Assembly: GCF_001652265.1 (NCBI RefSeq)
Contig: NZ_LWBS01000044.1
Span: forward strand, 1-64,000
Source: Rhizobium leguminosarum
Lineage (GTDB): Bacteria > Pseudomonadota > Alphaproteobacteria > Rhizobiales > Rhizobiaceae
Direction of reading: 5' to 3'
Length of the DNA stretch: 64,000 bases
Position numbers and translations under genes: made by a program. Below the pieces are notes generated by a model. It searched no databases. It was not told the origin of the DNA and worked only from the letters and a program-made list of their open reading frames with translations. Positions 1-64,000 of this stretch are shown here, piece by piece. Position 1 is the first letter of the stretch, and each line of letters starts with the position of its first letter.

Positions 1-127
1 AAACATACCGCCGGGGAGCCCGGTGTCACAACGTGGCGCTGGAGAATGGCTTGAGCCGGGTGCGAAGTGATCCGCACGCCCGGTTCTTAGGGGGCGGCGG
101 GGCAGCAATGCCCCGCTGCTACCCGAC
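1..127 (+). mobile_element. Group II intron, 3' end (domains V and VI), partial
   Basis: Positions 53-86 form exactly 34 nt with the domain V signature: it opens GAGCCGGG, closes CCCGGTTC, and carries an inner TGCG/CGCA stem. Positions 90-127 form a domain VI-like helix with a GCAA tetraloop (about 106-109) and end in CCCGAC, a plausible 3' splice boundary. Group II introns are self-splicing retroelements; domain V is the catalytic hairpin and domain VI carries the branch-point A. The reverse-transcriptase gene would lie to the left, outside the window. The exact 3' end (about 127) is inferred. Confidence 0.85.
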
Positions 128-290
128 TTTGCTGGAGTAAAATAGGACGTCAGAGAGAGAAGAGACCCGCGGCCCCAAAAAGGGGACGCGACCGTTTCCG
201 GCGTCAGCCGGCGGGGAGTGTCGAGGGGTGAACCCCTGATAGCCTGGCGGCGGGTCGATCCGACCGACCAGGCTCACGGGCTCGGCGTTA
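128..290. repeat. Palindrome-rich GC spacer between the intron and the first gene
   Basis: No gene is supported here. Seen directly: a CCCC/GGGG hairpin near 173-186, an AGGGGT/ACCCCT palindrome at about 223-236, and a strong two-part hairpin at 241-274 (AGCCTGG pairs with CCAGGCT, with inner GGTCG/CGACC). Spacers of this kind recur in the first 15 kb of the window. Function unknown. Confidence 0.5.
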
Positions 291-312
291 AGCCTCCGTC
301 AGAACGGAGGCT
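291..312 (-). terminator. Stem-loop at the end of the 55-aa gene
   Basis: Perfect 9-bp arms (AGCCTCCGT and ACGGAGGCT) with a 4-nt loop that overlaps the stop codon of the minus-strand gene at 299-466. There is no T-run, so it may terminate transcription or only protect the 3' end. Confidence 0.4.
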
Positions 313-466
313 CAGCCTTGATGCGGCCGTCCTGCTCGGCCCAGATCACCTCACGTTCGGCCAGCGCCAGTTCGAGTTCATTCTCGATCTGGTGACGCTC
401 GGCTGTATCGGCGTTCCGAAGCTCAGCCTGCAGCAGCGCGATGACTTCGTCGATGCAAATGGTCAT
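299..466 (-). CDS. Small conserved-type plasmid protein (55 aa), function unknown
   Basis: The frame encodes 55 residues beginning MTICIDEVIALL and ending IKAEPPF. It starts at an ATG with a GGAGAC ribosome-binding site five bases upstream, the same spacing and sequence type as the DUF736 and DUF2493 genes nearby. The sequence is acidic and predicted fully helical (ERHQIENELELALAERE), suggesting a short helical hairpin. There is no signal peptide or catalytic motif. It lies on the same strand as the DUF736 gene, about 400 bp further along. I cannot assign a function; composition and ribosome-binding site make it a likely real gene. Confidence 0.65.
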   Translation of the reverse strand: MTICIDEVIALLQAELRNADTAERHQIENELELALAEREVIWAEQDGRIKAEPPF

Positions 467-872
467 TGTCGTCTCCTTGACGTTTGTGAAAGACGAGCGC
501 TCCGGTCATGGCGGGATGGAGGGGTCAGGGATTGCGAAGCAACCGGCGGAGCCGGCGAGTGGGGGAGCCGATTTTGTCGAAGCGGAGGGGACCGGAGCGG
601 AGGCAAAATTGGGGGCACCGCTCGTCCTTGAGGCCTTCATGCCGCGATGGCACCCTCGGAGGGACTGAGCAGACCCTCCCTCTCCGTATGGCACCGGCAA
701 AGCCGGCAACGGGCTCGATGCCCGTTGCCGGCTTGATGACATCAAACCTTGCTGCAAAGGTACCGCTGAACCATCTCCAGCAGCACATCACCGTGACATG
801 GCAGCGGTGCGCACAGAACGAACTTTCGCCGGTGAGAGCCGGCCCCGTTGCCGGGACCGGCTGCTGTGCGGC
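467..872. repeat. Gene-free spacer with a 13-bp hairpin at 701-733
   Basis: No convincing gene. At 701-733 there is a perfect inverted repeat with 13-bp arms (AGCCGGCAACGGG and its complement) and a 7-nt loop. A second, imperfect hairpin at about 836-862 sits just after the DUF736 stop codon and may act as its terminator. The remainder is GC-rich with no recognisable content. Confidence 0.5.
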
Positions 873-1196
873 TCAGGCCGGGTTGTTCCAGAGGATGACC
901 TTACGGTTCGGCTCGCCGCCGGGAGCGGGGGCGAGGTTGCCGAAGATCACGCCGATCTCGGGGGCTTCCAGCTTCACCGAGAGGTATTCCTCGCCAGTCA
1001 CGCGGGCGATGCGGTTCCAGCCCGCGCCGATCTCGAAGCCGGTCTTGCGGTGGATGATGCGGTAGTCGGGAGCTTCCTCGCTCGTCTTGCTGGCGTTCGG
1101 GACGATGGCGATCGGGGCGTTGACCCGGATGGTGGCGAAGATGCCTTCGAGGCTGCCGTCGGTCTTCTGCGTCAGGGTTGCGATCGTGGTGGCCAT
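873..1196 (-). CDS. DUF736 family protein
   Basis: A 107-aa protein of normal length for DUF736, a family typical of alphaproteobacterial plasmids and integrative elements. Visible family features are the N-terminal MATTIATLTQKTDGSLEG, the central IRVNAPIAIV stretch and the C-terminal NRKVILWNN. The fold is expected to be small and beta-rich; the function is unknown. The ATG start has a GGAGACAA ribosome-binding site. Upstream is a long structured inverted repeat (1213-1365). Its companions here (DUF2493, Toprim, DUF932, ParB) are the usual DUF736 neighbours on rhizobial plasmids. Confidence 0.9.
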   Translation of the reverse strand: MATTIATLTQKTDGSLEGIFATIRVNAPIAIVPNASKTSEEAPDYRIIHRKTGFEIGAGWNRIARVTGEEYLSVKLEAPEIGVIFGNLAPAPGGEPNRKVILWNNPA

Positions 1197-1212
1197 GGTA
1201 TTGTCTCCTTCA

Positions 1213-1365
1213 GTTGCTCGGGACTATTCCCGATGGCGCCCGAAGAAGGGGCCGTGCCGCAGGCGTCACCGGAGCGCAGCGCAGGGGAACCCCCTGTGGG
1301 TTGACGCTGATGGCGGCCGGTCCCTTAAAGAGGCGGCACGGAGACCGGGAATAGTCTCGGGCAAC
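1213..1365 (+). other. Long nested inverted repeat, possible structured RNA
   Basis: Outer arms 1213-1232 and 1346-1365 pair over 20 positions, and inner arms 1252-1260 and 1333-1341 pair perfectly over 9. Further in, GCGTCA (1263-1268) pairs with TGACGC (1302-1307), and CAGGGG/CCCCTG (1282-1296) caps the structure. On a plus-strand transcript the two imperfect positions of the outer stem become G-U wobbles; on the minus strand they are C-A mismatches. This suggests the plus strand is the folded RNA. It lies in the leader of the DUF736 gene, in antisense orientation. Confidence 0.45.
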
Positions 1366-1824
1366 CGAAGGGACAAACCATTATGGCCCCCGGCTCCGGG
1401 TCTGCGTGGGATGTGACTACGGGCTGTTGGAATGCCTCGCCACCATTCGGCGCTAAGACCTCGCCGCTCCTGGCCATCGCAAGCGAGAGGCGCTCACTGC
1501 TGCCCCATCATACTCTGTCGCTCAGCGGGACCGACGCGGCGATCGCATCGGCAACTGCAAACCGTGTGGCAATGTCGGGTGGAACTGCTAGCTCGGGGAT
1601 CGAACATGTGATCCTTCGCGGACTCGGCCCGGCGCCCAGTTGACGGATCCGACCAGTGTTCCGGCGGACATCCAGCCGTTGGCACACGGGCAGCCTCGAG
1701 CGACCGAGACCGGCTTCGTCGAGCGTTCTTCGCAGGCCCGTGACGTGCGAACACATCACAAAACGGAATCCATCGGCTGCAAAGGATTCAAAACTCTCGT
1801 TGGACAGCGTCGGTCCCCACGGGA
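1366..1824. other. Spacer with no supported gene
   Basis: Open frames run through here on both strands, but none has a ribosome-binding site plus recognisable protein features. I see no repeat, IS end or RNA gene. It may hold the promoter of the WGR gene. Confidence 0.4.
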
Positions 1825-2106
1825 ATGATTCCCGGCATGACCCGAATGTCGTTCCACCTCCATTGCCAGCGCATCGATGCCAGCCGCAACATGGCGCGAT
1901 ATTATGCGCTTGCAATCGAGCCGACGTTGTTCGGCGAAACCGCGGTCTTGCGCAGTTGGGGACGGATCGGCAGACGTGGCGGCGAGAGGACCGACGTGTT
2001 CGGGACCGAACAGGAAGCCGTCGCGCATTTTCTCGATCTCGCACGCCGGAAGCATCGGAAGGGCTATAGACCGACCGAAGCTGCGATGCCGTCGGCGACG
2101 AACTGA
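1825..2106 (+). CDS. WGR domain-containing protein
   Basis: The 93-aa frame contains a WGR domain: ALAIEPTLFGE, then SWGRIGRRG, then TEQEAVAHFLDLARRKHRKGY. WGR domains bind nucleic acids; in PARP-type enzymes they contact DNA 5' ends. In rhizobia they also occur as stand-alone proteins of about 80 aa, often on plasmids, with unknown roles. The start is uncertain: the ATG codons at 1825, 1837 and 1846 are all in frame, and the shorter form would match the usual family length better. No strong ribosome-binding site decides it. There is no operon partner. Confidence 0.75.
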   Translation: MIPGMTRMSFHLHCQRIDASRNMARYYALAIEPTLFGETAVLRSWGRIGRRGGERTDVFGTEQEAVAHFLDLARRKHRKGYRPTEAAMPSATN

Positions 2107-2309
2107 TCGCTCGCCAGAACAGCGCGGCAGTCGCCGCGCAAGGGATCGTCACGCCTTCAGGGGCGAAGACTGCACCGTAGGCTTCGTGGAGCCGGCTCGC
2201 CGGCGAAATAGAGCCCGGTCCGGCGAATACGCCGGATGCGTCCTCGATCCTTGAAATCGACCGCGATACATGACCTATGGCGAGCGATAGATCATGCGAG
2301 GGGAAGATC

Positions 2310-2789
2310 ATGGCCGTCAAAGCACCTTCTTTAGAAGCAGGCGCTGCTGAACCGCAAAAGATCGAAGCATTGCTCGGCGGCTCGCGCATCCTGGCGCGTC
2401 GCTTAACCAATGTGCTCGACACCCACGAGCTGCTTTTGCACGGCCTGCCTGCATCGGCGCTGAATCAGCTTGTTGGCAATCTCGTTGTCATCGCCAAGAA
2501 CGAATCCCTCGAAAAGGCGGTGGGCATGAGCTTGCGCACCTGGCAACGGCGGAAGGACACTCCTTCCAAGCCGCTTAGCCAGGAACAGAGCGGCCGCGCT
2601 TGGAAATTCGCCGAGATCCTCGCAAAGGCAACGGATATCTTCGGATCGCAGGCAGAAGCCGAACAATGGCTGAAGCGTCCGGCGGTCGGACTAAACCAGC
2701 ACCGCCCGATCGATCTTCTCGGGACGCCCGCTGGCATCGAGCTTGTCGTAGATCATCTCGATCGCCTCGAATATGGTGTCTATACATGA
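2310..2789 (+). CDS. Antitoxin of the Xre/MbcA/ParS (RES-Xre) family
   Basis: A 159-aa protein with the layout of the antitoxin of RES-type toxins: an Xre-like helix-turn-helix in the middle (GMSLRTWQRRKDTPSKPLS, about residues 75-95) and the C-terminal MbcA/ParS toxin-binding domain (AKATDIFGSQAEAEQWLKRP, then a GIELVVDHLDRLEYGVY tail). The ATG at 2310 is preceded by GAGGGGAAG, which favours it over an upstream in-frame ATG. Such antitoxins neutralise NAD-degrading RES toxins and autoregulate. The stop overlaps an ATG in ATGA fashion, as expected for a coupled toxin, but the frame that follows is not a full RES domain, so the antitoxin appears orphaned. Confidence 0.8.
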   Translation: MAVKAPSLEAGAAEPQKIEALLGGSRILARRLTNVLDTHELLLHGLPASALNQLVGNLVVIAKNESLEKAVGMSLRTWQRRKDTPSKPLSQEQSGRAWKFAEILAKATDIFGSQAEAEQWLKRPAVGLNQHRPIDLLGTPAGIELVVDHLDRLEYGVYT

Positions 2790-2944
2790 CCTTTCTGCGA
2801 CGCTCGGGGGACCGAGTTGGTCGCATGGCGACATATAAAACCGAGGCGCGGCAAGTCGAATATCTGTCTAGAAGGCCGCCATCCATGCTCTTATGTCGGC
2901 CATCGACCGCAGGAGGATGGACTGATTGTCGAGCGACGGAATAA
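2786..2944 (+). pseudogene. Probable 5' remnant of a RES-type toxin
   Basis: Its ATG overlaps the antitoxin stop as ATGA. The first residues (MTF) fit the start of many RES toxins, but the frame continues only 52 codons, without the glycine/arginine-rich RES core, and runs into the convergent GNAT gene. I infer a toxin cut off after a few codons by recombination; it could also be a chance frame. Confidence 0.25.
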
Positions 2945-3371
2945 AGCCCCAGCTCTGCCAGAAGCGCTCCGCCTCTTCATCGACGGCGCGAACGACGATC
3001 GCTCGCCCGCCGACCAGATCGGCGCCGGCGATGCAGCGGCGAAAGGCATCCTTGACAAGCGCCGTGCCGATACCGCGACCGACATGGCGGCGATCGACTG
3101 CAAGCTGACCGATGAGCAGACACGGGATCGGATCGGGTGGACGACCCGTTCGGATCTTTCGGGTCACGACATTTGGCGCGATGACGGTTGGGGCAAGTCC
3201 ATAGTAGCCGACGACCACGTCGTCGTCATGGATGGCAAACACCCTCGTAAAACCGTGCTGGTGGTTCGATCGGGCAAAGGTCGCAAGCCAGGCGTCGAGG
3301 GCAGGCTTGCCACAGCTGAAAGACTCCAGGCGATGACGCTCCGCAAGCGGCTCGATCTGTGACAGGCCCAA
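2868..3371 (-). CDS. GNAT acetyltransferase toxin (TacT-like)
   Basis: A 167-aa GNAT-fold protein paired with a DUF1778 antitoxin. It opens with the typical IEPLAERHRLESFSCGKPAL (residues 6-25); the acetyl-CoA loop RRHVGRGIGTAL is at 94-105 and the C-terminal FWQSWGFIP at 137-145. Family members acetylate aminoacyl-tRNA and block translation. Where many members have Tyr in the F-Y-x-x-x-G-F motif, this protein has Trp138, which may matter if that Tyr is catalytic. The antitoxin stop and this start are three bases apart on the same strand, so they form one operon with the antitoxin first. Confidence 0.85.
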   Translation of the reverse strand: MGLSQIEPLAERHRLESFSCGKPALDAWLATFARSNHQHGFTRVFAIHDDDVVVGYYGLAPTVIAPNVVTRKIRTGRPPDPIPCLLIGQLAVDRRHVGRGIGTALVKDAFRRCIAGADLVGGRAIVVRAVDEEAERFWQSWGFIPSLDNQSILLRSMADIRAWMAAF

Positions 3372-3374
3372 AGC

Positions 3375-3656
3375 TCAATGTTCCCAGGGCGCTTGACGTT
3401 GCAGGCGCTCGGCCACCTTGGCGGGCGCCGCGACCGACGACGCTTCGATCGCCGCAACAAAAGCTTCGAAGGCATCCGCGGAAACGCGAATGACACTCTC
3501 GTTGAGGATCGCCGTCTGTGCTTCCTGCACCGCAGCGCGGCGCATGAACTCGGTTCGGGATAGCCCGGTCAGGGCTGCTCCCCGATCGATGATCGCGAGA
3601 TCGTCATCGCGGAAGCGCATGGAAATGGGCGTTTCCTTTCGACCGGTAGCGGCCAT
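3375..3656 (-). CDS. DUF1778 ribbon-helix-helix antitoxin (TacA-like)
   Basis: A 93-aa antitoxin. The N-terminal ribbon-helix-helix (PISMRFRDDDLAIIDRGAAL) binds DNA and the C-terminal tail wraps the GNAT toxin. The ATG at 3656 has AGGAAA upstream; longer frames lack a ribosome-binding site and would run through the operator. Immediately upstream is a 27-bp perfect palindrome (3682-3708), the expected autoregulatory site. It directly precedes the GNAT gene. Confidence 0.85.
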   Translation of the reverse strand: MAATGRKETPISMRFRDDDLAIIDRGAALTGLSRTEFMRRAAVQEAQTAILNESVIRVSADAFEAFVAAIEASSVAAPAKVAERLQRQAPWEH

Positions 3657-3681
3657 GTCTGTTTCCTTTCTAGATGAAGCA

Positions 3682-3708
3682 CAATGTAATGCAGAGCGCA
3701 TTACATTG
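3682..3708. promoter_or_regulatory. Palindromic operator of the GNAT/DUF1778 pair
   Basis: CAATGTAATGC, five bases, then GCATTACATTG: 11-bp perfect inverted repeat ending 25 bp before the antitoxin ATG. The inner TAATGC/GCATTA fits ribbon-helix-helix binding. Inferred to be the autoregulatory operator. Confidence 0.65.
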
Positions 3709-3737
3709 CAACTACGTCGGGATGGGGAAAACGGCGC

Positions 3738-4679
3738 TCACGCGCCGTCCTCCGCCGCTTGCCAAACCGGGATGCCGAGACGGCGTGCCTTGTCGGCGAG
3801 ATTGCCCGTGATGCCGGAACCGGGAAACACGATGACGCCGGTCGGCATGACCGAGAGCATCTCGTCGTTGCGGCGGAAGGGAGCCGCCTTGGCGTGCTTC
3901 GTCCAGTTCGGCTTGAAGGTGATCTGCGTCACGTTCCGGGCTTCGGCCCAGCAGGCCGCGACGCGCTCGGCGCCTTTCGGCGAGCCGCCGTGGAGCAGGA
4001 TCATATCTGGATGCTTCAGGTGTGCCTGATCGAGCTTCGCCCAGATGCGTTCGTGATCGTTGTAGTCCATGCCGCCGGAGAAGGCGATCTTGGTCCCGAC
4101 TGGGATCAGCACCTCGGTTTCGGCGCGGCGGCGGGCGGAAAGGAAGTCCCTGGAGTCGATCATCGCCGCCGTCATGTTGGCATGGCTGACCTTGGAGCCG
4201 GTGCGTGGCCGCCAGGCCGATCCTATCTGCGCCTCGAAGAGGTCGGCCGCATAGTCGCGCATAAACTCGAAGGCGTTGCGGCGTTCGAGAAACGTGATGC
4301 CTTCGGCGATCAGGCGCTCGAGTTCGACGCTCTTGACCTCCGAGCCGTCCTGCTCCCGCTGTCCGATGCGTTGTGCGTCCTCGTTGCGCTGAAGTTCACG
4401 CTGGATGCGCTCGCCGGCCCGGTGGAACAGGTTGACCGTCGACCAGAGCAGATCTTCGAGATCGGGTTCCAGCCGCGTGTCGCCAAGCATCTCGAATAGC
4501 GCGTCGAAGATCGCAGTCAGCGCCGACTGGACGACCGGCTCTTCCGGGAGCGGCCGGGGATCGGGCTCGTCCTGAAAGGGGCGATGGCCGTAGATCTGCA
4601 TTTCGTAGATGAAACGGTCGGTCGGAGAAGAGGCGTGGTGGGGCTCGAAGGCGTCGTCGATGGGAAGGGTCAGGTTCAT
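3738..4679 (-). CDS. DUF2493 (SLOG-like) domain protein
   Basis: A 313-aa protein with the conserved C-terminal DUF2493 domain, a cpYpsA/SLOG-type Rossmann fold thought to bind nucleotide-like ligands. Visible motifs: TKIAFSGGMDYNDHERIW, LLHGGSPKGAERVAACWA and VIVFPGSGITGNLADKA. The N-terminal two thirds is helical with acidic runs. The start was set at 4679, where GGAGACC precedes the ATG; the longer frame upstream is GC-rich noise. It lies on the same strand as the Toprim gene, separated by a 320-bp hairpin-rich leader. This is a standard rhizobial plasmid gene; its biochemical role is unknown. Confidence 0.85.
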   Translation of the reverse strand: MNLTLPIDDAFEPHHASSPTDRFIYEMQIYGHRPFQDEPDPRPLPEEPVVQSALTAIFDALFEMLGDTRLEPDLEDLLWSTVNLFHRAGERIQRELQRNEDAQRIGQREQDGSEVKSVELERLIAEGITFLERRNAFEFMRDYAADLFEAQIGSAWRPRTGSKVSHANMTAAMIDSRDFLSARRRAETEVLIPVGTKIAFSGGMDYNDHERIWAKLDQAHLKHPDMILLHGGSPKGAERVAACWAEARNVTQITFKPNWTKHAKAAPFRRNDEMLSVMPTGVIVFPGSGITGNLADKARRLGIPVWQAAEDGA

Positions 4680-5002
4680 GATGGTCTCCGTCGGTTTGGG
4701 CCGCGCCTCTCGCGGCCTGACGGCGAACCTGGTCACGCGGAGACGGGCCGGAACCGCGGCGGGAAGTGCAGCGGCCCAGCGCAGCGCCGGGCGGCGGAAG
4801 AAGGGTTTCCTGGTTCGCGAGGAGCGCCGGCAAAGCCGGCGCGGGGAAGAAACCTGACTGACCCGCTGAAGGCCCGGCCGCCGCGTGGTAAGGGTAGCCT
4901 TTCCGCAGGCCCGCGGGCGCGCGCCCACCTGGAGGAAGTGCATCATGGAACGACCTTCCCAGCTGTGACGAACGCCACCACTGCCCGCCGTCTCTACCAG
5001 CC
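4680..5002. repeat. Hairpin-rich leader between DUF2493 and Toprim genes
   Basis: No gene. Perfect hairpins at 4699-4717 (GGCCGCG, five-base loop, CGCGGCC) and 4824-4842 (GCGCCGGC, AAA, GCCGGCGC). The core CCGGCAAAGCCGGC also occurs at about 694-707, so the same small palindromic unit is reused along this block. Confidence 0.5.
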
Positions 5003-6040
5003 TCACACGGGGAGATAGGCCATCGCATCTTCCGGAACGAGCTGTGCCCGCAGGTTGGCTGTCAGCCGGTCCGGGCCGAGCCAGCGCAGATCCTCGTTGA
5101 AGTCGCCGAGCTCCGGGGCAAGCACGAGCGGCAAGATCCCAAGGGCTTGCGCGCGACGGCTCAACCCCTCGATCCCGTGCCGGCCGGCGGCATCGGCGTC
5201 ACCGGCGATATAAAGGCGAAGACACCTGGCCGGGGGCGAGAAAGCCGCGAGGTGGTTGGCAGTGAGTGCGGCCGCCATAGGCAAGCCGGGCATCACGTGA
5301 GATAGCGAAAGTATGGTTTCGAGGCCTTCGCCCGCCACCATGAGCGGCACGGGTCCGTTGATCGGAAAACGAAGGCGCACAGCATTGCCGAGAAGACCGC
5401 CAAGCGCGCGGCGGGGGTCCTCGACCTTGGCCTTTCCCTCGCCGCCAGGATCCAGCCAAGTGCGGTGCACACCGGTGATCTGCCCATAAGGATCGGTGAC
5501 GGCCGCGATCAGGGCTGGATAGCTGGTCGTTCGGGAGGATCCCAAATCCCGATAGTAGCAGGACGGATGGAAGCCAAGCGCCGCATGCGTCGATGCCTGC
5601 AGGATGCCCCGCTCGCGCAGATAGGTATCTGCAAGGGTGCCTGCCAGCGGCTGCGTCATGGCGAACAAGCGCCTCGCGCGTTCCGCCGCCGGTTTCTCGA
5701 CCGGCGGATAGTCGGGGGCGCCGCCCCTGCGGGACGACGCCGGTTCGGATTGCGGAAGGCTCAGGAAATGCCGTGCTTCATCGGCAACGTCGCGAAAGTC
5801 GACAAGACCGCAGGTTTCCCGAACGAGATCGAGCAGATCGCCATATTGTCCGGTGGCCGCGTCCGTCCATCTGCCGGCGCGCGGGCCGAAGAGGTATACG
5901 TAAAGCGACCGGCCTTTGCTGTTGGCGACGTCGCCAACGATCCAGTAATTTCCGGCCCGACGGCCGGCAGAGAGGTAGTGGCGGCAGACCGCCTCGGCAT
6001 CGCGCGCGAGACGGTCCGCCAGCTCGGAGGCGGATAACAT
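5003..6040 (-). CDS. Toprim domain-containing plasmid primase-like protein
   Basis: A 345-aa protein. The N-terminal part (about 10-110) has the GRWTDAATGQYGDLLDLV pattern seen in plasmid and phage primases. The C-terminal Toprim domain shows the catalytic Glu in VAGEGLETILS and the metal-binding DxD in YIAGDADAAG. Toprim domains perform nucleotidyl transfer; such proteins are predicted to prime plasmid or conjugative DNA synthesis. The start was chosen at the ATG at 6040 (MLSASELADR), the usual family start; the upstream extension is not protein-like. It lies on the same strand as DUF2493, probably co-transcribed. Confidence 0.85.
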   Translation of the reverse strand: MLSASELADRLARDAEAVCRHYLSAGRRAGNYWIVGDVANSKGRSLYVYLFGPRAGRWTDAATGQYGDLLDLVRETCGLVDFRDVADEARHFLSLPQSEPASSRRGGAPDYPPVEKPAAERARRLFAMTQPLAGTLADTYLRERGILQASTHAALGFHPSCYYRDLGSSRTTSYPALIAAVTDPYGQITGVHRTWLDPGGEGKAKVEDPRRALGGLLGNAVRLRFPINGPVPLMVAGEGLETILSLSHVMPGLPMAAALTANHLAAFSPPARCLRLYIAGDADAAGRHGIEGLSRRAQALGILPLVLAPELGDFNEDLRWLGPDRLTANLRAQLVPEDAMAYLPV

Positions 6041-6200
6041 CACAGAAAATCCTAGCAAGAGTGAGAACGAACCGACCTGCCCAGGCGCTCCCCAATCGCT
6101 GCCAGGCCAAGCCTTCCCGGCCGCCCTCTCGCTCCTCAACGCAGCCTACCGCCGATTCCTCTTCCAATCGACAGCTCCCCGAGTTCCAATTAGCATGTTG

Positions 6201-6362
6201 ATGAGCTCCAATTTTCAGGAGGCAGAAACGGAAGCGTATTCGCCTCGCCAGCTCGCCCGCTTCGTAACCTCTGTGGCGGAAGTAGCCGGGAGGGCATCTG
6301 CATGGGCCAGGTCGTTCAACAGCTGCGCCGTGAAGCCGTTGAAGCCTACATCGAGCGATTGA
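6201..6362 (+). CDS. Possible small protein (53 aa), overlaps next gene
   Basis: The frame starts MSSNFQEAETEAYSPRQL and ends KPLKPTSSD, overlapping the next gene by 61 bp in another frame. Residues 1-40 have normal protein composition, but there is no clear ribosome-binding site and no known family. It may be the leader or an original N-terminus of the downstream gene, shifted by an indel. Confidence 0.25.
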   Translation: MSSNFQEAETEAYSPRQLARFVTSVAEVAGRASAWARSFNSCAVKPLKPTSSD

Positions 6363-6676
6363 TCGCGCGCTTGGATCTCCTGGGAGATCCAGACGTGGAA
6401 GACAATGGCGACTGTGAACCGTCGCTTTGCAGCACATCAATATGTGTGGGCGATCGGTGCATCGAGGACCTTGAGCTCGATGACTACGACGATGAGGAAA
6501 GTGGCGATGAAGAGCCGACCATGGGCTGGTCAAATCCTGACGGTTTGAGGATTCACATTTCCGGAGAGGCCAAGCAGATCATAAGCTTCGACTTTGATGA
6601 CGGTCCGCTTAGATTTGATGGATCCGGTAACACCATCTTACGCATGGTGCCCCGACAGAATACTTACAATCTATGA
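6302..6676 (+). CDS. Hypothetical acidic protein (124 aa)
   Basis: The start has GGGAGG upstream. The N-terminus (REAVEAYIERLIARLDLLGDP) is a helical segment. It is followed by a Cys-containing stretch, a strongly acidic linker (residues 58-70) and then EEPTMGW, a short motif that recurs in rhizobial hypothetical proteins. It has no catalytic motif, signal peptide or membrane segment. The gene stands alone between the divergent Toprim gene and a small plus-strand frame. Function unknown. Confidence 0.6.
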   Translation: MGQVVQQLRREAVEAYIERLIARLDLLGDPDVEDNGDCEPSLCSTSICVGDRCIEDLELDDYDDEESGDEEPTMGWSNPDGLRIHISGEAKQIISFDFDDGPLRFDGSGNTILRMVPRQNTYNL

Positions 6677-6750
6677 TCAATTGGGAGGTTCGCCGCCCCG
6701 CGAACGATCCGGTGCCGAGGGGCAAGGGCGGACTCCTGAAAGAAGAGTTT

Positions 6751-6811
6751 GAAAAGGGTGCTCCGGATCAGGGGCAGACACCCTTTTCATGCTGAGTTTT
6801 GCATTCTCAGC
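6751..6811 (+). terminator. Two consecutive stem-loops after the acidic hypothetical gene
   Basis: 6751-6760 (GAAAAGGGTG) pairs perfectly with 6779-6788, and 6791-6796 (GCTGAG) pairs with 6806-6811. There is no long T-run, so this is a possible terminator or a mobile palindromic repeat. The rest of 6812-7023 shows nothing recognisable. Confidence 0.4.
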
Positions 6812-7033
6812 GGAACGAAAATTAGCAGAGAGATTGCTGTCTTCAATCGGACCGAAGTCCGACCCCCCGCAATAATTCGTGGATGCAGCCGCGGGAAATC
6901 CTCGAAGAGACAAAGGTCTCGAAGGCCGCAAAGTAAAATTAGGGGCGGCTCTCCGGAGTTGCCTCCGTCGTCGCGGGTATTGACGACTCGTTCCTTCCGT
7001 TCAGCTTCTCGTTGGCGGCACTGAGAGGAACGA

Positions 7034-7213
7034 ATGTCTGAAGACCAGAAGCCGCCTCATATCCGTCTTGGAGTCGCAAACGATCAACGAGAACTGGATC
7101 GGCGCAATGCAGCGTTAGATCTGCATTTGGCCCTTAAAACGATTGGCTGCCAAACTCGTTCGCATTGTCACAGGCGCCGGCCCCAGCCTATTATACTAAT
7201 TAATTTACGCTAG
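7034..7213 (+). CDS. Small hypothetical protein (59 aa)
   Basis: The ATG at 7034 has AGAGGAA four bases upstream, a good ribosome-binding site. The product begins MSEDQKPPHIRLGVANDQ, has an amphipathic helix (ELDRRNAALDLHLALKTIG) and a basic Arg/His-rich C-terminus. It ends 17 bp before the DUF1173 gene on the same strand, so the two may be co-transcribed. No family recognised. Confidence 0.45.
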   Translation: MSEDQKPPHIRLGVANDQRELDRRNAALDLHLALKTIGCQTRSHCHRRRPQPIILINLR

Positions 7214-7219
7214 TATTAT
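7190..7219. promoter_or_regulatory. AT-rich inverted repeat before the DUF1173 gene
   Basis: ATTATACTA (7190-7198) and TAGTATTAT (7211-7219) form an 8-of-9 inverted repeat around a 12-nt AT-rich spacer, in an otherwise GC-rich area. It lies immediately before the GTG at 7231. Inferred promoter/operator. Confidence 0.35.
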
Positions 7220-7230
7220 CCAGCGAGTTT

Positions 7231-8475
7231 GTGCTACGTCCTATACGGGTTGATCAGCCTTCGGTGACCGAAGCGAGGGACGATGTGCGACGATTTTTGA
7301 TCGGCAAAGAGCCGTTGGACGAAACCGCTCCAGAGTTTCAATCGCAGCTCGAACGTGCTTATGAACAGAAACTCAGGCCACTTTGTAGGTGCAAGGAACC
7401 GCCGGTTCCGATGTACATCGCTCGGGTCGACGGTCAATTTCTGGTCAAGCGAATGCCGCTTTCCGGGCGCGATCATGAGGTGGCCTGCCCGTCCTACGAG
7501 CCGCCCTACGAGTTGTCGGGCCTCGGCCCTCTCATTGGAAACGCCATTCAGATCGATGCGACCACGGGCTCGGCAGTCTTGAAACTCGATTTCTCGCTAT
7601 CGAAACAGGGCAATCGAACGGCGGCGGCATCATCGACGGAAGCGTCAGAGAGCGTCCGCATCGAACCGAAGAAGCTGTCGCTGAAGGCGATGCTTCATTA
7701 TCTGTGGGATGTCGGGGAACTGACGGAATGGACGTCGTTATGGGCGGGAAAGCGCGGATGGGGTCGGGTTCGCAGCGGCCTGATCAATGCCGCTCGGCAG
7801 ATGACGGTCCGCGGCAACCCACTCAGCGACATCCTGTTCGTGCCCGAAGTGTTTCATCAGCAAGACCGGGAGAAAATAGCAGCCCGCCGGGCTGCAGCAC
7901 TTGCCGGCGCCCAGACAGCCGCGTCAGGACCGCGGCGGCTGATGATCGCCGTGGCTGAGGTCAAGGAGTTCGCTCCCGCGCGAGACGGGCAGAAGATTAT
8001 CGCCCGCCACCTGCCCTTCCCCTTTGTGGTCGAGCAAGGGACGTGGAAGCGACTGAGCGCCAGATATGAGACGGAACTCGAGTTGTGGCGGTCGAGCGAT
8101 GAACTCCATTTGATCCTGATTGCGACATTTGGAATTTCCAGCGCGGGGATCGCCGCGGTCGAGGAAATCGCGATGATGGTGGTGAACGAGAACTGGGTTC
8201 CGTTCGAAACCGTTCATGAGCAGCGTCTCCTGGAGAGATTGTCAGGTCTGAGGAGCAAGAGCGTCAAAGGCCTGCGTTTCAATCTGTCGCGAAAGCAGCC
8301 GATCGTATCCGTGACTCTGCCTGAACAACGACCTGCGCCGGTCGCCATGTTTATCGTGCCGGCAAGCTCCAATGGCGAGTACGAGGCTGCGCTGGCGGAG
8401 ATGATCGAGGGGCGCCCGGAGATGACGCCCTGGATATGGCGTGTCTCCGAAGGCGATATGCCTGCCCTGCCCTGA
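7231..8475 (+). CDS. DUF1173 family protein
   Basis: A 414-aa protein starting at GTG. DUF1173 proteins are about 400 aa and found on Rhizobiales plasmids. The visible N-terminal Cys cluster (LRPLCRCKEPPVPMYIARV) followed by MPLSGRDHEVACPSYEPP looks like a metal site. The middle section (KLSLKAMLHYLWDVGELTEWTSLWAGKRGWGRVR) is the family core, and the C-terminal half has alternating strands and helices (LILIATFGISSAGIAAVEEIAMMVVNENWVPFET). The family function is unknown; it often lies near T4SS or partition genes. Confidence 0.85.
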   Translation: MLRPIRVDQPSVTEARDDVRRFLIGKEPLDETAPEFQSQLERAYEQKLRPLCRCKEPPVPMYIARVDGQFLVKRMPLSGRDHEVACPSYEPPYELSGLGPLIGNAIQIDATTGSAVLKLDFSLSKQGNRTAAASSTEASESVRIEPKKLSLKAMLHYLWDVGELTEWTSLWAGKRGWGRVRSGLINAARQMTVRGNPLSDILFVPEVFHQQDREKIAARRAAALAGAQTAASGPRRLMIAVAEVKEFAPARDGQKIIARHLPFPFVVEQGTWKRLSARYETELELWRSSDELHLILIATFGISSAGIAAVEEIAMMVVNENWVPFETVHEQRLLERLSGLRSKSVKGLRFNLSRKQPIVSVTLPEQRPAPVAMFIVPASSNGEYEAALAEMIEGRPEMTPWIWRVSEGDMPALP

Positions 8476-8519
8476 CGGAGCCGGTGCACCCGCAACGGGT
8501 CGCACAGAAGGCATTGATA

Positions 8520-8900
8520 AAACCCTACAGGTCATAACGACCATGACAGCCGTTCGCTCGGCAACCGCTGTCGAAGCCACGGTTAAGATCAGGTGCCAGT
8601 CGCTGCCGTTATGGTAGGCCGCGCCGTGTGTGCCGGCTATGAGCATGGTGCCGTCGGCAGCGCTGAGGTGGCCCGCGCAGACGGCGATCTTTGAAAGCAG
8701 CTCGGGCTTCACGAGGTGGTCGGACTTGATCTGCCAAAGGGCATGATCGCTGGTCGCCCAGACCTTGCCCGCATGTCAGACGAGGTTTTGGAACGGCAGG
8801 GTCATGTCACCGCGATGGATGAGCGTCCATTGCTGTCCGCGACCACGGGACACGGCCCCCGACTGCGCACCGATGTAGACCAATCGTGCTGCGACGCCAC
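8520..8900 (-). pseudogene. Decayed gene fragment with an in-frame stop
   Basis: On the minus strand one frame reads VYIGAQSGAVSRGRGQQW, TLIHRGDMTLPFQNLV, stop, then HAGKVWATSDHALWQIKSDH and GHLSAADGTMLIAGTHGAAY. The repeated Trp/Gly/Asp strand pattern continues across a TGA at 8776-8778, where TGG (Trp) is the likely ancestor. This is beta-propeller-like composition, and both ends fade into non-coding sequence. Apparently a remnant of a larger gene; exact family not recognised. Confidence 0.5.
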
Positions 8901-9025
8901 GCCTGCCACGACAACGGTACTCCTCCAAACAATGAGCATACCAGGCGAAGGCGCTCCTGCGCCGGCGCCCGTTCGCGCACAGCTTGACCGGTTAAGAGGG
9001 CAGCCGCAGGAGGTTTAGCAAAGCG

Positions 9026-9098
9026 CCGCCTGAACAGGCGGAAACCGGGACCGACTGCCCCCGGCAAGCTGTTCAGCTTGGGGCACCACCCGGTGCCC
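9026..9098. repeat. Three perfect palindromes in 73 bp
   Basis: 9026-9041 (CCGCCTG AA CAGGCGG), 9065-9080 (CAAGCTG TT CAGCTTG) and 9081-9098 (GGGCACC ACCC GGTGCCC) follow closely, the last two abutting. Each has 7-bp arms and a 2-4 nt centre. No gene covers them (8901-9330 is otherwise empty). They could be a recombination or resolution site, protein-binding sites, or a transcript-end structure. Confidence 0.5.
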
Positions 9099-9330
9099 TT
9101 CACCTCACCTGCCCGGCCGTGCCAGTGACCGGGCGACATCGACGATGTCATCGCGCGAGTCGGATCCTCCTTGACCCAGTCAACGCCGAGCCCGATCCTG
9201 AAGTCGATACTGCTGACCGCCCGCAGCTCGAAGGCTACAGCAGCCTGATTTCCTTTGCCTGGATCACAGGCTATAGGCTGACATCACAATTTGTAAGATC
9301 ATATTGCAGTTTTAATCCTTCATATTAATA

Positions 9331-9348
9331 ATCAGCCCACAAGCTGAT
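9331..9348. promoter_or_regulatory. Candidate operator of the mobile mystery A/B pair
   Basis: ATCAGC, six bases, GCTGAT lies 42 bp before the ATG at 9390 in an AT-rich stretch (9240-9350) that suits a promoter. The HTH protein encoded next would be the natural ligand. Inferred. Confidence 0.4.
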
Positions 9349-9389
9349 ATGGATTGCGTTAAGGTCAGCCTTCCGCCTGAGAGAAATGC

Positions 9390-9851
9390 ATGAAGAACGA
9401 CATCCGTAAGAGGGGGCGTCTGCGACTCGATGAAAAACTTCGGGTGCTCCAACCGATTGAGCGGTTCAAAGCGCCGCCGAAAGGATGGGTGCGTGCGTTG
9501 CGCGATGCACTCGGGATGACGGGTGCGCAGCTCGGCACGCGTATTGGCGTGCGGCCTCAAACCGTAGAAGCGATAGAAAAATCGGAAGCCGCAGGCACGA
9601 TCCAACTTAACACCTTACGTCGTGCAGCTGAGGCGATGGATTGCACACTCGTCTACGCACTTGTTCCCAACAGTTCACTCGGGGCTGTCATCGAGGCGCG
9701 CGCAAGGAAAATCGCAACGCGTGAGCTTCAGCGCGTCGCGCATACAATGCGGCTCGAAGCTCAAGGCACGGACGAGGCGGACTTCGAATCCCGCGTCCAG
9801 GCATACATTCGCGATAAACTCTCCGAGCGCGACCTCTGGAACGAGACATGA
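9390..9851 (+). CDS. Mobile mystery protein A (HTH partner of a Fic protein)
   Basis: A 153-aa protein of the mobile mystery protein A family. The helix-turn-helix lies at about residues 36-85 (ALRDALGMTGAQLGTRIGV, then RPQTVEAIEKSEAAGTI), followed by AMDCTLVYALVPNSSL, typical of the family, and a helical C-terminus. These proteins always precede mobile mystery protein B and move with mobile elements. The pair is presumed to act as toxin-antitoxin, with A as DNA-binding antitoxin or regulator. Its stop overlaps the start of the B gene as ATGA, so the two are translationally coupled. Confidence 0.9.
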   Translation: MKNDIRKRGRLRLDEKLRVLQPIERFKAPPKGWVRALRDALGMTGAQLGTRIGVRPQTVEAIEKSEAAGTIQLNTLRRAAEAMDCTLVYALVPNSSLGAVIEARARKIATRELQRVAHTMRLEAQGTDEADFESRVQAYIRDKLSERDLWNET

Positions 9852-10444
9852 CGGACCTGTTTCAGGAGCCTGAGGACGCAACACCCCTTGAACCGCAAGA
9901 GCGAGAGGGACTGCTTCAGACATGGATCACGCACCGCCGTGATCTCAACGAGGCGGAGCAGGAAAACATCGTCGACGGTGCGGCCTGGGCGCGCGGTCGC
10001 CGGCGCGTATCGCTTGAGCGAATGCTCAGCGAGGACTTCATGCGAACACTGCACAAGCGGATGTTTGGCGACGTCCGGGAATGGGCCGGTACCTTCCGAA
10101 CGACGGAGCACAACATCGGCGTCCAAGCCTACTGCATCGGAGTGGAGCTCGCGAGCCTGTTAAGCGACGTCCGATATTCGGTGGAGCATGAGATATTTCC
10201 GCCGGATGAAATTGCGATCAGGTTTCACCACCGCCTGGTCGCGATCCACCCGTTTCCAAACGGAAATGGCCGTCACGCTCGCTTGGCGGCTGATCTTCTG
10301 ATCGAACGTCTTGGCGGGGAGCGTTTCAGTTGGGGCGGCGGAACTCTGGCCGATGTCGGTGAGCTGCGCACTCGCTACGTCGCAGCCCTTCGCGCAGCCG
10401 ACAACCATGATATCGCGCTGCTGCTAGAATTCGCGCGCACCTGA
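9848..10444 (+). CDS. Mobile mystery protein B (Fic domain)
   Basis: A 198-aa Fic-domain protein of normal family length. The core motif HPFPNGNGRHARL is intact at residues 134-146, including the catalytic His134 and the NGNGR anion-binding loop. Fic enzymes transfer AMP or related groups from nucleotides onto hydroxyl side chains of target proteins. No inhibitory SxxxEG helix is visible in the protein itself, so the A protein may supply control. The last about 16 codons lie in a 49-bp segment that is repeated at 12518. Confidence 0.9.
   Translation: MTDLFQEPEDATPLEPQEREGLLQTWITHRRDLNEAEQENIVDGAAWARGRRRVSLERMLSEDFMRTLHKRMFGDVREWAGTFRTTEHNIGVQAYCIGVELASLLSDVRYSVEHEIFPPDEIAIRFHHRLVAIHPFPNGNGRHARLAADLLIERLGGERFSWGGGTLADVGELRTRYVAALRAADNHDIALLLEFART
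10377..10425 (+). repeat. 49-bp direct repeat, copy 1 (inside the mystery B gene)
   Basis: Identical at 47 of 49 positions to 12518-12566, in the same orientation. This copy encodes VAALRAADNHDIALLL near the C-terminus of the Fic protein. Confidence 0.85.
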
Positions 10445-10879
10445 GAGCCGCGGTCTCAGTACGCATCGTTCGCCTTGAAGATATACGAACCGCAGGGGGC
10501 TGCTCCGCATCTTTGCCTGCCCACAATTTGTCCGCGATCAGCCGGTGCTGTTCCGCTGCTGCCTTATCTTTTGCCCGGAGGTGGAGTTCGCTAAGGGCGG
10601 CGATGGGCCTGATATCCCGAAGAGGTCCGGCTTTTCTGAAGGCGATCCCATTGGGCAGTCCCTGCGCAATTGCCTCTGCGCGAAGCGTGCCGGCCAGGTC
10701 GAACGTCTCTGCCAGCTGCGCCAAATTCTGGGGAACGCCAAGACCAAAAAGGCACCAATGGATGCTGCGGCGGGCAAAGCAGAGCTTGCCACTTCTTCGT
10801 TATCGACCGCTGACTTGCTCTCGGGGCGGCCAGGTGATTAGTGTTCACAAAAAGAAGAAGAGGTGATAGTTTTGCGCAA
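10445..10879. other. Spacer between the two Fic genes
   Basis: No firm gene. On the minus strand about 10480-10770 an open frame reads like protein (GVPQNLAQLAETFDLAGTL, then LPNGIAFRKAGPLRDIRPIA) but is preceded by a stop and has no start signal. It may be a gene remnant. The last 40 bp before 10880 are purine-rich (AAAAAGAAGAAGAGG). Confidence 0.35.
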
Positions 10880-10900
10880 ACTGTGAAAGACTTTCACAGT
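10880..10900. promoter_or_regulatory. 21-bp palindrome upstream of the class II Fic gene
   Basis: ACTGTGAAAG A CTTTCACAGT: perfect 10-bp arms around one base, 39 bp before the ATG. A looser copy (GTGAGGGATTTTCAC) occurs at about 10963-10977, just inside the gene. Likely operator for a dimeric regulator. Confidence 0.55.
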
Positions 10901-10939
10901 CGGGTCTGGACCAAGTGATCCACTTTCGCGGAGACGCTG

Positions 10940-12484
10940 ATGCGTGAATGGCCTACGCAGAGTGTGAGGGATTTTCACGGACGGCCGCTGCCTGAGCGCG
11001 GTGAACCGGCTGGCTATGCCGCGATCATGGCACGCTACGATCTGATCTTGCCGCCGCCTATACGGATGGCCGCGATAGCCGAGCGACATCATCCGACATC
11101 AACCGAGGCATGGTTGATGCTGACGCCCCGGTATCGTCCAAAGCCCGAGCTTGGCTCTCATCTGGTTTTTGCCTTCAGATACGAAGGCGTCGATCTCCAG
11201 GTGTTATCGGCTCTGTTTCAGATCATTGAGACTAACGAGATCGAGGCCATCATCCGGGCCACGCCAACTGGCGCTGTCGCGCGCCGCCTCTGGTTCCTGT
11301 ACGAGTGGCTGACCGATCGGCAGCTTGATATTCCCGATCCCGGGAAAGTGCGGATGGTGACGATCCTCGACCCGGATCAGCAATATGCGCTGGCTGAAGG
11401 CGATCCATCTCCGCGGCACAAGGTCTCGAACAATCTGCCGGGCACGCCGGCATTCTGCCCCATGGTTCGCCGGACGCCGGATCTCGCCGCGTTCTCGCAA
11501 AAGGCGCTCGGTGAACGGGCCCGCGAGGCGATGGGTCGCGTCCGTCCCGATCTAGTAGCGCGAGCCGCTGCTTTTATTCTGCTCAACGATTCTAAGTCCT
11601 CCTTCGCCATCGAAGGAGAGCGGCCATTAGGCCAAAGGGCAGCGCGCTGGGGCCAGGCCATCGCGCAAGCGGGCGTGCGTCCGCTCAGCCTCGACGAACT
11701 CGATCGCCTTCAGCGTATCGTCATCGGAGACGCCCGCTTCGTGCGTCTCGGCCTTCGGGACGAAGGCGGTTTCATCGGCTTACATGACCGAGACACCAAC
11801 ATGCCCATCCCCGATCACATCAGCGCGCGGCATGAGGATCTGGAAAGCCTGGTGGGCGGGCTGAGCGCATTCTCCGACCGCGCCGTGCGGGGCGCGATGG
11901 ATCCAGTCGTAGCAGCGGCATGTCTTGCATTCGGCTTCGTCTACATTCACCCTTACGTGGACGGTAACGGCCGCCTGCATCGCTGGCTTATCCACCATGC
12001 GCTTGCCGCCGCTTCCTACAGTCCTCCCGGCCTCGTGTTTCCAGTCAGCGCGGTGATCTTGCGCAACATCGACCGGTACAGAGCGGTATTGGAGTCCTGG
12101 TCGGCGCCGCTCCTTCCGTTCATCGAATGGCGTCCGACGGTCTCGGGCAATGTGGAGGTGCTAAACGACACGGCCGCTTTCTACCGCTATTTCGATGCCA
12201 CAGCGCATGCGACCTTCCTCTATGCCTGCGTCGAACAGACGGTCGAACACGATCTACCGCAAGAGGTTCGCTTCCTGCAGGCGTTTGATACGTTTTCCGA
12301 AGGGGTCCAGCAGATCATCGACATGCCAACGGCTCAAGCCGAACTGCTACACAAGTTCCTCGGCCAGAACGACGGCCGGCTGTCGCAGAGAGCACGCACG
12401 AAGGAGTTTGCAGCACTGGACGACCTCGAGGTCGAAAGGATCGAGGCGCTCTATGCCGACGCATTCGAGCGAGATCGGGCCTGA
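10940..12484 (+). CDS. Fic family protein with N-terminal inhibitory motif (class II)
   Basis: A 514-aa protein. The Fic core HPYVDGNGRLHRW begins at His337 and is intact. The preceding segment has SFAIEG at residues 221-226, matching the S/TxxxE-G/N inhibitory helix of class II Fic proteins, where the Glu blocks ATP placement. The N-terminal about 190 residues form an accessory domain with a GAVARRLWFLYEWLT stretch, common in large Fic proteins, which may recognise a target. Predicted reaction: AMP transfer to a protein hydroxyl, self-inhibited until derepressed. It stands alone, with a palindromic operator just upstream, and is flanked by a 49-bp direct repeat. Confidence 0.9.
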   Translation: MREWPTQSVRDFHGRPLPERGEPAGYAAIMARYDLILPPPIRMAAIAERHHPTSTEAWLMLTPRYRPKPELGSHLVFAFRYEGVDLQVLSALFQIIETNEIEAIIRATPTGAVARRLWFLYEWLTDRQLDIPDPGKVRMVTILDPDQQYALAEGDPSPRHKVSNNLPGTPAFCPMVRRTPDLAAFSQKALGERAREAMGRVRPDLVARAAAFILLNDSKSSFAIEGERPLGQRAARWGQAIAQAGVRPLSLDELDRLQRIVIGDARFVRLGLRDEGGFIGLHDRDTNMPIPDHISARHEDLESLVGGLSAFSDRAVRGAMDPVVAAACLAFGFVYIHPYVDGNGRLHRWLIHHALAAASYSPPGLVFPVSAVILRNIDRYRAVLESWSAPLLPFIEWRPTVSGNVEVLNDTAAFYRYFDATAHATFLYACVEQTVEHDLPQEVRFLQAFDTFSEGVQQIIDMPTAQAELLHKFLGQNDGRLSQRARTKEFAALDDLEVERIEALYADAFERDRA

Positions 12485-12517
12485 CCACCGCTTTCGCGTC
12501 TTTGTTCCCAATCGGAA

Positions 12518-12566
12518 ACGTCGCAGCCCTTCGCTCAGCCGACAACCATGATATCGCGCCGCTGCT
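12518..12566 (+). repeat. 49-bp direct repeat, copy 2
   Basis: A 47-of-49 copy of 10377-10425, 34 bp after the class II Fic gene. It would encode the C-terminal VAALRSADNHDIAPLL of a mystery B protein, but no upstream part of such a gene is present. The rest to 12862 has no gene or other signal I can support. Confidence 0.85.
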
Positions 12567-12862
12567 CTCCACCACCGTCTACGGCTTCTTTAGCCGACCT
12601 TCAGTGCTATGTCTCCTTCGGGCCGACTGCGGATGACGATGTCATCTCTTCCTTTCCGGGGAAAAGCTCGAACGGCGGTTGACCTCGACACGCCGATTAG
12701 AGAAGCGCCGCCGCAAGACGGGATTTCGGCAATTCTCGACACGCTAAGGGCATAGCGGCCGACAGGGAGGCGGTACCGACACTGCCGCCCGTGCGTTCCG
12801 TATTCAAGCCACTCTGATGGACGTCAAGGAGTATCGAAATCAGTCGTTGGAATTGCCTTCTG

Positions 12863-12891
12863 GGAAAAAGAAGCCCGGCACGAGGCCGGGC
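12863..12891 (-). terminator. Rho-independent terminator of the DUF932 gene
   Basis: On the minus strand GCCCGGC, five bases, GCCGGGC (12891 to 12873) is followed by TTCTTTTTC, about 50 bp after the DUF932 stop codon. Confidence 0.75.
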
Positions 12892-12942
12892 GGTAGGTCC
12901 GTTTGGTGATGCACAGGGAGGGCCGAGATTCGGCGGCGGTCC

Positions 12943-14133
12943 TCATGAGGCCTGTTCGAGAAGTTTCTTGGCCTTGCCTTCCAGTTCGAGGCGAGTGTCC
13001 TGATGGGACTTGTCGCGTGCCAGCGCGGTGATCCCCTGGACGAAATCGAAGATCGATTCCGGCGGGCGGCCCTCTTCGGAGAGAACCGTCTCGATGATTT
13101 TTCCGGTTTCGCTTTTCGAGAATCCGCGTCGGCGCAGGAAGGTCTGGCGATCCTCGTCTTTGCGGGCCACGATGCGCTCGCGGGCAGCTTGGATACCCGC
13201 GACGAAGGCAGCGGGAGAGGAGTTGGCGAAGTTCGTCAGCGCCGGCGCCGCCTCGTGCGCGAAACGCTCGGCCGCAAACTTCGAATGGCGGATGGTGATT
13301 TCCTCGAAGTTTTCAGAGCCCCAGATATTGCGGTTGGCACAGACAGCGCGGAGATAGAAGGAAGCGATACCAAGGGTCTTCGATCCGACCTCGGAATTCC
13401 ACGCATAGAAGCCGCGAAAAAACAGATCCGGCTCACCGTTGGGCAGACGTCCCGCCTCGATCGGATGGGTATCGTCGACCAGAAACAGGAAGACATCGCG
13501 ATCAGAGGCATAGAGCGTCGTCGTGTCCTTGCTGATGTCGACAAACGGATTGTGGGTCATGCTCGCCCAATCGAGGAGACCCGGTACTTTCCACATTGTG
13601 TCGCCGGTTCCATCGCCGGCGATCGTCATCACTGCAGCCACCAATTCGTGGTCCCAGATACGGCCGTATTCCGGCCCGGTCACAGCCCGAAGCTCGACGC
13701 GACCGTCATCCATTTCCAGAGTCTTCACCAGTTCAGCCCGATGGTGGAGAAGACCATGCTGCAGATTGATGGCGGCAAGCGGCGCGGGAAGCTGGCGCAT
13801 GTAGGTTGCCGGAGCTCCGACCAAGCTGCAGAGCTGGCCATAGCTCCAGTGCGTCGGCGCGATCGGCTGCCGGTCGCCTGGGACGATCAGCTCGAGGCGC
13901 TCGGCGTTGTCGCGTGTCGCCTCGACCCGGATTGCCGAACTTTCCACGTTTCGCGCACGAGCGTGGTCGGCTCGGCTCTTCACCGCGTGGTGGAGCTCGG
14001 AAAGCGACAGATATCGCTCGTCATCGGGACGCGAGAACCATTCGGACGAGACGCGGCCAATGCGTTGCCCGCGCGAGATATCGACCTTGAAGCCGGACGA
14101 GACCGGGCTGGAAATGGAAAGCTTGGTGTTCAT
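12943..14133 (-). CDS. DUF932 family plasmid protein
   Basis: A 396-aa DUF932 protein, a family found on plasmids and phages with unknown function. Visible family blocks: WSYGQLCSLVGAPATYMRQLP near residue 95, ELRAVTGPEYGRIWDHELVAAV near 145, a central LYASDRDVFLFLVDD, and GIASFYLRAVCANRNIWGSENFEE. There is no signal peptide or membrane segment. The ATG has AGGAGA upstream. It lies downstream of parB, separated by two hairpins, and has its own terminator. Confidence 0.85.
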   Translation of the reverse strand: MNTKLSISSPVSSGFKVDISRGQRIGRVSSEWFSRPDDERYLSLSELHHAVKSRADHARARNVESSAIRVEATRDNAERLELIVPGDRQPIAPTHWSYGQLCSLVGAPATYMRQLPAPLAAINLQHGLLHHRAELVKTLEMDDGRVELRAVTGPEYGRIWDHELVAAVMTIAGDGTGDTMWKVPGLLDWASMTHNPFVDISKDTTTLYASDRDVFLFLVDDTHPIEAGRLPNGEPDLFFRGFYAWNSEVGSKTLGIASFYLRAVCANRNIWGSENFEEITIRHSKFAAERFAHEAAPALTNFANSSPAAFVAGIQAARERIVARKDEDRQTFLRRRGFSKSETGKIIETVLSEEGRPPESIFDFVQGITALARDKSHQDTRLELEGKAKKLLEQAS

Positions 14134-14157
14134 GATGATGTCTCCTGAAACGAAAGA

Positions 14158-14225
14158 GCCCGGCGCGATGGCCGGGCGGTGTTGAGATTGAAGCGGGGTA
14201 AGAGCCCGGCGATGGCGCCGGGCTC
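14158..14225 (-). terminator. Two GCCCGGC hairpins between parB and DUF932
   Basis: 14202-14225 (GAGCCCGGC, six bases, GCCGGGCTC) and 14158-14177 (GCCCGGC, six bases, GCCGGGC). The second is followed on the minus strand by TCTTTCGTTT. The arms match the terminator at 12873, so one hairpin unit appears three times around DUF932. Probable parB terminators. Confidence 0.6.
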
Positions 14226-14244
14226 CGATGATCAGTTGCGGAGT

Positions 14245-16392
14245 TTATTCGGCAGCGTCGAGATGGCGGTAACCATCGCCTTCATGCGCGTCCTGATGCT
14301 GATCGGAGAGATCGGCGACGTTGGCCGAAAGGGCTGGAAGGTCGCCAACGCTGACCTCCGAAGCGGGATCGTCTCTTGCTTCATCAGCCGCAGGCGAGAC
14401 GTCATCTGAAGCAGTTTCCTTGCCGACAGTCCGCAATGGCTCGGGGAGCCAGCCGCTGCCACCAAGCAGGCGCTCGGCCTCGCGGGCCATGTCCTGCTTT
14501 TTCAGATGGCCGATCAACTGGGCCGACTGTTCACCCTTCGCTTCACCCACGGCTTGCAGGATATGTGCCTTGGTGACGCGGCCGAAATAATTGTCGACCG
14601 TCGGCACCCATCCGGCCGTGACCATGTCGAAGCCGATCGAGTGAGCGATCTGTTCGGCATGGGCGATGGCGCGGGTGCGCTTGTTCCACGGCTCGATCAC
14701 GACGTTGACGGAGAGCGATGCACAATGGGCGAAGAGCGCCTGGCGGCTGACGTCGTCGAGCGCGACCAGGTAGTCCCAGAGCTCCTCGGGCTTCTTCGGC
14801 AGATCCTGACCCCATGCCTCCTGCCGTTGATCGATCTCCTTGGCCCACAGCGTGTCGCCAAGGCCCTGCGTCTGGCTGAACTTCGCACTCTGCAACGTCA
14901 GCTCCAGGCATGATTCCGAGCCGTAGAGATAGAAGACCTTCAGGACGAAGGCGTGTAGCACCGCGACGAAGGCGATGAGCGGATCATTGGCAAGCGCATT
15001 GCGCAGCGCCACAGTGCGGGTCGCCGTGAGATCCATGACAAGGCGATCGGAGAGCGACCGAACGGTGTCGTCCTCCTCCGCCGGCTGGCCATCGGAGACG
15101 GGCTTGCCGTTCACCGAGATGCCGTCGCCAGAAGACGATACATCGGCAGCCTTGCCGATATCGCCATCGGCATCCCCCGGATCGCCACCCCCTGTTTTCA
15201 CCTGCGGCTCGTCCTCGGGTCGAACGAAGCCGCGCTCGATTTTCAGCTCGCCATTGGCGGCAAGGGAGATGAAGGCGCCACCGCGAGCAACTTCTTCCGG
15301 ATCGAAGACATAAGGCCGGTCATTGAGCTGGTCGAGCTCATTTCCCAGTTCTTCAAGCCGGCGCTCGATCTCTTCAGAATAGCTTTCGGCTTCGGCATAG
15401 TCCGCGTCGAGCTTGTCGTACTCGCCCTTCAGCGCATCGTGACGGGCAAGCTCCTCCTCGGTAAACTCCCGCAATTCGCCATAGAAACGACGAAGACCGG
15501 ACGTGTGGCCATAGGGGAAGTCGAAAGCGGCTTCGACCCACTTCCAGGCTTCTTCCGTTTTCAAAGCTTCGGCATCCGCCCTCAGCTTCTCGATCCCGAG
15601 TTGTTCGAGCAACGTCGGATCCTGCAGCCAGCCGCCATTGTCCTCATCGAAGAGGTCGCGCATCACCGCGCCGCCGGCCGCTCCATAAGCCTTGACTCCA
15701 ACATAGACGGCGCGGCGATCGCCTGCGCGGATCGTCGTCTCCGTCAGCAGCCTGCGAATATAATACGGGTCGCTGCTGTGCTGACGCGAGAGCGAATCCC
15801 AGACCTGTTCCTGCCGGACATGGTCGTTGGTGATCGAGAAAGCCATGATCTGTTCGAGCTTCATCTCATCATTGGCGTAGAGGTCGAGCAGCCGCGGCGA
15901 CACCGAAGCGAGCCTCAGCCGCTGCCGGACGGTCGCGACCGAGACGAAGAAGCGAGCGGCGATTTCCTCCTCGCCGAGGCCCTGCTCGCGGAGCGTCTGG
16001 AAGGCGCGGTACTGGTCGAGCGGATGAAGATCGACACGCTGGACGTTCTCAGCGAGAGAATCGTCTTCGGCCGAGGTCTCGTAGCCGCGCTTGACGATGC
16101 AGGGAACAGGTTCCGTCTTCGCCATGCGCTTCTGCGAAACTAACAGTTCAAGCGCGCGGTATCGCCTGCCGCCTACGGGAATGTGAAACCTACCGGTCTC
16201 CTCCCCGTTTTCGCCGAGGATCGGGCGAACGCTGAGGCTCTGCAGAAGCTTGCGACGGGCGATATCGTCGGCAAGATCCTCGATCGAAACACCTGCCTTG
16301 ACGTTGCGGACGTTTTGCTGCGAGAGCTCGAGCTTATCGAAGGGGATATCCTCCGAACGGTTCAGGGTGATCTTCTGAACGGCTTTGGCCAT
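14245..16392 (-). CDS. ParB/RepB/Spo0J family protein (large plasmid form)
   Basis: A 715-aa protein. The N-terminal ParB CTPase-type domain shows RFHIPVGGRRYRALELL (GGRRYRA at 74-80) and ENVQRVDLHPLDQYRA (115-130). The HTH follows at about 141-162 (EEEIAARFFVSVATVRQRL). The long C-terminal half (about 180-700) includes an acidic coiled-coil-like region (EEIERRLEELGNELDQL) and is specific to the long rhizobial plasmid paralogues. Classical ParB proteins bind parS and work with ParA. No parA, repABC or parS is adjacent, so a nucleoid-associated, regulatory or nuclease role is equally possible. It is divergent from the 46-codon frame at 16601. Confidence 0.85.
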   Translation of the reverse strand: MAKAVQKITLNRSEDIPFDKLELSQQNVRNVKAGVSIEDLADDIARRKLLQSLSVRPILGENGEETGRFHIPVGGRRYRALELLVSQKRMAKTEPVPCIVKRGYETSAEDDSLAENVQRVDLHPLDQYRAFQTLREQGLGEEEIAARFFVSVATVRQRLRLASVSPRLLDLYANDEMKLEQIMAFSITNDHVRQEQVWDSLSRQHSSDPYYIRRLLTETTIRAGDRRAVYVGVKAYGAAGGAVMRDLFDEDNGGWLQDPTLLEQLGIEKLRADAEALKTEEAWKWVEAAFDFPYGHTSGLRRFYGELREFTEEELARHDALKGEYDKLDADYAEAESYSEEIERRLEELGNELDQLNDRPYVFDPEEVARGGAFISLAANGELKIERGFVRPEDEPQVKTGGGDPGDADGDIGKAADVSSSGDGISVNGKPVSDGQPAEEDDTVRSLSDRLVMDLTATRTVALRNALANDPLIAFVAVLHAFVLKVFYLYGSESCLELTLQSAKFSQTQGLGDTLWAKEIDQRQEAWGQDLPKKPEELWDYLVALDDVSRQALFAHCASLSVNVVIEPWNKRTRAIAHAEQIAHSIGFDMVTAGWVPTVDNYFGRVTKAHILQAVGEAKGEQSAQLIGHLKKQDMAREAERLLGGSGWLPEPLRTVGKETASDDVSPAADEARDDPASEVSVGDLPALSANVADLSDQHQDAHEGDGYRHLDAAE

Positions 16393-16600
16393 TTCATTTC
16401 TCCATGGCGGGCCGGCCGGAGCCTCTCTCCGAACCTCCTAACCCGTCACGGAATCCCCTTCCCGCCTCTTCCTCTCGCCAGCCCACGACCTCAAGGCTTG
16501 CGCCTGCGACAGAGGCGGTGTTGATCCGCCGCGACCTTTCCCTTGTTCCACGTGATTTCGAACTTCTTCCGCCAACGGTTGGGAGTGAGACAGAGGCTAT

Positions 16601-16741
16601 GTGAAGGCGCGCTATTCGAAACATTATGAGATCAGCGAGGAGGCGCTCAGCTGGCTTGGCGAACGAACGACCGTGTTGCTCGATCTGGTCAAGACAGTTT
16701 GCTCCGAGCATCTGGAAAAGCTGAAGCGCAACAGCGACTAG
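16601..16741 (+). CDS. Possible small protein (46 aa)
   Basis: GTG start; product MKARYSKHYEISEEALSW to EHLEKLKRNSD. It is helical and charged, with good codon use, but no clear ribosome-binding site or family. It sits alone in the 454-bp gap between parB and virB11; the rest of that gap (16393-16600, 16742-16846) shows nothing recognisable. Confidence 0.35.
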   Translation: MKARYSKHYEISEEALSWLGERTTVLLDLVKTVCSEHLEKLKRNSD

Positions 16742-16846
16742 AAGCCAGAAGGCGTGGTTCGTGCTGCTTCCCATCTGCTTGGCTCACCTTCATGGGCTGT
16801 CATCAGACCCTCGGCGTGGGTTTTGGCGTGCAAAGGACCTACGCCG

Positions 16847-17890
16847 TTAGCCAGCGTGACGATCGCCAAGAGCAAGACCATCGACCTTGGTTCCCGCCGC
16901 GGCGGCCTGATAGTAGATTTCAGTCACCCGAAACCGACCATCGATGCGTTTGCACTGGACGATGACGTCGATCGCGGTCTTCAGCATCTCGCGTATGTCC
17001 TCTCGTTCCAGGTCCCTCCCGCCTTCCGATTCCTTCACCAGCAATGTCAGCTGTTCGAATGCGAGCCGCGCCGAGTCGGCGTGGACGGTGGTGATCGAGC
17101 CCGGATGACCGGAGTTCACATTGCGAATGTAATAGAACGCCGTACCGTCGCGCAGCTCCTGCAGGAGAATGCGATCCGGCCGCATGCGCAGGCAGGATTC
17201 AAGCAAATCCTTCGCCCCGACTTTCGCCAGCCCCTGGCCACCCTTGGAGTAGAAGAGGCGGACATGGTTCGGTTGGCGGATGACCAGCTCTGGCGTGTCT
17301 TCGATGGAAATGATGCGCTCGCTCGATGGAATATAGCGGATCAATGCCTTCGAAAGCGTCGTTTTGCCAGAGCCGGTCGCGCCCGAGATGATAATGTTCT
17401 TTCGGGCGTATACCGCTTCTCGGAGAAAGGCCTGGTAGGATCCATTTCGGTAAAATTCCAGGAGCTTGCGGTCCACCGGAGAGACCTCCGCTTCAGTCCT
17501 TGCGATCTCGGCAAAGAGACCGCCTTGATCAAGACCGTCGAGGCTCAGCGACACTGACGACGGCTTTCTGATGGTGATGCTGACGGTTCCCTTCGTCGTC
17601 GCCGGCGGGATCACGATCTGAATGCGCTCGTCGCCGGGCAGCGTTGCCGAGAGAATGGGCCGGGTTTCGTCGATCGATTGATTGGAATAGCTGGCAACAG
17701 CCCTCGCCAGACGCATCAGTTTGTCGAAGGACAGCTCCGGCAGATCGTGGGTTTGCCAACCGGCCGTGCCCTCGGTAACCACCTGAGTCGGCCAGTTGAT
17801 GATGATCTCATAGAGGGACTTGTCGCGCAGAAAGGGCGCCAGCGGTACCAGCAACTCGCGCACGACACCGGAGTCGGTTCCTTCCGTCAT
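16847..17890 (-). CDS. virB11: VirB11-type T4SS traffic ATPase
   Basis: A 347-aa hexameric ATPase of the type IV secretion apparatus, peripheral on the inner membrane. It powers pilus assembly and substrate transfer together with VirB4. Walker A GATGSGKT is at 170-177, the Asp box IISIEDTPEL at 193-202, Walker B-like RILLQELRD at 240-248 and the His box GHPGSITTVHAD at 261-272; all are intact. The N-terminal domain (1-130) has the usual YEIIINWPTQVVTEG. It is the last gene of the virB operon, nine bases after virB10. Confidence 0.93.
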   Translation of the reverse strand: MTEGTDSGVVRELLVPLAPFLRDKSLYEIIINWPTQVVTEGTAGWQTHDLPELSFDKLMRLARAVASYSNQSIDETRPILSATLPGDERIQIVIPPATTKGTVSITIRKPSSVSLSLDGLDQGGLFAEIARTEAEVSPVDRKLLEFYRNGSYQAFLREAVYARKNIIISGATGSGKTTLSKALIRYIPSSERIISIEDTPELVIRQPNHVRLFYSKGGQGLAKVGAKDLLESCLRMRPDRILLQELRDGTAFYYIRNVNSGHPGSITTVHADSARLAFEQLTLLVKESEGGRDLEREDIREMLKTAIDVIVQCKRIDGRFRVTEIYYQAAAAGTKVDGLALGDRHAG

Positions 17891-17898
17891 TGGCGGAC

Positions 17899-19071
17899 CT
17901 ATTTCGTAACCAGGGTTGGGGCCGGACGGAAGTCACCGAGAACAGCGCGATCGTAGATCCGGTTGCGCGGCTCCGTTACGCGAAGGCGATAGACGCTTGA
18001 GAAATCGAGATCACGCGCCACAAAGATCGACACCAACTCTCCCTGGTGCTTCATGAGGGTCGGCGGAATGTTGATCGACTGCTCGACGGCGATGGCCGCG
18101 GCCTGCTGACCGGCGCTGGTGGTATTCTGCGCCTCGACATCGCTATCTTGAAGTTGGCTGTTGGCATAGGAGGTCGCATCGCCGACGATCGACAAAAGGA
18201 TTGCGCTACCGAAGCGCTCCCACCAGTGCGTGTCGACATACCCATCCACGCCCGCACGCCCAAGGGCATCGGTTGCTGGCGACGCTAGGGTGATGATCAC
18301 GCCCTTCGGGGTCTTTGCCCGATTCCAGAGGACAAACAGGCGTTTCTGGCCGCGGCGAAGGCCGCCGCGATATTCGCCGACGACCTGCGTGCCTTTCTCC
18401 ATCAACACGACGCGGCCATTGTCCGATAGGACGTCGCGGTTGGTGACACAGCTCGTGAATCCGGGTTGGTCGGAGGAAAGTGCCGTCTCCAGGACACAGG
18501 GAATTGACGTCCCCATGGCGACGATGAAGTCCCGGTTCCCAAGCGTGCCGGCGCGCGAGCCCTGTAACTGCGTCGGTGTCAGCATCCGGTTGAACCGCTG
18601 ATCTTCGTTTTCTGCCTGGGCACTGAGGCTGCCTGGGTTGTTTCCAAGCGGAAGGTAGTTCGAAGTAGCATCGGCACTGGCGACGTCGTCCTGACGACGG
18701 GTCGGAGGCGACTTCTCACCGCCATAGGCTATAACTGGCGCCCGGCGGGCAGCGTCGAGAAGCTTGTCTTCGTCCGGCGCCTGCTCGGGTATCGCGGGTG
18801 TCGGAAGCGGTACAAGCGACGGCGCGGCGATCGGTTGGACCGGCTCTTTGGCCGGTTCGAAATCCGATGTTTGACGGATGACGACGCGCTCGGGCTGGGT
18901 GCCGTCGGCCGACTTATCCTGGCCACGCATCGACCAGAGTGCAAAGGCGACGAAGGCAATGATCGCAACGGCGACGGCGCCACGTTTCAGGATCGGATTG
19001 TTGTCGAGACGGCGACCGGTCAAGGTTTCCGCGCGCTCCCCCGGGATTTGGGTGTTGTCTTCCTCGGCCAT
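17899..19071 (-). CDS. virB10: VirB10/TrbI-type T4SS core protein
   Basis: A 390-aa protein. A short cytoplasmic N-terminus is followed by one membrane segment (AVAVAIIAFVAFALW, about 32-47) and a Pro-rich periplasmic linker (EPVQPIAAPSLVPLPTPAIP). The C-terminal TrbI domain shows GTSIPCVLETALSSDQPGF, LMEKGTQVVGEY and GVDGYVDTHWWERFG. VirB10 spans both membranes, and its C-terminus forms the outer-membrane channel ring with VirB7 and VirB9. It lies between virB9 and virB11, nine bases on either side, and is complete. Confidence 0.93.
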   Translation of the reverse strand: MAEEDNTQIPGERAETLTGRRLDNNPILKRGAVAVAIIAFVAFALWSMRGQDKSADGTQPERVVIRQTSDFEPAKEPVQPIAAPSLVPLPTPAIPEQAPDEDKLLDAARRAPVIAYGGEKSPPTRRQDDVASADATSNYLPLGNNPGSLSAQAENEDQRFNRMLTPTQLQGSRAGTLGNRDFIVAMGTSIPCVLETALSSDQPGFTSCVTNRDVLSDNGRVVLMEKGTQVVGEYRGGLRRGQKRLFVLWNRAKTPKGVIITLASPATDALGRAGVDGYVDTHWWERFGSAILLSIVGDATSYANSQLQDSDVEAQNTTSAGQQAAAIAVEQSINIPPTLMKHQGELVSIFVARDLDFSSVYRLRVTEPRNRIYDRAVLGDFRPAPTLVTK

Positions 19072-19080
19072 GACGTCCTC

Positions 19081-19938
19081 CTATTGTCCTGCCGTAGCCG
19101 GCGTCTTGACGACACGCTCGACAGAGGGTGAAGTCGTATTCGTATCGGGATTGATGCCGATCCGATCATAGGCCTCGTTGAAGACGCACAGCACGTCCCC
19201 TCCCCTGCGCAGGATGAACTTGCGGCTGATCGCGTGCACCAGCACCAGGTTGTTCTCGACGGACTTCGGCACGAGGCTCTCGCTGCCGTCGGAATTCTCC
19301 ATGTAGATCGCCGGCATTTCCTGGTTGCCGGCAAAGGCGAAGGTGGTGACCTTGCCGTTGTCGTAGACCGCCTGCGGTTCGAGTGCCGCCGATCCTTGCG
19401 CCGAATAGCGCCAGTTGCGTGGCCCATAGGCTTCGTGAAGCGCAAGAACCTTGTCTGCATCGCCGGCTTGAGCTGCCTGCGCACGAGCAGCGGCATCAAG
19501 CCTCCGGCGTTCGGCTTCGTCGGCGGGATAGCGATACTTCACATAAAAGTAGGTGTTCTGCCCGGCCTCGACGGTGCCGTCGCGCACCGTCAGTTCCATC
19601 TGGTAGCTGCGTGTCGAGCCGTCGCGTCTCGTCGTCACCACCGAGATGTTGGTCACCGGTTGGTTTTCGCGGGGTTTCAGGAACAGGATGTTGCCGGCCG
19701 GCGCCACTTCCCATGCGACGCTGTTGCCGAGCGCGACGTGGGCAATTTCCTCATCGGCGGCGAACTCTATCTGCACCGAGGACCGCAATGTGCCGACGAT
19801 CTTCGTGATGTTGTAGGGCTGGTAGTCGATGAAACGGACGCGGCTATCCTGGGATGCCCCGCGAGGGATATCGAGTGCTAGCGCCGCCGTGGAGAGGCCG
19901 GCGGTCAGCGTCAGGGCGATCAGGAAACTCTGCTTCAA
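19081..19938 (-). CDS. virB9: VirB9-type T4SS outer-ring protein
   Basis: A 285-aa protein with a signal peptide (KQSFLIALTLTAGLSTAALA, cut near residue 20). The mature part starts LDIPRGASQDSRVRFIDYQP and has the VirB9 C-terminal domain (TYFYVKYRYPADE, then VYDNGKVTTFAF and GGDVLCVFNEAYD). It forms the periplasmic/outer-membrane core with VirB7 and VirB10. The start is inferred as TTG at 19938: it overlaps the virB8 stop (TTGA), and the signal peptide begins there. No ATG fits. Confidence 0.9.
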   Translation of the reverse strand: MKQSFLIALTLTAGLSTAALALDIPRGASQDSRVRFIDYQPYNITKIVGTLRSSVQIEFAADEEIAHVALGNSVAWEVAPAGNILFLKPRENQPVTNISVVTTRRDGSTRSYQMELTVRDGTVEAGQNTYFYVKYRYPADEAERRRLDAAARAQAAQAGDADKVLALHEAYGPRNWRYSAQGSAALEPQAVYDNGKVTTFAFAGNQEMPAIYMENSDGSESLVPKSVENNLVLVHAISRKFILRRGGDVLCVFNEAYDRIGINPDTNTTSPSVERVVKTPATAGQ

Positions 19939-20606
19939 TTGATGGCCTCCGGATCGGCGCGATATTCGCTGACGGCAAAACCAAGCGGATTGGTCAGCCG
20001 GTCGGTCGAGGACATCGGCGCGTTGACATAGGAGAAGGTGAGCGTTGCCACCCAATGGGTGGTCCTGACGTCGTCGCCGCGGGTGACGGTCCTCGTATAG
20101 CGCACCGATACGACATTGGCGTTGATCAGCGAGATCGAGACGACGTTGATGCGTGACGTCGCGCCGCGGCCATAGATATTCTGCGGAGAGTCCGGATTGC
20201 CGCCTCGGTAGATCGCCGCAAAACGCGTCTGCTCCGGCTGGGTCGACAGCAGGGCGACCGTTCGAAAATTCGCCTCGGCCTCGCTCCAGACATAGGCCTC
20301 CCGCGCTCGCACATATTTGGCGGCGAAATACTTGGTCACCGCCTCGTCATAGCTGCCGGCCGTCGAGGTCAGCGCGGAGACGACGTCGACGATGCCGGTC
20401 GAATTATCGACCCGAACCACGAAGGGCTCGACCGTCTTCAAGGGCGTGAGGCCGGCAACCGCGACGATCGAGGTGGCGGCAAGCACGCTTGCGGCGATCG
20501 CGATGGACCAGGCGATGCGCGCCGACCGCTCCACCTGGACAAGCCGATCCTGATCGAAGCGGCGCGCCTTTTCGAAATAGCTCTTCAGGGTGTCCGTCGT
20601 CACCAT
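19935..20606 (-). CDS. virB8: VirB8-type T4SS inner-membrane protein
   Basis: A 223-aa bitopic protein. It has a cytoplasmic N-terminus, a membrane helix at about 29-53 (AWSIAIAASVLAATSIVAVAG) and a periplasmic NTF2-like domain (TPLKTVEPFVVRVDNSTG, then YVRAREAYVWSEAEANF and WVATLTFSYVNAP). It scaffolds the inner-membrane complex and contacts VirB9 and VirB10. The ATG at 20606 follows the lipoprotein stop directly, and the longer upstream frame would overlap that gene. Confidence 0.92.
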   Translation of the reverse strand: MVTTDTLKSYFEKARRFDQDRLVQVERSARIAWSIAIAASVLAATSIVAVAGLTPLKTVEPFVVRVDNSTGIVDVVSALTSTAGSYDEAVTKYFAAKYVRAREAYVWSEAEANFRTVALLSTQPEQTRFAAIYRGGNPDSPQNIYGRGATSRINVVSISLINANVVSVRYTRTVTRGDDVRTTHWVATLTFSYVNAPMSSTDRLTNPLGFAVSEYRADPEAIN

Positions 20607-20607
20607 G

Positions 20608-20886
20608 TCACCGCTCCCCGCATGGCCGATAGGAACCCACAGCATCGAAATGCGCCAAGGCGGCCGGCGTGACGGAAGCCGGCTCCTCCACATAGGACGC
20701 AGCAGGATTGGTCACGGGAGCCGCATTCGACGTCGATGGTTTGGCCGCGCTTTTGTCTTCCCACTGCCACATGGAGCGGTTCAGCGGACGCCTGGAATAG
20801 CCGTCACATTTAGGAAGCGGGTGGGAGATCGAGGTGCAACCCGCCAGGTCGACGGCAAGGAAAAGCGATAAGATGATGCGGATCAT
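20608..20886 (-). CDS. VirB7-like lipoprotein
   Basis: A 92-aa protein with a lipoprotein signal: MIRIILSLFLAVDLAGC, lipidation at Cys17. The mature part is short and Pro/Ser/Ala-rich, with a second Cys (PKCDGYSRRPLNRSMWQW). It lies between virB6 and virB8, exactly where VirB7 is found. VirB7 anchors VirB9 in the outer-membrane core. It is longer than the classical 45-55 aa VirB7, so the identity rests on position and lipobox more than on sequence. Confidence 0.65.
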   Translation of the reverse strand: MIRIILSLFLAVDLAGCTSISHPLPKCDGYSRRPLNRSMWQWEDKSAAKPSTSNAAPVTNPAASYVEEPASVTPAALAHFDAVGSYRPCGER

Positions 20887-20938
20887 ATGGGGGCAACCTG
20901 TGAACTGTTTGTGGGGGGAGCGGCCGTCATCCGGCCCC

Positions 20939-21859
20939 TCAAGATCTGAGACGCCGCCCAACAGAACGGGCGCCTCGTCCAACCGCTCTGGCGCTATGGG
21001 AGGCTGCCCAGGAGAGCGTGCTTTCGTGTGCGTCTCTGGCAGCTCCATAGCCGTAAGTGAGGGACGCCCCGCCTGCCGCGAGCGCGGAGGCAATGCCGGG
21101 CAGCTGGTAGAAGACGTAGAGGGCGGCAAGGCAGATGGCGCAGAGTGCAACCGGGCGCATCAGGACGTCGGTATAGCTTTCGATCGCCGTGAAGGTCGTG
21201 TCGATGCAGGTGATCAACAGTGACCCGATCGCAACGACCAGAACCTGAAGAATGACGAAATTGGCGAGCTGACCGATCCAGGATTCGGTGAAACGACGGG
21301 TGGACTGGAACATCGCAAGCGCAATGAAGATTGGGCCGATCGCCAGCACGATGGCGAGCGCCAGCCGGGCGTAGAGCGAGACGATATAGCCGATCGCCGC
21401 CACGGTGAAACTCGCGGCGATGGCCATCATCCCGCCGATGCCGGTGACGATGTCGACGGGCCACGTGGCACGCGACCAGATTTCGCGAGCACATTTCTGG
21501 CCCTTGTCGAGCAGGCTGTCGAAGGTGGAGGCACTCGGTGCTGTCCCGGAGTTCAGCGCCTGGGAGATCTCGCGCGGCAGGGTCTCGAAGAAAATGTTGG
21601 TGACATAAGTCTGATATTCGCTGGCATTCCTTACCAGCATCACGATGATCGCAAGCTTCATTGCCCGGAAGGCGAATTCGAGAATGGGCTCCTGGACGGA
21701 GCCACGCAGGACAAGATAGCCATAAAGGACGACGTAGAGCGTCAGTGCCGCGGTGAGCGGGCCGCTCACCCAGCTGGCGATGTTTGAGGTGCCCGAGGAG
21801 ATGAAAGTCTCCAGGGGCGACTTGAACTGGCCGTCGACGAAGCTGAAGACCTGATACAT
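20939..21859 (-). CDS. virB6: VirB6-type T4SS polytopic membrane protein
   Basis: A 306-aa protein with several membrane helices, e.g. AALTLYVVLYGYLVLRG (about 37-53), MKLAIIVMLV, IGGMMAIAASFTVAAIGYIV, LALAIVLAIGPIFIALAMF and LANFVILQVLVVAIGSLLI. The GPIFIALAMFQSTRRFTESW block is the VirB6/TrbL signature. VirB6 forms part of the inner-membrane passage for substrate. It lies between the EexN-like gene and the VirB7-like gene. Confidence 0.9.
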   Translation of the reverse strand: MYQVFSFVDGQFKSPLETFISSGTSNIASWVSGPLTAALTLYVVLYGYLVLRGSVQEPILEFAFRAMKLAIIVMLVRNASEYQTYVTNIFFETLPREISQALNSGTAPSASTFDSLLDKGQKCAREIWSRATWPVDIVTGIGGMMAIAASFTVAAIGYIVSLYARLALAIVLAIGPIFIALAMFQSTRRFTESWIGQLANFVILQVLVVAIGSLLITCIDTTFTAIESYTDVLMRPVALCAICLAALYVFYQLPGIASALAAGGASLTYGYGAARDAHESTLSWAASHSARAVGRGARSVGRRLRS

Positions 21860-21862
21860 GGC

Positions 21863-22096
21863 TCAGCCCCCAAGCGACGTCTTCATACGCTCAAGTCGCA
21901 GCTTCCAGTCCGCCGCCTCGGCGTTTTGGCAATTGGGCGTCTGGCGCAACGTGCCGGGGTTGTTGCGGCATTCGCTTATGATCTTTGCCAGAAGAGCCTC
22001 ATCAGCCATGAGCTCGTCGACTGTATAGGTCTTGTCTCCCTGGCCGAAGCAACCAGAAAGGGTCAGCATGATGATGCCAAGAAGGAGATGTCTCAT
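21863..22096 (-). CDS. EexN-like entry-exclusion lipoprotein
   Basis: A 77-aa lipoprotein: signal MRHLLLGIIMLTLSGC with lipidation at Cys16, then YTVDELMADEALLAKIISEC and RNNPGTLRQTPNCQNAEAA. The ECRNNPG...PNCxNA pattern marks the EexN family, which stops redundant conjugation between cells carrying the same plasmid. The ATG overlaps the virB5 stop (ATGA), making it translationally coupled inside the virB operon. This supports a conjugative rather than effector-secreting T4SS. Confidence 0.8.
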   Translation of the reverse strand: MRHLLLGIIMLTLSGCFGQGDKTYTVDELMADEALLAKIISECRNNPGTLRQTPNCQNAEAADWKLRLERMKTSLGG

Positions 22097-22791
22097 TTGA
22101 GCGCCGCTCCCATGGCATCCATGCGCTTGCGCCAATCCTCGGCCTTGCGCTGGTCGTCGACCTGAACCCGTGCTTGCTGGACCATCTGCAGAGCCTCCAT
22201 GCGCAGCACGTCGGTTTGCAGAAAAGCGGTTTCGGCCTGCAAGCGTGCCTGAAGATCGGCGATATCCTTGGCATCCGCAGCACCCGAGATCTGCTGGCGC
22301 AGTTGATCGATACCGTCGATGCGCTTGGTGGCGGCATCGTACATCTGCTGGCCGAGGCTCATCTGGCCGGCATTCTGGTTCTGGGCGCGGGCCAATTCCT
22401 GCGCATAGAAATCATTGGCGTTGGTGCGATAGGTCGAATTCTCTTCGAGGAATTGCGAGGCGGAGGTACCGAAGACACCGGTGCCCGCTCCCTTGAGCAA
22501 CCCTTCAATGTCCTTGAAATCCTGCGGCAATGCCTTGCGGATCGAAGGGTCGTTCAGCAGATCGGCGACATCGGCCATGTTGGTGATCTTGTTCAGTGAT
22601 GCGTAAAGCTGCTGCGCCTGTTGAAGCTGTTGATTGAGCGTGTCGAGCTGGGATTTTAGCTGGGTGATGCTCTCGATTTGCTTGGCGATCGCCGTCTCAT
22701 CGATGACCGGAATGCCCTGTGCGAATGCCGTCCCAACAGGCAACTGCGCTGCCATCAAGAGTGCACACCTTAGTCTGCCCCTTTCCATCAA
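22093..22791 (-). CDS. virB5: VirB5-type minor pilin
   Basis: A 232-aa exported protein. The signal peptide (LLMAAQLPVGTAFA) ends near residue 25, giving mature QGIPVIDETAIAKQIESI, a typical VirB5 start. The rest is almost entirely helical and Gln-rich (QLKSQLDTLNQQLQQAQQLY). VirB5 sits at the pilus tip and helps contact recipient cells. It overlaps the virB4 stop by ATGA. Confidence 0.88.
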   Translation of the reverse strand: MMERGRLRCALLMAAQLPVGTAFAQGIPVIDETAIAKQIESITQLKSQLDTLNQQLQQAQQLYASLNKITNMADVADLLNDPSIRKALPQDFKDIEGLLKGAGTGVFGTSASQFLEENSTYRTNANDFYAQELARAQNQNAGQMSLGQQMYDAATKRIDGIDQLRQQISGAADAKDIADLQARLQAETAFLQTDVLRMEALQMVQQARVQVDDQRKAEDWRKRMDAMGAALK

Positions 22792-25154
22792 TCCGTTCTC
22801 CTTCTTTGCTGAAACACCGGTAGCCAGTCTTCCAGCCGGTCGCCGACCTCCGCCCGGATCGCCTCGGCACGTTCGACGTTCACGGTGCGGCCGGACAAGA
22901 TGTCGAGCTCGTCATCGAAACCCCTGAGGTTCAATTCGGCGACAACGCTGTTATGACCCTGCTTGACGATGAAGCGGCGGCTTTCGACCGAAAGCTCGCG
23001 GGAGACAAGCTCGAACTCTCGTTCCGTCAGTTTAAACCCGTCGACATAGTCGATACGATCGCCCCGCGGATTGGGAAGGAAGATCTGGGTCGGGCACTGC
23101 TCGATGATCGTGTGGGCGATCGGTGAGACGATGGCATCGCGCGGGCTTTGGGTCGCGAATAACATCAGACCGTTCTGTTTGCGGATCGTCTTCAGCTTGT
23201 TCTGGGCGAGATCGCGAAAACCTTCGTCCTGCAGCGCCTTCCAGAACTCGTCGATGACGATGATGATGCGGCGCCCGTCGATCAGTTGCTCGATGCGAAA
23301 GAACAGATAAGCCATCAACGGCGTGCGGATCTCCTCGTTGTCGAGGAAATCGGTCATGTCGTAACCAATGAATTTGGCGCCGATCCCGATGTCGTCGATC
23401 TCGTTGTCAAACACCCAGCCGAGCGCCCCTCCCCTCTCCCATCGCCGTAAGCGTGACGCAATGCCCTCGGGATCGGCGTTGTTGAGGAAGGTGCGCAAGG
23501 CGCCAATGGAGCGGCGCTCGACAGGAAGGTCCGCCAGACCGTCGACGGCCGAGGCGATGTCGCGCATCTCGGTGACGGTCAATTCCCGCGTCGCCGCTCC
23601 CACCAGCTTGCCGATCCAGCGTGTGAGGAAGACTTTGTTTTCCGGCGTGAGCTCGAGTGCTTTCAACGGCGCGCAGCCGGTGGCGACACCATTCCTCAGC
23701 GGTAGGTAAGTGCCGCCGGCCGCCCGAACGAACAGATCAGCTCCCCGATCCTTGTCGAAGAAGACCATATGCGGATCATGCTTCTCGAGCTGGGACAGCA
23801 TGAAGTTCAACAACACCGTCTTGCCGGTGCCCGACGGTCCGCAGACGAAGGTGTTGCCAAGGTCGCTGTGGTGAAAATTGAAATAGAAGGGCGAACCGGA
23901 GGCAGTCTTCAGCATGGCGACTGCCGGTCCCCATTCGTTGCCGTCCTTCTGGCCCGTGGGATAGGAATGATAGGGAGAGAGTGCTGCAAAATTTCGCGAG
24001 GTGATGGCGCCGGATCTTGCCCGGTAGCGGAAATTGCCTGGCAACTGCCCCCACCAGGCCGCTTCGAGCCCAAGATCCTCGCGCGCGACGACCGCGCCGC
24101 CATTGGTCAGATAGGCTCGCGCCTTCGCCATATGGTCGGTGAGCTCCTTCACTGAAGGCGCAAAGACCGACAGCGCAAGATGATGCTCGCCGAGTACAAA
24201 CCGGTTTGACTCCAGCTCGTCCATGGCATCGCCGAGTTCTTCGATCTGCGACGCCGCCTTGTCGCCGGCGCTGACCATCTGGTTTTGCTTGCGCCCCATG
24301 ATCGTGCGCGCATCGGCTTTCGAGGCGAAGGCGAAAGACTGCGTCAGGATCAGCTCGAACGGCGCCGTCAGGATGCCGTCGAGCATGCCGCTGCGGGTGG
24401 TCGCCGGATATTCCTTGAAGCCGAATATGCCGGCATAGCGGCTGTCGGCCTCATGACGGATCTCGACGGTCTCTCGTCCAAAGATCACCCGATCGGAATA
24501 GACCGCCGAAGAAATCCTGCCTTCCGTCAACGGAACCCGTTCTCGCCGGCCGCCGACGATCTGGTGCAGGACCTCGCTCGGCTCGGAAAACAGGATGCCG
24601 TCCGCCTGGTAGACGGAGAGCACACGAGGCTCGAAACGCTTCAGGCCCGCGGTGACATCGGATACCTTGTCCCTCAGGTGCTTGAGGGCATCCTCATCAA
24701 GCTCGATGTCGGCATGGCGTGCCTTGCGCAGGCGGGAGAGAAAGTTGGCGACTTTTTCAGCGGGATCCCGGCCCGGATGCCAGACGAGCGACAGATACAG
24801 ATCGTTTCGAAACAGATCCTCGCCGATCATGCGTTGGCGGTATCTTGCATTCAGCCCCTGCGAGAAAGAATTGGCGAACTCGCCATCCGGATAGTCGTTG
24901 TCGCGACGGCGAATAACATGTGTCCAGAGCGCCAGGCGCTCGTCGGCGATGTTGCGATAGAGCGTGTTGAGGTCGCGGTGCAGGCTGTTGAGATCCAGGA
25001 CATCGGCAGTCTCGAAGGATATGCCATCAAGCGCGAGCATCACCATCACCGCCCTGGATTCGAGCGCGATCGTTGTCTCATCGACGTGACGGACGTGCGG
25101 AATGAAGGTTTCCGGCCCGAGTTCACGCGAGCGAAGCGTTGCGATGCTAGGCAA
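22788..25154 (-). CDS. virB4: VirB4-type T4SS ATPase
   Basis: A 788-aa ATPase, full length for VirB4. Walker A GPSGTGKT is at about 439-446; the Walker B region RIIIVIDEFWKALQDEGF lies near residue 640, followed by FATQSPRDAIVSPIAHTIIE. The N-terminal half (FIPHVRHVDETTIALES, RERVPLTEGR) is the VirB4 family domain. VirB4 is at the inner membrane and drives pilin dislocation and substrate transfer. It overlaps virB3 by 8 bp and virB5 by 4 bp. Confidence 0.94.
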   Translation of the reverse strand: MPSIATLRSRELGPETFIPHVRHVDETTIALESRAVMVMLALDGISFETADVLDLNSLHRDLNTLYRNIADERLALWTHVIRRRDNDYPDGEFANSFSQGLNARYRQRMIGEDLFRNDLYLSLVWHPGRDPAEKVANFLSRLRKARHADIELDEDALKHLRDKVSDVTAGLKRFEPRVLSVYQADGILFSEPSEVLHQIVGGRRERVPLTEGRISSAVYSDRVIFGRETVEIRHEADSRYAGIFGFKEYPATTRSGMLDGILTAPFELILTQSFAFASKADARTIMGRKQNQMVSAGDKAASQIEELGDAMDELESNRFVLGEHHLALSVFAPSVKELTDHMAKARAYLTNGGAVVAREDLGLEAAWWGQLPGNFRYRARSGAITSRNFAALSPYHSYPTGQKDGNEWGPAVAMLKTASGSPFYFNFHHSDLGNTFVCGPSGTGKTVLLNFMLSQLEKHDPHMVFFDKDRGADLFVRAAGGTYLPLRNGVATGCAPLKALELTPENKVFLTRWIGKLVGAATRELTVTEMRDIASAVDGLADLPVERRSIGALRTFLNNADPEGIASRLRRWERGGALGWVFDNEIDDIGIGAKFIGYDMTDFLDNEEIRTPLMAYLFFRIEQLIDGRRIIIVIDEFWKALQDEGFRDLAQNKLKTIRKQNGLMLFATQSPRDAIVSPIAHTIIEQCPTQIFLPNPRGDRIDYVDGFKLTEREFELVSRELSVESRRFIVKQGHNSVVAELNLRGFDDELDILSGRTVNVERAEAIRAEVGDRLEDWLPVFQQRRRTD

Positions 25155-25485
25155 GGCTCAAATCCCTTTCGTCATAGCGTCTGGTGAGCTTCAGGGGCGA
25201 GAGCGTCGCCCCGCCCCAATAGGCGGTGTTGCGCGATCGGCCGCGGGTCTCGATCCACGAGATCAGGATCCGGAACATGTTGTGGTCGTGCTTGACGAGC
25301 GTCCGGAATATGAAATGAAAGACGACGCCGACGAGCGCATAGGCGATCGATCCCGCCGTGATGTAGAGGATCGTCGTCAGCATGATATTCACGCCCATCG
25401 CCTCCATCGTCACGCCGGCGATCATCGCCGGGCGGGTGCAGGCAAGGAACAGGGTGTCTTCCTCAATACCGGCAGCTGTCGACAT
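25147..25485 (-). CDS. virB3: VirB3-type T4SS membrane protein
   Basis: A 112-aa protein beginning with the family pattern EEDTLFLACTRPAMIAGVTM, then hydrophobic helices (NIMLTTILYITAGSIAYALV and VVFHFIFRTLV) and a conserved C-terminus (HDHNMFRILISWIETRGRSR). VirB3 associates with VirB4 at the inner membrane. It lies five bases after virB2 and overlaps virB4. Confidence 0.9.
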   Translation of the reverse strand: MSTAAGIEEDTLFLACTRPAMIAGVTMEAMGVNIMLTTILYITAGSIAYALVGVVFHFIFRTLVKHDHNMFRILISWIETRGRSRNTAYWGGATLSPLKLTRRYDERDLSLA

Positions 25486-25490
25486 GATCG

Positions 25491-25790
25491 TCAGCCCCCG
25501 ACAATGGTATTAACGAGCTCCGTCGCGCCGAAGATCCCGCCGATGCCAATAATCCAGAAGCCGGCGCGGCGCAAATCCATGTAGCCGAACATCCAGGCAA
25601 TGCAGATGATGATGACGGCGATGACCGCAAGCAGCCGGGCGATGTTGCCGGTCAGCATGGTGACGATGTTCTGCAGAACGGTTTCGACGCCGGCGGCCTG
25701 GGCGAAGGCTGGTTCCACCAGGCAGACAACGATGGCTGCCGCCATCAGGAGAGAGGCCGCGACAGGGCGAAGGTTTCTTTTCGAGATCAT
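25491..25790 (-). CDS. virB2: VirB2-type major pilin
   Basis: A 99-aa pro-pilin. It has a long signal (VAASLLMAAAIVVCLVEPAFA, cut after AFA near residue 30) and two hydrophobic helices in the mature part (LLAVIAVIIICIAWMFGY and AGFWIIGIGGIFGATELV) joined by the basic loop MDLRRA. This is the standard VirB2 layout. It overlaps the virB1 stop (ATGA). Confidence 0.9.
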   Translation of the reverse strand: MISKRNLRPVAASLLMAAAIVVCLVEPAFAQAAGVETVLQNIVTMLTGNIARLLAVIAVIIICIAWMFGYMDLRRAGFWIIGIGGIFGATELVNTIVGG

Positions 25791-26449
25791 TCACTTTGCT
25801 CCGATCGATCATTCTGAAACACGAGAACCTGGGATGACCGCCGGGCGTTGAAGACGTCCCACGATGCGGCTTCATCGGATTGGGAAAGGAGTTTTCCGGC
25901 TGATAGCGTTTCGCGGCGGTCTGCCGGCTCCGCGACAGGCGCTTCTTCGCGCGGTTCGGCGATAGCGACAGACGCTAGGTTGGAAGGCAGACGGACCATT
26001 TCCTGGCGGACCTGCTCGTCATACTTGACCATCCTGCCGACAGACGGATCGGCCCGTCCGTAATAGGACTGAAGCATGACGTTCTCGGCTCGGGTCGCAT
26101 CAGCACCGGCGCGCAAGGCCAGGCGATAGTAGCCGTCGAGCAGACTGGCCGTGGCCTTCAGGTTCAGGCAGGGATCGAACGCATCAGAAATCGAAAGCTT
26201 GAGTTTTCGCAACTCCTCCATGCCGATACCGCCAAGACCGATCTGAATGTCCTGCCGATCGGCAACGAGGGAGGTCGAGAGCTCAATTGCCTCGGCCTTC
26301 GATGCGGGTTGGCTGGCTAATGGTGGACCGCTGTTGATACGAATGGCGAAAGGCTTGAAACGGCTCTCGAGACTGATGACAGCGGCGAGCGTCCTGACGT
26401 CCACCATGGGTGCGCAGTTCTGGGCGAGATCCACGAAAGTGACGGCCAT
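25787..26449 (-). CDS. virB1: VirB1-type lytic transglycosylase
   Basis: A 220-aa SLT-fold enzyme that opens peptidoglycan for T4SS assembly. The catalytic Glu28 lies in LAAVISLESRFKPFAI, with GIGGIGMEEL-type (IGLGGIGMEELRKL) and NVMLQSYYGRADPSVG motifs following. No classical signal peptide is visible at the N-terminus (MAVTFVDLAQNCAP), which is common for VirB1 proteins whose export is poorly predicted. The C-terminal about 60 residues are Ala/Glu-rich and variable. It starts 3 bp after the TrbM-like gene. Confidence 0.88.
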   Translation of the reverse strand: MAVTFVDLAQNCAPMVDVRTLAAVISLESRFKPFAIRINSGPPLASQPASKAEAIELSTSLVADRQDIQIGLGGIGMEELRKLKLSISDAFDPCLNLKATASLLDGYYRLALRAGADATRAENVMLQSYYGRADPSVGRMVKYDEQVRQEMVRLPSNLASVAIAEPREEAPVAEPADRRETLSAGKLLSQSDEAASWDVFNARRSSQVLVFQNDRSEQSE

Positions 26450-26452
26450 CGA

Positions 26453-26992
26453 TCAGTACCAGACCCGCTGCGTCGCCGCCCCGTCGATTGTGACCTCGAC
26501 ATAGTGGGGCTGCGATCTGACGTTCGGGCGGGCCGTCGGGTAGCCCATGCACTGGCGGTGTCCACCCTCCCGCTGCCATCGTGGGGACAGGACCGAACCG
26601 TCCCTGAAATTGTAGCCGTCTCCAACATTTGGGCAAAATGCATCGCTCACCGGCTGGAGGGCTGTCGACACGCAGGTTGTTTCTTGCCCGCGCGGACCAT
26701 AGTCGCTTTCCAGCCGATATCCGGTTTCGCAGTAATACGGGTCAAAGCCGGGGCGTGAGCTGCTGAAGCCGACGCCGCTGCATCTCGGGAACGAATGCCC
26801 CTCGGCAAGCTCCCGCCACAGTTTCTGGATCGGGGGCCGGCATTCCGCAAACTCGGTCGGGCCGCCGGGATTGGATAGGCACAGGATAACCTCGCAACCC
26901 CAATCATTTGCTTGCGCCGTGCCAGGTGAAGTAAGGTAGGGTGGCAATATGCAGCAGGCCGCGACGACTGAGTTGAGCAGAAGATTTTTCAT
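26453..26992 (-). CDS. TrbM/KikA-like exported conjugation protein
   Basis: A 179-aa exported protein. Signal peptide LLLNSVVAACCILPPYLTSP ends near residue 30 (AQA/ND). The mature start GCEVILCLSNPGGPTEFAEC followed by RPPIQKLW matches the Cys pattern of TrbM-like conjugal proteins (CxxxLCLS...ECxPxI). Eight or so further Cys residues suggest disulphides in the periplasm. It is the first gene of the virB operon. The role is unknown; some relatives affect mating or host viability. The family call is by motif only. Confidence 0.6.
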   Translation of the reverse strand: MKNLLLNSVVAACCILPPYLTSPGTAQANDWGCEVILCLSNPGGPTEFAECRPPIQKLWRELAEGHSFPRCSGVGFSSSRPGFDPYYCETGYRLESDYGPRGQETTCVSTALQPVSDAFCPNVGDGYNFRDGSVLSPRWQREGGHRQCMGYPTARPNVRSQPHYVEVTIDGAATQRVWY

Positions 26993-26998
26993 GAGCAC

Positions 26999-27083
26999 GA
27001 CCCTTCAAAGGACATCCCATTGCGGACAAGGTGGCTTGCCTGTAGAGCAATTTATACTGATTTATATAACACAGTAAAATGAC
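26999..27083. promoter_or_regulatory. AT-rich divergent promoter of the T4SS operon and its regulator
   Basis: 85 bp separate the minus-strand virB operon from the plus-strand regulator. The segment 27050-27082 is AT-rich and has a loose inverted repeat, TTTATACTG facing CAGTAAAAT. Likely site for both promoters and for binding of the adjacent winged-helix protein. Inferred. Confidence 0.45.
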
Positions 27084-27437
27084 ATGACAAGAGCACTCAA
27101 GACCCAATGGCATAATCTCGCCTTCTCGGGGCTCATCCTGCATGAGATCCTCGACCACCCCCTTGACGACGAGACGCCTCAGGCACGGTTGAAGCAGGTC
27201 GGCATGATGACGATCCTCTACAGCATGAACCAGGTGCATCAGAAGCTAACGCTTTCCAGCATTATGGAAATTACGGCTCTGACACGCAGCGGAGTCAAGG
27301 AGACGGTGGATCTTCTGGTGAGACGAGGGATGTTGGACGAGACGATCGTCAAGAATTCGATGGGTCGTGGAACAGCACGCCAGTTCGAGATTTCGGAGGC
27401 GCTTCTGGAGAAGTTGAGCTCCTTCGGAGCCGGATAA
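27084..27437 (+). CDS. Winged-helix (MarR-like) transcriptional regulator
   Basis: A 117-aa single-domain DNA-binding protein. The recognition region is LTLSSIMEITALTRSGVKETVDLLVRRGML (about residues 54-83), followed by a wing (TIVKNSMGRGTARQFEI). The N-terminus (LAFSGLILHEILDHPL) looks like a dimerisation helix. Divergent from the virB operon across 85 bp, it is probably its repressor or activator. No ribosome-binding site precedes the ATG, so translation may be leaderless or start elsewhere. Confidence 0.75.
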   Translation: MTRALKTQWHNLAFSGLILHEILDHPLDDETPQARLKQVGMMTILYSMNQVHQKLTLSSIMEITALTRSGVKETVDLLVRRGMLDETIVKNSMGRGTARQFEISEALLEKLSSFGAG

Positions 27438-27451
27438 GCAATCTATTTTAA

Positions 27452-28625
27452 GTGACGTTTTCTGAAGCATCACCTCGGTTGCCGGACTCTAATCCATTCT
27501 GGAGGAAATTCGCAGAGGCAGGTCACTTCGTCTATGAATATTCCGTCATGGCCAGGAACTACGGGATATCTGCGCTGCTGCTCTTCGTCATCACCGCAAA
27601 TTACCAGGCCTGGCGGACGCGGGGATATCTGATAAGCGGGCTGTTCTTTCTTCTCGCCAATACCAATGTCATTGCCGCCATCATGACCGGCGCCTTCATC
27701 CTCATCTGGTTCCTGGACCTGCTCGAAGAGCGCGCCAGACCAACTTTTTCGTCAACGCGGTGATCGTGACGGCCGGACTGGCGGTCTGCGGCATCACCAT
27801 CCTGCCGACCTTCAATGATGCCGCGGTTGCCGATCTCTCGATGACTTCGCCAGTCGAACTGGCCCTGAGTGCGCTATTCAACCCGGCAAGCACGACGCCC
27901 GGCGCCCTGTTCCTGGCCAAGCCGATTCCGATCGGATCACCCATCCTCTTCGATGCCATGCTCGGCCTTCTGGCGAGACCCGCCGCCTTCGCCGCGGCCC
28001 TTATCTCGCTTCTCGTCTTCTCGCTCATTTCCAACCTGGCATCGGCCGGCGGTGAAAGGCATGCGCTCGTTTGGTTCTGCTTCTGCCTGTCGCTTTACTG
28101 GACCAGTTGGGATCGGATCGCGGATTGCTTGTCAGGAAACAAGCACTGCGTTCGAATGCGATGGTTCGCTTCGGCTGCGCTGCTAGTGATCATGGCGTGC
28201 CAACAGGTATCGTTAGGGCTCAAGAAGGCGGCTCTTGTTGGCGGCAGCAGGGTCGAGAGCAGTGCGGATCTCGACCGTCTCATCCGCTCCCGGCCTGAAC
28301 TCGCCAAGGCAACCATCGCTGCCGAACCGGAATATCTCGCCGAAGCCCTGCCATATTACATCAACAATCCAATATATCTGACCCGCGAGCACAAATTCGG
28401 GACCTGCGCGCCCAGATCGGGTCTCCAATGGTAATCCTGATGCAGCACAAGCTGAAGAGAATAGTTCCGGAGCAGATTTACCGGGAGGGTTACAACTGGA
28501 CCTTCCATGCCTCGCGCCAACAGATCGACGATTTCCTTTCGACGACGATGCTGCTCGCCGAATTCGGCCCTGCGAATTATTTCGAAACCTATGATGTGTA
28601 TCTGTTGGACGGTGATCGGAAATAG
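27452..28625 (+). pseudogene. Broken polytopic membrane protein gene (glycosyltransferase-like)
   Basis: Three consecutive plus-strand frames give one continuous protein. Frame 1 (27452-27763) has membrane helices (ISALLLFVITANYQAW, GLFFLLANTNVIAAIMTGAF). Frame 2 continues with NFFVNAVIVTAGLAVCGITI from about 27742 to 28434. Frame 3, from about 28400 (DLRAQIGSPMVILMQHKLKR), runs to YFETYDVYLLDGDRK. Two frameshifts, near 27735 and 28400, therefore split it, and the N-terminus appears missing (no start signal; it begins mid-protein). The polytopic layout and position before UbiA/HAD/GtrA suggest a lipid-linked sugar transferase, by inference. Confidence 0.6.
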
Positions 28626-28654
28626 ACCGTCTGACGATGAAGGAGGCGTCCGGC

Positions 28655-29641
28655 ATGAACACAAGCTTGGGTGACCGCAGGGTGACCGCACCAGGCCGAG
28701 CGGGCTTGCGCGACTATATCGCCATTGCACGGCTCGATCACAGCACGAAGCACGTCTTCATCGTTCCCGGCATCATCCTCGCCTATCTTCTGCGTGGGGT
28801 CAGGAACGACGACCTGGCATCCTCGATCGTGCTCGGGCTTGCGACCGCGCTCTGCATCGCATCCGCGAACTACTGCATTAACGAGTGGTTCGACCGCGAG
28901 TTTGACCGGCATCATCCGACGAAATCGCAGCGGTCCGCCGTGCAAAGCGCGATGAACGGCAGGCTGGTTCAGCTCGAATGGACCGTGTTGCTCATCGTCG
29001 GCCTCGGCTGCGCCATCCTCTCGAGCAAGCTTCTGTTCTTCGTCGCCTGCCTCTTTGCGATTCAGGGAATCGTCTACAATCTCGATCCGATCAGAAGCAA
29101 GGACAAGGTCTATCTCGACGTCATCTCAGAATCGATCAATAATCCGATCCGCCTGGTGATCGGCTGGTCGATGATCGACCCAACGAGCCTCCCGCCGGGA
29201 TCGATCATTCTGGCCTACTGGTTCGGCGGCGCGTTCCTTATGGCGGCAAAGCGCTTGTCGGAATATGACGAGATCGTCGGGTCGCATGGCAAGGATCTGC
29301 TGTCGCGCTACCGGGCGAGTTTCGCCCAGTATACGCAGGTCTCGCTGACCGCCTCCTGCATTGCCTATTCACTGTTTTCGATTGCCTTTCTGTCCGTCTT
29401 CCTGGTCAAGTATCGCATCGAGTACATGCTCGTTCTGCCCTTCGTCGTTGCCCTATTCACGGCCTATTTCGTGATGGCGACGAAATCGGGCTCTACGGCG
29501 CAGAAACCGGAAAAGCTGTTCCGCGAGCCCGGCCTGATCGCGATCGTCGCGGCCCTGGTGGCGGCCTTCATCTTCACCACATTCGTCGACATTCCGCTTC
29601 TCGTGACTCTATCCGAGCAGCACTACATCACCGTCCGATGA
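28655..29641 (+). CDS. UbiA-family prenyltransferase, DPPR synthase-like
   Basis: A 328-aa membrane protein of the UbiA superfamily. The first Asp-rich motif is NEWFDREFDRHHPTK (residues 76-90), the NxxxDxxxDxxHPxK form seen in 5-phosphoribosyl-1-diphosphate:decaprenyl-phosphate transferase (mycobacterial Rv3806c) rather than in quinone-type UbiA. A second motif, DKVYLDVISESINNPIRLVIG, follows. About nine helices. Predicted reaction: transfer of phosphoribose from PRPP to polyprenyl phosphate. The ATG at 28655 has AAGGAGG upstream; the earlier in-frame ATG at 28637 overlaps that site. Its stop overlaps the HAD gene start (ATGA). Confidence 0.8.
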   Translation: MNTSLGDRRVTAPGRAGLRDYIAIARLDHSTKHVFIVPGIILAYLLRGVRNDDLASSIVLGLATALCIASANYCINEWFDREFDRHHPTKSQRSAVQSAMNGRLVQLEWTVLLIVGLGCAILSSKLLFFVACLFAIQGIVYNLDPIRSKDKVYLDVISESINNPIRLVIGWSMIDPTSLPPGSIILAYWFGGAFLMAAKRLSEYDEIVGSHGKDLLSRYRASFAQYTQVSLTASCIAYSLFSIAFLSVFLVKYRIEYMLVLPFVVALFTAYFVMATKSGSTAQKPEKLFREPGLIAIVAALVAAFIFTTFVDIPLLVTLSEQHYITVR

Positions 29642-30342
29642 TCGCGAGCAATGTCGACTGGGGCACTATCCGATTTGTCGTCTTCGACGTCGACGGAACG
29701 CTATACAACCAGCGGAGGCTGCGCCTTCGGATGGCCGGCGAGTTGCTTGCTGATGCGGTGGCGAGAGGCAGCCTGATCAATCTGCGTGTGCTAGGCGCAT
29801 ATCGTTTCCTCCGTGAAGCTATCGGCGAGGAGGAGATCGAAGATTTTCAGACGAGCCTGATGGCGCGAATCGTTGCGCGAACCGGCCAGCCAGCCGAAAA
29901 GATCGAGGCTGTCGTCAGCGAATGGATCGGGCGCCGTCCGCTCGCCTATATCGCATCCTGCCGGTATGATGGGCTGGTGGAATTGTTTGCCGGGCTCAGA
30001 CGGCAGAACAAGGCGATCGGGATCTATTCTGATTATCCTGCCGACGAGAAGCTGCAGAGGATGACATTGTCGGCCGACTACGTATTGGCCGCAAGCGACG
30101 CCGGTGTCGGCATCCTGAAACCTCATCCGCGCGGCCTGCAGATGCTGATGCAGCGCGCCGGTGTCGGCCCCGCGCAAACCGTTCTGATAGGCGACAGGCC
30201 CGAGCGGGATGGCCTTGCGGCGCGCCGCGCCGGTGTCCTGCCGCTCATTCGCTCCAACGGGGCGCGGGAGGGCTGGCTGACCTTTTCGAGCTATTCGGAC
30301 CCGGTGTTCGCACCGCTGCGGGCAGAGGAAGCGTCCGGATGA
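29638..30342 (+). CDS. HAD-superfamily phosphatase
   Basis: A 234-aa hydrolase. Motif I VVFDVDGTLYNQRRL has the nucleophile Asp17 and Asp19; motif II is likely in AIGIYSDYPADEK; motif III/IV is GILKPHPRG and VLIGDRPERDGLAARRAGV. The helical cap lies between residues 25 and 110. By context it would remove the 5-phosphate from a polyprenyl-phosphoribose made by the UbiA protein, the job done by a phosphatase in arabinan-precursor synthesis. Coupled at both ends by ATGA overlaps. Confidence 0.8.
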   Translation: MIASNVDWGTIRFVVFDVDGTLYNQRRLRLRMAGELLADAVARGSLINLRVLGAYRFLREAIGEEEIEDFQTSLMARIVARTGQPAEKIEAVVSEWIGRRPLAYIASCRYDGLVELFAGLRRQNKAIGIYSDYPADEKLQRMTLSADYVLAASDAGVGILKPHPRGLQMLMQRAGVGPAQTVLIGDRPERDGLAARRAGVLPLIRSNGAREGWLTFSSYSDPVFAPLRAEEASG

Positions 30343-30704
30343 TCTTGTCGAAGGCTATCCGCTATGTGTTCACCGGAGGTCTGGCTGCGTTCGTCGACCT
30401 CGCGGTGTTTCGTGGCCTGCTGGCGTTTGGCGTGCCCCTCGGCCTTTCGGCGACATTAAGCTGGCTGATCGCGGCCGCCGTCAACTACAGCGTCACCAGC
30501 CGCTATGTCTTCAATCAGGCAATAAGCCGCAAGCGCGCTTCACTGTTCCTGACCGGCGCGCTGCTCGGCCTCTCGATCAATGTCTGCGTGACGTTGATCC
30601 TCGTGCAGCAGGTCGGGCTCTCGCCCTTGTGGGCAAAGCTTTTCGGCATCGGCACGGCCTTCGTCTTCAATTTCCTAATAAACCTTCTCTGGGTGTTCAG
30701 GTAG
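30339..30704 (+). CDS. GtrA-like flippase family protein
   Basis: A 121-aa protein with four membrane helices and family motifs RYVFTGGLAAFVDLAVFR, AAAVNYSVTSRYVFN and GTAFVFNFLINLLWVFR. GtrA-like proteins are thought to flip polyprenyl-phosphate-sugars; mycobacterial Rv3789 belongs here and acts with the arabinan precursor pathway. It is the last gene of the UbiA-HAD-GtrA unit, overlapping the HAD stop. Confidence 0.85.
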   Translation: MILSKAIRYVFTGGLAAFVDLAVFRGLLAFGVPLGLSATLSWLIAAAVNYSVTSRYVFNQAISRKRASLFLTGALLGLSINVCVTLILVQQVGLSPLWAKLFGIGTAFVFNFLINLLWVFR

Positions 30705-31109
30705 AGCCACCGCGCGGCGGCGCTATATCTTTCCGTCCTTTGGACTGTGCCCAGAATAAGAGAAAGTTCAGCGGAGCCTTGTTGGAAGGCTTGTTCGAGA
30801 GCGGCGCGATATGAACCATGCCTGAGATAAGCGTCCGCCAGCAGCGTCTAATCAATATGTGCCTAATGTCCGCTTCGGAGAGAAAGGAGACATGGTGCAG
30901 CTCTTGATGTGAGCAGAACCTCAGAGCTCGTCATTCGAGGTCCGGGCAGTTGATGGGATCTGAACCGACGACCATGCATTTGATCAGCCAACGGCCGAGT
31001 GACATTCATCGAAGACGATCAGTCAATGTGTGAGCGCGGTGCCGCTCCCCCCAGGATCCGGTTTCTCTGCGCTCTTTGGTCGACTTCCAATCTAAATCTC
31101 GTCGCGCTC
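30705..31109. other. Spacer with no supported gene
   Basis: 405 bp between two convergent units. No coding frame, repeat, tRNA or terminator of convincing quality was found. Confidence 0.4.
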
Positions 31110-31937
31110 TCACCTTTCCTGCATCGCTTCCGATCCGATCTCGGCCAGCGGCGAGTAGAGATATTCAAGGATCCGCCGGCTACCGGTCTTGACCTCGACG
31201 GTGACGGACATGCCCGGTGAAAGCGCAACGCGCGTACCATCGATGTCGATGCCTGCCACATTGGGCTTGATGGTAACCGGGAAGACCAGGTTCTGGACGC
31301 GTTGCGCATTGCCGATCGGGATCACGCTCTGCAGCTCCTTTGCCGGCTGGCCTTCCAGCTGCTGCGCATCCGGTTCCGGAATGGCGTCGGTCGCAACGCG
31401 GGTAACCTTGCCGTTGAGAATGCCATAGCGGGTGAAGGGAAAGGCCTCGATCTTGATGACGGCAGGCTGTCCCGGCGAGACGAAGCCGATGTCGCGGTTC
31501 GGCAGATAGGCCTCGATCTCAAGAGAGGCGTCGTCCGGGACGATCCGCATCAGTTCGGCGCCCCCGGTTACCACCTGGCCGACCGTGGTGATGTCGGAGG
31601 TCTGGACGATGCCTTTGATCGGGCTTTTGATCGTCATCGACTCCAGCCGCTTGGCCGCCTTGACCAGCTGCTGTTCCTTCTCGTCGATCTCCCGTGATGC
31701 TGCCGCTTGTTTTTGGGCATTGTCGGCGACGAAGGTCTTGATGGCTTTCAGACCTTCGCTCGCTGCCGTAACGATCGCGGTTTCCGCCTCGGCCCGCTGA
31801 CCGTTCTGCTCGGCAAGCGTTGCCTCTTCCTTCTGCCTGATCTCGACGGCATCGATGACCCCGGATCTCGATCCGGCGCTGAGATCGACGAGGTTGGAGC
31901 GCATGGCGACGCGATCTGCAAGCGTTGCCACCAACAC
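31110..31937 (-). pseudogene. HlyD-family type I secretion adaptor, N-terminally truncated
   Basis: 275 codons of an HlyD/PrtE-type membrane-fusion protein. Coiled-coil (EEATLAEQNGQRAEAETAIV...EKEQQLVKAAKRLESM), the lipoyl-like TIKSPIKGIVQTSDITTVGQ and VTGGAELMRIVPDDASLEIE, and the C-terminal VALSPGMSVTVEVKTGSRRILEYLYSPL are present. The family is usually about 430-480 aa. The N-terminal cytoplasmic tail, membrane helix and half of the coiled coil are missing, and a stop codon lies just upstream of the GTG at 31937. No ABC partner is nearby. Non-functional or badly impaired. Confidence 0.75.
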
Positions 31938-32252
31938 TCTTGTTCAGGCAGTACTACCGAAGAACCCACTGAAAGCACAATTTTCGCGAGAGCACCCACC
32001 TGAAAATGAAAGATAATACTATTTACGAAACCAACCCATGGCTTTGAGTTCTCAAATTAAAATTTGTTTCCAGTATTTCATCCTTAGTTTTTCATTAAAA
32101 AGGCGATGAAAAGACACAATTTTGCATTGAAAACTTAGTCGTGGATTGGCATAGATCCCCAGGAGGTTGTCGTCCGTTGAAGCTGCAAGAACAGTTCTAC
32201 TGAGGATTTCTCATTTTCATAGAATGCAACGCATCTTTTTGGAAAGTCTAAT
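31938..32252. promoter_or_regulatory. AT-rich upstream region of the RTX gene
   Basis: Clearly less GC than its surroundings from about 32000 to 32130 (many A/T runs), as in a promoter region or an old junction. GGAAAG lies eight bases before the ATG at 32253. No defined operator seen. Confidence 0.4.
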
Positions 32253-33980
32253 ATGGCCTTGAATATTCTGGACACGAACGGCGCAACGATCACCAAGACC
32301 GGCGTTGAATTCGAAGCTTACGACGTCATCCGCTCGTCCGAAGCCAATCCTTCCGCGCCCGTCACTCTGGTCGTCTCCGATTCCAGCCTGGCAGATCTGG
32401 CCGACGAACTGGGCTCGGTTTCCGCGAATGTGACCGGCTCGAGCGGCGACAACACGATCACGACGGGCGCAGGCAACGACAACATCAATGGTGGTGATGG
32501 CGCAGACACGCTGAACGGCGGCGCCGGAAGCGATCTGATCCAGGGCGGAGTTGGTAATGACACGCTGAATGGCGGGGACGGCAATGACATGCTTTGGGGC
32601 GACGTCGGAAATGACGTCATCAGAGGCGGCACGGGCAACGATACGATCTCCGATGATGACCGCTTCAGCTTTACCCCTGCGGTCTTTAACATCGATGCGG
32701 GCGACGGCGACGATGCCATAACCGTGGAGACATTCGCTTCACTGAATTCCGGAACGATCGATGGCGGTGCCGGGATCGATACGCTGCAAGCCCCGTCACT
32801 CCGGGGCCTGACGATCAAGAACATCGAAATCCTTGAAACGATGGGCTCTTGGGTTGCCGGTTCAAGCGCGCAGTTCGAAAGCTTTGATAAGATCGTCTGG
32901 TCGACCGATCCGTTCCCCAATTTTAACCCCTCATTGGCAGTGACGGACAATGCCCACCTCGATCTTTCCGACGAGTTGGGAGATCGCGGATCTTTCATCC
33001 ACGGCTATGCCTCCGGCATTGACGTCAAGACCGGCGATGGCGGCGACGAGTTTTTTGGCACCGACGGCAACGACATTTTCGACGGCAATGGCGGCAACGA
33101 CATCATCAATGGCGAGGCCGGCAACGACAAATTGACCGGGGGCGCAGGCAACGACACCGTCAATGGCGGCGACGGCATCGATACCGTGATCTTCTCTGGC
33201 AATTTCGTCGATTATTCCTTCGCATTGAACAATGGCGATCACGTTTTGACGAGCGCCGCGGAAGGGACGGATACGCTGACAGACGTCGAATTCGCACGCT
33301 TTGCCGATGGCGTCTACGATTTCGCCACGGAAAAGTTCAAGCTCGACGGCAGCAACAGCGCGCCAACCAATATCCAACTCTCGAAAACAGCGATCTCAGA
33401 AGATACGCCGATCTGGACCACGGTCGGTCTGCTCAGTGCGCGCGACGCCGATGGCGATGCGCTCGCCTATACGCTGCTCGACGGTGCGAACGATCACTTC
33501 CGGATAAAGGGCAACCGCATCGTCACCTCGAAGGCATTGGACTACGAAACCGGCAAGTCGCACACGATCAAAGTCGCTGTCTCCGACGGCAAGGTAACGG
33601 TCGAAAAGGACATCACGATCAACGTCCTCGACGTCAACGAAGCCCCTGCCAACCAAGCGCCGATCAAGCTCGCCTTCTCGCGCACGTCAGTCAGCGAAAA
33701 CGTTGTGATCGGCACTTCGGTCGGCCTTCTCTCGGCGGTCGATCCGGAGGGCGGCGCGGTGAAGTGGCGGCTGACGGATGATGCCGACGGCATCTTCAAG
33801 CTCGTCGGCAACAAGATCCAGACAAAGTCGGCGATCGACTACGAAAGCACCCACAGCCTGACTTTCACCGCCGAAGCCTATGACACTGCCGGAAACGCCA
33901 CGAGCCATGATTTCACGGTCGCCGTGAAGGACGTCTTCGAGCCGTCGTTTTCGAGCTTGTCGCATGAGGCGTTGGTCTAA
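32253..33980 (+). CDS. RTX (hemolysin-type calcium-binding) protein with cadherin-like domains
   Basis: A 575-aa secreted protein without a signal peptide. RTX nonapeptides (GGxGxDxLxGG type) occur at about residues 64-135 (GAGNDNINGGDGADTLNGG and following) and again at about 268-312 (GNDIFDGNGGNDIINGE). Two cadherin-like repeats follow, at about 370-465 (ISEDTPIWTTVGLLSARDAD) and 475-570 (VSENVVIGTSVGLLSAVDPE), each ending in IDYE/LDYE then a V.V.D strand. Such proteins fold on calcium and leave by type I secretion; in rhizobia they act in adhesion and biofilm. The neighbouring HlyD gene is truncated, so export would need a distant transporter. Confidence 0.85.
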   Translation: MALNILDTNGATITKTGVEFEAYDVIRSSEANPSAPVTLVVSDSSLADLADELGSVSANVTGSSGDNTITTGAGNDNINGGDGADTLNGGAGSDLIQGGVGNDTLNGGDGNDMLWGDVGNDVIRGGTGNDTISDDDRFSFTPAVFNIDAGDGDDAITVETFASLNSGTIDGGAGIDTLQAPSLRGLTIKNIEILETMGSWVAGSSAQFESFDKIVWSTDPFPNFNPSLAVTDNAHLDLSDELGDRGSFIHGYASGIDVKTGDGGDEFFGTDGNDIFDGNGGNDIINGEAGNDKLTGGAGNDTVNGGDGIDTVIFSGNFVDYSFALNNGDHVLTSAAEGTDTLTDVEFARFADGVYDFATEKFKLDGSNSAPTNIQLSKTAISEDTPIWTTVGLLSARDADGDALAYTLLDGANDHFRIKGNRIVTSKALDYETGKSHTIKVAVSDGKVTVEKDITINVLDVNEAPANQAPIKLAFSRTSVSENVVIGTSVGLLSAVDPEGGAVKWRLTDDADGIFKLVGNKIQTKSAIDYESTHSLTFTAEAYDTAGNATSHDFTVAVKDVFEPSFSSLSHEALV

Positions 33981-34039
33981 CTGCGACTGGATTGCCGTCA
34001 GGCGCGGAGATGCGTTGTGATCGGCTCAAATACAAAGGT

Positions 34040-34064
34040 GGGGCTTGCGGTCAATGCAAGCCCC
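34040..34064. terminator. Stem-loop after the RTX gene
   Basis: GGGGCTTGC, seven bases, GCAAGCCCC: perfect 9-bp arms, 60 bp after the RTX stop. No T-run directly follows, so termination is likely but not certain. Confidence 0.5.
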
Positions 34065-34129
34065 AATGAAAGTGTTTAGGGTTGTGATCGTCTGTGGATG
34101 CGTTGCGGAGGGATAGGTCCGCCACCTCT

Positions 34130-34265
34130 CCTCCCTCATTCCTGTTCTTGTCACAGGAATCCAGCCACAGCGCGTCCGCGCCATGAATGACTCTGCGGCA
34201 AGAAAGAAACTCCCTGCGCTAGGGGACCTGGGCGCACTGTATTCCTGTGACAAGCACAGGAATTG
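34130..34265. repeat. RIME-type mosaic palindromic element
   Basis: 34138-34160 and 34241-34263 are inverted copies of one 23-bp unit, itself a hairpin (ATTCCTGTG, ACAAG, CACAGGAAT), with one mismatch between copies. Between them are CCAGCCACAGCGCGTC and a CTCTGCGGCA segment typical of Rhizobium intergenic mosaic elements (RIME). These are non-coding repeats dispersed in Rhizobium and related genomes; they support the taxonomic call. Confidence 0.75.
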
Positions 34266-34324
34266 TCTTTCAAATCTATGCTTAATGTTTGGGAAGCTGG
34301 GATCGAACCGCGGGATGGCCATCC

Positions 34325-35557
34325 CTAGCCTTGGTCCAGGAAAAGCCGTGGCCGCGGGCGAAGGAAGCTCCGGCGACCATTTTTCCACCCGGCGCTCGCC
34401 GGCGCGATTGTCGCGACGGCATCGGCAGCCGAGGGAGCGTCCAACAGGACGATATCTGCCGCGCTGCCGATCGCAATGCCGTAAGCCTTTCTTCCCAGGA
34501 GGGTGGCAGCCTGTGTCGTGATCATGGCGAAGACGCCGTCGAGGCCATCGGGAGTGCCGATCTGGGCGATGTTGGCGTAAAGATTGGCCATGCGCATCAG
34601 GTTGACGTCGCCGAACGGCGTGAACGGATTCAGGACATTGTTGGTGGAGATGGTCGCGACGACGCCGAGCGCTGCCAACCGGTGAGCGGGTGTCACGCCG
34701 CGCGGGACGAGATGGGTCGAATCACGGCCGGTCAGGAATAGATCGGTAGCCGGTAGGACGGTCAACGCGATGCCTGCCTCGGCAAGACGGCGGCCGATCG
34801 GCTCCAGCTCTTCCGGCGGCAAAGCAGAGAGCTTGGTGACATGGCCAACCGAGACGCGCCCCTGGTAGCGGCGAGCGAGGGTCTCGGCTACGACGACAGG
34901 GAGATTGGAGCCTGCGGGGTCGAGGTCGAAATCGAGGTGGAAATCGACGGCAACGTCGTGGCGCATGGCAAGTGCGAAGATGCGGCGGATGTGTTCGGCC
35001 GGCTCCGGATCGGTGTAGGGGCAGCCGCCCACCAGATCGGCACCCATTTTCATCGCCTGTTCCAGCATCTCCTCAGTGCCGGGGTCGTTCGTCAGGCCCT
35101 CCTGGGCAAAGGCGCAGATTTCGATGTCGATGAGGCTGGTATAGTCAGCCTTCAATTTTCTGATCGCCTCAAAGGAGCGGAAGCCGGCGCGCGGGTCGAT
35201 CTCAACGAAGGTGCGCAGGTGGGTTGTGCCGTTGACGACCGCCTTTTCGATGACCGCGGCAGCGCGGGCATAGACATCTTCTTCGGTGAAGGCCGCCTTG
35301 GCCCTCGAGGTCTCGCTGACGGCCTCCGCGAGTGTCCCGGTGCAGAGATTGCAGCGGCTGATGATGCCGGCCTTGTCGAGGTGGATATGGGTCTCGATCA
35401 GGCCGGCGCAGGCGAATTTCCCCCCGGCATCATGGTGCGGCGCATCGCAGACGAAACCAGGTGCGATTGCCGCGACGCGGCCTGCCTCGAATGCGATGTC
35501 GGTCGGTTCGGTCAAGCCGGCCATACGGACATTCCGGACGACGAAATCGATCGCCAT
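34325..35557 (-). CDS. Amidohydrolase, cytosine deaminase-like
   Basis: A 410-aa metal-dependent TIM-barrel hydrolase. The metal-binding HxH is at His57 and His59 (AGLIETHIHLDKAGI). Further blocks are THLRTFVEIDPRAGF, DLVGGCPYTDPEPAEHI, VDFHLDFDLDP, VSVGHVTKL and VVATISTNNVLNPF. The pattern fits the CodA-like branch, which deaminates cytosine or hydrolyses related ring or exocyclic C-N bonds. The last about 20 residues (RPRPRLFLDQG) are unlike the family and may result from the nearby repeat. It is the last gene of a five-gene minus-strand unit, nine bases after the 8-oxoguanine-deaminase-like gene. Confidence 0.8.
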   Translation of the reverse strand: MAIDFVVRNVRMAGLTEPTDIAFEAGRVAAIAPGFVCDAPHHDAGGKFACAGLIETHIHLDKAGIISRCNLCTGTLAEAVSETSRAKAAFTEEDVYARAAAVIEKAVVNGTTHLRTFVEIDPRAGFRSFEAIRKLKADYTSLIDIEICAFAQEGLTNDPGTEEMLEQAMKMGADLVGGCPYTDPEPAEHIRRIFALAMRHDVAVDFHLDFDLDPAGSNLPVVVAETLARRYQGRVSVGHVTKLSALPPEELEPIGRRLAEAGIALTVLPATDLFLTGRDSTHLVPRGVTPAHRLAALGVVATISTNNVLNPFTPFGDVNLMRMANLYANIAQIGTPDGLDGVFAMITTQAATLLGRKAYGIAIGSAADIVLLDAPSAADAVATIAPASAGWKNGRRSFLRPRPRLFLDQG

Positions 35558-35566
35558 GGGGCCTCC

Positions 35567-36916
35567 TCAGACCGACAGAAGGAAATTGCGGGCGACGCGG
35601 TTGTGATCGGCGATCAGCGCCTCGATATCGACACCCTCCGGCATGCTGTCAGTGACGCGCCATTCGCCTGCGATCATGACGCGATCAGCCGTGGTGGCGC
35701 CGCAGAGCACCAGGGCTGCCAGCGGATCGCCGGCACCGGAGAAACGCAATTCGTCGAGCTTGTAGAAGGCCAGGTCCGCCTGGCGGCCCGGCGCGATGAT
35801 CCCGATGTCGTCGCGACCGAGCAGCCTTGCCGAGCCAGCGGTTCCCCAACGCAGCGCGTCGAGATGGGTAACGGCTTCGGCGCCATAGGTCAGGCGGTTC
35901 AGCATCAAGGCATGGCGCACGCTTTCCATCAGGTTGGAATTGTCATTGGAAGCCGAGCCGTCGACGCCAAGGCCGACTGGCACTCCTGCGGCTTCCAGCT
36001 CGCAGGTGCGGCACATGCCTGATGCAAGCACCATGTTGGATGTCGGGCAATGGCAGATGCCGACGCCGTGCCGGCCGAGTTCGACGATCTCGGCATCGTC
36101 GAAATGAATGCCGTGAGCGAGCCAAGTGCGGGCACTCAGCCAGTTGCAGCGGTCGAGATATTCCACCGGCGTGCAGGCGAATTTGCTGCGGCAGAATTCT
36201 GCTTCCGCCCTGGTCTCGACCAGATGGGTATGAAGACGGCAATCGTAGCGTTCCGCCAGTGCCGCCGTTTCGCGCATCAGCTCCAGCGTGACGTCGAACG
36301 GAGCACATGGGGCGAGCGCAACCTGCGTCATCGCCCCTTCGGAGCGGTCGTGATAATGCCGGAGCACACGCTCGCTGTCGGCGAGGATCACGTCATCGTC
36401 CTGCACGACATTGGCGGGCGAAATCACGCCTTGCTGGTCCTTGATATTGAGACTGCCCCGCGTCAGCGTGATGCGCATGCCAAGGCGAGCCGCCTCCTCG
36501 GCTTCGACATCCATCGCGTCTTCGAGACCGGCGGCATAGAGATAGTGGTGGTCGGAGGTGGTGGTGCAGCCGGAGAGGAGGAGCTCGGTCAGCGCGAGAC
36601 GGACGGCAAGACGGAAGGCTTCGGGCGTCATGTGTCTTGCCCAGATCGGATAGAGCGCGCGGATCCACGGCCAGAGCGACTTGTTGATCGCGGCCGGATG
36701 GGCGCGCGTCAGCGTCTGGAACATATGGTGATGGGTGTTGACGAGACCGGGAATGACGACATGCCGGCCGGCGTCGAAGTGTGCATCGACGGGGGTCGCA
36801 GGCTGCCGTCCAGCCGCGACCAGCTCGACGATGCGGCCATTCTCGATGACGATGCCTCCTTCGGCGCCTTCTGCCATGATGGCGAGCGGCGATTGGATCC
36901 AAAGTCGGCCCTTCAT
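35567..36916 (-). CDS. 8-oxoguanine deaminase-like amidohydrolase
   Basis: A 449-aa amidohydrolase. The first metal site is VIPGLVNTHHHMFQTLTRA (His62-64), the NTHHH-Q-LTR form of 8-oxoguanine deaminases and hydroxyatrazine ethylaminohydrolases. Others: THLVETRAEAEF, TWLAHGIHF, GICHCPTSNMVLASG and GLGVDGSASNDNSNL (metal Asp). Predicted to deaminate an oxidised or substituted purine or triazine ring. The start was set at 36916, with GGAG upstream (ATG of MKGRLW); the long upstream frame runs antisense through the next gene. It lies between two other amidohydrolase genes. Confidence 0.85.
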   Translation of the reverse strand: MKGRLWIQSPLAIMAEGAEGGIVIENGRIVELVAAGRQPATPVDAHFDAGRHVVIPGLVNTHHHMFQTLTRAHPAAINKSLWPWIRALYPIWARHMTPEAFRLAVRLALTELLLSGCTTTSDHHYLYAAGLEDAMDVEAEEAARLGMRITLTRGSLNIKDQQGVISPANVVQDDDVILADSERVLRHYHDRSEGAMTQVALAPCAPFDVTLELMRETAALAERYDCRLHTHLVETRAEAEFCRSKFACTPVEYLDRCNWLSARTWLAHGIHFDDAEIVELGRHGVGICHCPTSNMVLASGMCRTCELEAAGVPVGLGVDGSASNDNSNLMESVRHALMLNRLTYGAEAVTHLDALRWGTAGSARLLGRDDIGIIAPGRQADLAFYKLDELRFSGAGDPLAALVLCGATTADRVMIAGEWRVTDSMPEGVDIEALIADHNRVARNFLLSV

Positions 36917-36953
36917 CTGCGGTGCTCCCATGCGCCATACATTGATGGAAAAA

Positions 36954-38165
36954 TCAGACGACCAGCCGCCCCCCGCGGGCGATAATAGTGCCGCCGCGAA
37001 AGACGATGCGATCGAGGGGACGGGCAGCGACGGCTTCTGCCAGCGACGCGGCGGGCAGGATGACAAAATCGGCACGCGAGCCGGCCTGAAGCGGCTCGAC
37101 CGGACGGCCGAGGATTTCGGCCGGCGCTTGAGTGGCCAGGCGGAAAGCCGCCGCCAGATCCTCATCCGAACGGAAATCCTGGCGATCGCAGAGGATCCCG
37201 ACACGCTCCAGCATGTCGCCATTGCCGAACGGCGACCAGGCGTCGCGGATATTGTCGTTGGCGCAGAAGAGCCGGACGCCGGCTGCGGCAAGCCGCTTGA
37301 CCGGTGGCATCGGCACGGCTCCTGGCGCGCTGGTCATGATCGCCACGCCCGATCTGGCGAGTGCGGCGGCAGTGCGGCCGAATTCGGCATCGTCCAACTC
37401 GCCGAGGCAGAAAGCGTGGCTGACGACCACCTTACCTTCGAGGCCGAGTGCTGCCGTGCGATCGGCGATCTGGCGAAGTTCGAAGGCGCCGAGTGCACCG
37501 CCGTCATGCAGGTGAATATCGAGCCCAACGCCGTATTTGGCTGCGACTGAAAAGATCGCATCGAGATGGCCGGTCACGTCGTTGTCGATGCCGGCGGGAT
37601 CGAGGCCGCCGACGAGATCGGCGCCGGCGGCGATGGCCGCATCGAGCAGCCCGGCCGTGCCGGGATTGCGCAGCACGCCGGATTGCGGGAAGGCAACGGT
37701 CTGGATATCGACGAGGTGGCCATGGCTCTGCTTCAGCGAGAGCACGGCCTCGAGGCCTTTCAGGCCGACTTCGGTATCGATGTCGACATGGCTGCGAACG
37801 GAGAGAGTACCGTAGGCTGCAAGCTTCTCCAGCAGGGCGCCGCCGCGGGCTTCGACCGACAGGGCCACCGTGCGCCGCAGGGATTTTTCTGCCTCGATGC
37901 GCCTGGCGACCGTGTCGCCCGGAATATGCGGGATGAACGGCAGGCCGATCAACGTCTTGTCGAGATGAATATGGCCATCGACGAAGGGAAGGCAGAGCAG
38001 GCCGCCGGCAGCATCGAAACGCGGCACTGCGAGGTCGATGCCGGCGGCCGCATGTAGGCCGATCGCGGCGATCCGGTCATTGTTCAGGACGAGCGAGACG
38101 ATCTCGCCGGCTTCGGTCCTGGCGTTTTCGACTGCGAGGCTCGGCGTCATCAATTCTTCCATCAT
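36954..38165 (-). CDS. Amidohydrolase, cytosine deaminase-like (second copy)
   Basis: A 403-aa amidohydrolase of the same CodA-like branch as the gene at 34325, but clearly diverged. HxH is at His65/His67 (LPFVDGHIHLDKTL). Further: VRSHVDIDTEVGLKGLEAVL, DLVGGLDPAGIDNDV, GLDIHLHDGGALG, VVSHAFCLGELDD and LFCANDNIRDAWSPFG (metal Asp in NDN). The substrate is unknown; paralogues in one operon suggest successive steps or related compounds. It lies 37 bp upstream of the 8-oxoguanine-deaminase-like gene. Confidence 0.8.
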   Translation of the reverse strand: MMEELMTPSLAVENARTEAGEIVSLVLNNDRIAAIGLHAAAGIDLAVPRFDAAGGLLCLPFVDGHIHLDKTLIGLPFIPHIPGDTVARRIEAEKSLRRTVALSVEARGGALLEKLAAYGTLSVRSHVDIDTEVGLKGLEAVLSLKQSHGHLVDIQTVAFPQSGVLRNPGTAGLLDAAIAAGADLVGGLDPAGIDNDVTGHLDAIFSVAAKYGVGLDIHLHDGGALGAFELRQIADRTAALGLEGKVVVSHAFCLGELDDAEFGRTAAALARSGVAIMTSAPGAVPMPPVKRLAAAGVRLFCANDNIRDAWSPFGNGDMLERVGILCDRQDFRSDEDLAAAFRLATQAPAEILGRPVEPLQAGSRADFVILPAASLAEAVAARPLDRIVFRGGTIIARGGRLVV

Positions 38166-38168
38166 CCG

Positions 38169-39206
38169 CTATGCAATCAGCCCGACCCGGCGCGCCGCGA
38201 CGACGCGATAGAGTGGATCCTTCCACACCTCTTCCTCCTGCAGGGCGGAAAAAACCAAGCTGACATCGTGTTCGTCGTCGGAGGATACCGCGGCGCGTTT
38301 GATCTCCGCCCAGGCGGGCGCCTGTCGGCTGCGCATTTCTTCCAGCGCCTCGGCGGTGGGGAGTGCTGGAAAACCGATCTTCGGCACCAGCGAGGCGATC
38401 ACCTGCCAGAAGGCGCGGTAGAAAGGCTCGGCATTTTCGAGGTGCGGAGAGACGAGGCGCAGCCAGTGCATGCCGGTGACGGAATGGAGTGCGGTGAAAT
38501 CCATGGTTCCGGCAAAGAGGGCAAGCGAGGTCGCGGCCATACGGCGCGGCGTATCGGCATTGAAGGCAAGGCGGTCGATAACGGGGCGGAAGCCCGGAAG
38601 TGCGGCGACGGCGCGGATATTATGCCAGAGCAGATCGGTTTCCGGCTCATAATCGCGGATGCCTTCGATATTGCCGACATCGGCAAGCACGCTCCCCGGA
38701 TCATCCGTATCGGGCGCGGCACCGGTGGCGGATGGCAGCGGCAGATAGCAGGCCGCCCAATAGCCGAGCGCAGTGCCAACCTCCTGGTCATCCTTCTTGA
38801 GCACACCATAGGCAAGGCGCATCAGCGGATGCGTGGCGCTGCCTGCAAGGCCATTCACCATGGCGGGCAAATAGGTGCGGATGACCGCATCGATGCCGAG
38901 CCGGCGGGTTTCGGCGATGAAGAAGGCGCGGTAATCCGCCTCGCGCGTACGATCGCCAAGCGCCTCGGCCCAGTCCGCCCTGATAATCGGGGCAACCGGC
39001 GGCGGCATCAGCGGAAGTGCATGGCTCTCGCGATACTGCTCGTACCATTGTTCCAGCCGCTCCGCCGAGGCGCCGAGGCGATCGAGCGCGATCAGCACCA
39101 TCGGAACGTGGTTGGCCAACAGATAGGGAAATTCGACGCTATCCTCGCGTGCCCGCAAAAGGACGGCCTCCAATCCCGATAATTGAACGGCGGCAGCCTG
39201 TCTCAT
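38169..39206 (-). CDS. Questin oxidase-like (DUF4243) protein
   Basis: A 345-aa protein of the DUF4243 family, named after fungal questin oxidase, a Baeyer-Villiger-type ring-cleaving enzyme. Visible marks: FPYLLANHVPMVLIALDRLGASAERLEQWY near the N-terminus, LAYGVLKKDDQEVGTALGYWAACYL near 130, and FTALHSVTGMHWLRLVSP near 245; the His residues may be metal or cofactor ligands. Bacterial members are uncharacterised. Its start overlaps the flavoprotein stop by 4 bp, and the next gene starts three bases after its stop, so it is firmly in the operon. Confidence 0.75.
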   Translation of the reverse strand: MRQAAAVQLSGLEAVLLRAREDSVEFPYLLANHVPMVLIALDRLGASAERLEQWYEQYRESHALPLMPPPVAPIIRADWAEALGDRTREADYRAFFIAETRRLGIDAVIRTYLPAMVNGLAGSATHPLMRLAYGVLKKDDQEVGTALGYWAACYLPLPSATGAAPDTDDPGSVLADVGNIEGIRDYEPETDLLWHNIRAVAALPGFRPVIDRLAFNADTPRRMAATSLALFAGTMDFTALHSVTGMHWLRLVSPHLENAEPFYRAFWQVIASLVPKIGFPALPTAEALEEMRSRQAPAWAEIKRAAVSSDDEHDVSLVFSALQEEEVWKDPLYRVVAARRVGLIA

Positions 39207-40651
39207 GCCAAAACCTCCCTTGATGTCGTGACGTCCTCGTCTATGCCAGGATCGAAATGCGGTTCGTCATAGGCGGCCAATGCTTGAAGATACCGGTTGG
39301 AGTCCTCGATGAACAGCGCTTTCACCAAGGCGCTGACGATGCGCGGCACGCCGTATTTGAGACCGGTGACGCCATTGCTGACCGGGCCGAGGCTCGCCAG
39401 CGCGCCGGCATTGAACATATGGATGCGCGAGACCCAGCCGGCTTCGGCATGCCTGGGCGTGAGTTCGAAACCGGGCCCGAGATAGGGATAGTCGGCAAGC
39501 ATGGCGTTCTCCTCCCCCTGCGGCGGCTCGAAACGGTCTTTCCAAAACGCTGCGGCGTCGACGAGGCCGGCAAGCTCGGGCCTGAGCGCGAAATTAATCT
39601 CGTAACCGGTGCCGAGCAGGAGATGATCGGCATAGTGGCTACCATTTGCGGTCGTCAGCCTGATCCTGCCGCCGTCCATCGAGAGTTCGCGGACGCCACA
39701 GCCGAGCTGCATGGTGAAACCGGGGTGGCGGCAGGCCCGGTCATATTGCTCCTGGGTCGGCGGCACCTTGAAATTGAAGTAGAGATGGGCGAACCGCCAG
39801 CGCTCCAGATCCGACAAGTCGGCGAAATGGCCGAGAAAGCCGGGGAAATTTGTCCAGGCGAGAACCTCGGTACGCGGCATATCGGTGCTCCGCGCAAACA
39901 TCGTTACCTCTCGGGCGCCGGTTTCGAGCGCCGCCACCGCCCAGTCGAAGCTCGACGTGCCGCCGCCAAGGATCGCGACATCCCTGCCCTTGAGGAAATC
40001 GATCGCTATCGGCTCGTTGCTGTGCGTCCAGGCGGATTTCGGCAGCGCCTTGACCATAGCCGGTATGCGCGGGCCGCCGCAGCCGTCGATGCCGGTCGCC
40101 ATCACCAGTTGGCGGCAGGTGACCGTGCGGCTGGTGCCGTCAGCCTTTGACAGCGTGACAGCAAGTCCGCCTTCCGCCTGATTGATCGAGGAAAGCGTCG
40201 TGTCGTTTTCGACGTCGATGCCGACGGTCCTTCGAAACCAGACGAGATAGGCCATCCAGTCTTGGCGGCTGATCTTGTCGAGCGCTTCCCAGGCGTCAGC
40301 GCCATTAAGCGCCTCGTACCAGGAACGCAGCGTCAGGCTCGGGATGCCGAGATCCGGGCCTGAGAGATATTTCGGCGAACGCAATGTCTGCATGCGGGCG
40401 CAGGTGATCCAGGGGCCTTCGCGGCCTTCCTCGCTCTGATCGATCACATGAACGGACCTGATGCCGCGCCGCTTCAGGGCAAAGGCGATCGACAGGCCGG
40501 AGAGGCCGGCACCGCAGATCATGACGGAATGGAGATCGCGGTTGTCATCGCCAAGCGTCGGCCAGTCGGCGCAGAGGGCTTCTATGCGCGCCATTTCATC
40601 ATGGGCGCGGCGCTCCAGCTCTCTCAGGCGCTCATCGGGCGTAGTCGTCAT
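39203..40651 (-). CDS. Flavin-dependent monooxygenase-like FAD/NAD(P)-binding protein
   Basis: A 482-aa two-dinucleotide-binding flavoprotein. The FAD motif VMICGAGLSGLSIAFALKRRG is at 43-63, and the second nucleotide motif DVAILGGGTSSFDWAVAAL near 240. HADHLLLGTGYEINF-like (YADHLLLGTGYEIN) closes the FAD domain. It resembles N-hydroxylating and Baeyer-Villiger-type monooxygenases; the substrate is unknown. The start was chosen at MTTTPDERL (40651), since the longer frame has no protein-like N-terminus. First gene of the amidohydrolase operon, divergent from the ABC transporter. Confidence 0.8.
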   Translation of the reverse strand: MTTTPDERLRELERRAHDEMARIEALCADWPTLGDDNRDLHSVMICGAGLSGLSIAFALKRRGIRSVHVIDQSEEGREGPWITCARMQTLRSPKYLSGPDLGIPSLTLRSWYEALNGADAWEALDKISRQDWMAYLVWFRRTVGIDVENDTTLSSINQAEGGLAVTLSKADGTSRTVTCRQLVMATGIDGCGGPRIPAMVKALPKSAWTHSNEPIAIDFLKGRDVAILGGGTSSFDWAVAALETGAREVTMFARSTDMPRTEVLAWTNFPGFLGHFADLSDLERWRFAHLYFNFKVPPTQEQYDRACRHPGFTMQLGCGVRELSMDGGRIRLTTANGSHYADHLLLGTGYEINFALRPELAGLVDAAAFWKDRFEPPQGEENAMLADYPYLGPGFELTPRHAEAGWVSRIHMFNAGALASLGPVSNGVTGLKYGVPRIVSALVKALFIEDSNRYLQALAAYDEPHFDPGIDEDVTTSREVLA

Positions 40652-40870
40652 GAATGTGCAGCTCATGCGCGTTGGACAGGACAGTATAGACGCGCAGGGA
40701 ATGATCGACTCCCTGCTATTTTTTATGCAACGCGCACAAAATATGGACATTTATGCGCGAATATGTTCTAATTTGTGATTTTTAATGTTTGTGCTTTTTT
40801 GTCAAGTGCGCTTGAGTGCGATTTTGTTTGATGTATAGTGCCTCAAGCCAATCAAAAAAGGGGAGCAAAA
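40652..40870. promoter_or_regulatory. Divergent promoter region of the amidohydrolase and ABC operons
   Basis: 219 bp, strongly AT-rich from 40720 to 40820. 40759-40772 reads GAATATGTTCTAAT, matching 12 of 14 positions of GAATTTGTTCGAAT at 46138 before the deoR-type gene. Three TTGTG/TTGTC repeats follow (40773-40806). AAAGGGGAGC is the ribosome-binding site of the binding-protein gene. Confidence 0.5.
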
Positions 40871-42157
40871 ATGAAATCGCTCAACAGTCTCACACGAAAA
40901 TTGGCGATCGCGGGCCTCGTCTCGGTCGCATTTGTGGGCTCCGCCATCGGCGCCGACAAGAAATATGAGGGCATCACGCTCACGCTTGCCTCGCAGAACG
41001 ACCAGTTCGCCGCTGTTCTGGCTGCCATCGCCCCTAAGTTCACCGAGGAGACGGGCGCCACGGTCAAGGTCGACATTCTCGACTACGGCTCGCTGCTGAC
41101 CAAGACCACGACCGATTTCGTCGGCGGCACCGGCGGCTACGACCTGGTGACGATGGATATCGTCTGGGCGGGCCAATATGCAGAAAACAAATACACCGTC
41201 GATCTCACCGAGTGGATGAAGCGCGACGCCGCCGAACTGAAGCTCGACGACATCTATCCGACGCTTCTCAACGCGCTTGGCCACTGGGGAGACAAGCAGG
41301 TCGCCTTTCCCTTTGCCGGTTATGCCAACGTGCTTGCCTATCGCAAGGATCTCTTCGACGCCGCCGGCCTGAAGGCGCCGACGACGATGGAGGAAATGGT
41401 CGAGGCCGCCTACAAACTGACCGACCCCAGCAAGAAGATCTACGGCTTCGTCGCCAACGGCCAGAAAGGCCCGGCGGTCGCCCAGGACTGGATGCAGTAC
41501 AATACCGAGATGGGCGGTTCGATCCTCGATTCCGACGGCAAGCCGGCGCTGAATTCCGAAGCCAATATCAAGAGCCTGATCGTCTATAAGGACCTCTTCA
41601 TGAAAGCGGCACCTCCTGGCGCCGTTAATTATGACTGGGGCGGACGCGAGGAAAGCTTCCGCCAGGGCATTGCCGCGACCATGCAGACATGGTCGGTCGG
41701 GGCGCCTGGCTATTATGATCCGTCGATTTCCAAGATCGTCGACAAGGTGGCGATCACGACGGCGCCCCGCGGCGCCGGTCTGCCGAAGGTCTATGGGATC
41801 GGCGGCTGGGGCATGGCGATCAACGCCGGCATCAAGGATACGCAGAAGGAAGCCGCCTGGGCCTTCATCAAGTGGCTGGTCAGTCCGCCGGTGCACAAGG
41901 AATTCAACATGATGGGCGCCGGCAGCTTCCTGCGCAAGAGCGAGATGACCGATCCCGATCTGCTGAAGAAGTTCCCCTTCCTGCCTGTCATCGCCGAAAC
42001 CTTCGAGCATGGTGACGGCGAATATCGTCCGCGCATCCCGCAATATCCAGAGATTCAGGACCTGCTCGGCACCGCCGTCAACGACGTGCTCGTCGGCAAT
42101 GCCGATCCCAAGAAGGCGCTCGACGCCGCTCAGGAAGCCGCTGCAAAGCTCTTCTGA
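40871..42157 (+). CDS. ABC transporter substrate-binding protein (sugar type, family 1)
   Basis: A 428-aa periplasmic binding protein. Signal peptide KLAIAGLVSVAFVGSAIGA is cut near residue 28. The mature part follows the family 1 (maltose-type) pattern: ITLTLASQNDQFAAVLAAIA, FTEETGATVKVDILDYGSLL, YDLVTMDIVWAGQYAE, AFPFAGYANVLAYRKDLFDA, GIGGWGMAINAGI and WAFIKWLVSP. The ATG at 40871 has AAGGGGAGC upstream. It is transcribed with two permease genes and captures a sugar, polyol or similar solute, not determinable by sequence. Confidence 0.9.
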   Translation: MKSLNSLTRKLAIAGLVSVAFVGSAIGADKKYEGITLTLASQNDQFAAVLAAIAPKFTEETGATVKVDILDYGSLLTKTTTDFVGGTGGYDLVTMDIVWAGQYAENKYTVDLTEWMKRDAAELKLDDIYPTLLNALGHWGDKQVAFPFAGYANVLAYRKDLFDAAGLKAPTTMEEMVEAAYKLTDPSKKIYGFVANGQKGPAVAQDWMQYNTEMGGSILDSDGKPALNSEANIKSLIVYKDLFMKAAPPGAVNYDWGGREESFRQGIAATMQTWSVGAPGYYDPSISKIVDKVAITTAPRGAGLPKVYGIGGWGMAINAGIKDTQKEAAWAFIKWLVSPPVHKEFNMMGAGSFLRKSEMTDPDLLKKFPFLPVIAETFEHGDGEYRPRIPQYPEIQDLLGTAVNDVLVGNADPKKALDAAQEAAAKLF

Positions 42158-42311
42158 GAACAAAACGGTTTCCTCCCCGGGGGCCGCGGCCTATGTCGCG
42201 GCTCCACCGTTTCCAGACCATTGATCCGATGCGCCTCAGGCTTCATGATCGGGTGAGCCCCGGGCTCGATCCCGGTAGCGCGCATCGAACCAGGAACCTG
42301 ATGGACATGAC

Positions 42312-43253
42312 GTGACCCTATCCCTCACTTCCGCGCTGAAGCCCTCCCCGGCCTTGAGCGTTTCCTATCTGGAGCGCAGGCGGTTGTTCTTCATCCTGAT
42401 GACGCTGCCGGCCTTCATCTACGTGCTCGTCATCGGCGTCTGGCCGCTGGCGCAGGGCATCTGGTTCAGCCTCTACGAATATAATCTGCTCAAGCCGGCG
42501 CGGACGCATTTCGTCGGCCTCGGCAACTATATCGACCTTCTCTCCGACCCGGTGACACGCGGGGCCTTCGTCAATACCGTCATCTTCACGGTCGGCGCTG
42601 TGACTGTCGAACTGCTGCTCGGCTTTGCCATTGCGCTGGCGCTCTGGCGCGATGACCGCTTCAACCGGATCTGCCTGGCGCTGATCCTGATACCGGTGAC
42701 GATCACGCCGCTGGTGGTCGGACTGATCTTCCGGGCGCTGCTGCTCGCCGATTACGGGCTTGTCGGCTATTATCTCGCCGAGTTCGGGCTTTCCGATCCG
42801 CGTGGGCTTTTTGCCAATCCGAGTTCGGCGCTGGCGACCCTTATCTTCGTCGACATATGGGAATGGACGCCGCTGGTGGCGCTGATCCTGCTTGCTGGCC
42901 TGAAAGCGCTGCCGGGCGATATTCTCGAGGCATCGGAAGTGGATGGGGCAACGGCGCTGCAGCGGCTGAGGATCATCGTCATTCCGCTGATGTTGCCTTC
43001 AATCCTGCTGGCGCTGACGCTGCGCACCATCGATGCCTTCCGCATCTTCGACAGCGTTTACGTGACGACGGGCGGCGGGCCGGGCAACGCGACCAACACG
43101 CTGATGCTGCATGCGGTGAAGCAGGGTCTGGAATTCTTCAATATCGGCCGCGCCTCGGCGATCTCCAACCTGACACTGATCTGCATCGCCGTAATCGCGG
43201 CAGGCTTCATCCTGTTGATCCGCAAGGCGGACAGAAAGGCGAACGGGCGATGA
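42312..43253 (+). CDS. ABC transporter permease (MalF type)
   Basis: A 313-aa inner-membrane permease with six helices, e.g. LFFILMTLPAFIYVLVIGVWPLAQG and VNTVIFTVGAVTVELLLGFAIALAL. The EAA loop, which docks the ATPase, is LPGDILEASEVDGATALQRLRIIVIPLM, followed by the typical DSVYVTTGGGPGNATNTL. It starts at GTG 42312 after AGGAAC. Its stop overlaps the second permease start (ATGA). Confidence 0.9.
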   Translation: MTLSLTSALKPSPALSVSYLERRRLFFILMTLPAFIYVLVIGVWPLAQGIWFSLYEYNLLKPARTHFVGLGNYIDLLSDPVTRGAFVNTVIFTVGAVTVELLLGFAIALALWRDDRFNRICLALILIPVTITPLVVGLIFRALLLADYGLVGYYLAEFGLSDPRGLFANPSSALATLIFVDIWEWTPLVALILLAGLKALPGDILEASEVDGATALQRLRIIVIPLMLPSILLALTLRTIDAFRIFDSVYVTTGGGPGNATNTLMLHAVKQGLEFFNIGRASAISNLTLICIAVIAAGFILLIRKADRKANGR

Positions 43254-44068
43254 GCACACGCACCCTCAGCCGCATCGGCGAGCGCGCCTTCATCCTTGTC
43301 ATGCTCGCCTTTTTCCTGCTGCCCTTCCTGTGGCTGGCCTCGACTGCCTACAAGCCGTCGCGCGACATCTTCTCGATCCCGCCAAAACTGACTTTTACAC
43401 CGACCCTCGAGCAGTTCGCGACGGTCTTCCGCCTGTTCGACGTCTGGAGCCTCGTATCGTCAAGCCTGCTGATCGCCAGCGGTTCGGTGATCCTGTCGCT
43501 GCTGCTCGGCGTGCCGGCAGGCTATGCGCTTGCACGCTCGACCAGCCGCTATGCCATTGCGGTTGCCTATTTCTTCATGGCAATCCGCATGGTGCCGGCA
43601 GTGGCGGCGCTGATCCCCTTCTATCTGATGATGCGCGATATCGGGCTGCTCGGCAGTTGGGTCGCCGTCGTGCTCATCAACGCGATGCTGAATTCGGCCT
43701 TCGTCACCTGGATGATGTTTTCCTATTTCCGCAGCCTGCCGAAGGAGCTGGAAGAGGCGGCACTAACGGATGGATGTACGCTGTTCGGCTCCTTCTGGCG
43801 CGTGGCGCTGCCGGCGGTGCGCTCAGGCGTCGTCGCCTCCACGCTGTTCTGCCTGATGTTTTCCTGGAACGACTTCCTCTATCCGATGTTTCTCACCCGG
43901 CTCGATTCCAAGCCGATCTCGGTGGCGCTGCTTTCAGCCTATGGCACGAAGGACATCACCTGGGGCACACTCGGCGCGCTGGCGCATTTTTCGACGATTC
44001 CGATCGTACTGATCGTGCTCTTCCTCAACCGTTATTTCGTGCAGGGCCTGACAAAAGGCATTCACTAA
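43250..44068 (+). CDS. ABC transporter permease (MalG type)
   Basis: A 272-aa permease with six helices. EAA loop: LPKELEEAALTDGCTLFGSFWRVALPAVRSG. Also typical are LLPFLWLASTAYKPSRDIF, NSAFVTWMMFSYFRSLP and the C-terminal LNRYFVQGLTKG. It heterodimerises with the preceding permease. The ATG at 43250 overlaps the previous stop. Its ATPase gene lies just beyond, on the opposite strand. Confidence 0.9.
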   Translation: MSTRTLSRIGERAFILVMLAFFLLPFLWLASTAYKPSRDIFSIPPKLTFTPTLEQFATVFRLFDVWSLVSSSLLIASGSVILSLLLGVPAGYALARSTSRYAIAVAYFFMAIRMVPAVAALIPFYLMMRDIGLLGSWVAVVLINAMLNSAFVTWMMFSYFRSLPKELEEAALTDGCTLFGSFWRVALPAVRSGVVASTLFCLMFSWNDFLYPMFLTRLDSKPISVALLSAYGTKDITWGTLGALAHFSTIPIVLIVLFLNRYFVQGLTKGIH

Positions 44069-44081
44069 AGAGACGATGCGC

Positions 44082-45230
<1,149 letters not shown>

Positions 45231-45276
45231 GCTCTTTCCTTGCTGAACGGGAGGCCTGTTGCAGGTCCTGGACGGG

Positions 45277-46062
45277 TCAGGTCGTGTAGACGCCGCCGGT
45301 GACGTTGACGCCCTGCCCGGTCATGAAGCGGGCCGAATTCGAGCAGAGGAAAACGACGACATCGGCCACGTCTTCAGGCGTTTCCAGCCGGCCGAGCGGC
45401 GTCTGGGCGATATAATCCGCAACGACGCGTTCGGGCGTGACGCCGCGCAGGCTCGCCTCCCAGGCGATCTCGCGCTCCTGCATGCCGGTCTTGACGAAAC
45501 CGGGGCAGACGGCGTTGACGCGAATGCCTGAAGCCGCGAGCTCGCGGGCAAGCGCCTGCGTCCAGCCGAGCACTGCAAACTTGCTGGCGGAATAATGAGC
45601 CAGCAACGGTGCGCCGATCTTTGCGGCAATCGAGGCGGTGTTGACAATGACGCCGGTACCGGTGCTCGTAAAGCGCCGGGCGGCAATCTGGTTGGTCAGG
45701 AAGATGCCGCGAATGTTGACGTCGAAATTATAGTCCCACTCCTCGTCGGTCAGTTCCAGCGCATGCTGCATCGTGGAGACGCCGGCATTGGCGCAGAGGA
45801 TCTCGTAACCGCCCGTCTTCTCCACGACCTCGGAAAAGGTCGCCTCGACGGAGGCGCGCTTGCGAACGTCGATCGCATAGGCAGTGGCGCCGTTGCCGAT
45901 CTCGGCCGCCGTCTGTTCGGCGGCCGCCAGGTTGATGTCGCAGATCGCCACCTGGATCGACTGGCGGGAGAGCGCGGTCGCGATCGCGCGCCCTATCCCC
46001 GTCGCCCCGCCGGTTACGATCGCACGCTTGCCGGATAGTTCTGGAAAGCTCGGAGACTGCAT
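45277..46062 (-). CDS. SDR-family dehydrogenase (polyol/sugar type)
   Basis: A 261-aa classical short-chain dehydrogenase. Cofactor motif TGGATGIGRAIA near 17-28, NAG in ILCANAGVSTMQHA, catalytic Ser in NTASIAAKIGA, and YSASK with catalytic Tyr and Lys; the Asp in VAICDINLA predicts NAD preference. The C-terminus (FLCSNSARFMTGQGVNVTGGVY) fits sorbitol/threitol-like dehydrogenases. The start at 46062 (ATG) has GAGGGCG; the earlier ATG at 46074 lacks it. It would oxidise a hydroxyl of the imported solute. Confidence 0.85.
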   Translation of the reverse strand: MQSPSFPELSGKRAIVTGGATGIGRAIATALSRQSIQVAICDINLAAAEQTAAEIGNGATAYAIDVRKRASVEATFSEVVEKTGGYEILCANAGVSTMQHALELTDEEWDYNFDVNIRGIFLTNQIAARRFTSTGTGVIVNTASIAAKIGAPLLAHYSASKFAVLGWTQALARELAASGIRVNAVCPGFVKTGMQEREIAWEASLRGVTPERVVADYIAQTPLGRLETPEDVADVVVFLCSNSARFMTGQGVNVTGGVYTT

Positions 46063-46226
46063 GTTCGCCCTCATTGACTGGAAACATCACCGATCATATA
46101 ACAACAAAATCATACACAACAAGAAAAATTTATGTTTGAATTTGTTCGAATCTTTCGATACATAGGGAGCAACAATCAGACAATCGTAGCCACGAGTTGC
46201 GACGGCGGGAGGATGAGAACGGTATC
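46063..46226. promoter_or_regulatory. Divergent promoter region, SDR and DeoR-type genes
   Basis: 164 bp, AT-rich between 46090 and 46160. It contains GAATTTGTTCGAAT (46138-46151) followed by CTTTCGATA; TTCG/TTTCG repeats are common in DeoR-family operators. The 14-mer is shared (12 of 14) with the region before the ABC operon. GGGAGG at 46207-46212 may be the ribosome-binding site of the regulator. Confidence 0.5.
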
Positions 46227-47078
46227 ATGGACGCGGAACAGCAGATGGTCGCCGCAGCGGAAAAACCGAAGGTTCTGGCCCAGGTGCGGCATGCGCGCAT
46301 CCTGGAGACACTGGCCCGCAAAGGCGCGGTCTCCGTCAGCGATGTCGCCTCCCAGCTTGCCGTTTCCGAAATGACCGTCCGCCGCGATCTGATCGAACTC
46401 GAAAAGGACGGCAGGCTGGTGCGCACGCACGGCGGGGCGGTGCGCAGCGGCAAGGCCTTCGAGCCGATCGCCAGCGAAACGGTCGATCGCGAGGAGCCGA
46501 CCTTCGAATCCCGGCTGACGCGCAATGCCGCCTCGAAGCGGACGATCGCGATGGCGGCGGCAGGCGTCGCTGCCGGCGCGCGAACCCTGGCGCTCGACGT
46601 TGGTACCACCACCTATCTGCTGTCCGGCCTGCTGCTCAACCAGCAGCATACGAAGATCTTCACCAACAGCGTACGCAATGCCATGCAGCTCGGCACCGGC
46701 TTCGGCGAAGTCTATCTGCCCGGCGGGCGCATGCGCGGCGAGGAAATGGCGATCAGCAGCCAATCGGCCGTTTCGCAATTCGAGGAACTCTGGTTCGACA
46801 TCGCCTTCGTTGGCGTGTCCGGGATTACGGCGCAGGGAATTTACGACTATTCCTTCGAGGACACCGACATGAAGCGGGTCTATCTGCGCCGCGCGACGCA
46901 GAAGGTGGTGCTTTGCGATTCCACCAAGTTCAAGCGGATGTCGCTGGTGCATATCGCGCCGCTGCAGCAATTCGACATGCTGATCACCGATGCGATGCCG
47001 CCGGCCGATCTTGCCGATGCGCTCGCCGCCGCTGGGGTCGTTGTGCGCATCGCGCCCGAGGAGCAGCCGCTGCTTTGA
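46227..47078 (+). CDS. DeoR/GlpR-type transcriptional regulator
   Basis: A 283-aa regulator. The N-terminal winged helix RHARILETLARKGAVSVSDV then ASQLAVSEMTVRRDLIELEK (21-60) ends in the DeoR mark GRLVRTHGGAV. The C-terminal sugar-phosphate sensor domain has ALDVGTTTYLLSGLL, FTNSVRNAM, GGRMRGEEMAISSQSA and VVLCDSTKFKR. Such proteins are usually repressors relieved by a phosphorylated sugar, which suits the FGGY kinase two genes downstream. It is divergent from the SDR gene and probably controls both directions. The start at 46227 is preferred over an upstream TTG. Confidence 0.88.
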   Translation: MDAEQQMVAAAEKPKVLAQVRHARILETLARKGAVSVSDVASQLAVSEMTVRRDLIELEKDGRLVRTHGGAVRSGKAFEPIASETVDREEPTFESRLTRNAASKRTIAMAAAGVAAGARTLALDVGTTTYLLSGLLLNQQHTKIFTNSVRNAMQLGTGFGEVYLPGGRMRGEEMAISSQSAVSQFEELWFDIAFVGVSGITAQGIYDYSFEDTDMKRVYLRRATQKVVLCDSTKFKRMSLVHIAPLQQFDMLITDAMPPADLADALAAAGVVVRIAPEEQPLL

Positions 47079-47148
47079 TTTGCCCTTTCCCGCATCCGTC
47101 CCCCGGCGGATGACTGTTCCACTCGATTTCGCTTCAGGGAGTTCCCGC

Positions 47149-47949
47149 ATGGTCTTCGACTTTTTTGGCGTCAAGAAGAAGGCGGTCATCGCCATGGCGC
47201 ATATCGGAGCCCTGCCCGGCTCGCCCGCCTATGACGCCGCCGCCGGTGTGAACAAGCTCGTCGACGACGTGCTTTCCGATATCGAGAAGCTGCAGGCGGG
47301 CGGCGTCGACGCCATCATGCTCGGCAACGAGAACGACCGGCCTTACGTCTTCCAGGCGCCGCCGGAGGGGCTAGCGGCGATGACAGCGATCGTCGAGCGG
47401 GTGAAACCGCAACTGACAGTGCCGTTCGGCGTCAACTATCTCTGGGATCCCTCGGCAAGCGTTGCGATCGGCGCAGTGACGGGCGCGAGCTTCGTTCGCG
47501 AGATCTTCACCGGCGTCTTCGCCTCCGACATGGGCATCTGGCAGCCGGATTGCGCTAAGGCGGCACGGCTGCGACATAGCCTCGGCCGCGACGAGATGAA
47601 GATGCTCTTCAACATCAACGCGGAATTTGCCCATTCGCTGGACCAGCGCCCGATCGAACTCAGGGCGAAGAGTGCCGTGTTCTCGTCGCTCGCCGATGCC
47701 ATCCTGGTTTCGGGACCACTGACCGGACAGGAGGTCGATCAATCGGACCTCAGGCGTGTCTGCGAGACAGTCAGGGATGTCCCTGTCTTTGCCAATACCG
47801 GCGTCAACAAGGATAATGTGCGCGACATATTGAGCGTTGCCAGCGGCGTCATCATCGGTACGCATTTCAAGGTGGACGGTAATACCTGGAACCCGGTCGA
47901 CGGCGACCGGGTAAAGCGCTTCATGGAGATCGTCGAGGCGCTGCGCTGA
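47149..47949 (+). CDS. BtpA/SgcQ family TIM-barrel protein
   Basis: A 266-aa protein. Family blocks: KAVIAMAHIGALPGSPAY, AGGVDAIMLGNENDRPY, PFGVNYLWDPSASVAIG, GASFVREIFTGVFASDMG and FANTGVNKDNVRDILSVASG, then VIIGTHFKVDGNTWNPVD. BtpA was named for photosystem I assembly, but most members, like E. coli SgcQ, sit in sugar operons and are predicted TIM-barrel sugar-phosphate or nucleoside-related enzymes. CAGGGAG precedes the ATG at 47149. It is followed 15 bp later by the kinase. Confidence 0.85.
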   Translation: MVFDFFGVKKKAVIAMAHIGALPGSPAYDAAAGVNKLVDDVLSDIEKLQAGGVDAIMLGNENDRPYVFQAPPEGLAAMTAIVERVKPQLTVPFGVNYLWDPSASVAIGAVTGASFVREIFTGVFASDMGIWQPDCAKAARLRHSLGRDEMKMLFNINAEFAHSLDQRPIELRAKSAVFSSLADAILVSGPLTGQEVDQSDLRRVCETVRDVPVFANTGVNKDNVRDILSVASGVIIGTHFKVDGNTWNPVDGDRVKRFMEIVEALR

Positions 47950-47964
47950 ACGAGAGGAGCCGCC

Positions 47965-49470
47965 ATGTCCATCACGCTCGGCCTCGATATCGGCACCACC
48001 TCCACCATCGGCATCTTGATCGAGCTGCCGAACCGCGTGCTCGGGCTCACCTCACGGCCGTCGACGCTTCATTCGCCGCAGCACGGCTGGGCCGAGGAAG
48101 ACCCGGCGGAATGGTGGGTGAATGTCTGTGAGATCACCAGGGAACTGATTGCAACGACCGGGATCGAGGCCGGGCAAATCTCGGCCGTCGGCGTAACCGG
48201 CATGCTGCCGGCCGTCGTGTTGCTCGATGACGCCGGCGACGTGCTGAGGCCGAGCATCCAGCAGAGCGACGGGCGTTGCGGTGAGGAGGTCGAGGAACTT
48301 AAGGCCGAGTGGGATGAGTCGGATTTTCTCGCGAAGGCAGGAAACGGCATCAACCAGCAGCTGGTGACGGCGAAGCTGCGCTGGATCGCCCGGCATGAGC
48401 CCGCGGTCTTCGAGCGCATTGCCACAGTCATGGGGTCTTATGATTTCATCAACTGGAAACTGACCGGCGAAAAGGCGATCGAACAGAACTGGGCGCTGGA
48501 AGCGGGCTTCGTCGATATCAACACCGGCAAGCTCGATGACGAACTGATCGGGCTTGCCAGAGTTCGCCGGCACGCCATTCCGAGGAAGGCCGCTTCGCAT
48601 GAGGTGCTTGGCCATCTGACCGATGAGGCGGCCAAGGCGACGGGGCTCGCACCCGGAACGCCTGTTATCGGCGGGGCGGCCGACATGATCGCCTCGGCCT
48701 TCGGCGCGGGGATCAACAAGGCGGGCGACGTGCTGCTGAAATTCGGGGGTGCCGTCGATATCCTGACGGCAACGGATGTCGTGCGGCCCGATCGTCGCAT
48801 GTTTCTCGATTATCATCTGGTTCCGGGGCTGTATATGCCGAACGGCTGCATGTCGACCGGCGGCTCGGCGCTCAACTGGTTCATCAGCACCTTTGCCGGA
48901 CGCGAGGAGATCGCGGCAAAGGCGGAGGGAATTTCCGTGCACCACTATCTCGATCGGCTGGCGGCGGCATGCGCGCCCGGCGCGGACGGGCTGACGATCC
49001 TGCCTTACTTCCTCGGCGAGAAGACGCCGATCCATGATGCCGGTGCGCGCGGCCTCATCAAGGGCTTGACGCTGTCGCATCATATTGGCCATCTCTGGCG
49101 GGCGATGCTCGAAGCCTATGCCTATGCGCTGCGCCATCATATCGACGTGCTGAACGACATCGGCCATCCGACGACGCGTTTCATCGTTTCCGACGGGGGA
49201 TCGCAGAGCCGTATCTGGATGCAGATCGTTTCGGACGTGCTGCAGCAGCCACTGCAGGGTCTCACCGGCCATCCCGGCTCCTGCCTCGGTGTCGCCTGGG
49301 CCGCGGCGATCGGTGCGGGGTTGACCGAGGATTGGTCCGGTGTGACCGCCTTTGTCGGCCAGGGTGACAGGATCCTCCCCAATCCCGACAATGCAGCGGT
49401 TTATGATCGGGGTTATCAGACCTATCGTGCGCTTTACAGGCCACAGACCGAGTGGGATTTGATAGCGTGA
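47965..49470 (+). CDS. FGGY-family carbohydrate kinase
   Basis: A 501-aa two-domain kinase of the xylulokinase/gluconokinase group. The phosphate 1 motif is LGLDIGTTSTIGILIE at the N-terminus; VGVTGMLPAVVLLDDAGDVL follows; GGAADMIASAFGAGI lies near 232; the C-terminal domain has FIVSDGGSQSRIWMQIVSDV near 405 and GSCLGVAWAAAIGAG. It phosphorylates a sugar or polyol, perhaps making the DeoR inducer. It overlaps the next gene by GTGA. Confidence 0.88.
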   Translation: MSITLGLDIGTTSTIGILIELPNRVLGLTSRPSTLHSPQHGWAEEDPAEWWVNVCEITRELIATTGIEAGQISAVGVTGMLPAVVLLDDAGDVLRPSIQQSDGRCGEEVEELKAEWDESDFLAKAGNGINQQLVTAKLRWIARHEPAVFERIATVMGSYDFINWKLTGEKAIEQNWALEAGFVDINTGKLDDELIGLARVRRHAIPRKAASHEVLGHLTDEAAKATGLAPGTPVIGGAADMIASAFGAGINKAGDVLLKFGGAVDILTATDVVRPDRRMFLDYHLVPGLYMPNGCMSTGGSALNWFISTFAGREEIAAKAEGISVHHYLDRLAAACAPGADGLTILPYFLGEKTPIHDAGARGLIKGLTLSHHIGHLWRAMLEAYAYALRHHIDVLNDIGHPTTRFIVSDGGSQSRIWMQIVSDVLQQPLQGLTGHPGSCLGVAWAAAIGAGLTEDWSGVTAFVGQGDRILPNPDNAAVYDRGYQTYRALYRPQTEWDLIA

Positions 49471-51080
49471 CGACACCGGCGGAACGGGATTCCACTAGAG
49501 AAGCAGTCAGGCGCGGCGGCATGGTAACAAGCCCGCATGCGCTGGCGAGCGAGGCGGGTGCCGCGATCCTGCGGGCCGGCGGCAATGCGCTTGAGGCTGC
49601 GATTGCGATCGGCAGCACGATTGCCGTCGTCTACCCGCATTTCTGCGGTCTTGGCGGCGATTCCGTCTGGATCGTTGCCGATCGCAGCGGGAGGAAAACA
49701 TGTTTTCTCGGCATCGGCCAGGCGGCGCGCAAATTGCCGGATTTCGACGGCAGCATTCCGCTGCGCGGACCGCTTTCGGCGCTGACCTCGGCCTGCGCCG
49801 TCGATAGCTGGCGGCACGCCCATGACTATTCCGCGCGGCACTGGGGCGGAAAGATCGATTTCCCCGTCTTGCTTGCCGATGCGATCCGTCATGCCGAAGA
49901 GGGATTTCCTGTTACGCGCTCGCAGAGCTTCTGGCTTGCCTTCCGGGAGGCGGAGGCAACCGGCTGGCCGGGTTTTGCCGCACTTTTCATGCCGGATGGC
50001 GCGGCGCTGAAAACCGGCAGCCTGTTCCGGCAGGAGAATTTGGCGCTATCGCTGTCGCTGATTGCCCGTGATGGGCCGCGTTCATTCTACGAAGGCGAAC
50101 TCGGCACGAGGATTGCGGCGGGCCTGCAGGCCGCGGGCTCTCCGCTGACCAGCGACGATCTCAAGGCAACCCGAACGCGCGAAGTGCCACCCGTCAGTCT
50201 CTCGTATCGCGGTTTCGAGCTGCTTGCGCCTCCGCCGCCGACACAGGGTCTGTCGACGCTGGCGATCATGGGCATTCTCGCCCATTTCGATCTTGCCAGC
50301 CAAACGGCCGGCAGCGCCGATCATCTCCATCTCTGCGTCGAAGCAGTCAAACGCGCCTTCCTCGACCGCGGCGGCATTGCCGATCCCGATGTCGTGCCGC
50401 AGCCGGTGGAGGAATGGCTGAGCACGCAGCGTCTTGCGCAGGCGGCAGCCTCCATTGATCCAGCACGAGCGCTCGAATGGCCGGCGCCCTTTCGCAGCGG
50501 CGACACCGTGTTCTTTGCCGCAACCGACGCAGAGGGCGGCAGCGTCAGCGTCTTGCAGAGCACGTATTTCGACTGGGGCAGCGGCGTAGTGGTCGGCGAT
50601 ACGGGTATTCTCTGGCAGAACCGCGGGGCGGCCTTTTCGTCCGATCCCAAGCATGTCAATGCCATCGCACCCGGCAAACGGCCTTTCTATACTCTGAATC
50701 CCGGCCTCGGCCTGCGCAACGGCAAGCCCGCCCTGCTCTACGGCACGCAAGGCGCCGACGGCCAGCCGCAGACGCTGGCAATGCTGCTGACCCGGCTGAT
50801 CGACTTCGACGAGGAACCAGCAGCAGCGCTGGCCGGTCCACGCTTTCTTCTCGGCAAGACCTTTTCCGACAGCCGTGACAGCCTCAAGCTGGAAAGCGAT
50901 GCCGGCGAAGTGGTGTTTGCCGAACTGGCCGCACGAGGCCACGCACTGTCACCGATCGAGGCGCAGAGCCCGCTTGCAGGGCAGGCAGGTGTGATCGTTA
51001 TCGACGAGGACGGCATGGCGACCGGCGCACATGATCCACGTGGCGACGGACTGGCGATCGGGATCTCTTCCGGGGCATGA
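49467..51080 (+). CDS. Gamma-glutamyltransferase-like (Ntn) hydrolase
   Basis: A 537-aa protein of the gamma-glutamyltranspeptidase family. N-terminal family marks: GGMVTSPHALASEAGAAILR, GGNALEAAIAIG and VVYPHFCGLGGDS. Autocleavage and the catalytic Thr fall at Thr347 (RSGDTVFFAATDAEGGSVSV). There is no signal peptide, so it is probably cytoplasmic, unlike classical periplasmic enzymes. It would cleave or transfer gamma-glutamyl or a related amide; relatives act as cephalosporin acylases. The GTG start overlaps the kinase stop (GTGA), so it is the last gene of the regulator-BtpA-kinase unit. Confidence 0.85.
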   Translation: MTTPAERDSTREAVRRGGMVTSPHALASEAGAAILRAGGNALEAAIAIGSTIAVVYPHFCGLGGDSVWIVADRSGRKTCFLGIGQAARKLPDFDGSIPLRGPLSALTSACAVDSWRHAHDYSARHWGGKIDFPVLLADAIRHAEEGFPVTRSQSFWLAFREAEATGWPGFAALFMPDGAALKTGSLFRQENLALSLSLIARDGPRSFYEGELGTRIAAGLQAAGSPLTSDDLKATRTREVPPVSLSYRGFELLAPPPPTQGLSTLAIMGILAHFDLASQTAGSADHLHLCVEAVKRAFLDRGGIADPDVVPQPVEEWLSTQRLAQAAASIDPARALEWPAPFRSGDTVFFAATDAEGGSVSVLQSTYFDWGSGVVVGDTGILWQNRGAAFSSDPKHVNAIAPGKRPFYTLNPGLGLRNGKPALLYGTQGADGQPQTLAMLLTRLIDFDEEPAAALAGPRFLLGKTFSDSRDSLKLESDAGEVVFAELAARGHALSPIEAQSPLAGQAGVIVIDEDGMATGAHDPRGDGLAIGISSGA

Positions 51081-51458
51081 GGACGGGCCGCTGAAGACCC
51101 TTCCGAAGCATGGACTCCTCGCAGATCGGCGACGTTCTCCGCATTGGGTATTATTCCGCTACGGATTCGAAAGTCGCCGAGAGTCCCAGTGGACGGCCTC
51201 GGCGCTTCAGGGTCATGATCGGCGATGGCCGTGACCTCTGCCCGGCGTCGAATTACATTTGAAAATCAGTATGAAGAGCTTTGTCTAGTAAGGGGTCAAC
51301 CTTCGGCGCCGAACTACAGGTATGTGCCTGTCGGTCCTGAAGAGATTCGAACCGGCGTTGGCTAATCGTGAAGCACATGATAGGTCATAGACCGCTGTGT
51401 ATGAAGTCTTGGCACCATGTTCAGAGACAAACCCTCGGACCGGACTGGAGAGCTTTTG
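51081..51458. other. Spacer with no supported gene
   Basis: 378 bp with no coding frame of normal composition. A GGTTCGAATCTCTTC on the minus strand (about 51341-51355) resembles a tRNA T-arm, but no complete cloverleaf can be built around it. Confidence 0.4.
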
Positions 51459-51635
51459 ATGGGCTGGAAAACACCGAAGATCGAATACGTGAATGGCTAT
51501 AAGTTCGTTGAAGTTGAGGGGCCTATCTTCAAAGTTTACGATGGCGACCGTCAGCTCGGGGACGATTTCCCCTACCCCGGCGAAGCTGCTGCTTACGCAA
51601 CCTCGTTGCCAAAACGGGATCATCCACGCAGCTAG
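51459..51635 (+). CDS. Small hypothetical protein (58 aa)
   Basis: Starts MGWKTPKIEYVNGYKFVEVE with GGAGAG seven bases upstream. The rest (GPIFKVYDGDRQLGDDFPYP, then GEAAAYATSLPKRDHPRS) looks like a compact beta-alpha unit. No family recognised. It lies 35 bp before the RsgA gene and could share its promoter. Confidence 0.5.
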   Translation: MGWKTPKIEYVNGYKFVEVEGPIFKVYDGDRQLGDDFPYPGEAAAYATSLPKRDHPRS

Positions 51636-51670
51636 GCGAAACGCCGCGGAAGATCATTCAAAAACCTTTT

Positions 51671-52723
51671 ATGGCAGCCTTACTGAAAGTGGAACAAGAT
51701 TTGACCAGCTCCCAACTTTCTTCATCGCTGGAACTGCTTGGGTGGTCTGAATTCTTCGCGGACCAAGTCCAGCCCAGCGAAGCGGACTTGATCCCCCGAC
51801 GCATCGCTTCAGTTCACCGGGCACGCATCGAGGCAATCGATGTCACCGGGCCGGTCGGACTCGAATTTCCATCCAATACCAGTACTGGTGAATACGCAGT
51901 GGGCGACTGGGTTCTTGCCGATGCACTGACTGACATGCTTATCAGACGTCTCGACCGAAAAAGCGTCTTTCAACGACGCCCGGAAGGCGGGCGTGGCCAG
52001 CAACTTGTTGCCGCCAACGTCGACACCCTGTTGATCGTGACCTCGTGCAATGCCGATTTTAGTCTTGCTCGGCTGGAACGTTACCTGATCATGGCCAACC
52101 AGGCCGGGAGCAATCCGGTGATTGTGCTGACGAAGGCCGACACCGCGGAAGATGCAGGCATATTCCAGGCGCAAGCCGAGGCCTTGCAGCGTGACCTGCC
52201 TGTCATTGCCTTGAATGGGCGCTCCGCGGACGCCGTTTCCCTGTTGAGGCCCTGGTGCGGCGTTGGCCAAACGGTTGCGCTGGTGGGGTCTTCTGGTGTC
52301 GGAAAATCAACGCTGGTGAACACCATGACTGGGCCTGAATCTGACACAAAGCAAAAGACGGGCACTATCCGCGAATATGACGCGCAGGGCCGACACACAA
52401 CCACGGCGCGATCCCTGCATGCAATTTCAGGCGGCGGCTGGGTCATCGATACACCGGGAATAAGAACGCTTTACGTGAGTGATATTGCCGAGGGTATAGA
52501 CACCCTCTTTGCTGAAATAACTGAACTGGCGCCGCTTTGCCGCTTTCGCGATTGCACCCATGCCCATGAACCTGGGTGCGCGGTCCAGGCAGCTGTCGCA
52601 AGCGGTACCCTGGTCGCCGATCGCCTGGAACGCTGGCGGAACCTGCTTGCCGAAAACCGCGACCGAACACCGGTCGTGAGCGGACCCCGCGGCAACAAGA
52701 TCGTTCGCAAGAAGAAATATTGA
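51671..52723 (+). CDS. rsgA: Ribosome small-subunit GTPase RsgA
   Basis: A 350-aa circularly permuted GTPase: N-terminal OB fold (RIASVHRARIEAIDVTGPVG), G4 motif TKAD, then G1 GSSGVGKST (about 206-214), G3 DTPG, and the C-terminal zinc finger CRFRDCTHAHEPGC. RsgA checks 30S assembly and is released by GTP hydrolysis. Alphaproteobacterial chromosomes usually carry one copy; finding one here, with an ordinary plasmid neighbourhood, suggests a second copy. All key residues are present. Confidence 0.9.
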   Translation: MAALLKVEQDLTSSQLSSSLELLGWSEFFADQVQPSEADLIPRRIASVHRARIEAIDVTGPVGLEFPSNTSTGEYAVGDWVLADALTDMLIRRLDRKSVFQRRPEGGRGQQLVAANVDTLLIVTSCNADFSLARLERYLIMANQAGSNPVIVLTKADTAEDAGIFQAQAEALQRDLPVIALNGRSADAVSLLRPWCGVGQTVALVGSSGVGKSTLVNTMTGPESDTKQKTGTIREYDAQGRHTTTARSLHAISGGGWVIDTPGIRTLYVSDIAEGIDTLFAEITELAPLCRFRDCTHAHEPGCAVQAAVASGTLVADRLERWRNLLAENRDRTPVVSGPRGNKIVRKKKY

Positions 52724-52804
52724 ACGTGTTGAACGTTTGCGACGGTGCTCATCGGCGTCAGCCATGATCCGCCACCTGAACTGGCTGGGGGATAGCGTGA
52801 GCGC

Positions 52805-53053
52805 TCAATGATTGGGATTGCGGTCACGAAGAAGACCCTGCAAGCGGCCGCTCCCGCTTGTGAGGGATAAGTCTTTGAACAACCTCGATATGAGGCGGGG
52901 TCGCAATCCTTGCCTCTCATCGATGAGGAGGAATGACATCCTCTTTATCTCGATCGTGATCACGCCTGCATTGTCATGGCGACGATAATTCCCGGAATCC
53001 ATCGCATGGAATCCATTTTCCACCGCCCAGGCGGCTATCATATCCGCGTTCAT
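52805..53053 (-). CDS. Hypothetical protein (82 aa)
   Basis: Starts MNADMIAAWAVENGFHAM with GCAGGA upstream; continues DSGNYRRHDNAGVITIEIKR, MSFLLIDERQGLRPRLISRL and FKDLSLTSGSGRLQGLL. The alternation (helix, then three or four strands with basic residues) resembles small conserved proteobacterial proteins, but I cannot name the family. The flanking 53054-53676 holds no gene that I can support. Confidence 0.45.
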   Translation of the reverse strand: MNADMIAAWAVENGFHAMDSGNYRRHDNAGVITIEIKRMSFLLIDERQGLRPRLISRLFKDLSLTSGSGRLQGLLRDRNPNH

Positions 53054-53676
53054 CAAGGTCCTGCTTTAGGAGATGCGGACGTGCTCTCTAGCTGTCCCGC
53101 TCGCGCAAATCGCTTCGCAGTCCTACGGATACCGCAACTGAATCGCTCTAATCCAGCCAAATCCGTCCAAGATTACAGTTGCCGCTTAGGTGTTGCGAGA
53201 AAGACTCGAAGCAATCGTTGTCAATCGCTCCACTCAGCCGAGGCCCCGCCTGTTTAGTGCTCTTGATGGGATAAGAACTCTTGGCCCACCAAGTAAATTG
53301 AGAGGTGAAACGAGCCAATTTCTCATGATCTATCAAGACGCAGATTCCCAGAAGCCTGCTTCCTGAAACCGCTATGATCTGTCACGAAGCTCGCTCCCGT
53401 GCATTCCCCGCATCTGCTAATTCAGCGGCCATGCCGACATCCGAGGTCGATGACGCGCCGCAGCACGCGGCCGCTCGCCTGCCTGTGGCAGGTTCATTGC
53501 GACCTGCAAAACGCCGAGAAAATGCCACGCCAACTCATCGATATCCGCCGCTGATGGCAACTCGCCATTGCCACACAGACTTCCTTGCTACGACTGGCAA
53601 GGAAGCCGGAAAGAGACGCGCTGCAATCATCCCGGAGCGCCTCACCGTTCGGATGGCCACGGTCCCAGGCTTCGGT

Positions 53677-55074
53677 TCAGATATGCAGAGCGCTTCCCAA
53701 AGCTTTCAGCGCCGCCTCCATCACGGCTTCGCTGCGGGTCGGATGCGCGTGGATGGTGCCGGCGATGTCTTCCAGACGTGCCCCCATCTCGATCGCCAGC
53801 GCAAAAGCCGCCGAAAGCTCCGAGACGCCTGCCCCCACCGCCTGCAGGCCGAGCACGAGATTGGTGTCGGCGCGGGCCACGACACGCACGAAACCCTCTT
53901 CGGATAGCATCGTCATTGCCCGTCCGTTGGCGCTGAACGGAAACTGGCCGGTGCGAATTTCATAGCCTTGCGCCTTCGCGTCGGCAGGCGACAGGCCAGC
54001 GCTGACGATCTCCGGATCGGTGAAGCAGATGGCGGGTATGCATCGCTTGTCCCAGGCGCGCTTCTTCCCGGCGATGATTTCCGCCACCATCTCGCCTTGC
54101 GCCATGGCCCGATGGGCAAGCATCGGCTCGCCGGTCACGTCGCCGATCGCATGGATGCCGCGCATGGAGGTGCGGCAACGGTCATCGATCCTCAGATAGG
54201 GCCCGGCACGGTCGAGATCGAGCTCTTCGAGACCGGATCCTGCGGTTCTTGGGCGGCGGCCGACGGTAACGAGGATGCGATCCGCCGGCAGGGTCTCACG
54301 CCGGCCATCAGCCGTTTCGACGATCAGAGCCTCACCATTGTCGGCAAGACCGATCGCCTTCGCACCCGTCAACACCCGGATACCGGCTTCGGTCAGCTTG
54401 CGCATGACGGGCCGCACCAGTTCGGCATCATATTGCGGCAGCACCTGTGGCGTCGCCTCGACAACCGTCACATCGGACCCCATCTTGGCAAAGGCGGTCC
54501 CGAGCTCCAGCCCGATATAACCGCCGCCGACCACGACGAGTTTTTTCGGCAGCTGCGTCAGCGACAGCGCCTCTGTCGAGGAAATCACGCGGCCGCCGAA
54601 AGGCAGGTTCGCAAGCTCCACCGGATCCGAACCGGTGGCGATCACCACCGTCTCGGCGCGGATGATCTGCTGGCCGGTTTCCGTCTCTACCTCCACCGTC
54701 TTGCCGTCGCGGAAGTGGGCCCGGCCGTGGACGATCTTGACGCGCGCCTTTTGCAGCAGCCCCGAAACACCGCTCGTCAAGCGGCCGACGATCCCGTCCT
54801 TCCAGGCAATCGTCCTGCCGAGATCGATCGACGCGCCTTCGACGCGGATGCCCATCGGGTTTTTGCCGGCAAGCATCTTTTGCGTCGCATCGAATTCCTC
54901 GGCCGCATGGATCAGCGCCTTGGAGGGAATGCAGCCGACCGTCAGGCAGGTGCCACCCGGCTTGCCGGCCTCGACGATAACAGTATCGACGCCGAGCTGC
55001 CCGGCGCGAATGGCGCAGACATAACCGCCCGGACCGGCGCCGATGACGAGGAGCTTGCAGACGATCTCTTTCAT
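53677..55074 (-). CDS. lpdV: Dihydrolipoyl dehydrogenase (E3) of the branched-chain complex
   Basis: A 465-aa flavoprotein that reoxidises dihydrolipoamide on E2 and passes electrons to NAD. FAD motif LLVIGAGPGGYVCAIRAGQLG is at 8-28, the redox disulphide Cys43/Cys48 in GGTCLTVGCIPSKAL, and the NAD motif KLVVVGGGYIGLELGTAFAK near 170. The C-terminal catalytic His-Glu pair lies in AIHAHPTRSEAVMEAAL. It is the last gene of the operon, five bases after E2. The symbol is by context. Confidence 0.92.
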   Translation of the reverse strand: MKEIVCKLLVIGAGPGGYVCAIRAGQLGVDTVIVEAGKPGGTCLTVGCIPSKALIHAAEEFDATQKMLAGKNPMGIRVEGASIDLGRTIAWKDGIVGRLTSGVSGLLQKARVKIVHGRAHFRDGKTVEVETETGQQIIRAETVVIATGSDPVELANLPFGGRVISSTEALSLTQLPKKLVVVGGGYIGLELGTAFAKMGSDVTVVEATPQVLPQYDAELVRPVMRKLTEAGIRVLTGAKAIGLADNGEALIVETADGRRETLPADRILVTVGRRPRTAGSGLEELDLDRAGPYLRIDDRCRTSMRGIHAIGDVTGEPMLAHRAMAQGEMVAEIIAGKKRAWDKRCIPAICFTDPEIVSAGLSPADAKAQGYEIRTGQFPFSANGRAMTMLSEEGFVRVVARADTNLVLGLQAVGAGVSELSAAFALAIEMGARLEDIAGTIHAHPTRSEAVMEAALKALGSALHI

Positions 55075-55079
55075 GGATC

Positions 55080-56303
55080 TCAGCCTTCGATAAAAATGAG
55101 CGCAGGCGTTTCGATGAGCGTGCGGATGCGTTGCACGAAGTTTGCCGCATCCCAGCCGTCGATGATGCGGTGATCGAAGCTGGAGGAGAGGTTCATCATC
55201 TTGCGCGGCACGAACTGTGCGCCGTCCCAGACCGGTCTTGTGGCGATCTTGTTGACGCCGATGATCGCCACCTCAGGATGATTGATGATGGGTGTCGAGA
55301 CGATGCCGCCAAGCGCGCCGAGCGAACTGATGGTGATGGTGGAGCCGGACAGCTCATCACGTGTCGCAGTACCCGATCGCGCCGCTTCCGCCAGCCGGTT
55401 CATCTCGGCGGCGCAATCCCAGATGCCGCGGGCTTCGGCATGCCGCACCACCGGCACGGTCAGACCGGCCGGCGTCTGCGTGGCGATGCCGATATGCACA
55501 GCACCATAGCGCGTGATGATGCCGGCATCATCGTCGAAGGTGGCGTTGACGTCAGGCTGCTCGGAGATGGCCTTGACCAGCGCCCGCATCAGGAAGGGCA
55601 GAACCGTCAGCTTCGGATGATCAGGCCTGCGATCGCCGTTCATGGTGGCGCGCAACTCTTCGAGCGCGGTCATATCCACTTCCTCCACATAGGTGATGTG
55701 GGGAATACGCGAGGTGGAGAGCACCATCTTCTCGGCGATGCGGCGGCGCAGGCCGGTCAGCTTGATCTCCTCGGTCGCCGTCTTCTTGGCAAAACCGTTC
55801 TTGACCGCCGCGGGAGCGGTTCCAGGGGTCAGGAATTGCTCGATATCCTCGCGCAGGATACGCCCGGCTGGCCCTGTCCCCTGCACCTGCCTGAGATCGA
55901 CACCGCTTTCCCTGGCGAAGAGCCGCACCGAGGGAGCGGCAAGCGGCTTTTCCGCCGGCGCCGGAGTTGGCGCTGCCGGAGCAGGTTTTGCAATCTCGGC
56001 CTTGGGCGTTTCGGCGATCGGCGTCTGCGAAATCCCTACGGGCTGAACCTCGCCGACATCTCCCGCCGTCTCGATCCGCACCAGCGGAGCCTTGACCGCG
56101 ATACGGTCTCCGACCTCGCCGGCAAGCCAGGTGACTGTGCCGTTGACAGGAGACGGAATTTCCACGGTGGCCTTGTCGGTCATGACGGCGGCGATCACCA
56201 TGTCCTCACGGACGGGATCTCCCGTCTTCACATGCCATTCCACAATCTCGGCCTCGGCGACCCCTTCCCCGACATCGGGCATCTTGATGATGAATTCGCC
56301 CAT
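55080..56303 (-). CDS. bkdB: Branched-chain keto-acid dehydrogenase E2 (acyltransferase)
   Basis: A 407-aa protein. The lipoyl domain (1-80) has lipoylated Lys44 in [12 protein letters not shown]. An Ala/Pro linker follows ([18 protein letters not shown]), then the peripheral-subunit-binding domain [20 protein letters not shown]. The catalytic domain has [19 protein letters not shown] and the active-site motif [16 protein letters not shown]. It transfers branched acyl groups to CoA. One lipoyl domain, as usual for this complex. Between E1-beta (3 bp) and E3 (5 bp). Confidence 0.93.
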
Positions 56304-56306
56304 GGG

Positions 56307-57320
56307 TCAGGCCTCCATGACCTCGGCAAGCGCCCGCCCGACACGGCCGGGACCGGGGAAATAGTCCCACTCCTGCGCATGCGGATAGGGCGTGTCCCAG
56401 CCGGCAACGCGCACCACCGGCGCTTCGAGATGATAGAAGCAATGCTCCTGCACCAGTGCTGCGACCTCGGCGCCGAAGCCGGATGTCAGGGTTGCCTCAT
56501 GCACGACGACGCAGCGTCCCGTCTTCGAGACCGATTTGACGATCGTATCGAGATCCAGCGGCAGCAGGCTTCTGAGGTCGATCACCTCGGCATCGATGCC
56601 GGCATCCTCGGCCGCGGCAAGCGCCACATGCACCATGGTACCATAGGCGACCACGGTCACCGCCGATCCCACGCGCCGCACCTCGGCTTTGCCGATCGGG
56701 ATGGTGTAGTGGCCGTCCGGCACCTCTCCGAGATCGTGTTTCGACCAGGGCGTCACCGGCCGCTCGTGATGGCCGTCGAAGGGACCGTTATAGAGCCGCT
56801 TCGGCTCCAGAAACATGACCGGGTCGGGATCCTCGATCGCCGCGATCAGCAGACCTTTGGCGTCATAGGGATTGGAAGGCACGATCACCTTCAGCCCGCA
56901 GACATGGGTAAAAAGCGCCTCCGGGCTCTGGCTGTGCGTCTGGCCGCCGAAAATGCCGCCGCCGGTCGGCATGCGCACGACGATCGGGCAGGTGAAATCG
57001 CCGTTGGAACGGTAGCGGATGCGCGCCGCCTCCTGGGTCAGCTGGTCATAGGCGGGATACATGTAATCGGCGAACTGGATTTCGACACAGGGTTTCAGCC
57101 CATAGGCCGCCATGCCGATCGCCGTACCGACGATGCCGGATTCGCTGATTGGCGTATCGAAGCAGCGTGTTCTGCCGTATTTTGCCTGCAGGCCCTGTGT
57201 GCTGCGAAAGACGCCGCCGAAATAACCGACATCCTCGCCGAAAACGACGACATTGTCGTCACGTGCCATCGAGATGTCCATGGCGCTGCGCACGGCCTCG
57301 ATCATCGTCATTCTGGCCAT
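56307..57320 (-). CDS. bkdA2: Branched-chain keto-acid dehydrogenase E1 beta subunit
   Basis: A 337-aa transketolase-like subunit. N-terminal MTMIEAVRSAMDISMARDDN then VVVFGEDVGYFGGVFRSTQG, with FDTPISESGIVGTAIGMA following; the C-terminal domain has GRCVVVHEATLTSGFGAEVA. With E1-alpha it forms the thiamine diphosphate site that decarboxylates branched-chain 2-oxo acids. The start at 57320 follows the E1-alpha stop by one base; the longer frame lies inside E1-alpha. Confidence 0.93.
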   Translation of the reverse strand: MARMTMIEAVRSAMDISMARDDNVVVFGEDVGYFGGVFRSTQGLQAKYGRTRCFDTPISESGIVGTAIGMAAYGLKPCVEIQFADYMYPAYDQLTQEAARIRYRSNGDFTCPIVVRMPTGGGIFGGQTHSQSPEALFTHVCGLKVIVPSNPYDAKGLLIAAIEDPDPVMFLEPKRLYNGPFDGHHERPVTPWSKHDLGEVPDGHYTIPIGKAEVRRVGSAVTVVAYGTMVHVALAAAEDAGIDAEVIDLRSLLPLDLDTIVKSVSKTGRCVVVHEATLTSGFGAEVAALVQEHCFYHLEAPVVRVAGWDTPYPHAQEWDYFPGPGRVGRALAEVMEA

Positions 57321-57321
57321 G

Positions 57322-59743
<2,422 letters not shown>

Positions 59744-59747
<4 letters not shown>

Positions 59748-60952
59748 CTGTTCCGCCCTCCCCGCTCGTGCCGCTCGATGGCGACAGCCGTCGCCTCGCC
59801 GCCGCCGATGCAGAGCGCGGCCATACCGCGCTTCAGGTCGTATCGCTCCAGCGCTGCAAGCAGCGTCACCAGAATCCGGGCTCCTGAAGCGCCGATCGGA
59901 TGGCCGAGCGCGCAGGCGCCGCCATGCACATTCACTTTTTCATGCGGCAGGTTGAGATCGCGCATCGCCGCCATGGCGACGACAGCAAAAGCTTCGTTGA
60001 TTTCGAACAGATCGACATCAGAGAGCGGCAAGCCGGTGCGATCGGATAGTTTCAGCAGCGCGCCGATCGGCGCCGTGGCGAAAAGATTGGGTGCCTGTGA
60101 ATGGGTGGCATGGCCGAGGATGGTGGCAAGCGGCTTCAGGCCGCGACGCTCTGCCTCGGAGCGGCGCATCAGCACCAGGGCTGCCGCGCCATCGGAGATC
60201 GAGCTGGAATTGGCGGCAGTCACCGTGCCACCCTCGCGGAAGGCGGGCTTCAGCGTCGGGATCTTGTCGAGCTTCGCCTTTCCGGGCTGTTCGTCGCGGC
60301 TCGCCACCTGCTCGGCTTTGCCCGATTTCACCGTGACCGGCGCGATCTCGCCGTCGAAACAGCCTTCGGCAATCGCATTCTGCGCCCGCGTCAGCGAGGC
60401 GATGGCGTAATTATCCTGCGCCTCGCGCGTGAACTGATAGGCCTCGGCGCAATCCTCCGCGAAGCTGCCCATCAAGCGCCCCTTGTCATAAGCATCCTCC
60501 AGCCCGTCGAGGAACATGTGATCCACGACACGCCCATGGCCGAGCCTGTAGCCGCCACGGGCCTTGTCAAGGAGATAGGGCGCATTCGTCATGCTTTCCA
60601 TGCCGCCTGCGACCGCCACGGAGGCGCTGCCGGCGGCGATCAGGTCATGCGCCATCATCACCGCCTTCATGCCCGAGCCGCACATCTTGTTGACGGTGCT
60701 CGCCGCCGTGGCGAAGGGCAGACCGGCATGGATCGCCGCCTGGCGCGCCGGCGCCTGCCCCTGCCCCGCCGGAAGCACACAGCCGAAGACGACCTCCTCG
60801 ATCGCCTCGGCCTCGACGCCACTCCGCTGCAGCGCCGCGCGGATCGCGGTTGCTCCGAGTTCCGGCGCTGTCGCCTCCTTCAGCTCTCCCTGAAAGCTGC
60901 CGATCGGGGTGCGCGCCGCACCGACGATGACGATGGGATCCTGCAATGTCAT
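59744..60952 (-). CDS. Acetyl-CoA acetyltransferase (thiolase)
   Basis: A 402-aa thiolase. Catalytic Cys in [17 protein letters not shown] near residue 90, NEAFA near 320, [17 protein letters not shown] with the catalytic His near 352, and the second Cys in [16 protein letters not shown] near 385. Catabolic thiolases cleave 2-methylacetoacetyl-CoA to propionyl-CoA and acetyl-CoA in isoleucine breakdown; this fits the preceding dehydrogenase. The ATG at 60952 has GAGGAAAC. Between the SDR gene and the acyl-CoA dehydrogenase gene. Confidence 0.9.
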
Positions 60953-60975
60953 GTTTCCTCCTCTGGGCAACGCGC

Positions 60976-61743
60976 TCAGCGCGCGCCCATCCGCAATGCG
61001 CCGTCGAGGCGGATGACCTCGCCGTTCAGCATGTTGTTTTCAAAGATATGACGCACCAGCCCGGCGAATTCCGCCGGACGGCCGAGCCGCGGCGGAAAGG
61101 GCACGCTCTTGCCGAGTGCTGCCTGAACCTCGGCCGGCATGTCAGCTATCATAGGTGTCTCGAAAATGCCGGGTGCGATCGACACGACGCGAATGCCGTG
61201 ACGTGCAAGCTCGCGGGCGATCGGCAAGGTCATCGCCGCCACCCCGCCCTTGGAGGCGGCATAGGCTGCCTGGCCGATCTGGCCATCGAAGGCGGCAACC
61301 GAGGCCGTATTGACGATGACGCCGCGTTCGCCTTCCGCATCCGGCTCGGTAGTCTGGATCGCTGCGGCGGCCAGCCGGATCATGTTGAACGTGCCGATGA
61401 GATTGATGCCGACCGTGCGCGCAAAACTCTCCAGCCGGTGCGGTCCGTCGCGGCCGATCACCTTTTCGGCCGGCGCCACGCCCGCGCAATTCACCAAACC
61501 GCGCAGGCTGCCGAAGGCTTCGACGGCAGCGGCAACCACCGCCGCCCCCTCCTCGCCATCGGTCACATCGGCCTTGACGAAGCAGGCATCGCTTCCGAAT
61601 TCCCGGGCAATCTCTTCGCCCGCTTGCATATTGAGATCGGCAATCGTCACGCGCCCGCCGGCCTCCACAAGCGCGCGCACTGTTGCCGCACCCAAGCCGG
61701 AGCCGCCGCCGGTCACGATGAAACTTGCTCCACGGATCAGCAT
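60976..61743 (-). CDS. 3-hydroxyacyl-CoA dehydrogenase, SDR (HSD17B10) type
   Basis: A 255-aa SDR. Cofactor motif [20 protein letters not shown] near 8-27, Asp at VTIADLN for [14 protein letters not shown], catalytic Ser in [14 protein letters not shown] and [24 protein letters not shown] and the long loop before [12 protein letters not shown] match the 2-methyl-3-hydroxybutyryl-CoA dehydrogenase group, which oxidises the isoleucine intermediate. The ATG at 61743 is preferred. It is the first gene of the bkd operon. Confidence 0.88.
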
Positions 61744-61876
61744 GAATCTCTTCCTCCCTGCCGACTGCGCCCCCTCCAAGCGCAACCGACGGATAGGATT
61801 CTATTCGCTCCACCTATTGCAAGCGATGACAGAACTGCTCCATTATTTCGGCCAGTTTTGCCATAGCGAGGATAGA
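61744..61876. promoter_or_regulatory. Divergent promoter of the bkd operon and its AraC-type regulator
   Basis: 133 bp between the two starts, locally less GC-rich around 61790-61850 (GGATAGGATTCTATTCG). An imperfect inverted repeat, ATAGGATTCTAT, is at 61793-61804. Presumed binding region of the regulator. Confidence 0.4.
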
Positions 61877-62911
61877 ATGGCCGAGATCGAGCGACGCATG
61901 ATCGCGCCAGGCTTCGTGGAGGAGGCACTCGACAGCCTGCGGCGGCTCGGCAAGCCGACTGCACCGGTCCTTGCCCGCGTCGGCCTGGCATCCCCGGTCG
62001 ATCAGCCGGTTTCGGCAGAGACCTATGGCGCGCTCTGGCTGGCGATCGCTGCCGAGCTCGACGATGAATTCTTCGGCATGGGCGCACGGCCGATGCGCAG
62101 CGGCAGCTTCACGCTGCTCTGCCACTCTGTCCTGCATGCGCCGACGCTGGGTCATGCGCTCCGCCGGGCGCTGCGCTTCCTCGATGTCGTGCTCGACGAC
62201 CCCCGGGGACGGCTCGTCATCCGCGACGGTCTGGCCGAGATCGAACTCAGCGACGCCGGCGGCCCGCGTTCGGCCTTCGCCTACCGCACCTACTGGATCA
62301 TCCTGCACGGCATCATCTGCTGGTTGGTCGGCCGGCGCATTCCGATCCGGCTCGTCGATTTCCGCTGCGCGGAACCCAAACAAGGGGCCGACTACCGGCT
62401 CTTCTTCGGCGCCCCGGTGCGTTTCTCGCAAGCCATCAGCCGGCTCGGCTTCGACAGCGCCTTGCTGGATCTGCCGATCTCACGCAGTGAACAGGCCTTG
62501 AAGCAATTCTTGCGCGGCGCACCCGCCAATATTCTGGTGCGCTACCGCTATGATGCCGGCATCGCCGCCGCCGTCCGCCGCCGCCTGAGCCAGGCCACAC
62601 CGGCTGCCTGGTCGAGCTTCACCAAGCTTGCCGCCGATATGCGGATGCCCCCCTCCACGCTCCGCCACCGCCTGCACGACGAGGGACAAAGTTATGCCGC
62701 CATCAAGGACGACATCCGCCGGGATCTCGCCGTCGAACTGCTGCTGAACACGTCGATGACCATCGGTGAGATTGCCGTGCAGCTCGGCTATTCCGAGCCG
62801 AGCGCATTCTTCCGGGCCTTCCGGAAATGGGTGGGCAAGAGCCCCGAGGGCTTTCGGCGGGACGGAGCGGAAATCGAGGGCATGTCAGTCGAATCGGTTG
62901 ACCCGCCCTGA
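61877..62911 (+). CDS. AraC-family regulator (OruR type)
   Basis: A 344-aa regulator: N-terminal arabinose-binding-like ligand domain (about 15-200, with FGMGARPMRSGSFTLLCHSV near 65 and ALRRALRFLDVVLDD), then a C-terminal AraC DNA-binding domain with two HTHs (LAADMRMPPSTLRHRLHDEG and MTIGEIAVQLGYSEPSAFFR) ending AFRKWVGKSPEGFR. Start 61877 has GAGGAT upstream; an earlier in-frame ATG (61826) would add 17 residues. Likely activates the divergent bkd operon, possibly sensing a branched acyl metabolite. It overlaps the PemK pseudogene end by 27 bp. Confidence 0.87.
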   Translation: MAEIERRMIAPGFVEEALDSLRRLGKPTAPVLARVGLASPVDQPVSAETYGALWLAIAAELDDEFFGMGARPMRSGSFTLLCHSVLHAPTLGHALRRALRFLDVVLDDPRGRLVIRDGLAEIELSDAGGPRSAFAYRTYWIILHGIICWLVGRRIPIRLVDFRCAEPKQGADYRLFFGAPVRFSQAISRLGFDSALLDLPISRSEQALKQFLRGAPANILVRYRYDAGIAAAVRRRLSQATPAAWSSFTKLAADMRMPPSTLRHRLHDEGQSYAAIKDDIRRDLAVELLLNTSMTIGEIAVQLGYSEPSAFFRAFRKWVGKSPEGFRRDGAEIEGMSVESVDPP

Positions 62912-63303
62912 CTGGCCTCGCGCTTTCGCGAACATGGCGGCAACCTTCATGATGAACGACTTGCTGAAGTGGTCAAGAACTGCTGATGAGGCTCGATGTA
63001 CCAGGATCGCTCGACGATATCGTAATTGTATTCGTCGACGACGATCCAACTCTGTTTGAGATCACCGAGACCGGCGCGCCGGCGTTCGATATCGGGAATT
63101 TCCAGCGCAACCCTTCCCACTTCCGGCGGCTATGTGGTGATTGCCAGAAGGACGAGATGCGTGTTTCCATCGCTCGCACTGCGGATCGCGATGACGACAC
63201 AGACTGGGCGCTGTTTGCGCCCCTCGGTCTCACCACGCTGCTGTTGCCATGCCCCGAGATAGGGATAGGTAATCACCTCGCCAGGACGAAACTCATGGCT
63301 CAT
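62885..63303 (-). pseudogene. PemK/MazF-type toxin gene, broken by a stop and a frameshift
   Basis: The ATG at 63303 overlaps the antitoxin gene by 11 bp. The frame reads MSHEFRPGEVITYPYL, then GRKQRPVCVVIAI and HLVLLAITT, then TAG at 63130-63132 where CAG (Gln) is expected, then PPEVGRVALEIPDIERRR, SWIVVDEYNYDIVERSWYIE. Near 62960 the frame shifts and ends FSKSFIMKVAAMFAKARGQ to NRFD at 62885. PemK toxins are RNases that inhibit growth. Two lesions leave only the N-terminal about 57 residues, too short for the RNase fold. Confidence 0.8.
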
Positions 63304-63598
63304 CGTCGTAGCCTTCACCGTGCGCCAGCCGCTCAATCGCCTCGCCGAACAATTCGGCATGCTCGTCCGGCATCTCCGAAATGTGATGGGCACGACGCGG
63401 GTCCCCGCCGCTGCGCATTCGCTGATAGTGCTCATAGCTCATCAGCACGAAACATGGCTTGTTGTGGCGGGTGAGAATAACCGGCTCGCGGCTCGCGACA
63501 TCGGTGACATCACCAATCTGTTTATTGAGATCACCTGTCGTGAACTGTCGCACGATTATCGTCTCCGGTTTGATTTCCATATTTTCCATGTTTTCCAT
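63293..63598 (-). CDS. Phd/YefM-type antitoxin
   Basis: A 101-aa antitoxin. The N-terminal DNA-binding part (IIVRQFTTGDLNKQIGDVTD) is followed by VASREPVILTRHNKPCFVLM, the Phd core, and a disordered acidic tail (HAELFGEAIERLAHGEGYDD) that would bind the toxin. It is complete although its toxin is broken. The start is ambiguous: three ATGs (63598, 63589, 63580) lie in tandem ATGGAAAA repeats, and the third has GGAAAA as a possible ribosome-binding site. Confidence 0.85.
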   Translation of the reverse strand: MENMENMEIKPETIIVRQFTTGDLNKQIGDVTDVASREPVILTRHNKPCFVLMSYEHYQRMRSGGDPRRAHHISEMPDEHAELFGEAIERLAHGEGYDDEP

Positions 63599-63721
63599 GT
63601 TTTCAAGAAAATGGCGCTCACGCGCCCTCGCCTAGAATTGGCAAGGTTCTTCGGCCGCATCATTCAAGGGCACTTTGACCCTGCCGCAACCCGCGCTACA
63701 TATTTCAGCGGGAGGAGTGCC

Positions 63722-64000
63722 ATGTTTGATTTTTCGCTCGGCGAAACCGCGGACGCGATCCGTGAAACGACGGCGCGGTTTGCCGCCGATCATATTGCTC
63801 CGCTGGCTGCGGAGATCGACGAAAGCAACACATTTCCACGCCAGCTCTGGCCCGAGATGGGTGCGCTCGGCCTGCATGGAATCACCGTCGAAGAAGAATT
63901 CGGTGGCGCCGGTCTCGGTTATCTCGATCATGTCGTCGCCATGGAGGAAGTTTCGCGCGCCTCGGCCTCCGTGGGGCTCAGTTACGGCGCCCATTCCAAT
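63722..64000 (+). CDS. Isovaleryl-CoA dehydrogenase, N-terminal part
   Basis: The first 93 residues of an acyl-CoA dehydrogenase, cut by the window edge: FDFSLGETADAIRETTARFA, then LAAEIDESNTFPRQLWPEMG, LHGITVEEEFGGAGLGYLDH and SASVGLSYGAHSN. The FPRxLWPxMGxLGLHGITV and SVGLSYGAHSN blocks match isovaleryl-CoA dehydrogenase, which makes 3-methylcrotonyl-CoA in leucine breakdown. GGGAGGAG precedes the ATG at 63722. Probably starts a liu-type operon to the right. Confidence 0.82.
   Translation, partial: MFDFSLGETADAIRETTARFAADHIAPLAAEIDESNTFPRQLWPEMGALGLHGITVEEEFGGAGLGYLDHVVAMEEVSRASASVGLSYGAHSN

Follow-up and report, generated by a model that had tools for sequence, protein, structure and literature searches.

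We lean toward reading the fourteen genes between positions 34325 and 51080 of the window, a 64,000-nucleotide stretch of Rhizobium leguminosarum DNA (contig C44 of an 8.18-Mb genome, G000), as a single catabolic system acting on a nitrogen-rich heterocycle, of the purine or pyrimidine type, that is joined to a sugar. The original prediction had proposed that such a system takes up its compound through a sugar-type importer, oxidizes the ring, deaminates it and hydrolyzes amides, and our analysis supports that outline; the kinase-dependent induction that it also suggested stays putative. Enzyme roles are assigned here from families, folds and gene context. A literature search by titles and abstract openings found no description of the cluster.

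Layout of the locus

The features of the region are as follows.

34325..35557, minus: A1, CodA-like amidohydrolase; metal histidines kept, Asn306 at CodA Asp313
35567..36931, minus: OG, 8-oxoguanine deaminase by curated family (NF006055 equivalog, scored on a longer ORF)
36954..38165, minus: A2, PRK05985-type amidohydrolase; nearest solved chains 6nbo and N-isopropylammelide hydrolase (AtzC)
38169..39206, minus: Q, questin-oxidase-family protein (PF14027); BTG13/PaD-type non-heme-iron dioxygenase fold
39203..40651, minus: FMO, FAD/NAD(P)-dependent monooxygenase-like protein
40778..40839, both directions: divergent promoter-like pair; -35 boxes inside a 22-bp element, 40799-40820
40871..42157, plus: SBP, sugar-type (SBP_bac_1) binding protein
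42312..43253, plus: PermA, ABC permease
43250..44068, plus: PermB, ABC permease; scanned in a longer ORF
44082..45230, minus: UgpC-type ABC ATPase; named from the annotated OyaliB orthologue
45277..46062, minus: SDR dehydrogenase
46227..47078, plus: DeoR-family regulator; scanned from 46197
47149..47949, plus: BtpA/SgcQ-family TIM barrel
47965..49470, plus: FGGY-family sugar kinase; under the xylulokinase cut-off
49452..51080, plus: GGT-like Ntn hydrolase; best match both 5hft chains together, start may be later

Profile scans placed the predicted genes on the strands named for them, with the ABC ATPase recognized through its annotated orthologue in R. leguminosarum OyaliB, whose plasmid p4 carries all 14 genes in identical order. 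The window Q protein shares 97-98% identity with proteins of Rhizobium laguerreae/leguminosarum. The tight minus-strand coupling described from 40651 to 34325 is borne out, with a 4-bp overlap of FMO and Q and gaps of 3, 22 and 9 bp along the rest of the FMO-Q-A2-OG-A1 operon. The SBP and permease genes diverge from this operon, as a divergent ABC operon had implied, but the ABC ATPase lies on the strand opposite to its own permeases and, together with SDR, diverges from the plus-strand DeoR-BtpA-FGGY-GGT genes. The gene overlap reported in this last set, between FGGY and the GGT-like gene, hinges on the start chosen, and the OyaliB orthologues are annotated shorter, with no overlap.

The interval separating FMO from SBP holds the 22-bp element at 40799-40820, which has no second copy in the window genome when up to 3 mismatches are allowed. 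Exact matches to its 20-bp core lie at 27 distinct places in the 190 loci fetched (36 loci before repeats were removed). Both -35 boxes of a divergent pair of promoter-like sites, one on the FMO side and one on the SBP side, fall within the element; with 2 promoter-like sites found where 1.6 are expected, their number in this region is at chance level. An operator shared by the FMO-SBP and SDR-DeoR intergenic regions was not demonstrated in the 17 loci compared, the best 16-mer common to both being matched by at most 5% of shuffles in only three of them.

Candidate ring-cleaving and hydrolytic enzymes

The assignment of Q to the questin oxidase family stands (PF14027, 101.3 bits against a cut-off of 27), and its fold can now be described as that of a BTG13/PaD-type non-heme-iron dioxygenase. 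Searching the solved structures with the Q sequence gave no match; the link to BTG13 came solely from a fold search, with structural alignments at 17-20% identity. BTG13-type enzymes have four metal-binding histidines, and BTG13 itself has a carboxylated lysine as ligand. Four histidines of Q (33, 126, 241 and 313), candidates for the iron ligands, are invariant across 42 sequences; no lysine is, and the carboxylated lysine has no invariant counterpart. Q is probably an iron-dependent dioxygenase that cleaves rings, and FMO may hydroxylate the ring. BTG13 and PaD are fungal questin-oxidase-family non-heme-iron dioxygenases, whereas Q is bacterial and placed in a catabolic operon with an importer and amidohydrolases. 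Literature searches pairing questin oxidase with amidohydrolase and catabolism, or with Baeyer-Villiger, found nothing, and the questin oxidase titles found concern fungi.

Of the three amidohydrolases, OG exceeds the cut-off of the 8-oxoguanine deaminase equivalog NF006055 (622 versus 532, on the longer ORF). A relative of OG in another family (67%, genome G567) also scores above this cut-off, at 577, and shares a cluster with Q, FMO, SBP, BtpA, FGGY and a BiuH-like pair. By curated family OG is an 8-oxoguanine deaminase, with deaminase activity predicted; it differs from that family in its context, which includes FMO, Q and sugar genes. The other two had both been called CodA-like. A2 retains Asp304 and the metal histidines; A1 keeps its metal histidines but has Asn306 aligned with CodA Asp313. 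Asparagine occupies this site in 13 of 14 A1 sequences, the 14th (L150) being off frame in the alignment. With asparagine in place of the Asp313 of cytosine deaminase CodA, A1 is perhaps not a standard deaminase, a point against our main reading.

The GGT-like hydrolase falls below the TIGR00066 gamma-glutamyltransferase cut-off (300.9 versus 357.85) and is better matched by chains A and B of 5hft taken together (201 + 162 = 363 bits, residues 19-537), and on these grounds we rejected classical gamma-glutamyl chemistry for it. The best single row is 2nlz, at 238 bits, and the lead of 5hft depends on adding both chains. Although the structure listing names 5hft a gamma-glutamyltranspeptidase, we take it to be HpxW, an oxamate amidohydrolase. 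Thr352, the catalytic threonine expected at the processing site, is present in 8 of 8 aligned GGT-like sequences and aligns with residue 1 of the 5hft small chain. The protein appears HpxW-like, a putative oxamate-type hydrolase. HpxW oxamate amidohydrolase belongs to the Klebsiella hpx purine pathway, as described in PMC5270733. The locus resembles that pathway in having a GGT-like protein that matches both 5hft chains, but differs in that urate oxidase, HIU hydrolase and allantoinase were not recognized among the cluster genes.

Conservation of the neighborhood and the sugar module

Q is present in 24 of 394 family genomes, and our Q-anchored comparison covers 45 groups drawn from family genomes, named records and plasmids. 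Parts of the gene set recur in these 45 groups and in seven families of the order, which, with the conserved order in OyaliB, makes the arrangement more than a chance one. Among the 36 groups with a sugar-type SBP, FMO is found in 32, A2 in 30 and A1 in 26, along with FGGY (31), DeoR (30), SDR (29) and BtpA (26). The nine groups missing SBP are one 4-kb contig and eight genomes (G324, G094, G390, G229, G289, G393, G283 and G330) in which Q is accompanied by a divergent FMO (35-36%), a creatininase-family gene, another amidohydrolase and other ABC genes, and in which SDR, DeoR, BtpA and FGGY were not found at our thresholds; the two SBP-less loci scanned, L039 and L043, have an SBP_bac_8-type binding protein. 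OG occurs in 12 of 45 groups (the window, ten Rhizobium records and one Rhizobiales bacterium record; G567 lies outside this table) and GGT in 8 of 45, with flanks often too short to reach it, and both counts weigh against our main reading.

At 60% identity or more, SBP was found in 18 of 297 order genomes, from seven families. These carry Q (17), A2 (15), FMO (13), FGGY (12) and BtpA (10) at the site, together with BiuH-like genes (10) and allophanate hydrolase (8). A1 and OG (two each) and GGT (one) are rare, and FMO was not found at threshold in the f50/f18 clusters G585, G511, G539 and G571 despite the presence of Q and SBP; these observations, too, count against the main reading. Identity thresholds were set per gene by the analyst, and absences are lower bounds, as flank length varies among loci. 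Records of the R. leguminosarum complex are near-duplicates and not independent. The Q table omits L057, L059-L063 and L065, which repeat G genomes, and the actinobacterial L075-L080; L189 (SBP 35%) is omitted from the SBP genomes, and G113 and G122 (Q 45-47%) are not in the comparison.

BtpA at 64% or more was found in 41 of 297 order genomes, which we take to be the same sample as for SBP, and these include every one of the 18 SBP genomes, with BtpA on site or elsewhere. The p-value computed for this overlap takes no account of kinship, and its family-collapsed version relies on an assumed family number. Across 20 BtpA loci, fetched mostly as the strongest of 70 genomes with a match, FGGY is present in 18, DeoR in 17, SDR in 16 and a HAD-type gene, which the window lacks, in 12. 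SBP is absent from 18 of the 20 (two have it) and Q from 19 (one has it). As it so often occurs without SBP, the sugar set is a reusable, general module, held by all sampled owners of the importer on site or elsewhere; the loci without SBP also count against the main reading. The window shares the SDR-DeoR-BtpA-FGGY set with the BtpA/SgcQ and FGGY modules of Hyphomicrobiales, but joins it to a different importer and to genes for ring cleavage. The BtpA model is a TIM barrel (pLDDT 86.5) resembling phosphate-binding barrels, including ribulose-phosphate epimerase, with CutC also among the matches. FGGY falls below the TIGR01312 xylulokinase equivalog cut-off (308.9 versus 380.25). No glycosidase or nucleosidase was recognized among the cluster genes, which also counts against the main reading. 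We found no paper pairing BtpA with FGGY; among the matches listed we found none on the role of the BtpA/SgcQ barrel, and several deal with an unrelated protein that bears this name.

The ACO-34A importer operon extends into a BiuH-like hydrolase, its paralogue and an allophanate hydrolase. BiuH-like genes occur in 10 of the 45 Q groups and allophanate hydrolase homologues in 9. The allophanate hydrolase of ACO-34A has its identity from the curated family: TIGR02713 is exceeded by that of L151, the sole relative scanned in NCBIfam (666.9 versus 511.05). The BiuH-like protein (IHL1) of L030 misses the NF050097 cut-off (282.2 versus 370). Asp36, Lys142, Lys145 and Cys175 are retained in 4 of 4 sequences, and position 215 is Phe in three and Tyr in one. 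In BiuH, Gln215 binds the far amide of biuret, according to PMC5806882. With this residue replaced and the cut-off missed, we rejected BiuH proper for this isochorismatase-fold protein; it probably acts on a substituted biuret relative, for instance an N-acyl ureide. In the paralogue, Cys175, Lys142 and Lys145 are gone from 4 of 4 sequences and Asp36 from 3 of 4. The missed cut-off, the replaced Gln215 and the loss of the catalytic Cys and Lys residues from the paralogue weigh against the main reading. Related clusters share an allophanate hydrolase and a BiuH-like hydrolase with the TrtA-BiuH-AtzF triuret/biuret pathway, as presented in PMC7948467, but differ in a BiuH-like protein that misses the cut-off and lacks Gln215, a partner gene without the Cys, and different upstream oxygenases and importer. 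The window cluster has neither the BiuH-like pair nor an allophanate hydrolase, which counts against the main reading; elsewhere in its genome, BiuH/TrtA-like genes lie on C77, in a stretch that also encodes a BMP-type binding protein, and C97 carries an allophanate hydrolase-like gene (47%).

Proposed route and alternatives

We propose a model in which the CUT1-type importer would take up the sugar conjugate, OG and probably also A2 would strip amino groups from the ring, and FMO would hydroxylate it to a hydroquinone-like form. Q would then cut a ring C-C bond, either C4-C5 of a purine or C5-C6 of a pyrimidine, leaving an acyl-ureide, for example N-oxalyl-allophanate or an N-acyl biuret. For a 5,6-oxygenated pyrimidine, C5-C6 dioxygenolysis would give a carboxy-ureido-oxalyl chain, whose amide hydrolysis would release allophanate and oxalate or, by the alternative cut, oxamate; cutting C4-C5 of a urate-type purine would yield a triuret/oxalyl product. 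Either cleavage would account for both the allophanate hydrolase and the oxamate-type hydrolase. In the relatives, the urea part would pass to the BiuH-like hydrolase and then to allophanate hydrolase, while the oxamate part would fall to the HpxW-like GGT homologue. The sugar part would be handled by SDR, the FGGY kinase and BtpA as a phosphosugar barrel, with DeoR as sensor. The more specific proposal, that purine- or pyrimidine-type nucleosides or glycosides are oxidized here by an undescribed route bypassing allantoin, with BTG13-type cleavage leading through an oxalyl-ureide to allophanate and oxamate or oxalate, is one we put forward only tentatively.

If the model holds, a dioxygenase family whose solved members are fungal would also act in the breakdown of nitrogen rings by alphaproteobacteria, plant-associated ones and others, and BtpA/SgcQ barrels would gain a defined pathway for assay. 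Ureides of the allophanate and biuret type would have an enzymatic origin in nature. PMC7948467 describes the natural sources of triuret as unknown, and PMC12625717, on triuret/biuret breakdown, reports upstream genes absent from the genomes studied; the cluster could be an upstream enzymatic source of such ureides.

Purines, flavins and pterins share the pyrimidine half, and the aglycone might instead be a flavin or pteridine (riboflavin, lumazine or a pterin glycoside), with Q cutting the inter-ring bond and the sugar genes taking the ribityl part. SDR, FGGY and a ribulose-phosphate-type barrel would suit a pentitol, and OG also matches 2paj (269 bits), presumably isoxanthopterin deaminase. 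We nonetheless consider this improbable, as the best match of OG is to 8-oxoguanine deaminase and no genes for breaking the dimethylbenzene ring were recognized among the cluster genes. Somewhat less probable again is an s-triazine aglycone, for which an AtzB-like OG, an AtzC-like A2, the BiuH-like protein and allophanate hydrolase would form a variant of the cyanuric acid pathway. A2 does match N-isopropylammelide isopropylaminohydrolase chains (6nbo at 326 bits, AtzC-type at 205), OG matches 7ww2 (355 bits), an entry named both 8-oxoguanine deaminase and hydroxydechloroatrazine ethylaminohydrolase, and ACO-34A has a true allophanate hydrolase. Yet an s-triazine would need no ring dioxygenase, and cyanuric acid hydrolase (PF09663), although found in 10 of the 16 genomes searched, is never at the cluster and is absent from the window genome, so we rejected a local cyanuric acid route.

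The locus could also consist of two independent modules sharing a site, a sugar/polyol operon (SDR, DeoR, BtpA, FGGY, ABC) beside an aromatic-ring operon (FMO, Q, amidohydrolases). The modules do occur apart, in the BtpA loci without SBP (18 of 20) or Q (19 of 20) and in the eight Q genomes without sugar genes, and the comparison of their intergenic regions (3 of 17 loci at or below 5% of shuffles) did not show a shared operator. Profile and neighborhood counts oppose this as the main reading, and we think it unlikely. The two halves co-occur elsewhere, contrary to the first part of the case that would have refuted the original prediction, FGGY accompanying SBP in 31 of the 36 Q-anchored groups and in 12 of the 18 SBP-anchored genomes, while Q lies alongside SBP in 17 of those 18 and every one of them carries BtpA somewhere. 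The divergent FMO and SBP promoter-like sites likewise argue for a single system, with adjacent -35 boxes within an element that recurs at 27 distinct places.

Residue changes in the hydrolases

The CodA-like amidohydrolase A1 (34325-35557) is conserved along with its orthologues, and in 13 of the 14 aligned sequences Asp313 (CodA numbering) is replaced by Asn. To judge from the alignment, A1 may be a non-deaminase or a repurposed amidohydrolase.

In related clusters, the isochorismatase-fold relative of biuret hydrolase BiuH is adjoined by a paralogue of the same fold lacking Cys175 of BiuH, an arrangement found in all four loci of relatives compared:

L030:17089-17721, Cys-less isochorismatase-fold paralogue
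L151:14671-15312, Cys-less isochorismatase-fold paralogue
L182:15242-15838, Cys-less isochorismatase-fold paralogue
L177:3416-4033, Cys-less isochorismatase-fold paralogue

It is possible, on sequence grounds, that this paralogue serves the BiuH-like enzyme as a pseudoenzyme partner.

A second locus in the host genome

On contig C77 of the window's own genome (L152), two BiuH/TrtA-like hydrolases are accompanied by a C-N hydrolase and by a binding protein of the BMP type. One of the two BiuH/TrtA-like proteins keeps Asp173, the BiuH residue; the other has Glu at this position, the TrtA residue. This locus is perhaps a separate triuret/biuret-type operon of the host.

Gene content and surroundings of related clusters

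BtpA was not found in the fetched flanks of the Kaistia loci L067-L070; it is present at the cluster in other genomes of the same family (f16). Fold matches of the predicted BtpA structure include CutC. Upstream in Kaistia L068 lie a ROK and a CutC gene, among others or alone.

A creatininase-family gene adjoins the cluster in Martelella loci, including L031:13092-19900, where it is accompanied by LysR, an S15-type peptidase and a second set of ABC genes; in the sugar-less questin-oxidase clusters L039-L046 it lies within the cluster.

The annotation of R. beringeri TP37 (L150) lacks several genes of the cluster, and this strain's A1 and PRK05985-type amidohydrolase A2 align off frame or with gaps, possibly reflecting gene decay or an incomplete annotation table. 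Beside the cluster in the window (31110-33980) lies an RTX/cadherin-repeat protein with an adjoining HlyD-type adaptor gene.
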